Source: Bacteroidales bacterium (GTDB taxonomy: Bacteria > Bacteroidota > Bacteroidia > Bacteroidales > UBA12077). Taken from it: DNA of 35,222 nt. Each line of letters starts with the position of its first letter. Position 1 is the stretch's first letter. The position numbers and the translations under genes are program-made. The notes under the pieces are model-generated. The model saw only the letters and a program-made list of their open reading frames with translations. It was not told the origin of the DNA and searched no databases. The stretch spans positions 127,909 through 163,130 of the forward strand of contig JAHOYT010000011.1 in assembly GCA_019038645.1 (NCBI GenBank). Direction: 5' to 3'. Shown piece after piece: positions 1 through 35,222 of the stretch.

Positions 1-245
1 AATTTGCTAAAGCCATCAAGAACCAGATAAATCCCAATTGGAATATCATCGACAGGTTGCCATCCGCCAACTATATAACTTTCCTGTTTGCTGCAAAACA
101 ACAAAGAAATGCTAAAAAAGCACAGAATAAGCAACATAACCGGAGTAATGGTTTTAGCAAAATAGTTCGTAAGCTTTCCAATAACAGGAATGATAAAAGC
201 TGTTGCTAATGGTATTATTATAAATAAAGGAATCAATGAATTCAT
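1..245 (-). CDS. MrpD/MbhH-like antiporter subunit, N-terminal part (cut by window edge)
   Basis: Only the first 81 codons are present; the gene continues beyond the left edge. The reading begins MNSLIPLFIIIPLATAFIIP, a hydrophobic first helix, and later has GGWQPVDDIPIGIYLVLDGF. That resembles the GGW...GI.LV.D..S pattern at the start of MrpD, MbhH and NuoN-like ion-translocating subunits. The ATG at 245 lies 3 bases after the stop of the upstream mrpC-like gene, and AAAGGA just ahead of it may serve as ribosome binding site. In Mrp systems MrpD directly follows MrpC, so the order supports the call. It would be an integral membrane subunit of the ion-pumping arm of the hydrogenase. The family is well supported by context; whether the gene is intact cannot be seen. 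Confidence 0.8.
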   Translation of the reverse strand, partial: MNSLIPLFIIIPLATAFIIPVIGKLTNYFAKTITPVMLLILCFFSISLLFCSKQESYIVGGWQPVDDIPIGIYLVLDGFSK

Positions 246-248
246 TTC

Positions 249-587
249 TTATCCTTTTAAATTTTTTATTTCTCTTATATCGAAAGTTCCGTATTTACGG
301 TATAATCTTATTGCTATAGCCATAAGCATTGCTGTTGTTGCTAAACCAATTACAATTGCAGTTAAAACCATTGCTTGTGGTAATGGATCAACATATGTCG
401 GATTAATATCTTGTCCGGTTATGATTGGTGCTATTCCTCCATCAATATAACCGATTAAAGCCAGAAAGATGAAAATACTAAATTCCATGATTGATAATGA
501 AATCACTATCTTAACAAGGTTTCTTCTGGTAATTACACCGTATAAACCCACCAGAAATAATACGAAACATAAAATATAGACTATCAT
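249..587 (-). CDS. mrpC: MrpC/MbhG-like (NuoK-type) antiporter subunit
   Basis: A 112-residue membrane protein with three hydrophobic helices, the usual size for MrpC/MnhC, MbhG and NuoK. Family features include GLYGVITRRNLVKIVIS near residues 14-30, a membrane-embedded Glu in SIMEFSIF, and DPLPQAMVLTAIVIGLA before the third helix, which is nearly diagnostic for MrpC. In Mrp antiporters and Mbh hydrogenases it forms part of the membrane arm that links redox chemistry to Na+/H+ movement. Its ATG overlaps the end of the MrpB-like gene by 4 bases (ATGA), indicating translational coupling, and MrpD follows 3 bases later. The B-C-D order matches mrp and mbh operons. Confidence 0.92.
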   Translation of the reverse strand: MIVYILCFVLFLVGLYGVITRRNLVKIVISLSIMEFSIFIFLALIGYIDGGIAPIITGQDINPTYVDPLPQAMVLTAIVIGLATTAMLMAIAIRLYRKYGTFDIREIKNLKG

Positions 588-1021
588 TCTTCTATTTCTT
601 CTTTATAAATTAATAATGCCAGAAATATTGTTAAAAGTGCTGCGGCTACTTCGATACCAATAAAAATATTGTATAATGGAATCGTACCTGCACTTACTAA
701 ATCACCTATTTTGCCTGTAGGCAGATAATTATTAAAAAATACTTTTGTTCCAATAAAAAATCCTGCTCCTGCAAGCATTAGTGCAATTAGTATTGAAATG
801 CTTTCAGATAGTGAAGTGTTAGTTTCTTTCTTTTTTAAAAGTAAAGTATCTCTACCAAAAGCAAGAGTTTGCAGAATATATGCACCTGCTACAATGGCAC
901 CTCCGGCAAATCCACCGCCAGGAGTAAGATGTCCATGAACAATGATGTATATTCCATAAAGAAAAATAAACCCTGTTATTAACTGAGCAACTTTTTTTAC
1001 TATGAGAGACATTCCTTGCAT
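584..1021 (-). CDS. mrpB: MrpB/MbhF-like antiporter subunit
   Basis: A 145-residue protein with about four transmembrane helices, matching MnhB/MrpB size. The signature HGHLTPGGGFAGGAIVAGAY (about residues 29-48) is typical of MrpB and MbhF. It begins with helices IVKKVAQLITGFIFLYGIYI and ends with a short acidic tail (KEEIEE). It belongs to the membrane ion-translocation module; its exact role within Mrp is not defined beyond assembly of the MrpA-D core. It is preceded 4 bases upstream by the MbhD/E-like gene and overlaps the following mrpC-like gene by 4 bases. The start could be Met1 or Met4 (MQGMS); Met1 is used here. Confidence 0.92.
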   Translation of the reverse strand: MQGMSLIVKKVAQLITGFIFLYGIYIIVHGHLTPGGGFAGGAIVAGAYILQTLAFGRDTLLLKKKETNTSLSESISILIALMLAGAGFFIGTKVFFNNYLPTGKIGDLVSAGTIPLYNIFIGIEVAAALLTIFLALLIYKEEIEE

Positions 1022-1025
1022 AGTT

Positions 1026-1553
1026 TTATTTCTTTCCTTTAATTCTTAAAATAGTTAATACACCAATAGCTGCAGTAAACAGAATTGTAGCTTCGCCTAA
1101 AGTATCATATCCACGAAAATCGAATAATACTCCGGTAACAAGGTTTGCACTTCCTGTTTTTGCAGCTGTTTCTCCAACATAAGCACTTGCCATCCTTAAA
1201 GAATGTTGTCCGAATGGATTAAGCATATCAGTAGCCTGTACAAAGAAAAATATAAGAGCAAGCATAAAAATAAAGGCAAGTGAAATATTGAATATTTGTT
1301 GTGTGTCGATTTTTACTTTTAATTCTTCGCGCGTACTGTCCAGAACCACAGCTACCATTATTATCAGTGTTATTGTTTCCACAACGACCTGAACAATAGC
1401 TAAATCCGGAGCTTTTAATAATAAGAAACATATTACAAGGCTGTATCCCACAATTCCTGCAGCAATAACTGCAGAAAGCAGATCTTTTGCGTGCAGCGCA
1501 AATATTGCTCCTATAATCATGAATCCTAATAATATTGATAGTGTTACTTCCAT
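1026..1553 (-). CDS. Fused MbhD/MbhE-like protein (MrpA C-terminal domains)
   Basis: A 175-residue membrane protein corresponding to the C-terminal part of MrpA, which is split off as MbhD and MbhE in membrane-bound hydrogenases. Residues 1-75 look like DUF4040/MbhD, including [18 protein letters not shown]. Residues 95-175 look like MbhE, with [20 protein letters not shown], the VDFRGFDTLGE signature of MrpA C-termini. In Pyrococcus Mbh these are two genes; here they are one polypeptide, while the MrpA N-terminal antiporter domain may be represented by the separate 621-residue gene upstream. It lies 10 bases after that gene and 4 bases before mrpB, all in one operon. Confidence 0.87.
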
Positions 1554-1563
1554 AAATGCTATT

Positions 1564-3429
1564 TTATAATAAAATGAGTAACATAATTATTAATCCTGCA
1601 AAGACCCAAATGGCATAATTGGTTAATACACCAGTATGTACACCTTGTAATCCTTTGCTAAACCAAAGGATGATTTTCTTTGAAATATCATATATGTCGA
1701 ACCAACGTTTTTCTGCTTTATCGTAAAGAGTTGATAAGAACCCAAAATTTCTGATGGTTTCATAAAAACCGGTTGTTGCCATGCCGGAATCTTCGCGCAT
1801 GGTTTCGCCTCCACCAACAAAACTGTCTTCTGATCTGAAGTTTTTAATATTTCCAATAAGATAGATGATTAATCCTAAAACAATTGAAGCGAGAACCAGA
1901 ATGGAGACTGTTGTTGAGTTCCACATCCCGATTAGTTTAATTTCACCAACTATAGGATTAAATAATTTTGGAACAATATAATTGGTTGAGAAAACTCCAA
2001 ATACAATACAGCCAATTGCTATTAAACTAATAGGTAACCAACCGAAAATATTTACCTCTTTAACTTTTTCAAATTCTTTTTGCTTTCTGCCTAAGAATAA
2101 TCCTGAAATAAACTTAACGAAACTTGCCAGTGTTAATGCTGATCCTAAAACAGCTAAACCTAACCATACAATCCATAGTTGATTTGCAATTCCAATGCCC
2201 TGACCAAACTCAATAATTCCCTGATAAATCATCCATTTCGATGCAAAGCCATTAAATGGTGGAATACCGGAAATTGATAGAGCAAAAATTAATGCACAGA
2301 TAAAAGTTACAGGCATTGCCTTAGATAATCCACCCAGATCGTCAATGTCTGTTTTGCCGGTTTTCTTTTCAACATTACCTGAAACCAGAAATAATCCTGT
2401 TTTATACAATACATTGTTAAGCATATGGAACAAACCGGCCACAACACCAATTACAGTTCCCAGACCTAATCCAACAATCATATATCCAACCTGCGAAACA
2501 GCATGGAATCCAAGAAGCCGTTTGTAATTATGTTGAATTAAAGCCATGAATACGGCAGTAATAATAGTTATTACGCCTATAGTTAATAAAGTAAATGTTA
2601 ACCACTGATTTAATACAAACATATTATTACATATTCTTGCTAAGAAATATATACCAAGTAATTTATCAAGTGATGCCGGCATATATGCTGATGATGATGC
2701 AGGAGCATTTTTAGCATAATCGGGAACCCACGTATGAAAAGGAAAAGCACCGGCTTTTGTAAAACTTCCAATTAATAAAGCTAAGAAAGCTGTAACGGTT
2801 AATGCGTTATTGGTTGCCAGATTTAATTCATTAATACTAAGCGTATTAGTGATTTTCCAAATAATTGCAATACCAAGGATCATAATGCCATCAGAAGCTC
2901 CGACAATAATCAGTGTTTTTTTAGCAGCTGAAGAACTTTCCTCATCTGCTCCCTTTATCAGTTTGTATAATGTGAAACCTAAAATTCCCCAGAATGTCAG
3001 GAATAATAATAAATTATTTGATAAAACTGCCCCATTCGATGTTCCTAGTGTAATAAGGAAGAAGGCATAATAGTTATAGATCTTCTTGTTCTTATCAATA
3101 TAAAACAGAGAGTATATAACAATTAAGAATGCAAAAATATTAACAAATAAAATAATTAACTGACTCAGAGAATCAATGTTAAATGTTACATATTTTGCAG
3201 CGTCATTTAATGAGTTTGCATATAGCTGACAAATACCTGAATCGCCAATTAGTTGCTTTAAATCGTAAATTCCAACCTGACCATTAAATACCAATATCGA
3301 CTGGTAAAGAGCGTATAAAGAAATTATACTTGCAAGTATTCCTTTAATAGTTTTTAATTTCTCAGGAATTGCAAATAGCAATATACCTGCAAATATTGGT
3401 AAACAAATTATGTAAGTTATTTCATTCAT
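1564..3429 (-). CDS. NuoL/MrpA/HyfB-like proton-conducting membrane subunit
   Basis: A 621-residue multi-helix protein of the proton-pumping antiporter family. Visible signatures are [16 protein letters not shown] (Lys225, the TM7 lysine), [15 protein letters not shown] (Lys256), [14 protein letters not shown], and [16 protein letters not shown] (His335, Lys343, the TM12-type lysine). The C-terminal tail, [18 protein letters not shown] onward, resembles hydrogenase-linked members with an extra helix. One expected residue is absent. The TM5 Glu of NuoL and MrpA (motif W-E) aligns here with Trp147-Gly148 in [10 protein letters not shown]. The gene lies directly between the hydrogenase large subunit and the MbhD/E-like gene. 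It could be a stand-alone antiporter subunit or the split-off N-terminal half of MrpA. The family is certain; subfamily and pumping competence are not. Confidence 0.9.
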
Positions 3430-3438
3430 ATCGAACCT

Positions 3439-4632
3439 TTAAAATTGATTCTTAATATTCTGAGTTTTTTTAGCTGATAAAGCAATTAGTTCATTTCCGT
3501 TTAGTATTTTATCTCCGGTTTTACTATCGTATGCAACTGCCATTCGTTCTGTACAACAGTAGCAAGGATCAACAGCAGCTAAAGAAATCGTTGCATCCGA
3601 AATAGTTTGACCAATACATGATTTCTTAAAGGTTGCAATGTTGGTGTAACTTGGTGCACGTATTTTATGTCTTGCCGGAGAGTTTGAACCATCCGATAAT
3701 ACATAATGGAATACTTCGCCACGTGGAGCTTCTGCACGACCCGTTCCCCAGCCTGCAGGAATATCCTTAACTTTTACATTTATATCTCCCTCTTTTTCCT
3801 TTTTTAATCCTTCAAGGCATTGTTCTATAATTGATATAGATTCGTACATTTCTAATAATCGAACTTCGGCTTTAGCAAAAACATCGCCTTTTTCTGCTGT
3901 AATTACTTTCCAGTTAACAAGTGGATAAGCTGCATAAGGATCATCTCTTCTTATATCCACATCAATACCGGAAGCTCGTGCTGTTGGTCCAACAGCTGCA
4001 TAATCAATAATATCTTGTTTGGTTAAAACTCCAACTCCTTTTGTGCGAGCGTGTAAAACAGGGTCGTCCATTACTGCACCTACAAGCATATCTGTTTTCT
4101 TCTTTACTAAATCAAGAACGGGCGTAATTTGTGATATTTTATTGTTTTCAATATCACGGCGCACTCCGCCAACTTTGAACATAGCGTAACTGTTTCTGTT
4201 TCCTGAAATCATCTCGAACAAATCAAGAACTGGTTCGCGATATTTCCATGCCCACATAAATACTGTGTTGTATCCCAGGAAATGGCCTGCCAGACCAACC
4301 CAAAGTAAATGGCTGTGAATTCTTTCCAATTCACCAATTATTGATCTTATATATTTTGCACGATTTGTAATTTCTATATTTCCAATTTCTTCTATGGCAT
4401 TGGCAAAAGCAAATGGATGTGATGTAGAACAAATTCCGCAAATTCGTTCCACAAGAAAGAATGACTGATCGTAAGTTTTTTTCTCGCTCAGTTTTTCTAT
4501 ACCACGATGATTATAACCCGTTTCCCATTTAATATCTTTAACGATTTCGCCTTCGCAATACAACTTAAATAGTTCAGGCTCTTCCTGAAGCGGATGATAA
4601 GGTCCAATTGGTATAAGTGTTTTTTTAACCAT
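3439..4632 (-). CDS. Group 4 [NiFe] hydrogenase large (catalytic) subunit
   Basis: A 397-residue NuoD-type protein, the size of EchE, CooH and MbhL. Both nickel-binding pairs are present: RICGIC (Cys65, Cys68) and DPCYCC (Cys357, Cys360), so this is a real [NiFe] site rather than a complex I-type large subunit that has lost its metal ligands. The N-terminus, IPIGPYHPLQEEPELFKLY, and HRGIEKL are typical of group 4 enzymes. It catalyses reversible 2H+ + 2e- to H2 on the cytoplasmic face. After DPCYCCTER a 34-residue tail follows, resembling the HycE tail removed by HycI; no such peptidase is encoded in the window. It lies 17 bases after the NuoC-like gene and 9 bases before the antiporter gene. 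The exact group 4 subtype cannot be set by eye. Confidence 0.95.
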   Translation of the reverse strand: MVKKTLIPIGPYHPLQEEPELFKLYCEGEIVKDIKWETGYNHRGIEKLSEKKTYDQSFFLVERICGICSTSHPFAFANAIEEIGNIEITNRAKYIRSIIGELERIHSHLLWVGLAGHFLGYNTVFMWAWKYREPVLDLFEMISGNRNSYAMFKVGGVRRDIENNKISQITPVLDLVKKKTDMLVGAVMDDPVLHARTKGVGVLTKQDIIDYAAVGPTARASGIDVDIRRDDPYAAYPLVNWKVITAEKGDVFAKAEVRLLEMYESISIIEQCLEGLKKEKEGDINVKVKDIPAGWGTGRAEAPRGEVFHYVLSDGSNSPARHKIRAPSYTNIATFKKSCIGQTISDATISLAAVDPCYCCTERMAVAYDSKTGDKILNGNELIALSAKKTQNIKNQF

Positions 4633-4649
4633 TTTTATATTTCTCAGTT

Positions 4650-5087
4650 CTATTTAAACTCTCGTCTGTAAGGGTAAACTCCTTCCGCCCAGTTTCCTTC
4701 CGATATTAGTTTTCCAGGATCAGGATGGTTCAAAAATACAATCCCATATAATTCATTCATTTCACGTTCAATCCAGTTTGTTGCTGAAAACATATTTGAT
4801 AATGATTCAATTTCGGGTTTTTCAACCGGAAGAATCACATGTAAATTGGCTATTAAACCAATATTGTCTTTGCTAAAGTGATATAAAATCTCAAACCCTT
4901 TTTTAGTATGATTTGCTGTTGCAATAATAAATCTGAGCTCAAGATCTTTATATACATATTCAGCAATTTTTAAAAGAGATTCAGGTTTAATTGTAATGGT
5001 AGCTCTTGTTTCCGTTTTTTTGAAAACATCAACTACATCAGAATTAAACTTGTCTTTAATATTTTTTAAAATCTCATCCGTATTCAT
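4650..5087 (-). CDS. NuoC-like (30 kDa) hydrogenase subunit, EchD/MbhK type
   Basis: A 145-residue soluble protein of the NADH dehydrogenase 30 kDa family. The C-terminal half holds the family signature WIEREMNELYGIVFLNHPDP followed by VYPYRREFK, which corresponds to the EREv.dl.GI.F..Hp.l.r...d motif of NuoC. The N-terminal half is variable, as in EchD and MbhK. The family has no cofactor; it scaffolds the peripheral arm against the large subunit. It lies 13 bases after the NuoB-like gene and 17 bases before the large-subunit gene. The B-C-D order matches complex I and ech/mbh operons. Confidence 0.92.
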   Translation of the reverse strand: MNTDEILKNIKDKFNSDVVDVFKKTETRATITIKPESLLKIAEYVYKDLELRFIIATANHTKKGFEILYHFSKDNIGLIANLHVILPVEKPEIESLSNMFSATNWIEREMNELYGIVFLNHPDPGKLISEGNWAEGVYPYRREFK

Positions 5088-5100
5088 AATCGAATCTCTT

Positions 5101-5511
5101 TTACTTATTTAAAAGTTTAACAATACCAGCCAATATTGCTTCAGGTTTTGGCGGACAACCCGGAATATAGGCATCGACCGGAATAAGTTTATCAACTGGT
5201 CCGGCAAACGTATCTCCTTCGGCAAAAATTCCGCCAGTGCATCCACATGCACCAATTGCAACAACAACTATAGGCTTTGGCGCCTGTTCGTATAATTCTA
5301 ATAATCTGCTTTTATCGCGTTGATTTATTGATCCGTTAACAAGTAAAACATCTGCATGTCTGATACTTCCTATCAGTAACATTCCGAAACGCTCTAAATC
5401 GTATCGCGGAGTAAGACAATCGAGTATTTCAATATCGCAATTGTTACAAGATGCCCCACCGAAATGGAACAACCACAAAGACTTTTTAAAACAGAATTCT
5501 TTAAATCCCAC
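5101..5511 (-). CDS. NuoB-like [NiFe] hydrogenase small subunit, EchC/MbhJ type
   Basis: The group 4 small subunit carrying the proximal [4Fe-4S] cluster that passes electrons to the NiFe site. Ligand motifs are CNNC (Cys22, Cys25), GACGCTGG (Cys89) and PGCPPKP (Cys119), in the order of NuoB, EchC and MbhJ. The frame stays open upstream to an ATG at 5577, but that would bury 55 bases in the nuoH-like gene and add an atypical N-terminus. The GTG at 5511, 11 bases after the NuoH stop, gives VGFKEFCFKKSLWLFHFGGAS, a typical small-subunit start, so 136 residues are predicted. No strong ribosome binding site is seen. The NuoH-B-C-D gene order resembles several Ech and Coo clusters. Confidence 0.9.
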   Translation of the reverse strand: MGFKEFCFKKSLWLFHFGGASCNNCDIEILDCLTPRYDLERFGMLLIGSIRHADVLLVNGSINQRDKSRLLELYEQAPKPIVVVAIGACGCTGGIFAEGDTFAGPVDKLIPVDAYIPGCPPKPEAILAGIVKLLNK

Positions 5512-5522
5512 GTTTTTAATTT

Positions 5523-6455
5523 TTAATATCCAAAATATGAAAGCACTATTGCGATAATAGCTAACAGGTTCATCCATACAAGGAAATACCTTACAGCTTG
5601 TTTTATTTTAACTCTCGGATTTGTATTCCTGATGAGTGTTAGCAATAGCACTACAAATAGTATTTTTAATACTGACCAAAGAATATTAATTCCCTGAAAA
5701 TTGAGTCCTCCCCAAAGCAGTCCAATTAAGAATGCCGGGAGTATGAAAAACATAATATATTTTGCCAGCTTAATCATTGCATAAGGAGTTCCTGAATATT
5801 CGATCATTATACCGCCAGCAATTTCTGTTTCAGCTTCAGGCATATCGAATGGAACTAATGCAAGCTTGGCCTGAATACAAAATATCATTACAATGAATAA
5901 TATTATTCCGGAAATACTTCCTGCGAATGCACCATTCAGTCCTTGTTGCGAAATAATTTCGCCAAAACTGATAGTCATTCCAGCCTTTTGAATAATTGCA
6001 GCTAACACAAGAATAAATGTTAACTCATAACTTAAAATAAGTTTCATTTCACGCGATCCACCTACTGCTGCTAAAGCATTCCCTGATGCCAATGCGCCAA
6101 TAATATATGTTAATGATGGAATTGTTAGCAGATAAAAAATAACAATAATGTCACCATTAAACCCTGTTTCAATTCCTAATAGTGGCAGAAGAATAAAAAC
6201 TCCGGAAATGGATGCTCCGAATACTGCAAAAATAGGCGCAACAAAAAACACACCTTTCGAGCCATGTTTTGGTAATATGGTTTCTTTAACCAATAGTAAT
6301 TTAAAAAAATCATAAAATGGCTGAAATAATGGCGGACCTTTTCTGAATTGCACCCATGCAGTTATTTTTCTATCGTAAAATGATAAAAATGCACCAACCA
6401 CTGCTGCAAAGAGTAGTCCGGGAAATATTAAAAAATAAAATAATTGTTCTGCCAT
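5523..6455 (-). CDS. NuoH-like membrane anchor subunit, EchB/MbhM type
   Basis: A 310-residue membrane protein of the complex I subunit 1 family with about eight hydrophobic helices. Signatures are FYDRKITAWVQFRKGP near residues 26-41 (NuoH: ERK..A..Q.R.GP) and PEAETEIAGGIMIEYSG, the charged loop typical of NuoH, EchB and MbhM. It anchors the peripheral hydrogenase module to the membrane and forms the first part of the coupling path to the antiporter-like subunits. It follows the ferredoxin gene by 7 bases and precedes the NuoB-like gene by 11 bases. Length matches EchB (about 290-320 residues). Confidence 0.94.
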   Translation of the reverse strand: MAEQLFYFLIFPGLLFAAVVGAFLSFYDRKITAWVQFRKGPPLFQPFYDFFKLLLVKETILPKHGSKGVFFVAPIFAVFGASISGVFILLPLLGIETGFNGDIIVIFYLLTIPSLTYIIGALASGNALAAVGGSREMKLILSYELTFILVLAAIIQKAGMTISFGEIISQQGLNGAFAGSISGIILFIVMIFCIQAKLALVPFDMPEAETEIAGGIMIEYSGTPYAMIKLAKYIMFFILPAFLIGLLWGGLNFQGINILWSVLKILFVVLLLTLIRNTNPRVKIKQAVRYFLVWMNLLAIIAIVLSYFGY

Positions 6456-6462
6456 AATAAAA

Positions 6463-6954
6463 TTACTGTTTATCAGTATTCCAGATGTTTTCTTTAATTA
6501 AAACTCTGTCATTTAATTTATAAATATTTTCCTCAGGATTTTCGTCCATATCAACCATTGTAACCACTCCCGCAGGACATGCTTTAATAAATTCGTTTAG
6601 CTCATGATCGTCCGTCAGGTCAAAATATAAGTCTTTATTTATTTTATGAATAAAAAAATCTGTCATCATTGTTCCAAAAGGACAAATCGTTACACATGAT
6701 TTGCATGAGATGCATAAATTGGTGAATCTGTGAATTAAACCATCCAAATCTTTTTCCAGCGCTTCTGAAGGACAAACATTGATACATGGAGCATCTTCGC
6801 ACTTACGACATGTAAATTGGAATACAGCTAATTCGCGGATGGTTTTAAGTCCATTCAAATTGGCTTCCGGGTAGAAAACAGCCTCAGCAGGCGATTGATT
6901 GTTGTCAATCCCCGAACGATACCTGGATAAATCTATAAGTATTCTTTTGGCCAT
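6463..6954 (-). CDS. Two-cluster [4Fe-4S] ferredoxin-like electron transfer subunit (CooF/HycB type)
   Basis: A 163-residue protein with two ferredoxin-type motifs, CRKCEDAPCINVCP (Cys49, 52, 57, 61) and CISCKSCVTICP (Cys81, 84, 87, 91), and one further Cys in KACPAGVV. The CxxCxxAPCxxxCP form is typical of CooF, HycB and HydN-like proteins rather than NuoI or MbhN, which have a different spacing and sequence between clusters. No NuoI-type subunit is encoded nearby, so this protein probably bridges the electron donor module and the NuoB-like subunit. It lies between the cyclic-nucleotide-binding gene (9 bases) and the nuoH-like gene (7 bases). Cytoplasmic location is expected, as no signal peptide is seen. 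Confidence 0.88.
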   Translation of the reverse strand: MAKRILIDLSRYRSGIDNNQSPAEAVFYPEANLNGLKTIRELAVFQFTCRKCEDAPCINVCPSEALEKDLDGLIHRFTNLCISCKSCVTICPFGTMMTDFFIHKINKDLYFDLTDDHELNEFIKACPAGVVTMVDMDENPEENIYKLNDRVLIKENIWNTDKQ

Positions 6955-6963
6955 ATTCTTTAC

Positions 6964-7434
6964 TTAAAGTGAAAGCTGGTTTATTAGTTGAAACCTGGTA
7001 TCATTGAGTCTGTGCGATACAGTTTGAGCAATTTTTTTCATGAATTTAAATCCAAATTCGCAATCATTTAATCCACTGGCATTATTAATTTCCTTTTGTA
7101 TTTTTTTTGCATCAATTGCAATAACTTTAACAGGTGTTACAGCCATTACCCATGCAGTTGAAATATATGGGTGGAAAACGGCCGTCCATGAAAAGAGCTG
7201 TCCCTCTTCAATAGTACTAAGATGAATTCTTTTTCGTTGTGGTAAACTTATACCAAGAGATATACTTCCTTCTAACAGAACGTATAATTCAGAAAGCTCT
7301 TTATATTGTTCAAATATGATCTCTTCTACCTTGAATTTTTTGATGGAACTAATATTTGCAATCATTTCCAAATGTTTGTCGTTGAAATTTTCAAAAAATC
7401 TGGTGTTTTTAAAATCTTCTATTTTAGGTTTCAT
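6964..7434 (-). CDS. Stand-alone cyclic nucleotide-binding domain protein (Crp-type, no HTH)
   Basis: A 156-residue protein that matches only the sensory part of Crp/Fnr proteins. It has the entry helix FFENFNDKHLEMIANIS, a beta-roll with ELYVLLEGSISLGI (the typical YvileG motif), EEGQLFSWTAVF in the phosphate-binding cassette position, and a final long helix where Crp dimerises. The chain ends there, about 70 residues before a DNA-binding helix-turn-helix would be complete, so it cannot act as an ordinary Crp-type repressor or activator. The position inside the operon, between gamma subunit and ferredoxin, suggests a role in regulating or assembling the enzyme. The usual GE-x6-R-x-A cAMP pocket is not obvious, so the ligand, if any, is unknown. 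Confidence 0.85.
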   Translation of the reverse strand: MKPKIEDFKNTRFFENFNDKHLEMIANISSIKKFKVEEIIFEQYKELSELYVLLEGSISLGISLPQRKRIHLSTIEEGQLFSWTAVFHPYISTAWVMAVTPVKVIAIDAKKIQKEINNASGLNDCEFGFKFMKKIAQTVSHRLNDTRFQLINQLSL

Positions 7435-7475
7435 GATCTAAAATTTTAGCATTTTTCTTATCATTAATAATGATG

Positions 7476-8300
7476 TTATTCCCAAATAGATGGGGTATTT
7501 TTTAATTCGTCATAAGTAAATACAGGCCCATCTTTGCAAACGAAGTATTTACCCATCATACAGTGGCCGCACTTTCCAAGTCCACATGACATATTTTTCT
7601 CCATAGATAGATATATCTGATCATCGTTGAATCCAAGCTCAAGGAGTCTGATTGTTCCGAATTTCATCATGATTGGCGGGCCGCAACAAACAGCTACAGA
7701 ATTTTTTATATCAACTTTTACTTTATCCAGTAATACAGTTGCAACACCCACTGATTCATTCCATGTTTCATCCGGTATATCTACAGTTCTTAACACTTCG
7801 AATTTTGGAGTATTCCTAAGTTGTTCAACATAAGGCTTGTAAATACATTCGTCAGGTGTTTTAGATCCGTAGCAAAGAGTTACTTTCCGCAATTTGTCAG
7901 AAATTGCTGCAAGGCTATACAGAAGTGACCGGATTGGAGCAAAACCGCATCCGCCACCAAGAATCAGAACTTCCTTATCGTAAAACTTTTCGATTGGATA
8001 ACCCCTGCCAAACGGACCACGTATTCCAAGTGTTTCGCCAGCTTTCATGTTATGCATATATTCGGTTACATAACCGGTTTTCATAACCGTAACTTCAATT
8101 TTTTTGGTTTCAAGTGGCGATGATGATGGCGTAAAAGGTGCTTCTCCAATTCCATCTACAGTTAGTTCGATGAATTCACCTGTTTTAAAAGAGAAGTCCT
8201 CTTCAGGTTCCATCACAAAAGTTTTAATTGTTGGAGATTCTGTAATTACCTCCAGTAATTTAGCCCTTATAGGTTTGTATATGTTTGGGTTATCTGACAT
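7476..8300 (-). CDS. FAD/NAD(P)-binding gamma subunit (sulfhydrogenase HydG/AsrB-like)
   Basis: A 274-residue ferredoxin-NADP reductase family protein. Order of parts: an FAD-binding beta barrel with GEAPFTPSSSP near residues 52-62, a nucleotide-binding domain with LGGGCGFAPIRSLLYS near residues 113-128 and CCGPPIMMKF, and a C-terminal [2Fe-2S] motif of Cys239, Cys244, Cys247 and Cys255. The architecture is that of the gamma subunit of soluble group 3b hydrogenases, AsrB of anaerobic sulfite reductase and PyrK. It likely exchanges electrons between NAD(P)H, or another donor, and the beta subunit. It begins 3 bases after the beta gene. No soluble group 3b catalytic subunit or sulfite reductase AsrC is present, so the natural partner is the membrane-bound hydrogenase. 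Nucleotide specificity cannot be told by eye. Confidence 0.9.
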   Translation of the reverse strand: MSDNPNIYKPIRAKLLEVITESPTIKTFVMEPEEDFSFKTGEFIELTVDGIGEAPFTPSSSPLETKKIEVTVMKTGYVTEYMHNMKAGETLGIRGPFGRGYPIEKFYDKEVLILGGGCGFAPIRSLLYSLAAISDKLRKVTLCYGSKTPDECIYKPYVEQLRNTPKFEVLRTVDIPDETWNESVGVATVLLDKVKVDIKNSVAVCCGPPIMMKFGTIRLLELGFNDDQIYLSMEKNMSCGLGKCGHCMMGKYFVCKDGPVFTYDELKNTPSIWE

Positions 8301-8303
8301 TCT

Positions 8304-9305
8304 TTAGTTAGCTAATTCTTTGAATAAATCATTTTTATTTATTTTACCGATACATGCTTCAATACATCTTCCGCAGCCAGTGCAAACCAATGATTTAAAT
8401 TTTTGAGGTTTCCAGACATATTTACAGAAATATCTGTTTTTAAATCTTTTAGATAGCTCATATAGCGCATCTTCATCACCTGCCACTCTTTCGAATCCTG
8501 GATATTGGCATGCGTCCAGTTGTCGAACTTTTTCAAAATTTGGTTTGTCTATTAATAAAAAGCAAGTACAGGTCGGGCAAATAGCAGCACATGCACCACA
8601 AGAAACACACTTTGACGAATATTTTTTCCAGATTTCTTCATTTGCCTTTTCAACTATTTTTCCTGTTTTATTGTAATCTGGTAACCCGATGTTATCATTA
8701 ATAATCTGATACTCAATTTTACTTTGCTTTAATTCAATGTCTTTTATTTCTGTTTCAGGTGAATTTGATACACTTGCATAATTTTTTAATTCGGTAATGA
8801 ATTTCACGCCTTTCTCAGAAAGTACTTCTAAATGAATTCTCTGATCAACATGAGAAAGTGAAATGTCAGCTATTTCTTTGGAATATGGCTTAATTCCATA
8901 TGTCATACAATGACAATGCTCCTGAATTTCGAAACAGGATGAAGAGATTAGGATAGTATTATCTCTTTTTTGTTTATATAAACTATCGATATAATCTTTA
9001 TCAAGATATATTTCATCCAGTATTTTTAAGCCTTGTATATCACAGTTTGGAGCACCAATTATTATTCTTTTAATTTTCGTGCTATTATCAGTTGTTAAAT
9101 TTTCTTTAACAGGCAAAAAGAATGTTTTTAATGGTGTGGTTGGTTTAGGGATGTTGTAGACAATTTCTGAAATATTTTCCGGATTAACAGGTTCGTAATC
9201 CATCGAATTATTACTTTTTATTGGAGCATAAATTAAATAATCATTCAATAGCTGATCTATTGCACTATTCCAGTCAGAATTTAATAAGGAATAATAATTT
9301 TTCAT
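8304..9305 (-). CDS. 4Fe-4S beta subunit (sulfhydrogenase HydB/AsrA-like)
   Basis: A 333-residue soluble iron-sulfur protein. The N-terminal two thirds has the family motif GAPNCDIQGLKILDEIYLD and several Cys (Cys124, 131, 133). The C-terminal third holds two [4Fe-4S] motifs: Cys233, 236, 239, 243 in CVSCGACAAICPTCTC, and Cys308, 311, 314, 318 in CTGCGRCIEACIG. This matches the beta subunit of group 3b NAD(P)-linked hydrogenases and AsrA. It should relay electrons between the flavin gamma subunit and further Fe-S carriers. It is the first gene of the hydrogenase operon; its ATG is 4 bases from a palindromic operator-like site and about 26 bases from a predicted -10 element, so the leader must be short. 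Confidence 0.9.
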   Translation of the reverse strand: MKNYYSLLNSDWNSAIDQLLNDYLIYAPIKSNNSMDYEPVNPENISEIVYNIPKPTTPLKTFFLPVKENLTTDNSTKIKRIIIGAPNCDIQGLKILDEIYLDKDYIDSLYKQKRDNTILISSSCFEIQEHCHCMTYGIKPYSKEIADISLSHVDQRIHLEVLSEKGVKFITELKNYASVSNSPETEIKDIELKQSKIEYQIINDNIGLPDYNKTGKIVEKANEEIWKKYSSKCVSCGACAAICPTCTCFLLIDKPNFEKVRQLDACQYPGFERVAGDEDALYELSKRFKNRYFCKYVWKPQKFKSLVCTGCGRCIEACIGKINKNDLFKELAN

Positions 9306-9309
9306 ATTA

Positions 9310-9327
9310 ATGTGATGTCATTCACAT
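9310..9327. promoter_or_regulatory. Palindromic operator ATGTGA-N6-TCACAT before the hydrogenase operon
   Basis: A perfect inverted repeat with 6-base arms and a 6-base spacer, placed between the predicted -10 box and the start codon of the hydrogenase operon. The half-sites match those of the Rex consensus TTGTGA-N6-TCACAA except for the outer base, and Rex is encoded by the adjacent divergent gene. The same core also fits the classical Crp consensus, so a Crp-family regulator is an alternative. Binding here would be expected to block transcription initiation. Confidence 0.68.
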
Positions 9328-9330
9328 ATA

Positions 9331-9360
9331 AAAGTATAATTGTAAAAAACCATTTGTCAA
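9331..9360 (-). promoter_or_regulatory. Predicted promoter of the hydrogenase operon
   Basis: On the minus strand TTGACA (9360-9355) is followed after 18 bases by TACTTT (9336-9331). It fits both a sigma-70-like pattern and the Bacteroidota pattern (TTG, about 21 bases, TAnnTTT). Transcription would begin near 9324, inside the palindromic operator. This is a motif match only. Confidence 0.55.
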
Positions 9361-9495
9361 GTGTTTTTCGGTAAAAGTGTTTTTAAACATATTGACAAAA
9401 TCTTTAAAAAGTTGAAAATCATACAAAAGAATAAAAAACTTTTATTTTAAAAAAACTTGTATAACTTGCAAAATGTATTATAAATGAAAAATTTA

Positions 9496-9513
9496 TTGTG
9501 AAACAAGTCACAA
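9496..9513. promoter_or_regulatory. Rex-type operator TTGTGA-N6-TCACAA over the rex start codon
   Basis: A perfect inverted repeat that equals the published Rex half-site consensus. It begins two bases before the predicted GTG start of rex and runs 16 bases into the coding sequence. This placement suggests direct autorepression of the rex-hyp operon, lifted when the NADH/NAD+ ratio rises. It could also influence translation initiation by its RNA hairpin potential. Confidence 0.75.
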
Positions 9514-10130
9514 AACATGTTATCAGGAACGATTTGAAACGATTATTTACTTATCGTTTATGTTTAATTGGATTTAAACGAAAAGGGTTTGATCGTATAT
9601 ATTCTTATAACCTGGGTGAAGAAGCTGGAGTAACTGCAGAACAGGTAAGAAAGGATTTTTCTGTATTTAAAATTAAAGGAAATAAAAAGAGTGGATATAA
9701 AATAAATGATTTACTACACGCTATTAATGAGATTTTTAAATATCAACATAATCAACATGTGATAGTGGTTGGTATGGGTAATATAGGAAAGGCACTTGTC
9801 CAATACAAAAGATTTATTTTAAGAAAAATGGTTATAGTTGCCTCATTTGATATTGATCCATCGAAGCAATCAAAACGTTTTGGGATTCCTGTTATGCCCA
9901 TGGAAATGATGGGTGAAATAATTAAAAAATTTCATGTTAAAGTTGCTATTCTGGCTGTTCCCGATATTTCTGCTCAGGACACAGCAAACATTCTGGTTGA
10001 TCAGGGTATAACCGGTATTTTAAATTTTGCACCAGTAATATTAAAAGTTCCCGATGATATAATTGTAAGTAATATTAACCTCTGTGACGAGCTTGAAAGT
10101 GTAATTTATTACACTCAAAAAGTTATGTAA
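9498..10130 (+). CDS. rex: Redox-sensing transcriptional repressor Rex
   Basis: A 210-residue protein with the full Rex layout and usual length. Residues 1-80 form a winged helix, including YSYNLGEEAGVTAEQVRKDF, which matches the Rex recognition helix pattern (ts.qvRkDls.fG). Residues 85 onward form an NAD-binding Rossmann domain with GMGNIG at 92-97, and the C-terminal helix (ELESVIYYTQ) is the domain-swapped segment. Rex binds DNA when NAD+ dominates and is released by NADH, typically controlling fermentation and hydrogenase genes. No ATG is in frame; GTG at 9498 is the best start. It is divergent from the hydrogenase operon, with hypF starting about 28 bases downstream, so rex is probably the first gene of the hyp operon. 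Confidence 0.93.
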   Translation: MKQVTKHVIRNDLKRLFTYRLCLIGFKRKGFDRIYSYNLGEEAGVTAEQVRKDFSVFKIKGNKKSGYKINDLLHAINEIFKYQHNQHVIVVGMGNIGKALVQYKRFILRKMVIVASFDIDPSKQSKRFGIPVMPMEMMGEIIKKFHVKVAILAVPDISAQDTANILVDQGITGILNFAPVILKVPDDIIVSNINLCDELESVIYYTQKVM

Positions 10131-10158
10131 TTACTTTTATAATAGTTAAAGCTTTGTT

Positions 10159-12408
10159 ATTAAAAAGTCTGTATCTATATCTGTTGAAGGGCTGGTTCAG
10201 GGTGTTGGATTTCGCCCGTTTGTTTACCGTTTAGCACAAAAGTACAAGTTAAAAGGTGATGTAACTAATCGTACTAATGGTGTTGTTGTTAATGTATGTG
10301 GTAATGAAGAAGATATTGAATACTTTAGAAATGATATTTTAAAACTTGCTCCACCAGCGGCTTCTATAAAAAATATAAAATCAGTATTTACAAATGATTT
10401 ATATTCATCTGATTTTTCAATTTTGCCAAGTAAAACGATCAATAATTTAATAACAGAAATTAGTCCTGATATTGCATTGTGTAATGATTGTTTACAGGAT
10501 TTGAGAATTCAGAAACATCGGATAAACTATCCTTTTATAAACTGCACAAATTGTGGTCCCCGTTTTTCAATTATAAATAAACTTCCTTACGACAGGATAA
10601 ATACTACGATGCATGAATTTGCAATGTGCAAAAACTGCGAAACAGAATATAATAATGTTTATGACAGAAGATTCCACGCACAGCCTGTGGCTTGTAATTA
10701 TTGCGGACCAAAATATTCAGATAATGATGAACAGGATTTTGTAAAAATAATTAATAATGTAGCTTCAAAAATTGATAGTGGAAAAATTGTTGCTGTTAAA
10801 GGCTTGGGAGGCTATAATCTAATTTGTGATGCAAAGAATAATGAGTCGGTATTACGCTTAAGAGAAATAAAAGGTCGTGATGCTAAGCCCTTTGCAGTGA
10901 TGTTCAGAAATATTGAATCACTTAAGGAATATTGTGTATTAAGTAATGAAGAAAAGGAATTAGCCGAATCATGGCGTCGGCCAGTAATTGTACTTGATCA
11001 GAAAAAGGAATTGTGTTATTCAGTTAATAATGATCTGAAAAGCATTGGTGCATTATTACCTTATTTACCATTTCATTATTTATTGTTTGAAAAACTTTCC
11101 GTTTCGGCAATAATTTATACAAGTGCAAATAATTCAGGTGAGCCTATTATTTCTGATGATGCTTTTGCCAAAGGCAATTTGAACAATAAAGTAGATGCTT
11201 TTTTAAGTCATAATCGAAAAATCCAAAACCCAATTGATGATTCGGTAGTAAAAGTTGTGGATGGTAAACAACAAATTATTAGAAGAGCAAGAGGATTTGT
11301 TCCTAATCCGATTTATACATCAAATAGTGTTGATGGAATTTTTGCAGCCGGAGCAGAATTAAAAAATAGTTTTTGTATTGGGAAAAACAACATAGCTATT
11401 TTAAGTCAGTATATAGGCGATTTGAAAAATTTTGAGACTTTTGAGTTCTATAAAAATACTGTAAATCAGTTTTTTGATTTATTTAAGTTTGATCAAAAGG
11501 TAATTGCGTGCGATATGCATCCTGAGTATTTATCCACAAAATTTGCCAAAAATTATAATGTGAATAATCTGAATGGCAACAGAATTCCGTTAATTAAAGT
11601 TCAGCATCATCATGCGCATATTGTTTCTTGTATGGCCGAGTATCAATTGAATGAAAAAGTGATTGGAGTAAGTTTTGACGGCACGGGATACGGAACCGAT
11701 GGTAATATTTGGGGAGGTGAATTTCTGATTTGTGATACGAAAACATTTGAGCGTTATGCTCATTTTGATTATGTTAAAATGCCTGGTGGAGATTTGGCTG
11801 TTGAAGAACCATGGCGTATGGCTTTGTCATATTTAAATCATTATTCTGTTAACAGAATTCAAAATACGGATTGCTTTAAAAATGTAAAAGAGGAAGAATT
11901 TGAACTTGTGCAAAAAATGATTGACAAGAATATCAATTCATCCTTAACTTCAAGTGCAGGCAGGTTGTTCGATGTAATTGCCTGTTTGCTTAATTTATGT
12001 CCGAAACAATCATTTGATGCCGAAGGACCAATGCGATTAGAGGCTATTATTGATAAATCAGAAAAAAAATATTATCCTTTCGAAATAGTAAATGGTATTG
12101 TCAGGTTTGAAAAAATGCTAAATGCAATTCTTGATGATATGAGTAAATGCTCTGCTTCCACAATATCGGCAAAATTTCATAATACCATAGTTCATATAGT
12201 TTATGATATTGTAAATAAAATAAAAAAGGACACAGGAATAAAAAAAGTTGTTCTTTCGGGTGGCGTTTTTCAAAACCGGTATTTGCTGGAAAAATCAATT
12301 CAGATTCTTGTTAAAAATAATTTTGAAGTCTATACGAATCACTTAACACCACCAAATGATGGTGGAATTGCTCTTGGACAGTTAGTTATTGCATCTAATA
12401 ATATTTAA
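10159..12408 (+). CDS. hypF: Carbamoyltransferase HypF (probable ATT start)
   Basis: HypF makes the thiocarbamate on HypE from carbamoyl phosphate, the source of the CN ligands. All domains are visible in order: acylphosphatase with VQGVGFRPFVYRLA (about residues 13-26), two zinc fingers (CNDC, CTNCGPRFS, CKNC, CNYCGP), a YrdC-like domain, and a Kae1-like domain with HHHAHIVSCMAEY and SGGVFQNRYLLE. With an N-terminus IKKSVSISVEG the length is 749, normal for HypF. Between the in-frame stop at 10147-10149 and the acylphosphatase motif there is no ATG, GTG or TTG. ATT at 10159 fits best; the only standard start, TTG at 10423, would delete the acylphosphatase domain. It lies 28 bases after rex and 1 base before hypC. 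Confidence 0.93.
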   Translation: MKKSVSISVEGLVQGVGFRPFVYRLAQKYKLKGDVTNRTNGVVVNVCGNEEDIEYFRNDILKLAPPAASIKNIKSVFTNDLYSSDFSILPSKTINNLITEISPDIALCNDCLQDLRIQKHRINYPFINCTNCGPRFSIINKLPYDRINTTMHEFAMCKNCETEYNNVYDRRFHAQPVACNYCGPKYSDNDEQDFVKIINNVASKIDSGKIVAVKGLGGYNLICDAKNNESVLRLREIKGRDAKPFAVMFRNIESLKEYCVLSNEEKELAESWRRPVIVLDQKKELCYSVNNDLKSIGALLPYLPFHYLLFEKLSVSAIIYTSANNSGEPIISDDAFAKGNLNNKVDAFLSHNRKIQNPIDDSVVKVVDGKQQIIRRARGFVPNPIYTSNSVDGIFAAGAELKNSFCIGKNNIAILSQYIGDLKNFETFEFYKNTVNQFFDLFKFDQKVIACDMHPEYLSTKFAKNYNVNNLNGNRIPLIKVQHHHAHIVSCMAEYQLNEKVIGVSFDGTGYGTDGNIWGGEFLICDTKTFERYAHFDYVKMPGGDLAVEEPWRMALSYLNHYSVNRIQNTDCFKNVKEEEFELVQKMIDKNINSSLTSSAGRLFDVIACLLNLCPKQSFDAEGPMRLEAIIDKSEKKYYPFEIVNGIVRFEKMLNAILDDMSKCSASTISAKFHNTIVHIVYDIVNKIKKDTGIKKVVLSGGVFQNRYLLEKSIQILVKNNFEVYTNHLTPPNDGGIALGQLVIASNNI

Positions 12409-12409
12409 T

Positions 12410-12625
12410 ATGTGTTTAAGTATTCCGGGTAAAATAATAAAAATTGATAATGATTTGGCAGAAGCTTCTGTGGGTGGCACAATTGTAAAAATTGGAATTC
12501 AGATGGTTGAAAATGTTAAAGAAGGAGATTATGTGCTGGTACATGCCGGATTTGCATTACAAAAAATTGACGAAAAGGAAGCATTAGTAACATTGCAGTT
12601 ATTGCGTGAAATGAATGAAAGTTAA
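12410..12625 (+). CDS. hypC: Hydrogenase assembly chaperone HypC/HybG
   Basis: A 71-residue protein starting MCLSIPGKIIKI, the invariant HypC N-terminus, whose Cys2 binds iron and the hydrogenase precursor. The ATG at 12410 is chosen because the family always begins MCL; an open frame extends seven codons upstream into hypF. The protein has the small beta-barrel pattern with VKEGDYVLVHAGFALQKID, where HAGFA is conserved. HypC works with HypD to carry the Fe(CN)2CO unit to the large subunit. It starts one base after the hypF stop. A REP-like palindrome pair lies between it and hypD. Confidence 0.95.
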   Translation: MCLSIPGKIIKIDNDLAEASVGGTIVKIGIQMVENVKEGDYVLVHAGFALQKIDEKEALVTLQLLREMNES

Positions 12626-12635
12626 TTTATACAGT

Positions 12636-12707
12636 TCACACTTCGATAAACTCAGTGTGACAAGTAATTTTATTAATATATGTCATACTGAGTTTATCGA
12701 AGTATGA
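12636..12707. repeat. Head-to-head REP-like palindrome pair between hypC and hypD
   Basis: Two 27-base units (12636-12662 and 12681-12707) are near-perfect reverse complements separated by 18 bases. Each unit also folds alone: TCACACT pairs with AGTGTGA in the first, TCATACT with AGTATGA in the second, so the C/T and G/A differences compensate. The core CTTCGATAAACTCAGT looks like an AT-rich version of a dispersed bacterial palindrome with core CTTCGACAAGCTCAG. Transcribed, it could form one long stem-loop within the hyp mRNA. Confidence 0.8.
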
Positions 12708-12728
12708 TTTTATAGATTGAAAGGTAAA

Positions 12729-13811
12729 ATGAAATTTATTGATGAATACAGAGACTTTGAAATAGTTCAGAATATTTCAAAAAAGCTCAGAGAGTACGAT
12801 CGTGAAATTTCCATAATGGAAGTATGTGGTGGCCATACTATGGCAATTCATCGATTTGGGATACCTTCTTTATTGCCTGAAAACATAAAGCTGATTTCAG
12901 GTCCGGGATGTCCGGTTTGTGTTTCTGGAATTGGATTTATTGACAATGCAATTGAATGCTCAAAAATTAATGATGTTATAATTACAACATATGGTGATTT
13001 AATCCGCGTTCCGGGATCTAAAAGTAGTCTGGAAAAAGAAAAATCAAGAGGAGCCGATATTCGAATTGTATATTCTGCACTCGAAGCGCTGGAAATAGCC
13101 AGATCTGAGAAAAATAAAAAAGTAATTTTTTTGGGAATCGGATTCGAGACAACCGCTCCCGGAACTGCAGTCACAATCCAAAAAGCATACAATGAAAGTA
13201 TTTCAAATTTTTATTTGCTTAGCACACATAAAATTATGCCTCCGGTAATGGAAGCGTTATTGAACGATAAAGTAAAAATTGATGGGTTTATTTGCCCGGG
13301 ACATGTGAGCACAATTACCGGATCCGGTATTTATGATTTTATTCCTGAGAAATACAAAATAGCTTGTGTTGTTACAGGTTTTGAACCAACAGATCTTATG
13401 CAGTCTATTTATATGTTGGCAAAACAAATCAACAGTATAGATCAAAAGGTTGAAATTCAGTATTCAAGAGCAGTTGTAAAACAAGGAAATATTAAAGCTC
13501 AGAATATAATGAACGAGGTTTTTGAAACTCGTGATGATAATTGGCGCGGGATTGGAGTAATTCCAAATAGCGGATTAAAACTTAAAGAAAAGTATAAAAG
13601 TTTTGATGCAGAACTTGTTTTTGATGTTAAGGTAAGTTCTGTGAAAGAGAATACTGCCTGTATTTGTGGTCAAATTTTAAGAGGATTAAAAACTCCAAAA
13701 GATTGTAAGTTATTTGGGATGGTTTGTTCTCCTGAAAATCCTGTTGGTGCTTGTATGGTTTCAAACGAAGGAGCTTGTCACGCATATTATAAATACCGTA
13801 ATTATGAATGA
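12729..13811 (+). CDS. hypD: Hydrogenase formation protein HypD
   Basis: A 360-residue iron-sulfur scaffold that, with HypC, assembles the Fe(CN)2CO group. Signatures in order are MEVCGGHTMAIHRFGI, GPGCPVCVSG, FLGIGFETTAPGTA, ICPGHVSTITG, VTGFEPTDLMQ, and the C-terminal Cys-rich part with ACICGQILRG, MVCSPENPVGACMVSNEG. The cluster ligands and active-site Cys are therefore kept. The ATG at 12729 is preceded by GAAAGG and is preferred over an in-frame TTG four codons upstream. It overlaps the hypE start by 8 bases, suggesting translational coupling. It is separated from hypC by the REP-like pair. Confidence 0.95.
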   Translation: MKFIDEYRDFEIVQNISKKLREYDREISIMEVCGGHTMAIHRFGIPSLLPENIKLISGPGCPVCVSGIGFIDNAIECSKINDVIITTYGDLIRVPGSKSSLEKEKSRGADIRIVYSALEALEIARSEKNKKVIFLGIGFETTAPGTAVTIQKAYNESISNFYLLSTHKIMPPVMEALLNDKVKIDGFICPGHVSTITGSGIYDFIPEKYKIACVVTGFEPTDLMQSIYMLAKQINSIDQKVEIQYSRAVVKQGNIKAQNIMNEVFETRDDNWRGIGVIPNSGLKLKEKYKSFDAELVFDVKVSSVKENTACICGQILRGLKTPKDCKLFGMVCSPENPVGACMVSNEGACHAYYKYRNYE

Positions 13812-14814
13812 TTTTATAACATTGAATCATGGTAGTGGTGGTCGTGCTTCGCAGGATCTTATTAAAAATATTTTTATTAAGAGTTTTGGTGATAACAAAA
13901 CTGTTTTATCAGATTCTGCTATATTAAATATTCCTGAAGATAGAATTGCTTTTACCACGGATTCATTTGTTATTGATCCCATATTTTTTCCCGGTGGTGA
14001 TATTGGTAAACTGGCAGTTTGCGGTACTGTTAATGATCTGGCTGTTTCGGGCGCTGTCCCGAAATATATTACTGCTTCGTTCATTCTCGAAGAAGGTTTG
14101 CCTGTAAAAGATTTAAAACAGATTGTTAATTCAATGGCTGAGCAGGCAAAAATTGCTAATGTTAAAATTGTGGCTGGCGATACCAAAGTAGTTCATAAAG
14201 GGAAATGCGATAAAATATTTATTAACACAACAGGAATAGGTGTTTTTGAAAAGGATTATTCATACATAAGTACCGGAGAAAAGGTTCAGATAAACGATAA
14301 AATAATAATAAATGGCTTTTTGGGCGATCATTCTGTTGCAGTTCTTGACGCAAGAAATGAAATGGATTTAAAAAGTAATGTTGAGTCTGATTGTGCATGT
14401 CTGAATGAATTAATTCAGAATGCATTGAAAGCAGATATGCGAATAAAATTTATGCGCGATGTAACAAGAGGTGGTTTAGCAACAGTTTTAAACGAGCTGG
14501 CCGAAATTATTAATTACGGAATTGAGCTTGATGAAAAAAATATTCCTGTAAGGGAATCTGTTAATGGTTTGTGTGAGATATTAGGTTTTGATCCATTATA
14601 TTTAGCAAACGAAGGCAAAGTTTTAATGATAGTTAATGCAGAAGATACAAATAATGTGATTAAAATTTTGCAGAAGAATTCTCTGGGAGTTGAAAGTAAA
14701 ATAATAGGAGAAATTGTATCTGATCATCCTAAAATAGTAGTTGGAAAAACAAAAATTGGAGGAAAAAGAATAATAGATATGTTACAAGGCGAGCAACTAC
14801 CAAGAATTTGCTAA
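13804..14814 (+). CDS. hypE: Carbamoyl dehydratase HypE
   Basis: A 336-residue AIR synthase-related protein that dehydrates the HypF-made S-carbamoyl group to thiocyanate in an ATP-dependent step. The N-terminus MNDFITLNHGSGGRASQDLI and TDSFVIDPIFFPGGDIGKLA are typical, as is RDVTRGGLATVLNELAE. The protein ends in PRIC; this terminal Cys carries the cyano group. The ATG at 13804 is chosen over an upstream in-frame start at 13714 because it matches the family N-terminus and gives a short overlap with hypD. hypA follows after 45 bases. Confidence 0.96.
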   Translation: MNDFITLNHGSGGRASQDLIKNIFIKSFGDNKTVLSDSAILNIPEDRIAFTTDSFVIDPIFFPGGDIGKLAVCGTVNDLAVSGAVPKYITASFILEEGLPVKDLKQIVNSMAEQAKIANVKIVAGDTKVVHKGKCDKIFINTTGIGVFEKDYSYISTGEKVQINDKIIINGFLGDHSVAVLDARNEMDLKSNVESDCACLNELIQNALKADMRIKFMRDVTRGGLATVLNELAEIINYGIELDEKNIPVRESVNGLCEILGFDPLYLANEGKVLMIVNAEDTNNVIKILQKNSLGVESKIIGEIVSDHPKIVVGKTKIGGKRIIDMLQGEQLPRIC

Positions 14815-14859
14815 GTAATTTTTGGTATTTGTTATTTGATATTTGGAGTTTTAAAAGTT

Positions 14860-15207
14860 ATGCACGAATTAAAAATAGCTGAAGAATTAATTGGGATTAT
14901 TACTGAAGTGGCAAAATCAGAAAATCTGAAAAAGGTTACTAAAGTAAATATACAGTTTGGAAAAATGATTATGATCGTTCCTGATGTTTTTCGTTTTGTT
15001 TTTGAAGGAGGAGTTAAAGGAACCGTTGCCAAAAGTGCAAAATTGAATCTGGAAATATTGCCGGTAAAATTTGCTTGTAATAAATGTAAAGAAGAAACCG
15101 AGATTGATGATTTGTTATTTGTTTGTCCTTACTGTGGTTCAAATGATCTGGATCTGACGCAGGGACGCGAAACAATTATTGAGAGTATCGAAGGAGAGAA
15201 ATGTTAA
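14860..15207 (+). CDS. hypA: Nickel metallochaperone HypA
   Basis: A 115-residue protein with the essential Met-His-Glu N-terminus (MHELKIAEELIGII), which binds nickel, and a zinc site made of CNKC and CPYCG. It delivers Ni to the hydrogenase large subunit together with HypB. The ATG at 14860 is chosen over an in-frame ATG at 14836 because the nickel-binding MHE must be at the N-terminus. The order hypE-hypA-hypB and the single strand suggest one operon from rex onward. Length is normal for the family. Confidence 0.94.
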   Translation: MHELKIAEELIGIITEVAKSENLKKVTKVNIQFGKMIMIVPDVFRFVFEGGVKGTVAKSAKLNLEILPVKFACNKCKEETEIDDLLFVCPYCGSNDLDLTQGRETIIESIEGEKC

Positions 15208-15256
15208 ATTGTTAAATAGCCAAAAGCGGTTAGCTAAAGGCAAAAAGCTAAACATC

Positions 15257-15907
15257 ATGGAAATCAAAATAATGAAAAATGTTCTTGATCGTAACAAGAA
15301 TAAAGCCAACGAAGTAAGAAATCTTCTTAAAGAAAAAAATGTACTGATGGTGAATATGATAAGTTCGCCCGGGGCAGGAAAGACAACTTTACTTGAAAAA
15401 ACACTGGAAAATCTTAAAGATAAATTCAGAATTGGAGTTATTGAAGGAGATATTACAACCGACCGCGATGCTCAACGATTAAAAGGTCATGGAGTTCCTA
15501 TTGTCGTTATTAATACCGAAGGAGGTTGTCATCTCGATTCGCATAGTATTTCAAAAGTGCTTCCGGAGTTCGATCTCGAAAATATGGACGTAATATTTGT
15601 TGAAAATGTTGGTAATCTGGTTTGTCCATCGCATTTTGATTTGGGAGAAACATTTAAATTGGCGTTGGTTAGCACTACCGAAGGAGATGATAAACCCATT
15701 AAATATCCAATGTTATTTCGTGAAGCCAAAATTATTTTATTAAATAAAATTGATTTAATCGAATATACAAACTTCAATAAAGCGAGTTTCCATGTTGACC
15801 TGAATAATGTAAACGGCAAGGTTCCTCTTATGGAAATTTCCTGTACCCGAAATATTGGAATGGATAAATGGTATAATTGGATTTCAAAACAAATCTCTTC
15901 AAAATAA
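15257..15907 (+). CDS. hypB: Hydrogenase nickel incorporation GTPase HypB
   Basis: A 216-residue SIMIBI-class GTPase that drives nickel transfer with HypA. Visible are the P-loop SSPGAGKTT (36-44), EGDITTDRDA, the metal-site EGGCHL (Cys91, His92), ENVGNLVCPSHFDLGE (Cys123) and the guanine-specificity motif NKID (163-166). No histidine-rich N-terminal nickel store and no CxxCGC motif is present. The ATG at 15257 gives the usual N-terminus; an open frame upstream overlaps hypA. Its last 69 codons are duplicated 8675 bases downstream as a pseudogene fragment. It is the last gene of the hyp operon. Confidence 0.95.
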   Translation: MEIKIMKNVLDRNKNKANEVRNLLKEKNVLMVNMISSPGAGKTTLLEKTLENLKDKFRIGVIEGDITTDRDAQRLKGHGVPIVVINTEGGCHLDSHSISKVLPEFDLENMDVIFVENVGNLVCPSHFDLGETFKLALVSTTEGDDKPIKYPMLFREAKIILLNKIDLIEYTNFNKASFHVDLNNVNGKVPLMEISCTRNIGMDKWYNWISKQISSK

Positions 15908-16200
15908 CCCCGGAAGATGTGAATGATATTTTAAATCTAATCGGGAGTTCGCTAATTCTATGAGGCTTAAATTTGCTTAATCAAATTCTCAATTCAATAC
16001 TACAATTGATATCTTGTATTATACCTTTTAATAGTCATTCCCGCGTAGGCGGGAATCTCTTTGTGAAATTTGAGGATTTAGTTTTAATGTTTTACCACAA
16101 AGTAGCGTTAAGGTAAGCACCTTGTAATATAAAGGTTTTTCAAAAAAACACAAGGAATTTGAACAATAAAGGATTCCTTTATCAGAAATTACTGAAACAC
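15698..16200. repeat. Direct repeat, left copy (hypB 3' end plus downstream DNA)
   Basis: This ~503-base stretch recurs at 24373-24876, in the same orientation, at an offset of 8675-8676 bases. It covers hypB codons 148-216, the stop, and about 290 bases of downstream non-coding DNA. In the 210 coding bases I count about 15 differences and no indel (roughly 93% identity); the non-coding part aligns with a few short indels. The non-coding part (15908-16200) otherwise holds an inverted repeat at 16037-16056 and the palindrome ATAAAGGA-T-TCCTTTAT at 16166-16182. Confidence 0.92.
16037..16056. repeat. REP-like inverted repeat ATTCCCGC-N4-GCGGGAAT
   Basis: A GC-rich palindrome in an AT-rich spacer. 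GTCATTCCCGC...GCGGGAATC is a common dispersed intergenic repeat in many bacteria. The same unit is found in the second copy of the direct repeat at 24712-24731. It might help end transcription after hypB, although no T-run follows. Confidence 0.75.
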
Positions 16201-16206
16201 AATATT

Positions 16207-16236
16207 TTGTAATGTTTAAAAACTTTAATAACTTGT
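16207..16236 (+). promoter_or_regulatory. Possible promoter before the epimerase cluster
   Basis: TTG (16207-16209) is followed after 19 bases by TAACTTGT (16229-16236), close to the Bacteroidota TTG-N19-21-TAnnTTTG pattern. It sits just after the direct repeat ends and about 65 bases before the first gene. The second repeat copy is followed by a similar element at the matching position. Motif match only. Confidence 0.35.
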
Positions 16237-16301
16237 ATACCTGTCAACAATATTAAATATGTAAAATCATTACTAATTGTTAATGTTAAAAGCAGATATT
16301 A

Positions 16302-17288
16302 ATGAAAATATTTGTAACAGGAGGAGATGGATTGTTAGGTAGTAATCTTGTAAGAGAATTGCTTGCCAGAGATCATAAACTTACTGTTCTTGTTCAATCT
16401 GAAAGAGAGGTAAGTACCCTGGATGGGTTGAACCTGGAAAAAGTTGAAGGTAATCTACTTGATTTTGAATCACTAAAAGCTGCTACCAACGAAGCGGAAG
16501 CAATCATTCACGTAGCAGCTAATACAAGCCTCTGGCCTTCGAGAAGTAAAGTAGTTAATAAGGTTAATATTGAGGGCACACGAAATATCATACGTTTAGC
16601 TAAGGAATTGGATGTAAAAAGACTGGTGCATGTCGGCACGGCCAATACATTCGGTTTTGGTACCAAGGAGAATCCTGGTCAGGAGGATGCAGAGTATATG
16701 GGAGAACAATACGGCCTTGATTACATGGATAGCAAATGGAAGGCTCATCAATTGGTATTGGAGGCTGTTAAAGAAGGTGTGCCGGCGTTGATTGTAAACC
16801 CTACCTTTATGTTTGGTGCGTACGATTCAGCCCCAAGTTCAGGTAAAATAATACTGGCTGTATATTTGCAAAAACTTCCATATTCTGCGCCCGGAGGAAG
16901 AAACTATATTTGTGTTAAGGATGCTGCACATGCTATTGCTAATGCTTTGGAAAAAGGGAGAGTAGGAGAAAGTTACATAATAGGGAATGAAAATTTAACT
17001 TATAATGAGGTTTTCGGAAAGATGGCTTCTGTTTTAGGGGTTTCACCTCCCAAACGTAGTATTTCAAGATCGTCTTTTTTAGCATTTGGAAAGCTTTGTT
17101 CTTTAATTGCATTTATAACAGGGAAAAAACCTATCGTTTCTTACCCAATTGCTAAAATTGCTTGTGATGATCAATATTTTACTGCAGAAAAAGCTATTAA
17201 AGAGCTGGGCTTGATACAAACTCCAATTGAAGAAGGAATACAAGAAAGTTTTGAATGGTTAAAAATTAATGGATATCTTAAGAAATGA
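16302..17288 (+). CDS. NAD-dependent epimerase/dehydratase family protein (first paralog)
   Basis: A 328-residue extended short-chain dehydrogenase with an N-terminal Rossmann motif GGDGLLG (residues 7-13) and catalytic Tyr141-x3-Lys145 in YMDSK. The overall look is that of dihydroflavonol reductase or 3-beta-HSD-like epimerases, which reduce or epimerise an NAD(P)-bound alcohol or ketone; the substrate is unknown. It overlaps the CPBP-type gene by 4 bases (ATGA), so the two are translationally coupled. A second gene of the same family (18039) lies downstream and shares the MKIFV.G..G..G start and overall plan. The ATG follows AAAAGCAG, a weak ribosome binding site. Confidence 0.87.
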   Translation: MKIFVTGGDGLLGSNLVRELLARDHKLTVLVQSEREVSTLDGLNLEKVEGNLLDFESLKAATNEAEAIIHVAANTSLWPSRSKVVNKVNIEGTRNIIRLAKELDVKRLVHVGTANTFGFGTKENPGQEDAEYMGEQYGLDYMDSKWKAHQLVLEAVKEGVPALIVNPTFMFGAYDSAPSSGKIILAVYLQKLPYSAPGGRNYICVKDAAHAIANALEKGRVGESYIIGNENLTYNEVFGKMASVLGVSPPKRSISRSSFLAFGKLCSLIAFITGKKPIVSYPIAKIACDDQYFTAEKAIKELGLIQTPIEEGIQESFEWLKINGYLKK

Positions 17289-18034
17289 TTTACAAATTAC
17301 TAGATGTTGATATGGTCCTTTACAGGCAAGATTTAAAAATCATTATTCCTGTTGTAGTAGGTTTAATTGGATTGATGATTTTTTGGTTTACGCAAACATC
17401 CCAAAAATTCAAACAGAAGTTCCTTAATAAGTATGGAGAAGACCAGGGTTCTGTAAAATTTATTATGTTTACCAGATATCTTGGTGGATTTTCGATTGGG
17501 GTTATTCCTTTAATTATATATATTATAACTTTTCCCGATACCAGACTTTCACAGCTTGGACTTGGTTTAAATATGGAAACTCTGCCAGCAACCATCTTAT
17601 GGACAGTCGGACTCAGTATTGTTGTAATTCCATTAGTTCGATATAATGCAAAAAAACCATTTAACCTTAAATATTATCCACAGATTCGTGCTAAAGAATG
17701 GAACAGAAAAATAATAAATGGTAATCTTGCTACATGGGTTATTTATTTGTTGGGGTATGAATTTTTTTTTAGAGGATTATTGCTTTTTCCTCTGGTGAGT
17801 GAAATTGGATTATGGCCTGCTATAGCAGTTAATGTATGTTTATATACAGCAACTCATATTCCTCATGGTCGTGAGATTGCTATTGGAACAATTCCTCTTT
17901 CTATTGTCTTGTGTTTATTAAGTGTAAAAACTGAAACAATTTGGATTGCTTTCTTTATTCATATAACTATTTCATGGACCAATTCATTAACTGCATTAAA
18001 GCATAATCCGGAAATGAAAATAGTAAAAAAATAA
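17285..18034 (+). CDS. CPBP-like intramembrane protein (degenerate Abi/CAAX protease motif)
   Basis: A 249-residue membrane protein with about six to seven hydrophobic segments. The motifs of CPBP (Abi/CAAX prenyl protease) glutamic peptidases are recognisable: YEFFFRGLLLFPLV (Glu159, Arg163) for motif 1, normally EExxxR, THIPHG (His191, His194) for motif 2, and FIHITISWTN (His226) for motif 3. The second Glu of motif 1 is Phe here, so catalytic activity is uncertain. Related proteins process prenylated or bacteriocin-like substrates in the membrane. It sits between two paralogous epimerase-like genes and is coupled to both (4-base overlap upstream, 4-base gap downstream), so it may act on the same membrane pathway. 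Confidence 0.75.
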   Translation: MIYKLLDVDMVLYRQDLKIIIPVVVGLIGLMIFWFTQTSQKFKQKFLNKYGEDQGSVKFIMFTRYLGGFSIGVIPLIIYIITFPDTRLSQLGLGLNMETLPATILWTVGLSIVVIPLVRYNAKKPFNLKYYPQIRAKEWNRKIINGNLATWVIYLLGYEFFFRGLLLFPLVSEIGLWPAIAVNVCLYTATHIPHGREIAIGTIPLSIVLCLLSVKTETIWIAFFIHITISWTNSLTALKHNPEMKIVKK

Positions 18035-18038
18035 ACTG

Positions 18039-19034
18039 GTGAAGATATTTGTTTCAGGTTCAACTGGAAGCATTGGAGCACATCTCGTGAAGATGTTGGC
18101 TGAACGCGGTGATACAATTCATGTGCTTGTTAGGTCCTTGAGTAAAGCCAGGAATTTGACCTTTGATAATATTATTCCTTTTAAAGGAGATATTCTGGAT
18201 AAAACATCCATTGATAGAGCCATGAAAGGATGTCGGCAGGTATATCATGTTGCGGCTTTTGCTAAAGTGTGGGCCAGGGAAACCAGAAAGTTTTACGATG
18301 TTAATGTAAGAGGAACTGTTAATGTTTTACAGTCGGCTGTTGATTATAATGTAGAGAAGGTAGTTGTGACTAGTACAGCTGGAGTATTGGGACCCTCGAT
18401 AAATGGAGTTATTACTGAGGATAAAATTCGTGATATCGATATCTTTAATGAATATGAAGGTTCAAAAGCAATGGCTGAATCCCGGATTAAAGATTTTGTA
18501 AATATTCACAATCTTAATGTCGTGATAGTTTCTCCAACAAGAGTTTATGGTCCTTTCGTATTTGGCAAACCTTCATCAACAACTTTATTGATCGATAAAT
18601 ATGTTAACGATTCCTGGTCTATTTATCCGGGAAGCGGGAAAGAGATTGGCAATTATGTGTATATAGAAGATGTTGCAATTGGTCATCTTTTAGCGATGGA
18701 AAAAGGACGTAAAGGACATACTTACTTGTTGGGAGGAGAAAACTACGATTATGTGACATTTTATAAAAAACTGGGAAAAGTTTCTGGTATTAAGAGAAAG
18801 ATGTACAAAGTACCTCTTTGGACTCAAATAATATTTGCCGGATTTCAGTTATTCAGGGCAAAACGATTTGGAAAAGAGCCGGTAATCACACCTAAATGGA
18901 TTGCAAAAGGAAGGTATAATTGGGAGCTATCTCCTGAAAAGGCTATTCATGAACTTGGACTTCCGGTAACACCCTTTGAGGAAGGATTGAAAAAGACAAT
19001 TGAATACTTGAGATCTTATCGCAATAAAGTCTAA
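18039..19034 (+). CDS. NAD-dependent epimerase/dehydratase family protein (second paralog)
   Basis: A 331-residue extended short-chain dehydrogenase with GSTGSIG (residues 7-13) and Tyr139-x3-Lys143 in YEGSK. It resembles sugar-nucleotide epimerases, dihydroflavonol reductases and 3-beta-HSD-like proteins; the substrate is unknown. It shares length and layout with the product of the gene at 16302, including the C-terminal pattern (ELGL..TP.EEG....) seen in both, so the two arose from one ancestor. The start is GTG at 18039, 4 bases after the preceding stop. The next gene, another dehydrogenase, begins 54 bases downstream. Confidence 0.87.
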   Translation: MKIFVSGSTGSIGAHLVKMLAERGDTIHVLVRSLSKARNLTFDNIIPFKGDILDKTSIDRAMKGCRQVYHVAAFAKVWARETRKFYDVNVRGTVNVLQSAVDYNVEKVVVTSTAGVLGPSINGVITEDKIRDIDIFNEYEGSKAMAESRIKDFVNIHNLNVVIVSPTRVYGPFVFGKPSSTTLLIDKYVNDSWSIYPGSGKEIGNYVYIEDVAIGHLLAMEKGRKGHTYLLGGENYDYVTFYKKLGKVSGIKRKMYKVPLWTQIIFAGFQLFRAKRFGKEPVITPKWIAKGRYNWELSPEKAIHELGLPVTPFEEGLKKTIEYLRSYRNKV

Positions 19035-19088
19035 AATTTCGGTAATGTATTGAATTACTTTTCTGATGCAAATAAAAAATGAGATAAT

Positions 19089-19901
19089 ATGAAAGATAAA
19101 ACATTTCAGGATAAAGTTGCTATTATCACAGGTTCGAGTCGGGGTATCGGAAAAGCAATTGCTGTTGAATTAGTGAGAAATGGTGCTTTTGTTGTGTTAA
19201 ATGGCAGAAATCAAAAAAGGTTAACACAAGCAGAAAATGAAATAAATGCTCTCGGCGGAAAAGTATTAGCAGTTTGCTGTGATGTTTCTATTCCAACCCA
19301 GGCTAAAAACTTAGTAAATAAAACTATCGAGACTTATGGGAAATTAGATATTCTTATCAATAATGCCGGTGTTTCTATGTATGGAGATTTTTCTGATTTA
19401 AAGCCGGAAGTTTTTAAAACTATTTTTGAAACAAACGTTTTTGGAGTTGTCAATCCTACTATTCCTGCTTTATCACATATAAGAAAATCTCATGGCAGTA
19501 TTGTGTTTATTTCAAGTTTAGCTGGAACAAGGGGATTGCCAGGTCATTCAGCTTATTGCTCATCAAAAATGGCCTTGCGTGCTATTACTGAATCTATAAG
19601 AGTTGAGGAAATAAAATCAAAAATTCACGTGGGATTAATATTTGTTGGTTTTACTGAAAATGACCCTGAAAAGAAAACTATTGCAGCAGATGGTTCATTG
19701 ATTGCAATTAAAAATCGACCAAACTTTATTAAAGCTCAAACTTTAAGTAGTGTAGCTAAAGCTATTTTGAAAAACATTAGAAAAAGAAAATTTAGAACTA
19801 CTTTAACAGGAGTTGGAAAACTAAATGCTGTTATGCAAGCAATAATGCCTGGTGTAGTAGAAAAAATATTAATTTTTTCTATGAAGAGAATGAAAAAATA
19901 A
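19089..19901 (+). CDS. Short-chain dehydrogenase/reductase (classical SDR)
   Basis: A 270-residue classical SDR with the cofactor motif TGSSRGIG (residues 14-21), NNAG (91-94), and the catalytic Ser142/143-Tyr156-Lys160 (YCSSK). It should be an NAD(P)-dependent alcohol/ketone oxidoreductase. The C-terminus carries an extra basic, hydrophobic stretch (VEKILIFSMKRMKK) that may touch the membrane, as in lipid-modifying SDRs. It follows the two epimerases and CPBP-type gene on the same strand with a 54-base gap, so a four-gene operon is likely. A convergent large gene lies 153 bases beyond its end. Substrate unknown. Confidence 0.9.
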   Translation: MKDKTFQDKVAIITGSSRGIGKAIAVELVRNGAFVVLNGRNQKRLTQAENEINALGGKVLAVCCDVSIPTQAKNLVNKTIETYGKLDILINNAGVSMYGDFSDLKPEVFKTIFETNVFGVVNPTIPALSHIRKSHGSIVFISSLAGTRGLPGHSAYCSSKMALRAITESIRVEEIKSKIHVGLIFVGFTENDPEKKTIAADGSLIAIKNRPNFIKAQTLSSVAKAILKNIRKRKFRTTLTGVGKLNAVMQAIMPGVVEKILIFSMKRMKK

Positions 19902-20054
19902 ACCAATAGCTTGTTTAATCACTGTATGTTATAAATAAGTTTTTCACTAATTATATATAATAACTACATTAATAACATTGTACTTATACCACATGTAGGA
20001 AATGTATGCTGATTTATTACCAGCTATTCCCAACATTGATTTTGAAGTGAAATT

Positions 20055-23000
20055 TTAGATATGCATTGTTTCCGGAATATTATTCAATTGTGCATATTCC
20101 TTAACCTGATGCATAAAGGCTTGTAACCTTGTGTCTATGCTGGTATCTTCCTGCCCGTCATAAGCAATAGTTTCCCAGGGAATATTATTATGATCCTTTC
20201 TAAAATCATTGGTTAGTGATGCAACGAGGGTTCCTGGCATACAAGTAAAAGGCATAATATAAATAATTCCTGAAATATTTGTTTCAAAAAGTCCTGCTGC
20301 TGTACCTAAAGCTACAACAGGATCACCGTCATAGTCTTTATGAACATAAGGAGCACTATGTTTAATTGTACTTTTCAGGGAAATTTCACGGTTCATTTCT
20401 ACATAACATCTTACAGAGTCATTTAATACTTTACCAGTTGAATGTTGGATATACTGCTGTAATTTCGACTTGAACATTCCTTTTATATCTCCTTTCCAAA
20501 TGCTATCCCGCCAGTACCTGTAGCTCGAGTAAACAAGCCATTCGGCAAATGGAGCCATGATAGTTTCTGCGCCTAACGCTTCAATTTTATCAACAATAAA
20601 ACCATTGCAAAACGGATTGTCACGCATGAAAGTCTCACCCAAAATAGCAATAACAGGTCTCCTTTTTCCATTAGATATTGGTATTTCGCTAAAAGCCTTT
20701 CCTGCATTTTCAAGAACATCAGGAAGTCCTTTTGATCCTTTTTCCAAAGATTTTATTACTTGTCCAAGCCAATATTGATAAATTTCATTGGTTTGTCCTT
20801 TTAATGCTTCATAAGGTCGTCTTTCCTGTAAAAGTTTCTTAAGCATATCAACAGCAACAATTCCTTTCCAGGCGTTGAATCTGAACTTTCTTGATTTTCC
20901 TGGTGCTAGTGCACCGTAGCCATCATCATTACTAGGAGTAAGAATTTCAACATCGTGATACCCAAGACGATCAAAGATTATCCTTTGAAGTTTATTGTAA
21001 TCTCCAAATCTGCATGGCCCGTTATGATCGGGCATAAAAAATATCATTTTCTTTGGATCTGCTCCAGGTTGTCTTATTTTTTTTACAAAACTACCTACAG
21101 TACAAATAAAAGGAAAACATTCCTGTCCATTAGTCAATTTTCTGGCAATCTCCAAATCCTCATTATCAGCCATAGGTAGAACTTCCGCATCTATGTCACA
21201 ATATCTTGAAACAGCTGCTAAAGCATGTACTGTATCTCTTGCATACGGATAATATAATGTTCTCCCATTCAATTTATTAGTTGATTTCTGTCGTTTTTCT
21301 CTCACCAGATCTTCTTGTCTCTCTCTTTGGTATCCGGATAAACTGTCGAGGAAAGCTTCAAGTCTTGTTACCATACCTGCATCGGCACTATGTTCATCCA
21401 CTTCAAGGTGGAGATATGGTTTACCAAACATCTCCTCACGAACATAATGTGTAATGAATGAATCCGGACCACATCTGAAATTTCCAAGATATACTCCGAA
21501 AAGGTTTTTATTTTTACGAATTATTCGACTGGCAGACAAGATCTTTTGTCCGTTAGGCCAATACATCATTGAGTAATCATCAAAAATATTTTCGTCATTT
21601 AATGGAAGAAAATCAATTGGTACAGGAATGGTATTTAAATTAATAAGTTTTTCAACCAAACGTAAATTTAAAAATGGATCACTTGTATTATAGGGTCTTC
21701 CCAGAATTACCATCCCTTTTTTATCCTTAGGGAAATTATCTAAAACCTCTTTTCCCCTTTTGGCAACCGAATCTTCAAATAAAGTCTGAATCTCATTAGC
21801 TATAGTGATGGCTTTAATCGATTTTGACTTTGCTATTCCAAATTTATTTTTCATAAAACCGGAAAGTTCATTGTTCAAAACCCTCCCGTAATAGCGAAAA
21901 TGTAAAGTTGGAATTAAGAATTTGTCTCTAATCTTTTTATCCTGGAAGGCACTTCTCACCATGAACGGGAATGATTGCACCCAGGGACAATTACAGTTGT
22001 TTGTAGGATTTTCATCATCTGCTTTTGTGTTAACAATAAAAGGAAGAAAAACATAATCCACATTTTTCTCCAGTAAATTATTAACGTGACCATGCATTAA
22101 TTCAACTGGTAAGCAAGTTTCAGCTACCATTAATTCAATCGATTTTTTAACCAGTTGTTGGTTGGAAGGATCAGAAATAACTACCCGGAAGCCCAACTCC
22201 TGGAAATAGGTTCTCCAAAAAGGAAACTGCTGATAAAACAACATTAAAGCCCGGGGAATACCTATTGTAATTTTTCCATTTGCAGGTTCTTCAATATAAT
22301 CATCCATTAGAAGATTTAATCTTTCTTCAAAATAATTGGGGATATTTTTTCCTTTTCCTTTTCGCTCTTCAATTTCATATTTTTCACATCTTCCTCCATA
22401 AAACAAGGCCTTTTTTTCACCTTCAATTCTAACTCTTTGAATTTCGCAATGATTGGAGCACTCTTTACAAGTAAATCTGTCTGTTGTGAAAGGCAAATTG
22501 CTAACATTAAATCCTTTAAAACGAGTAGTTTTACTGATTATAGCTTTTCGGGCCAACATAGCAGCTCCAATGGCACCGGTCACATCAAAGTGAGGTGGAA
22601 TAGTAATTGGTTTGCCAGTAATTTTTTCAAATGCAGCGACAACAGAAACATTGTTAGTTACGCCACCCTGGAAAAATATTTTATTTCCAATAGGTTTTAT
22701 ACCAACTACTTTTTGAATATAATTTTGAACAATTGAATATGCGAGTCCACCTATAAGATCTTCTTTTTTTGCTCCTTTTTGTTGGTGGGAGTTTAGATCA
22801 GATTCCATAAAGACAGTGCATCGATCACCTAATTTTACAGGATATTTGGATTGCATAGCCATATTACCAAATTCCTTATTAATATTTATATCAAGTTTCT
22901 CTGCCTGTTCCTGAAGGAATGAACCTGTGCCAGCTGCACAAACTTTATTCATCTCGAAATCGACAATCACACCATTTTGAATACTAATATACTTGGAATC

Positions 23001-24272
23001 CTGCCCGCCAATTTCAAAAATTGTATCTACAGTAGGGTCGTGAGCAATGGCAGCTGTTGCTTGGGCTGTTATTTCATTTTGTATAATATCGGCACCAATA
23101 AAATCACCTGTAAGATAACGCCCTGAACCAGTTGTACCAACTGATGAGACATTTACTTTATCTCCAACTTCCTCGTATATTTCTTTAAGACCTCTTTGAA
23201 TGGCATTAAGAGGTTTACTTGCTGTGGGAAGATATCTACGGGCAAGAACATTATCATCTTTATCAATTAAAACTAAATTAGTACTTAACGAACCAACATC
23301 AACACCTAAGGAAACATCTACTTTTTTTCCGTCATTATTAATCCTTTTTACTGCAATATTATATATCGCTTTTGATTTTATTAGTTGGCTATGATGAGCA
23401 TTATCATTGTTTTTACTTACAAGGTAATTGTCCAGTTTTTCAAATCCTTTATAAGGAATAACTCTATTTGAATTTTTAAGACTATGAAATAATGCACCGA
23501 TAGCACCCATTGATGCATGATATTCAGGAATTATCAGATCTTTATCTTTTAATTCAAGAATTTCTTTGAAGGCACGAACCATACCTGCATTTGCAGCTAC
23601 TCCACCCTGGAAAATGATTGGAGTCTTCATTTTTTTACCCCGACCTAGTGTGCTTTTGAAATTTCTTGCCACAGCAAAACATAAACCTGCAACAATATCA
23701 TGTAGAGGAGTTGCAATTTGTTGAAGATGAATCATATCACTTTTTGCAAAAACACTGCATCTACCAGCAATTCTAGGTGGTTTTTTTGATTTTAAAGCTA
23801 AAGAACCAAATTCATTCTCAATAGAAACCCCAATACGGTTTGCTTGCTGATCGAGGAAAGAGCCAGTACCTGCGGAACACAAACTATTCAACGTAAAATC
23901 AGACAATTGAGAATACGATGTTCCTTTTACCTTTTCCATTAAAATGAGTTTGGAATCTTCGCCACCCATTTCAATAATAGTATTAGCCTCCGGATACAAA
24001 ACTGCAACAGAGGAGGATTGGGAAATTATTTCATTTACAAAAAATCCCCCAACAAGTTCTGAAGCTTGTTTCCCACCAGTACCTGTAAAAGCAATTTTGT
24101 CGATTTGATCCAAACCATATTCATTGAATATTTCCTGAAGCATTTCTCTTAATACATGGAAGGGTCTTCCTTGGCAATATGTATACAGGTTTTTTACAAT
24201 TTCTTTATCAGCGTTCATCAGAACGGTGTTCACAGAAATAGAACCAATATCAATCCCTAAATTGAATTTCAT
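20055..24272 (-). CDS. Giant acyl-CoA dehydratase activase-type protein (double BcrAD/BadFG ATPase fused to HgdB-like part)
   Basis: A 1405-residue cytoplasmic protein. It has two tandem ASKHA ATPase domains of the 2-hydroxyglutaryl-CoA dehydratase activator type: GIDIGS at 6-11 with Cys132 (CSAGTGSFLDQQA) and Cys172 (GRCSVFAKSD), and GVDVGS at 323-328 with Cys445 (CAAGTGSFLQEQA) and Cys485 (DRCTVFMESD). In such activators these Cys pairs hold the bridging [4Fe-4S] cluster. A Cys-rich linker (Cys602, 605, 609, 629) and a long C-terminal half with dehydratase D-component-like features (GRPYNTSDPFLN, CRFGDYNKL, FTCMPGT) follow. Known as a family in anaerobes but of unsettled function; ATP-driven low-potential electron transfer is the likely chemistry. 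No classic dehydratase subunits are adjacent. It is convergent to the SDR gene. Confidence 0.85.
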   Translation of the reverse strand: MKFNLGIDIGSISVNTVLMNADKEIVKNLYTYCQGRPFHVLREMLQEIFNEYGLDQIDKIAFTGTGGKQASELVGGFFVNEIISQSSSVAVLYPEANTIIEMGGEDSKLILMEKVKGTSYSQLSDFTLNSLCSAGTGSFLDQQANRIGVSIENEFGSLALKSKKPPRIAGRCSVFAKSDMIHLQQIATPLHDIVAGLCFAVARNFKSTLGRGKKMKTPIIFQGGVAANAGMVRAFKEILELKDKDLIIPEYHASMGAIGALFHSLKNSNRVIPYKGFEKLDNYLVSKNNDNAHHSQLIKSKAIYNIAVKRINNDGKKVDVSLGVDVGSLSTNLVLIDKDDNVLARRYLPTASKPLNAIQRGLKEIYEEVGDKVNVSSVGTTGSGRYLTGDFIGADIIQNEITAQATAAIAHDPTVDTIFEIGGQDSKYISIQNGVIVDFEMNKVCAAGTGSFLQEQAEKLDININKEFGNMAMQSKYPVKLGDRCTVFMESDLNSHQQKGAKKEDLIGGLAYSIVQNYIQKVVGIKPIGNKIFFQGGVTNNVSVVAAFEKITGKPITIPPHFDVTGAIGAAMLARKAIISKTTRFKGFNVSNLPFTTDRFTCKECSNHCEIQRVRIEGEKKALFYGGRCEKYEIEERKGKGKNIPNYFEERLNLLMDDYIEEPANGKITIGIPRALMLFYQQFPFWRTYFQELGFRVVISDPSNQQLVKKSIELMVAETCLPVELMHGHVNNLLEKNVDYVFLPFIVNTKADDENPTNNCNCPWVQSFPFMVRSAFQDKKIRDKFLIPTLHFRYYGRVLNNELSGFMKNKFGIAKSKSIKAITIANEIQTLFEDSVAKRGKEVLDNFPKDKKGMVILGRPYNTSDPFLNLRLVEKLINLNTIPVPIDFLPLNDENIFDDYSMMYWPNGQKILSASRIIRKNKNLFGVYLGNFRCGPDSFITHYVREEMFGKPYLHLEVDEHSADAGMVTRLEAFLDSLSGYQRERQEDLVREKRQKSTNKLNGRTLYYPYARDTVHALAAVSRYCDIDAEVLPMADNEDLEIARKLTNGQECFPFICTVGSFVKKIRQPGADPKKMIFFMPDHNGPCRFGDYNKLQRIIFDRLGYHDVEILTPSNDDGYGALAPGKSRKFRFNAWKGIVAVDMLKKLLQERRPYEALKGQTNEIYQYWLGQVIKSLEKGSKGLPDVLENAGKAFSEIPISNGKRRPVIAILGETFMRDNPFCNGFIVDKIEALGAETIMAPFAEWLVYSSYRYWRDSIWKGDIKGMFKSKLQQYIQHSTGKVLNDSVRCYVEMNREISLKSTIKHSAPYVHKDYDGDPVVALGTAAGLFETNISGIIYIMPFTCMPGTLVASLTNDFRKDHNNIPWETIAYDGQEDTSIDTRLQAFMHQVKEYAQLNNIPETMHI

Positions 24273-24372
24273 ATTATGGATTATTTAAAAATTTACAATT
24301 CTTGTAACCATACATGCATTCAAATTTCTATGCAACAATTATTAAATTTACAACTTTAATTGTTACAACCAA

Positions 24373-24582
24373 ATTAAATATCCAATGTTAATTCGCGAAA
24401 CCAAAGCAATTTTGTTAAATAAAATTGATTTAATTGAATATACAAACTTCAATAAAGCAAGTTGTCATGTTGACCTGAATAATGTAAACGGCAAGGTTCC
24501 TTTTATGGAAATTTCCTGTATCCGAAATATTGGAATGGATAAATGGTATAACTGGATTTCAAAACAAATTTCTTCAAAATAA
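24373..24582 (+). pseudogene. hypB: 5'-truncated hypB fragment
   Basis: This stretch repeats codons 148-216 and the stop of hypB with about 15 base differences. It starts abruptly after unrelated DNA, and the P-loop, metal site and Cys123 are all missing, so no GTPase can result. An in-frame ATG at 24385 would allow a 65-residue peptide that still contains NKID. Substitutions have changed several residues, including Phe178 to Cys. It is the left part of the second direct repeat copy. Confidence 0.9.
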
Positions 24583-24711
24583 CCCCGGAAGTTTTGAAAG
24601 ATGTTTTTAATCTAATCGGGAGTTCGCTAATTCTATGAGGCTTAAATTTGCTTAATCAAATTCTCAATTCAATACTACAATTGATATCATGCATCATACC
24701 TTTGAACAGTC

Positions 24712-24731
24712 ATTCCCGCGCAGGCGGGAAT
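24712..24731. repeat. REP-like inverted repeat ATTCCCGC-N4-GCGGGAAT (second copy)
   Basis: Same element as at 16037-16056, differing at one central base (GCGCAGGC against GCGTAGGC). It was carried along in the larger duplication rather than inserted separately. Confidence 0.75.
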
Positions 24732-24882
24732 CTCTTTGTGAAATTTAAGGATTTAGTTTTAAAGATTTACTACAAGAAGCATAAAGGAAAGCACCTGGTA
24801 ATAGTAAGGTTTTTCAAAAAAACTCAGGAGGATTTTGAACAATAAAGGACTCCTTTATCCGAAATTGCTGAAACACAAGATT

Positions 24883-24913
24883 TTGCATTTTATAATTGTA
24901 ATTATTATCTTTA
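24883..24913 (+). promoter_or_regulatory. Predicted promoter of the PD-(D/E)XK protein gene
   Basis: TTG (24883-24885) is followed after 20 bases by TATCTTTA (24906-24913), a good fit to the Bacteroidota promoter pattern. Transcription would start near 24920, leaving a leader of about 100 bases. It lies immediately after the right direct repeat. Motif match only. Confidence 0.5.
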
Positions 24914-24936
24914 TACGTACTTACCTGGAACGTATA
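24912..24936. promoter_or_regulatory. Inverted repeat TATACGT-N11-ACGTATA near the predicted start of transcription
   Basis: Perfect 7-base arms with an 11-base spacer, overlapping the end of the predicted -7 box. The position suits an operator for the downstream 615-residue protein. No cognate regulator gene is nearby. Confidence 0.45.
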
Positions 24937-25022
24937 CTTTCTTATTGAAAAGGGACTAAACGATATTATTAAATATTGTAATAGTGCTTCTATTACATTT
25001 TCTATAATCAAAAATAGCAGAC

Positions 25023-26870
25023 ATGAAACTTGAAAAAATATTAGATCAATTAAATTCCTTTGAAAAAAATTCCTTTCTTAAGGTTATTACTACATTAATT
25101 GATAATTCTCCTAAGAAGAGTAAAGATATTGAAAGAATATTATCAGATACAGAAAAAGATTTAAAGAATGTAGATATAATTAACATAGTAAAAGTTTTTA
25201 ATTTAATTGAGAATGAATTTGCGAATTCTGTTAGGTCTGAATTCGTTGAAGCAACTTCTCAATTAGATATTATAATTGATATTTTGATAAGAGATGGCAA
25301 TTGTATTATGTCAAGAGAATGGTTAAATAATTTGTATGAGAAGGAAATAAGAAATATTAATACAAAAATTAAGGAATTTGAAAAAGAGCTGAAATCAGAG
25401 AAATCAGATATCAGTGAGTTAAGAAAACGAGATTATAGAATTTATAGGGAATGTCTAAATACTGCTTACTTTAATGATGAGTTAAACAATCTTGATTGTA
25501 AAGTCACCTCTGATGAACAATCAATTCTAAATACGCTTTCTAAGAACCTCGGTTTATCGCATGAAGAAACCAAGTTAATTAATTATTTAATTGTCGGATT
25601 AGAAGTTTTAAATATTGATACTATCATAAACGAAATTAAAAACCTGGGTATTATTTTTTATTCTAAAAAATCTCATATGATATATGTTGCAGATGAGGTT
25701 GTTAGAGTTTTAAGGGGAGTTAGAGGGAAAGAGGTAGCCGATAAGTACTTTAGAAGAGTTTTAAAAAATTTAAGAGAGCCTCAGATAAACTTGATTGCTA
25801 GAAAACATAATATTGACAAACATCAACAATATAATGATAAAATAAAATCGATTATAAATGAAGGTATTTCGTTTAGAGATGTTTTAAGTGAAGACATATA
25901 TAAGGAAGGAACGACTTTAAATGATAAAAAGGGCCATCTAAATGATCTTTTTGAAAAAGATTTGAAAATTATGCACTTGAAAGGTGTTGTGATCGAAGAT
26001 AAATTAGATAATATAATTAAATATTTTGAAAGTATTGATAGAGATGATAAGGTTGGGATATCGGTTGATGGTTATGAAAAACTTTTAATCGATATTAATA
26101 AAATACTACCATCAATAAAGGCTTTAGTAAAAAATGAGTTTGAATTTCAAGAAGAAGATATTTTAAGAAGTAAGTACTTACTTGATTATAATATAAAACC
26201 AAGGGATATTTTGGATTTAATTCCTGAAAAAGAATTAAAAGTATTCTGTGAAAAAATGTCCTTAAAAATAAGAGGGAGTCTTGTTAGTAATATTCTGGAA
26301 AGTTATAAGGATGCAGAAAATCTATATATTGAAAATTATGAAAATATAGCTTATAGAAAATTAAACGAGTTAAAAGAAAACGGCTTAAATATTAAGGAGT
26401 CTGAGCTAGGGATAAAGTTTGAGGATATTACAAAAAATGTTTTTTCAAAGCTGGGTTTTGAGGTTGATGAAAAGCTTAGAAAAAAGATAAATAATGCTAA
26501 GAATAAAGTAGATTTAATAATAAATTTAGGAAATAGTGAATTAATTATTGTTGAGTGTAAAACTGTAAAAGAGTCAGGTTATAATAAATTTAGTTCCGTA
26601 TCAAGACAAATAAAGGCTTATATAGCATTAGCAAAGTCAAAGGATTTCAGAGTGGTAAAGAGTTTACTAATTGCACCAGAGTTTAGTGAGGATTTTGAGA
26701 AGGATTGTAGAGAGGAGTTTGAATTAAACTTATCACTTATTTCAGCTAAAACATTAGTAAATATTTTAATTGGTTTTAAGAGTACAAAACACAAACAGTT
26801 TCCTTATCAATTACTAATGAAAGATGTCCTTATTAAGGAAGACTGGATATTGAAGGCTATAAATAAATAG
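25023..26870 (+). CDS. Large helical protein with C-terminal Mrr-like PD-(D/E)XK nuclease domain
   Basis: A 615-residue, Lys/Glu-rich, mostly helical protein. The last ~150 residues look like a PD-(D/E)XK nuclease of the Mrr type: the helix GIKFEDITKNVFSKLGFEV, then Asp497 and, 14 residues later, Glu511-Cys-Lys513 (IIVECKT), and a later SRQIKAYIALA helix. Two internal stretches, LIARKHNIDKHQQYNDKIKS and VFCEKMSLKIRGSLVSNILE, weakly resemble SAP-type nucleic-acid-binding helices. The N-terminal 450 residues are not recognised. A coiled coil is likely near residues 110-140. Codon use is strongly AT-biased, apparently more than in neighbouring genes, and it lies beside a duplicated hypB fragment, so acquisition by transfer is plausible. 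No methyltransferase or helicase partner is seen. A defence role is only an inference. Confidence 0.75.
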   Translation: MKLEKILDQLNSFEKNSFLKVITTLIDNSPKKSKDIERILSDTEKDLKNVDIINIVKVFNLIENEFANSVRSEFVEATSQLDIIIDILIRDGNCIMSREWLNNLYEKEIRNINTKIKEFEKELKSEKSDISELRKRDYRIYRECLNTAYFNDELNNLDCKVTSDEQSILNTLSKNLGLSHEETKLINYLIVGLEVLNIDTIINEIKNLGIIFYSKKSHMIYVADEVVRVLRGVRGKEVADKYFRRVLKNLREPQINLIARKHNIDKHQQYNDKIKSIINEGISFRDVLSEDIYKEGTTLNDKKGHLNDLFEKDLKIMHLKGVVIEDKLDNIIKYFESIDRDDKVGISVDGYEKLLIDINKILPSIKALVKNEFEFQEEDILRSKYLLDYNIKPRDILDLIPEKELKVFCEKMSLKIRGSLVSNILESYKDAENLYIENYENIAYRKLNELKENGLNIKESELGIKFEDITKNVFSKLGFEVDEKLRKKINNAKNKVDLIINLGNSELIIVECKTVKESGYNKFSSVSRQIKAYIALAKSKDFRVVKSLLIAPEFSEDFEKDCREEFELNLSLISAKTLVNILIGFKSTKHKQFPYQLLMKDVLIKEDWILKAINK

Positions 26871-27038
26871 AATTAATTGAGAATAGTTTCCCCAACTAGT
26901 GTAATCGTATTTCGATTTTGCTTTTGCGATTAGAAATTATTTACTTCTGTGCGTGCGTTTATCACGCCGTGTTATATCATTTAAATCAAAAGGAATATGC
27001 TTATATTTAGCCCTCTTAAATAAAAAAACTAATTCATC

Positions 27039-28220
27039 ATGATTAAAAGCAAACTAAGCCTAAGAACTGGTATTTTCTCACTTCTGATAGTATTGATTAG
27101 TATAGGTTTGTCCTACGGACAATCCAATTATTATTTTCCGGAAAAAGGAGATAAATGGTTAGAAAAATCACCAGTTGAGTTTGGAATTAATGAAGCGAAG
27201 TTAAAGCTTGCAGTAGAATTTGCTTTAAATAATGAATATTCGGGTTCAAAAGATTTACGACAGGCAATTCTAAAAGGATTTGAATACGAACCATATCATA
27301 CAATATTAGGACCGACAAAAAAAAGGGGAGGACCTGCCGGTATGATATTAAAGAATGGTTACATAATTGCTCAGTGGGGTGATATTAAGCGTGTTGACAT
27401 GACATTTAGTGTTACAAAAAGTTATTTATCAACTGTTGCTGGACTGGCATACGATAACAAATTAATCAAATCACTTAATGATCCGGTATTTAACTATGTT
27501 TGGGATGGTTCTTTTCAGGGAGAACATAATGAAAAGATAAATTGGGAACATCTATTAAATCAATCTTCCGACTGGTCAGGTACATTATGGGGTGGTCATG
27601 ACTGGGCGGACCGACCACCACGCGAAGGTACGATTGATGATTGGAAAACAAGAGAATTGAAGGAACCGGGAAGTGTTTTTGAATACAATGATGTTAGAGT
27701 TAATCTGCTGGCATATTCTCTGTTGCAAGTCTGGAGAAAACCTTTGCCGGTAGTTTTAAAAGAAAAAATAATGGATCCGATTGGTGCTTCTTCAACGTGG
27801 CGCTGGTATGGTTACGATAATTCATGGGTAACAATTGACGGCATGCAGGTTCAGTCGGTTAGCGGTGGAGGACATTCCGGTGGCGGATTATTTATTAGTG
27901 CTGAAGATCATGCGCGTTTTGGTTTACTTTTTCTTAATAATGGAAAGTGGAATAACCAACAGCTAATTACTGAATCCTGGATTGAGAAAGCAACATCACC
28001 CTCGCAGGCAAATATCAATTATGGCTATATGTGGTGGCTAAACAAACAAGGACCTCGCCATTGGGAAGGAATTTCAGAATCTGTATTTTATGCAGCCGGC
28101 TTTGGTGGTAACTATATTGTAATTGATCAGGAAAATGACCTGCTTGTTGTAACAAGATGGCTTGAACCTTCAAAACTTGGAGAGTTTATGCAAATAGTTA
28201 AGGGAGCATTAAATAAATAA
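27039..28220 (+). CDS. Secreted serine hydrolase, class C beta-lactamase fold
   Basis: A 393-residue protein with a signal peptide (GIFSLLIVLISIGLSYG, cleavage probably near residue 27). The penicillin-binding/esterase motifs of the class C beta-lactamase family are present: Ser124-x2-Lys127 (SVTK), Tyr216-Asn-Asp (YND, the Y-x-N-like motif) and His279-Ser-Gly (HSG, in the KTG position). Such proteins include D-aminopeptidases, esterases and peptidoglycan-acting hydrolases; HSG instead of KTG argues against a true beta-lactamase. It is periplasmic or surface located. The Asp/Glu racemase gene starts 32 bases later, hinting at shared D-amino-acid metabolism. Substrate unknown. Confidence 0.87.
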   Translation: MIKSKLSLRTGIFSLLIVLISIGLSYGQSNYYFPEKGDKWLEKSPVEFGINEAKLKLAVEFALNNEYSGSKDLRQAILKGFEYEPYHTILGPTKKRGGPAGMILKNGYIIAQWGDIKRVDMTFSVTKSYLSTVAGLAYDNKLIKSLNDPVFNYVWDGSFQGEHNEKINWEHLLNQSSDWSGTLWGGHDWADRPPREGTIDDWKTRELKEPGSVFEYNDVRVNLLAYSLLQVWRKPLPVVLKEKIMDPIGASSTWRWYGYDNSWVTIDGMQVQSVSGGGHSGGGLFISAEDHARFGLLFLNNGKWNNQQLITESWIEKATSPSQANINYGYMWWLNKQGPRHWEGISESVFYAAGFGGNYIVIDQENDLLVVTRWLEPSKLGEFMQIVKGALNK

Positions 28221-28252
28221 ATTACTTTATCTGAAATAAAAAATCTGCATAA

Positions 28253-28948
28253 ATGAAAACTATTGGTTTAATTGGAGGAATGAGTTGGGAATCATCACTG
28301 GAATATTATCGCATTATTAACGAAAAAGTTAAAAAAGAACTTGGTGGATTGCATTCGGCTCAATCTGTGATGTATTCTGTAGATTTTGAGCACATTAAAA
28401 TTCTCCAACACGAAGGAAAATGGGATGAACTAACAACAATAATGGTAGATGCTGCAAAAAACCTTGAAAAAGCCGGAGCCGAAATACTGGTGATATGTAC
28501 CAACACTATGCACAAAATGGCCGATGATGTTCAGAGCAACATTAAACTTCCTCTTTTACATATTGCAGATGCCACAGCAAAATCAATAAAAGAGAAACAT
28601 TTAAAAAAGCTTGGCTTGCTGGGAACAAAATTTACTATGGAGCAGGAATTTTATAAGGGCCGCTTATCAGAAAAACATGGTTTGGATGTTGTTATTCCAA
28701 ATGATGAGGATCGGGAAATAGTTCATAAAATTATTTATAATGAACTTTGTCTTGGGAACATAAAAGACTCATCGAAAAATGAATATATCCGAATAATTGA
28801 AAATCTTGTTCAGAATGGAGCCGAAGGGATAATATTGGGATGTACCGAAATCCCATTGTTAGTTAAACAGGCTGATGTTAGCGTTCCCGTTTTTGACACC
28901 ACTACTATACACGCAGAAAGTGCTGTTATGGAATCAATAAAAGGGTAA
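28253..28948 (+). CDS. Aspartate/glutamate racemase family protein (YgeA-like)
   Basis: A 231-residue cytoplasmic protein of the PLP-independent Asp/Glu racemase family. It begins MKTIGLIGGMSWESSLEYYR, as in YgeA and related aspartate racemases, and has both catalytic cysteines, Cys82 in VICTNTMHKM and Cys197 in ILGCTEIP. It interconverts L and D forms of aspartate, glutamate or similar amino acids by two-base catalysis. It follows the secreted serine hydrolase gene by 32 bases on the same strand. Length is normal. Confidence 0.92.
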   Translation: MKTIGLIGGMSWESSLEYYRIINEKVKKELGGLHSAQSVMYSVDFEHIKILQHEGKWDELTTIMVDAAKNLEKAGAEILVICTNTMHKMADDVQSNIKLPLLHIADATAKSIKEKHLKKLGLLGTKFTMEQEFYKGRLSEKHGLDVVIPNDEDREIVHKIIYNELCLGNIKDSSKNEYIRIIENLVQNGAEGIILGCTEIPLLVKQADVSVPVFDTTTIHAESAVMESIKG

Positions 28949-29049
28949 AGAAAACTACTCTTTCTCTTTGCATTTCGCTATGCCTGGCGGCATTGAAACA
29001 TACATTATTTTAAGTCAGTTTTAATAATTCTAAAAAAAATGTAAAAATA

Positions 29050-29081
29050 TTGGAATAATCATTCCAAAAATATTATATTTG
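29050..29081 (+). promoter_or_regulatory. Promoter with embedded palindromic operator before the tetR-type gene
   Basis: TTG (29050-29052) is followed after 21 bases by TATATTTG (29074-29081), a perfect TAnnTTTG box. The palindrome TTGGAAT-AATC-ATTCCAA (29050-29067) covers the TTG and the spacer, as expected for an autorepressor. The box ends only 4 bases before the GTG start at 29086, so the transcript would be leaderless or nearly so. Confidence 0.65.
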
Positions 29082-29085
29082 CAAA

Positions 29086-29631
29086 GTGAATAAAAGAGAT
29101 AATATATTAAAAGCCGCATTAAAGCTATTTGTTGAGCAGGGAGAACAAGCTACTTCAATGAAATGGATTGCAAAAGAAGCAAAATGTGGAATTGGAACAA
29201 TGTATAATTATTTTGAATCGAAAGAGGAGTTAATTAATGTGCTTTATCTGGAAAACAAAACAAAATTATTTACTTACATTCTTGAAACGCACGATACAAG
29301 CGTTTCAGTAAAACAACAATTTGTAGCTATCTGGTTAAAATTTATAGATCATGCTATTTCAAATCCTCTTGAAACCAGATTCTTACAATTATTTTCTCAT
29401 TCTCCTAAAATATCGAAACAAGTAACAGAAGAGGTAAATGAATTAATATATCCATTATTTGAAGTTTATGAAAAGGGGAAGAAAGAAGGTATAATTAAGA
29501 ATCTCGACACTCTACATCTTGTGATTTTTACAAATGGAGCTATTACATCCAGTGTTAGTTATAACCCAAATATTAGCAATCAGAATAAAAATGACCTTGT
29601 ATTGTTGGCCTGGGATGCAATAAAGAGTTAA
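29086..29631 (+). CDS. TetR/AcrR family transcriptional regulator
   Basis: A 181-residue regulator. The N-terminal helix-turn-helix reads NILKAALKLFVEQGEQATSM followed by IAKEAKCGIGTMYNYFESKEELI, the classic TetR pattern. The C-terminal helical domain would bind an unknown ligand. The GTG at 29086 is the only start that keeps the full first helix. The palindromes at 29050-29067 and 29651-29668 share GGAAT and ATTCC or GTTCC half-sites, suggesting it represses itself and the flavodoxin-fold oxidoreductase gene 64 bases downstream. A link to quinone or drug stress is likely from these neighbours. Confidence 0.93.
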   Translation: MNKRDNILKAALKLFVEQGEQATSMKWIAKEAKCGIGTMYNYFESKEELINVLYLENKTKLFTYILETHDTSVSVKQQFVAIWLKFIDHAISNPLETRFLQLFSHSPKISKQVTEEVNELIYPLFEVYEKGKKEGIIKNLDTLHLVIFTNGAITSSVSYNPNISNQNKNDLVLLAWDAIKS

Positions 29632-29650
29632 AAAAATTTGAATAGATAAT

Positions 29651-29668
29651 GGAATGAATGTTCGTTCC
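29651..29668. promoter_or_regulatory. Second TetR-type operator, GGAATGAA-TG-TTCGTTCC
   Basis: A nearly perfect inverted repeat (one mismatch between the arms) between the tetR-type gene and the MdaB-like gene. It shares half-site sequence with the palindrome at 29050-29067. It probably controls the two downstream reductase genes. Confidence 0.6.
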
Positions 29669-29695
29669 TTAAAATACTAATCTAAAATTTAAACA

Positions 29696-30289
29696 ATGAA
29701 AAAAGTACTAATTATCAATGCACATCAAAAATATGAAGGTTTTGCTGATGGAAAACTGAATCAAACATTTATGGATACAGCTAAAGAAACTCTGGAGGCA
29801 GAAGACTGTGAAGTTAAAATTACTTATATTGAGAAAGGCTATGATATTGAGGAAGAAATTGCTAAACATGAATGGGCTGATATAGTAATTACTCAAACAC
29901 CGGTTTATTGGTTTAATACGCCCTGGATTCACAAAAAATATATTGATGAAGTATTCACTACTGCTCTGGTTCAGGCCAGAATAGTAAAAGATGATGGCAG
30001 AACGCGGGAAGATGCCGGTAAACAATACGGAACAGGTGGACTCTCTCAGGGAAAAAAATATTTATTATCAGCAACATGGAATGCACCAACAGAGACTTTT
30101 AATGATGAAAATCAAAATTTATTTGAGGGAAAATCTGCTGATGATGCTTTAATTAACTTATCTGCAAATTATAAGTTTTGTGGGTTTGAGCCTTTGGATG
30201 GATTTCATTCACATAATGTTATGAAAGACCCTCAGGTGGAAAGTGATGTAAAAAGATACAAGGAATATTTACAGAAAATTATAAAGTAG
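29696..30289 (+). CDS. mdaB: MdaB-like NAD(P)H quinone oxidoreductase (flavodoxin fold)
   Basis: A 197-residue protein close to MdaB (modulator of drug activity B): KKVLIINAHQKYEGFADGKLN at the start, TQTPVYWFNTPWIHKKYIDE in the FAD-binding region, and GRTREDAGKQYGTGGLSQGK, all characteristic. It should carry out two-electron reduction of quinones with NADPH, in the cytoplasm, avoiding semiquinone radicals. It lies downstream of a TetR-type regulator and an operator-like palindrome and 19 bases upstream of a membrane-anchored flavodoxin-like gene. Length is normal for the family. Confidence 0.9.
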   Translation: MKKVLIINAHQKYEGFADGKLNQTFMDTAKETLEAEDCEVKITYIEKGYDIEEEIAKHEWADIVITQTPVYWFNTPWIHKKYIDEVFTTALVQARIVKDDGRTREDAGKQYGTGGLSQGKKYLLSATWNAPTETFNDENQNLFEGKSADDALINLSANYKFCGFEPLDGFHSHNVMKDPQVESDVKRYKEYLQKIIK

Positions 30290-30308
30290 TATTTTCAATT
30301 TTACAATA

Positions 30309-30968
30309 ATGAGAAAAAATAATATGCTAATAATTATAGTAAGTATAATAATCGGAATTGCAGTTTTATTTTTGTGGTTCTACAGAACGCAAACAGTTTG
30401 GGTTGAATCTGAACCTTACCAAAGAGTATCAAAAGAGCCGGCAAGGACATTAGTTGTGGTATATTCACGAACAGGTAATACGCTTGGCGCTGCTAAAGAA
30501 GTTGCTAATTATTTTGATGCGGATTTATTAAAAATAGAAGCTCCCCTGTACTCCAGAGATTTGAAAGGACAACAGCTAGCGGCTAAACATGCTGATGAAG
30601 AGCTTACAACCACGCCAATTGAGCACGATTCAGTAAATCTTAACGATTATGATCTTATCTTATTGTGTTCACCTACCTGGTGGTACCGTCCGGCAATTCC
30701 TGTTTTTTCATTTGTAGAAAAACATGATTTTGCGGGTAAATCTGTATTTTTAATAATGACAGGAAACAGTCGTAAAACTGACGAGCACACAGGGAAATTT
30801 GAAGACCTGGTTAGAGAGAAAAATGGCAATTTATTGGATGTGATCTTTATTCGGAGAGGACGAATATACTGGCAAAAAACACCAATGCAAGTGAACAAAG
30901 AAGTGCTAAATGCTCTTAAAGATCGTCAGGAAATGTGGTCAGATTTAACCGAACCCAAAAATGATTAA
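30309..30968 (+). CDS. Membrane-anchored flavodoxin-like protein
   Basis: A 219-residue protein with one N-terminal transmembrane helix (MLIIIVSIIIGIAVLFLWFY, residues 6-25) followed by a flavodoxin domain. The FMN phosphate-binding loop is YSRTGNT (52-58), and LCSPTWWYRPAIPVFSFVE is the typical second loop. It is probably an FMN-dependent reductase tethered to the inner membrane; which side the domain faces cannot be told with confidence. It forms a likely operon with the MdaB-like gene 19 bases upstream, under the TetR-type regulator. A stem-loop terminator follows. Confidence 0.85.
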   Translation: MRKNNMLIIIVSIIIGIAVLFLWFYRTQTVWVESEPYQRVSKEPARTLVVVYSRTGNTLGAAKEVANYFDADLLKIEAPLYSRDLKGQQLAAKHADEELTTTPIEHDSVNLNDYDLILLCSPTWWYRPAIPVFSFVEKHDFAGKSVFLIMTGNSRKTDEHTGKFEDLVREKNGNLLDVIFIRRGRIYWQKTPMQVNKEVLNALKDRQEMWSDLTEPKND

Positions 30969-31004
30969 AGCATCTTTTATGAGCTAAAAAGCAGATTAAA
31001 ATCG

Positions 31005-31050
31005 TAAAATCAACTTGTTTGTTTGACGACAGGCAAGTTGATCGTATTTT
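31005..31050 (+). terminator. Stem-loop terminator after the flavodoxin gene
   Basis: ATCAACTTG (31009-31017) pairs with CAAGTTGAT (31034-31042) around a 16-base loop, and TTTTTT follows at 31047-31052 after CGTA. It fits the end of the tetR-mdaB-flavodoxin operon. The pairing is perfect over 9 bases. Confidence 0.6.
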
Positions 31051-31056
31051 TTACGT

Positions 31057-31086
31057 TTGCCGGAAAATAAAAATTTCCTATCTTCA
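31057..31086 (+). promoter_or_regulatory. Possible promoter for the histidine phosphatase gene
   Basis: TTG (31057-31059), 19 bases, then TATCTTCA (31079-31086), a partial match to TAnnTTTG. It lies after the terminator and 26 bases before the ATG. Motif match only. Confidence 0.35.
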
Positions 31087-31112
31087 AACTTTTATCGGAT
31101 AATATCTAAAGT

Positions 31113-31619
31113 ATGAAAAGAGCTTTAATCACATTATTTATTGTCCTGTTTGCTATGTTTGTACAGGCACAGGAAGAACTTAAAAACAACGATGTAAGTA
31201 CATATTATTTTATCCGCCACGCCGAAAAAGTAATTTCAGAAGATCCAAATCCGGAATTAGATTCTTTAGGGGAATCCAGAGCTAAACAATGGGCCGGAAT
31301 ATTTAAGAATATTTCTTTTGATGCTGTTTATTCAACCGATTACAACAGAACCCGGAATACAGCAACACCCACAGCCAAAAGTAAATATCTGGATTTGGTT
31401 TTGTACCATCCGTCAAAAATTGATTATGCAAAGTTTTTATCCGACACCAAAGGAAAAACCGTTTTGATTGTGGGACATAGCAACACAACTCCTGTATTTG
31501 TAAACAAACTTATAGGAGCAGAAAAGTATAAACTTATTGATCACAATACATTTGGCAATTTATATATTGTTGAAATCACAAAAAGCAATATAACCGATAA
31601 ATTACTTCTTATCGAATAG
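31113..31619 (+). CDS. Secreted histidine phosphatase family protein
   Basis: A 168-residue protein with a signal peptide (MKRALITLFIVLFAMFVQA, cleavage near residue 19). The phosphohistidine loop is FIRHAEK (Arg35, His36, an RHA variant of RHG), and the second catalytic His is His122 in IVGHSNT. YSTDYNRTRNTA supplies the conserved Arg. It belongs to the compact SixA-like branch by length, but the signal peptide places it in the periplasm, so a role on phosphate esters is more likely than on a phosphorelay. It has its own weak promoter match and follows a terminator, so it is probably a single-gene unit. Confidence 0.9.
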   Translation: MKRALITLFIVLFAMFVQAQEELKNNDVSTYYFIRHAEKVISEDPNPELDSLGESRAKQWAGIFKNISFDAVYSTDYNRTRNTATPTAKSKYLDLVLYHPSKIDYAKFLSDTKGKTVLIVGHSNTTPVFVNKLIGAEKYKLIDHNTFGNLYIVEITKSNITDKLLLIE

Positions 31620-31714
31620 GGGATTAAACAGAATAGGAAACAGGTTTAATGTTAATTATTAGTATTTAGTTTTTATATAAACATCATAAAACAAGCGTGT
31701 TAAAATTATCTGAA

Positions 31715-31745
31715 TTGACATCGCTTCTTAAATGTTGTAACTTTG
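31715..31745 (+). promoter_or_regulatory. Bacteroidota-type promoter of the T9SS cargo gene
   Basis: TTG (31715-31717), 20 bases, then TAACTTTG (31738-31745), a perfect TAnnTTTG box. Transcription should start near 31752, leaving a leader of about 95 bases before the ATG at 31846. No other gene is seen in the 226-base gap 31620-31845. Confidence 0.65.
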
Positions 31746-31845
31746 ATGATTGTTACTTCCTTTCCTCTCATTTATTAAAGTAAGGTGTTACATACCTAAT
31801 CTTTAAGTGATTCTAAAGTTCAAATATCATTTAAAGTCATAAGTC

Positions 31846-33429
31846 ATGAGAAAGTTAAGCTTAATAGTTTTAGGAATCCTACTAACTACATCCTCAATTG
31901 GACAAAACTATCACAAGAAAGAATTAAGAATTCAAGACATAAAAAAAGTATTAATGAGTAGAACTGAACTCATAGAGGGTGAGGGTTTTTATAAAAAGAT
32001 GGACAGTGTTGTTGAAAAAGAGCCAGATAATTATGGTGTATTCATATATAACTATAAGGAAGAATTTTACTATGACGATAATGGAAACAATACATCGGAT
32101 TATTATTATGAATGGAATGGAGCATATAATCGATGGGATCCATCAAGTAAAGGTGTGTATGATTTTGATATTGATAACAACATGGTTTCTTTATTATGGT
32201 TAGATTGGAGTTCCAATGTTAATGATTGGGAGGCGTTTATGAAAGCTGATTTTTTTAATGATATAAATGGAAATACAGATTCGTTATTTCTTTATTTTTG
32301 GGAGAATAATGATTGGGTAAAAGAAGATAGAATAGATTATGAATATAATGTAAATGGAACTAAAACTGCCGAAATTTGGTCAGGATGGGATGAGACTAAC
32401 AGCGAATGGTTTAAAGATAATAAAGAAGAGTATATTCTTGATATTAATGAGAATTGCACAACTTTTATTAATTATGATTGGAACGATGCAAATAGTGAAT
32501 GGGAATATAGTAATAAAACGGAAATATCTCTTGATGAACATGGCCATAGTACATTGGAGGAAGAATATAACTGGGAAGAAGGTAGTTGGTTTCTTGAAGA
32601 GAAAAGTGAAAATGAATATACATACGATGTTGATGGAAATATATTAGTGAATATTTCTTACGACGACTGGAATGAATCAAGCAGTACATGGGAAGGGCAA
32701 AGGAAGTCTGATTACACTTACGATACAATAGGAAGTGTAAGTATGTTGTATATGTCTAATATGCAATTTAATCCAATTTATTTTGAGCATGGAATCCCAA
32801 TGGTAAGTAATGGTTATCGTTGGGATAATAATCAGTGGAACCACAATGATACTGACAAATATTATTATACAATAATTGATGGTCCTGATGTAAATATTAC
32901 TACAGACACATTATATCCAGGAGATTCAGAGTTTGATATAACAATAACATTTAGCGAGCAGATCTCTGGTTTTGAAGAAGATGATATAACAGTAACTAAT
33001 GGAGTTGTAAAAGCAACTTCGTTAACCACAAGCGATAGTATTGTTTTTATCGGAACAATTACTCCGGCATCATCAGATGAAATAATTACTGCAATTCCTG
33101 AATATGTGGCTAAAGATCTTGATGGAAATTATAATAATGATGCATACCTTACAGTTAATAAAGCAGCATCAGCAGGTATTCATATTCTTCCGGATATTCA
33201 ATTTAATATCTATCCAAATCCTTCAAAAGGAGTTGTTTATATTAATATAAATGATGATTCAATAGGATCTAAAATTGAAATTTACAACCTTTTAGGATCA
33301 GTTGTGTACGATGGATTTATAAGAGAGTCAGATGGCTCAATTAATTTGGGCAATTTGCCTAAAGGATTATATATTATTAAAATAGGTGTAAATTATAATG
33401 CAGTTTCTAAGAAACTGATTATAGAATAG
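31846..33429 (+). CDS. Secreted repeat protein with Ig-like domain and T9SS type A sorting signal
   Basis: A 527-residue exported protein. Parts in order: signal peptide (LSLIVLGILLTTSSIG), about seven Trp/Tyr-rich repeats of roughly 35-40 residues between residues 70 and 350 (pattern Y.YD.NGN...W..W....W), an Ig-like segment with TFSEQISGFEEDDITVTNG, and a C-terminal T9SS domain with NIYPNPSKG and KGLYIIKI...KKLIIE. It should cross the outer membrane by type IX secretion and end on the cell surface or outside. The repeat pattern looks like that of YD- and WD-like surface repeats in Bacteroidota, with no enzyme motif seen. It has its own promoter and a terminator behind it. Confidence 0.85.
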   Translation: MRKLSLIVLGILLTTSSIGQNYHKKELRIQDIKKVLMSRTELIEGEGFYKKMDSVVEKEPDNYGVFIYNYKEEFYYDDNGNNTSDYYYEWNGAYNRWDPSSKGVYDFDIDNNMVSLLWLDWSSNVNDWEAFMKADFFNDINGNTDSLFLYFWENNDWVKEDRIDYEYNVNGTKTAEIWSGWDETNSEWFKDNKEEYILDINENCTTFINYDWNDANSEWEYSNKTEISLDEHGHSTLEEEYNWEEGSWFLEEKSENEYTYDVDGNILVNISYDDWNESSSTWEGQRKSDYTYDTIGSVSMLYMSNMQFNPIYFEHGIPMVSNGYRWDNNQWNHNDTDKYYYTIIDGPDVNITTDTLYPGDSEFDITITFSEQISGFEEDDITVTNGVVKATSLTTSDSIVFIGTITPASSDEIITAIPEYVAKDLDGNYNNDAYLTVNKAASAGIHILPDIQFNIYPNPSKGVVYININDDSIGSKIEIYNLLGSVVYDGFIRESDGSINLGNLPKGLYIIKIGVNYNAVSKKLIIE

Positions 33430-33455
33430 TTTTACCACCATAATAAGCTAAATAG

Positions 33456-33489
33456 AAAAAACCCGTAAGTTCTTGATTGCGGGTTTTTA
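33456..33489. terminator. Bidirectional intrinsic terminator
   Basis: AAAAACCCG (33457-33465) pairs with CGGGTTTTT (33480-33488) around a 14-base loop, with A-tract and T-tract on either side. It lies between convergent genes (end at 33429 on plus, end at 33533 on minus) and can serve both. Confidence 0.88.
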
Positions 33490-33532
33490 TTTAAACAAAA
33501 TTATCTTTTTCGTTTTTGAATAAAAGTACATA

Positions 33533-35068
33533 TTAATGTCTCTCAATAATACTTAATGCAGCTTTTAATCCATCGGCAGCACTGGAGATTATACCACCGG
33601 CATAACCGCTTCCTTCACCTATAAGATACAGGTTTTTGAAGCCTTCGCACAGGCCATTTCTTTCACGTAAAACCTGTATGGGCGATGATGTTTTGCTTTC
33701 CAGTCCCATTATATTTCCGGTTTCAAAACCTCTGATCTTACGGCTGAATTCTTTCAGACTTTCGCGCATGGAAGAGCTTACTTTTTCTGGTAACAATTCC
33801 CATAAAGGTGCAGGCATTAATCCTAAAGGATAACTGCTTTCTGTATTTCGTGAAGGTGTTTTTTTATTTATAAAATCCTGTATTGAGCAATAAGGTGCTT
33901 TAAAACCATCGGAATATTCATAAAAGTATTTTTCCAGCTTTTCAAGCCAGTCAAGTGCTTCCAAAGCCGATGTTTCTTTCTTAAGTAATTTTTCCAGGTT
34001 TACTCCGGCAACAACGGCAGCATTGGAAAACTTTGCATTACGCTGGTAAAGGCTCATGCCGTTCACAATATTTATATTATCGTACGCCGAAGCCGGCACT
34101 ATTATTCCTCCGGGGCACATGCAAAAAGTATACACAGGAAGCTTTCCGCCAATATTTGAAGTAAGCCGGTATTCAGCGGCTTTAACACCAGGTATTTGTT
34201 TACGCCCCCATTGAGCCTGGTTAATTATTTCCTGAGGATGCTCAACACGCGATCCAAGGGCGAAATTCTTAGCACGGAATTGTACTCCGTGTTTTATTAG
34301 CATGCGGTATGTTTCAAAAGCCGAGTGACCCGGAGCAATCAAAAATAAATCTGTATCAATAGCTCCTTTATTGGTAATGGCTGTAGTTACTTTACCGTCT
34401 TTTACCTTAATATCTTCGAGCATGGTTTCGAAAAGAATTTCGCCACCCAACTCTTTATAATCCTCACGCAGATTTTTTACAATAATTTTCAGTTTATCGC
34501 TTCCCACATGTGGATGAGCCATATACAGAATTTCTTCAGGTGCGCCGGCTTTTACATAGCTCGATAAAATATATTTTCGTTCCTTTTTAATACGTTTTGA
34601 CCTTGATGTAAGTTTCCCGTCAGAAAATGTACCCGCACCACCTTCACCAAAAGAGTAGTTGCTTATAGAATCAAATTGTCCTGTTTTCTCAAACTTGTTA
34701 ATTCCTTCAGCTCTTTTTTCAACATCGGTACCACGTTCAATAATTGTAGTTTTAAATCCGGCTTTCTGAAGAGCAAAAGCAGCAAAAAACCCGGCGGGGC
34801 CGCTTCCAACCACAACAGCTGTTTTATCTCTTTTTTTGTATTGGATATTTAACTCAGGAATTTGTTCCGGTTCTTCTCCTTTAATTTCTTCGGAAGTAAC
34901 AGCTACAGTTACAAGCCAATGGATATTTGTTCTTTTTCTGGCATCAAGACTTTTGTTTTCAATTACATAAGTAAAATTCTTAATGCGACCCTCTTTTCCG
35001 ATTTCTTTCTCAAGAAGTTCAGGAGTAAAATCAGTAGGTAGTTTAAGTGTAATCTGTTTATAGCCCAT
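33533..35068 (-). CDS. FAD-dependent dehydrogenase, COG2509 family
   Basis: A 511-residue flavoprotein. The dinucleotide-binding motif is VVVGSGPAGFFAAFALQKAG (about residues 86-105), and GEGGAGTFSDGKLTSR is characteristic of the COG2509 group. A small alpha/beta N-terminal domain (residues 1-80) precedes it, and GEGSGYAGGIISSAADGLKA near the C-terminus closes the FAD site. The family is annotated as uncharacterised FAD-dependent dehydrogenase; the substrate is not known. The ATG at 35068 (MGYKQITLKL) is chosen over 35146, which would add 26 mostly hydrophobic residues that look like non-coding AT-rich DNA. It ends at the shared terminator with the T9SS gene. Confidence 0.9.
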   Translation of the reverse strand: MGYKQITLKLPTDFTPELLEKEIGKEGRIKNFTYVIENKSLDARKRTNIHWLVTVAVTSEEIKGEEPEQIPELNIQYKKRDKTAVVVGSGPAGFFAAFALQKAGFKTTIIERGTDVEKRAEGINKFEKTGQFDSISNYSFGEGGAGTFSDGKLTSRSKRIKKERKYILSSYVKAGAPEEILYMAHPHVGSDKLKIIVKNLREDYKELGGEILFETMLEDIKVKDGKVTTAITNKGAIDTDLFLIAPGHSAFETYRMLIKHGVQFRAKNFALGSRVEHPQEIINQAQWGRKQIPGVKAAEYRLTSNIGGKLPVYTFCMCPGGIIVPASAYDNINIVNGMSLYQRNAKFSNAAVVAGVNLEKLLKKETSALEALDWLEKLEKYFYEYSDGFKAPYCSIQDFINKKTPSRNTESSYPLGLMPAPLWELLPEKVSSSMRESLKEFSRKIRGFETGNIMGLESKTSSPIQVLRERNGLCEGFKNLYLIGEGSGYAGGIISSAADGLKAALSIIERH

Positions 35069-35222
35069 TTTGTAAAGATTGTAAATGCAAATATCAATGA
35101 AAATATCAATAAACAAAAACATGTAATAAAAGATATTGAAAATCAATTAACGCAACATTGATTTCATAATTTGAACATTAATTAAAAACCAACAATAAAT
35201 AATTACTTTTAATAATTAATAT

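Follow-up and report, generated by a model that had tools for sequence, protein, structure and literature searches.

Genes for AsrA/AsrB-like beta and gamma subunits, as known from soluble NAD(P)H-linked hydrogenases and sulfite reductases, are found next to genes of a membrane-bound [NiFe] hydrogenase and an Mrp-type ion pump on contig JAHOYT010000011.1 of a Bacteroidales bacterium (GCA_019038645.1), which raises the question of whether these parts form one enzyme and between which partners it would move electrons. The window, as used here, is the whole stretch of 35,222 nucleotides analysed. The operon contains the subunits, their cofactor ligands and a conserved gene order, and the reading that we prefer, with a probability of roughly 0.6, is that of one membrane enzyme with a formate-hydrogenlyase-like input arm, carrying a group 3b NAD(P)H module instead of the formate dehydrogenase, and a two-antiporter Mrp-type arm.

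Gene content and extent of the operon

Searches with Pfam and NCBIfam profiles placed AsrA and AsrB (beta/gamma), a CooF/HycB-like ferredoxin, the [NiFe] core and the Mrp-type module in one operon, all on the minus strand (Table 1). The preliminary description of the window had listed beta and gamma, a CooF-like protein, NuoH/B/C-like subunits, a large subunit and Mrp parts, and this gene content was borne out, including an Mrp module with MbhD/E, B, C and D parts and a NuoL/MrpA-like subunit. The operon does not end at the window edge: the adjoining sequence holds 3.5 kb more of it, with the remainder of MrpD, followed by MrpE, F and G, a NuoI/HycF-like ferredoxin and a HycI-type protease, after which come two more genes. 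The proposal that the CooF/HycB-like ferredoxin stands in place of NuoI/MbhN had to be abandoned, as both genes are present, the NuoI/HycF-like one further down the operon and past the window edge. The NuoB-like open reading frame as listed overlaps that of NuoH, and its true start is probably internal. The cNMP-binding, CRP-like open reading frame within the operon was absent from the earlier description.

Table 1. Features of the operon and its surroundings (positions in the window)
Feature	Position	Strand	Evidence or remark
MrpD-like antiporter subunit, start (508 aa in full; cut by window edge)	3..245	-	
MrpC/NuoK-like	249..587	-	PF00420
MrpB-like	584..1021	-	PF04039
MbhD/E-like (MrpA C-terminal) subunit	1026..1553	-	PF13244, PF20501
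NuoL/MrpA-like antiporter subunit	1564..3429	-	PF00361, PDB alignments
[NiFe] large subunit	3439..4632	-	PF00346, PF00374
NuoC/EchD/MbhK-like subunit	4650..5087	-	PF00329 1e-20
NuoB/EchC/MbhJ-like small subunit	5101..5577	-	PF01058 6e-32
NuoH/EchB/MbhM-like membrane subunit	5523..6455	-	PF00146 5e-61
CooF/HycB-like ferredoxin	6463..6954	-	Pfam
cNMP-binding, CRP-like ORF, optional	6964..7434	-	PF00027
AsrB/HydG-like gamma subunit	7476..8300	-	Pfam FAD_binding_6, NAD_binding_1, DHODB_Fe-S_bind; PDB 9nez_C E 5e-49
AsrA/HydB-like beta subunit (Fe-S protein)	8304..9305	-	NCBIfam ShyB 145 bits (cut-off 690), AsrA 119 bits (cut-off 323)
Palindrome TATGTGA-N6-TCACATA, 1 mismatch here	9309..9328	.	just upstream of asrA, conserved
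Rex redox-sensing (NADH/NAD+) repressor, divergent	9498..10130	+	NCBIfam Rex 213 bits, cut-off 138
Maturation genes hypF, hypC, hypD, hypE-like, hypA, hypB-like	10423..15907	+	Pfam
135-aa ORF and 237-aa membrane protein, after the HycI-like protease			beyond window

Conservation, distribution and putative control

A search for the same gene order in other genomes, as the preliminary description had proposed, found it unbroken among the 80 nearest named loci, many of them cut by contig ends and judged on the genes present; these loci come from the closest relatives (77-94% identity), and more weight attaches to a single distant case, a genome of another class with the same order from AsrA to MrpD and a large subunit 56% identical. 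In all 60 loci with 5 kb of contig upstream, both AsrA and AsrB were present; 59 of these loci have at least 80% of both proteins, and one (L067) has 73% of AsrA. Where the contig reaches, AsrB was detected in 66/66 loci, the CooF-like ferredoxin in 68/68, the NuoI-like subunit in 51/51 and HycI in 49/49, while the CRP-like open reading frame is present in 19 of 60. A set of 15 relatives' loci overlaps with the 80 loci, sharing many of the same contigs, and the two were not summed. One locus (L137), apparently lacking asrAB, was rejected as a counterexample: its sequence has gaps of 100 N, and the operon is interrupted by two of them.

Further afield, AsrA matches at E <= 1e-20 were detected in 112 of 395 genomes drawn evenly from the phylum, and these are, own genome aside, 25-37% identical among the matches listed. 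Six distant matches were examined with their flanks: one (G305:C40) belongs to the same operon, in another (G375) AsrAB lie next to a short match (32%) to the large subunit, and four stretches (G387, G077, G305:C24 and G194) contain AsrAB but gave no match to the large subunit. Two antiporter-like matches were seen in G077, some kb from AsrAB. The distribution of the operon is patchy.

Regarding regulation, a divergent Rex gene was detected in 50 of 56 loci. Of 59 distinct intergenic regions, 40 have the palindrome upstream of asrA with at most two mismatches, against none of 1180 shuffles; it is missing (three or more mismatches) in the other 19 regions. The 59 regions are 67 minus repeats, and shuffles made on all 67, repeats included, gave 1/1340; as the pattern was picked from the same related sequences, this control speaks for non-randomness, not for independence. 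The palindrome is a probable operator for Rex or a CRP-type regulator, its core TGTGA-N6-TCACA agreeing equally with the consensus of Rex and of the CRP family, and together with the divergent Rex gene it suggests NADH/NAD+ control of the operon. With at most two mismatches the palindrome occurs once in the window and not in three further stretches scanned (L006, L147 and L007), and since it was found only once in these stretches, no wider Rex regulon is claimed.

Catalytic core, ferredoxins and the NAD(P)H module

The nickel ligands of the large subunit, C65/C68 and C357/C360, are the same in all 12 relatives aligned and are kept in 80 of the 81 rows of a larger set. This agrees with the earlier view of an Ech/Mbh core with intact nickel ligands, the core being of the Mbh/FHL type. 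Both CxxC motifs align with those of MbhL and HycE, and NuoB-, NuoC-, NuoH- and NuoI-like partners are all encoded in the same operon, as is characteristic of group 4 hydrogenases. A 34-aa C-terminal extension lies beyond the motif DPCYCCTER and is 33-39 aa long in 80 of 81 rows, the remaining row being cut short, so that C-terminal processing may be expected from the sequence, in keeping with the HycI-type protease in the operon. Among solved structures, the large subunit matches MbhL best (285 bits; HycE 257). In a large-subunit tree the 12 Bacteroidales rows form one clade (98/99), the placement of which among the HycE, MbhL, Butyrivibrio and Azospirillum homologues is not settled, long branches meeting there, and no HydDB group is claimed. 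PDB alignments place a Gly at the position of the TM5 Glu of the NuoL/MrpA-like subunit, as in 74 of 75 rows, and because this Glu is missing, ion coupling at this subunit may differ from that in Mrp.

The CooF/HycB-like ferredoxin has eight invariant Cys in 70/70 rows, corresponding to two [4Fe-4S] clusters; HycB (7z0s_B) ranked sixth among its PDB matches (7e-9), and blastp to HycB gave 2e-12. The NuoI-like subunit is nearer by sequence to HycF (6e-20) than to MbhN (3e-13), and HycF was also nearest in a fold search with a predicted model of pLDDT 69. Its C-terminal part has a quartet of Cys in 55-56 of 56 rows, with the Cys pairs spaced by x60 vs x34 in HycF, in which the quartet lies within an extension touching HycB, according to the part of the structural report cited (PMC9474812). 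In the few operons compared, the HycB-like adapter and the quartet occur together, HycB with HycF and likewise in the aldehyde-oxidoreductase-linked hydrogenase of Azospirillum, which has HycB-like (4e-22) and quartet-bearing ferredoxins; the Ech-like operon of Butyrivibrio has neither. The CooF/HycB-like ferredoxin is thus proposed as an adapter between AsrA and the NuoI/HycF-like subunit, and this bridge stays a proposal because the protein has two full clusters, HycB having four, and could be modelled only poorly (pLDDT 62).

All 16 Cys of the AsrA-like protein are invariant in 63/63 rows and align with Cys of the beta subunit of Pyrococcus furiosus sulfhydrogenase I (9nez_B). The AsrB-like protein is predicted to bind FAD, NAD(P) and a [2Fe-2S] cluster, the Cys C239, C244, C247 and C255 being present in 68/68 rows and lining up with the 9nez structure; the alignment with 9nez_C gives no readable signal of NAD vs NADP preference. 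Both proteins score far under the cut-offs of the NCBIfam profiles AsrA, AsrB and ShyB. The source assembly (96.9% complete) contains a single AsrA, that of the operon; PF00374 matches the operon's large subunit only, with no other [NiFe] large subunit or group 3b alpha detected, and for AsrC (TIGR02912) the five matches were all partial (profile 163-237 or less) and did not exceed the cut-off. The earlier statement that neither a group 3b catalytic subunit nor a sulfite reductase subunit is present thus holds, at the profile cut-offs, for this assembly, and the single AsrA, the lack of another [NiFe] or AsrC partner among the matches there, the 60 loci and the other class speak for its view that beta and gamma go with the membrane enzyme.

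Proposed electron path, alternative readings and known systems

We infer the subunit contacts, the electron path and the ion coupling as follows. Electrons from NAD(P)H would enter at the FAD and [2Fe-2S] cluster of AsrB and pass through the Fe-S clusters of AsrA to the CooF/HycB-like adapter, from there to the NuoI/HycF-like ferredoxin, the NuoB-like cluster and the [NiFe] site, with coupling via NuoH to the two-antiporter Mrp-type arm, which would move Na+ or H+. The direction of the reaction is probably reversible, and entry of ferredoxin at the NuoI/HycF-like subunit is possible. On redox potentials, H2 could be formed from NADPH with export of about one ion, but only where H2 is low; at higher H2, its formation from NADH would have to draw on the gradient, or else the enzyme would use H2 to make NAD(P)H. 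The genome also carries an NADH-dependent group A6 [FeFe] hydrogenase and an RnfC homologue, and hence further ways of linking NADH, ferredoxin and H2.

The operon could instead encode a ferredoxin-coupled, Mrp-linked hydrogenase (Mbh-like, HydDB 4d/4g) with AsrAB and the CooF-like protein as a second port, allowing electrons to pass among ferredoxin, H2 and NAD(P)H, or, as variants of this, a ferredoxin:NAD(P)+ oxidoreductase with H2 overflow or a confurcation of ferredoxin and NAD(P)H; taken together we regard these as unlikely, if deserving of serious attention. The match of the large subunit to MbhL and the Mbh-like Mrp parts point this way, but the NuoI-like subunit is HycF-like, not MbhN-like, no NfnL- or NuoF-type second flavoprotein was detected among the operon genes scanned and, to our knowledge, Mbh has no CooF-like subunit. 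Mbh (group 4d) is defined by MbhN-like ferredoxin entry without a pyridine nucleotide module, and the loci studied here have AsrAB (60/60) and the CooF-like ferredoxin (68/68) instead. Group 4g enzymes are presumed to be ferredoxin-coupled in the passages cited (PMC5037454; PMC8542988; PMC7886697), one of which, from 2021, states that none had been characterised biochemically (PMC7886697).

It is rather improbable that the enzyme works mainly in the other direction, AsrAB serving as an H2-driven NAD(P)+ reductase helped by the ion gradient. The group A6 [FeFe] hydrogenase could supply the H2, but expression under a Rex repressor is expected to rise at high NADH, when NADH needs disposal; group 3b enzymes are tabulated as reversible under physiological conditions, with NADP(H), while group 4 is described as H2-evolving (PMC5037454). 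It is very improbable that AsrAB form a soluble enzyme of their own, reducing sulfite, polysulfide or another acceptor with NAD(P)H and merely sharing the transcript: AsrA/AsrB and sulfhydrogenase beta/gamma do belong to sulfite and sulfur reductases, and four of the six distant AsrAB stretches have no match to this large subunit, but no AsrC over the cut-off was detected in the assembly, AsrAB accompany the core in 60/60 loci and in another class, and the CooF-like gene lies between AsrB and the core genes.

Among known systems, Escherichia coli formate hydrogenlyase (group 4a; PDB 7z0s/7z0t; PMC9474812) resembles the operon in several parts: a ferredoxin of HycF type that bears a C-terminal Cys quartet, a second one related to HycB, the NuoB/NuoH core, and a large subunit that is extended at its C terminus and accompanied by a protease of HycI type. 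In contrast to it, the operon has AsrAB in place of a formate dehydrogenase, a HycB-like protein with two clusters (eight conserved Cys) instead of four, and Mrp-type parts with two antiporter-like subunits where HycC stands alone; no FdhF was found among the operon genes, the window ORFs scanned or the adjoining ORFs read by eye. With P. furiosus Mbh (PDB 6cfw) the operon shares the Mrp-type parts, encoded here as MbhD/E, MrpB, C, D, E, F and G, and a large subunit whose best match among solved structures is that of Mbh; the operon adds the NuoL-like subunit, AsrAB and the CooF-like protein. Group 3b NADP hydrogenase/sulfhydrogenase I (9nez) shares beta and gamma with their cluster ligands but differs in its alpha subunit, which was not found in the source assembly, and AsrABC shares AsrA and AsrB homologues but differs in having AsrC. 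The group 4g enzymes of Omnitrophota and Cloacimonadota likewise tie a membrane hydrogenase to Mrp in anaerobes, the text cited making no mention of beta/gamma or CooF; this likeness is one of description, not of sequence (PMC8542988).

The Saganbacteria RX5A cluster, in the part of the paper cited, combines a group 4 hydrogenase and Mrp-like subunits with cooF, asrA, asrB and a molybdopterin oxidoreductase (PMC6349859, Matheus Carnevali et al. 2019); its authors called it "enigmatic", considered that the parts may form an oxidoreductase module and suggested that it works like Mbh. It comes from another phylum and is likened here by description, not by sequence. No molybdopterin oxidoreductase was detected among the window ORFs scanned with Pfam or the adjoining ORFs read by eye. 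The preliminary description would have yielded to a report of the exact architecture, and PMC6349859 comes close: the gene combination is already in print for Saganbacteria, but with a molybdopterin oxidoreductase that the Bacteroidales operon lacks among the genes scanned. No description of the Bacteroidales operon was found in the open-licence PMC literature (supplements aside), among the matches listed, and the text seen of PMC7382037 and PMC8674449 contains nothing on it.

Returning to the single membrane enzyme, its fuller form is more tentative, and we give it slightly less than even odds: an ion-pumping NAD(P)H:proton oxidoreductase, a relative of complex I with an input arm for which group 3b/AsrAB parts were newly fitted to a formate-hydrogenlyase frame, H+ replacing quinone as acceptor, switched by Rex and present in a number of Bacteroidales families and in one or more further classes. 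Homologous loci are present in two records not labelled MAG, Labilibacter sediminis CG51 and Marinilabiliaceae bacterium JC017, and the question of function should therefore be testable. If NAD(P)H is used, the energy accounts of the Bacteroidales carrying the operon would need changing, and the operon would represent a second, independent way of connecting an ion pump that resembles complex I with a pyridine-nucleotide module.

Gene content of the operon and its two ferredoxins

In the window (C1:127909-163130 of a 3.39 Mb assembly in 102 contigs, 96.9% complete), Pfam and NCBIfam searches recovered the parts of the hydrogenase operon named in the preliminary description, and the operon runs on past window base 1 into the adjoining stretch L006. 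The features are collected in the table.

Features of the window and of the other stretches compared
Feature	Location	Strand	Details
12 subunit ORFs and CRP-like ORF	window 3-9305	-	Pfam and NCBIfam
NuoL/MrpA-like subunit	window 1564-3429	-	
cNMP-binding ORF	window 6964-7434	-	inside operon; no Pfam match to a DNA-binding domain
Palindrome	window 9309-9328		between Rex gene and asrA
Rex gene	window 9498	divergent	Rex profile 213 bits, cut-off 138
hypF upstream frame	window 10131-10440	+	open upstream of listed TTG start
hypF, hypC, hypD, hypE-like, hypA, hypB-like	window 10423-15907	+	
1405-aa protein	window 20055-24272	-	BadF/BadG-type ATPase and DUF2229 (CoA enzyme activase)
Rest of MrpD, MrpE, MrpF, MrpG	L006		in this order, followed by the next four rows
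NuoI/HycF-type protein	L006		204 aa, double [4Fe-4S]
HycI-type maturation protease	L006		ends 3.5 kb beyond window
135-aa ORF	L006		zinc-finger matches, all sub-threshold
237-aa membrane protein	L006		last of the series
ORFs beyond the operon's far end, by reading	L006 221-8988		multihaem cytochrome-like ORFs, two CRP-type regulators, double rhodanese-like protein, 1037-aa cytochrome c biogenesis fusion-like ORF
Second complex-I-like cluster	L007 51-5940 (G000:C25, same genome)		NuoH-, NuoB-, NuoC- and NuoD-like genes, then 599-aa ferredoxin/GltD-type flavoprotein
Azospirillum thermophilum plasmid operon	L148 2697-12065		group 4 hydrogenase, aldehyde ferredoxin oxidoreductase, HycB-like ferredoxin, MoaD-like protein
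NuoL/MrpA-like subunit of G305	L180 2823-4637	-	genome of a distant class

The frame upstream of hypF reads as an acylphosphatase-like N-terminus and holds no in-frame ATG, GTG or TTG.

The CooF/HycB-like ferredoxin had been proposed to stand in place of NuoI; this reading is ruled out, as the operon encodes both, the NuoI/HycF-type gene lying in L006. By sequence, the nearest match of the NuoI-like protein is HycF from the Escherichia coli formate hydrogenlyase (E 6e-20; MbhN 3e-13), and HycF is also the top PDB match of the structure predicted for it (pLDDT 69). The C-terminal extension of the NuoI-like protein bears a cysteine quartet (C126, C129, C190, C193) kept in 55-56 of 56 aligned homologues, with the cysteine pairs spaced by x60 as against x34 in HycF. 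The CooF-like protein keeps eight cysteines in 70/70 homologues, enough for two clusters, whereas HycB of the E. coli enzyme has four. Adapter and quartet are both present in the E. coli hyc operon and in the Azospirillum plasmid operon, where the adapter is a HycB-like protein (4e-22) and the quartet lies in a NuoI-like protein, while a Butyrivibrio Ech-like operon has neither; these few operons illustrate, by sequence comparison and without proving it, a co-occurrence of the two. The Azospirillum operon encodes another hydrogenase with what looks like a partner of its own.

Conservation and distribution

Large-subunit orthologues, taken at ≥75% identity, were detected in 16 of the 39 genomes searched, own assembly included (10/20 within the genus and 6/19 outside it), and span 4 of the 17 families drawn. 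The named loci compared are the best 80 of at least 540 relatives (77-94% identity), and the named near relatives are Bacteroidales or Bacteroidota records, mostly MAGs. The proposed search for the same gene order in other genomes found no violation among the genes present in these best 80, and the order recurs in G305, which belongs to another class. Among loci on contigs that extend far enough, CooF was present in 68/68, AsrB in 66/66, MrpD in 59/59, MrpG in 54/54, the NuoI-like gene in 51/51 and HycI in 49/49; AsrA and AsrB occurred together in 60/60, one of these with 73% of AsrA, the Rex gene in 50/56 and the CRP-like (cNMP-binding) ORF in 19/60. One locus, L137, was dismissed as an exception to this conservation, its operon being cut by N gaps. 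In the stretch fetched from G305, the order AsrA-AsrB-CooF-H-B-C-D-L-MbhDE-MrpB-C-D is kept (H, B and C, NuoH-, NuoB- and NuoC-like; the first D, large subunit; L, NuoL/MrpA-like), at 56% identity for the large subunit and 36% for AsrA.

The own assembly has a single AsrA, its only match to the nickel-hydrogenase family is the operon's large subunit, and no AsrC was found there above the cut-off, in agreement with the earlier statement that neither a group 3b catalytic subunit nor a sulfite reductase subunit is present. When 395 genomes were sampled evenly across the phylum, AsrA identity was at most 37% among the matches listed, own excepted; of six distant matches fetched, one was this operon and four were without its large subunit, figures which argue against a wide spread of the operon. 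L181, L182, L184 and L185, stretches from other Bacteroidota classes, hold distant AsrAB homologues, with this large subunit absent from the stretch fetched.

Cofactor ligands and the membrane arm

The nickel cysteines of the large subunit are invariant in the smaller alignment and kept in 80 of 81 rows of the wider one. Beyond the TER of DPCYCCTER the protein continues for 33-39 residues in 80/81 rows, the remaining row being cut short, and HycE has a similar C-terminal extension; together with the downstream HycI-type protease, this extension suggests normal large-subunit maturation. In one relative, G017 (L042/L062), the large-subunit gene has an early in-frame TGA, which may be an assembly error. 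All 16 AsrA cysteines are invariant in 63 rows and align with those of the beta subunit of Pyrococcus furiosus sulfhydrogenase I, and AsrB has its four [2Fe-2S] cysteines in 68/68 rows, along with FAD and NAD(P) domains.

MrpD of the operon keeps the glutamate of what we take to be TM5. At this position the NuoL/MrpA-like subunit has glycine in 74 of 75 rows and serine in one, and that of G305 likewise has glycine, whereas the aligned solved chains MrpA, MbhH, 6u8y_X and HycC have glutamate.

Similar systems in print, regulation and possible function

A published account of the exact architecture had been named among the outcomes that would refute the reading. The idea of this combination is already published (2019; PMC6349859); there the Saganbacteria operon includes a molybdopterin enzyme, and the likeness is one of gene content. 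In the open-licence literature searched, no description was found of the Bacteroidales form, which lacks a molybdopterin enzyme and has a HycF-type subunit, a Rex gene and the palindrome. Mrp-linked group 4g hydrogenases are reported in Omnitrophota and Cloacimonadota (PMC8542988), HydDB lists 4g as uncharacterised (PMC5037454) and a later paper splits 4g into six distinct lineages (PMC7886697).

With up to two mismatches allowed, the palindrome TATGTGA-N6-TCACATA directly upstream of asrA recurs in 40 of the 59 distinct Rex-asrA regions (30 exact), is absent at that threshold from the other 19, and was matched by 0/1180 mononucleotide shuffles. For 38 of these 40 sites, no more than 31 bases separate the end of the palindrome from that of the slice, which is cut at about the asrA start. 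Since the Rex gene adjoins, control of the operon by NADH/NAD+ is likely; the CRP-family consensus also matches the palindrome core.

AsrB would pass electrons from NAD(P)H to FAD, from where they may travel via the AsrA clusters, the CooF-like adapter, the HycF-like ferredoxin and the NuoB-like cluster to the [NiFe] site, with ion movement coupled through NuoH and the Mrp-type arm. The potential of NADPH in cells is about -370 mV and that of NADH about -280 mV, with H2 at 1-10 Pa at about -270 to -300 mV. On these values, H2 formation from NADPH at 1-10 Pa might drive the export of roughly one ion for every two electrons transferred; NADH would be close to balance, and therefore at higher H2 the enzyme would spend the gradient or reverse.

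The second complex-I-like cluster of this genome (L007) brings to mind complexes of the Ehr/Mbx type that have an NAD(P)H partner; by reading, its NuoD-like protein does not have both nickel motifs in full. The same genome also encodes an NADH-dependent group A6 [FeFe] hydrogenase, adjoined by NuoE- and NuoF-like genes, and an RnfC homologue, and several exchanges between ferredoxin, NADH and H2 are therefore possible in this organism.
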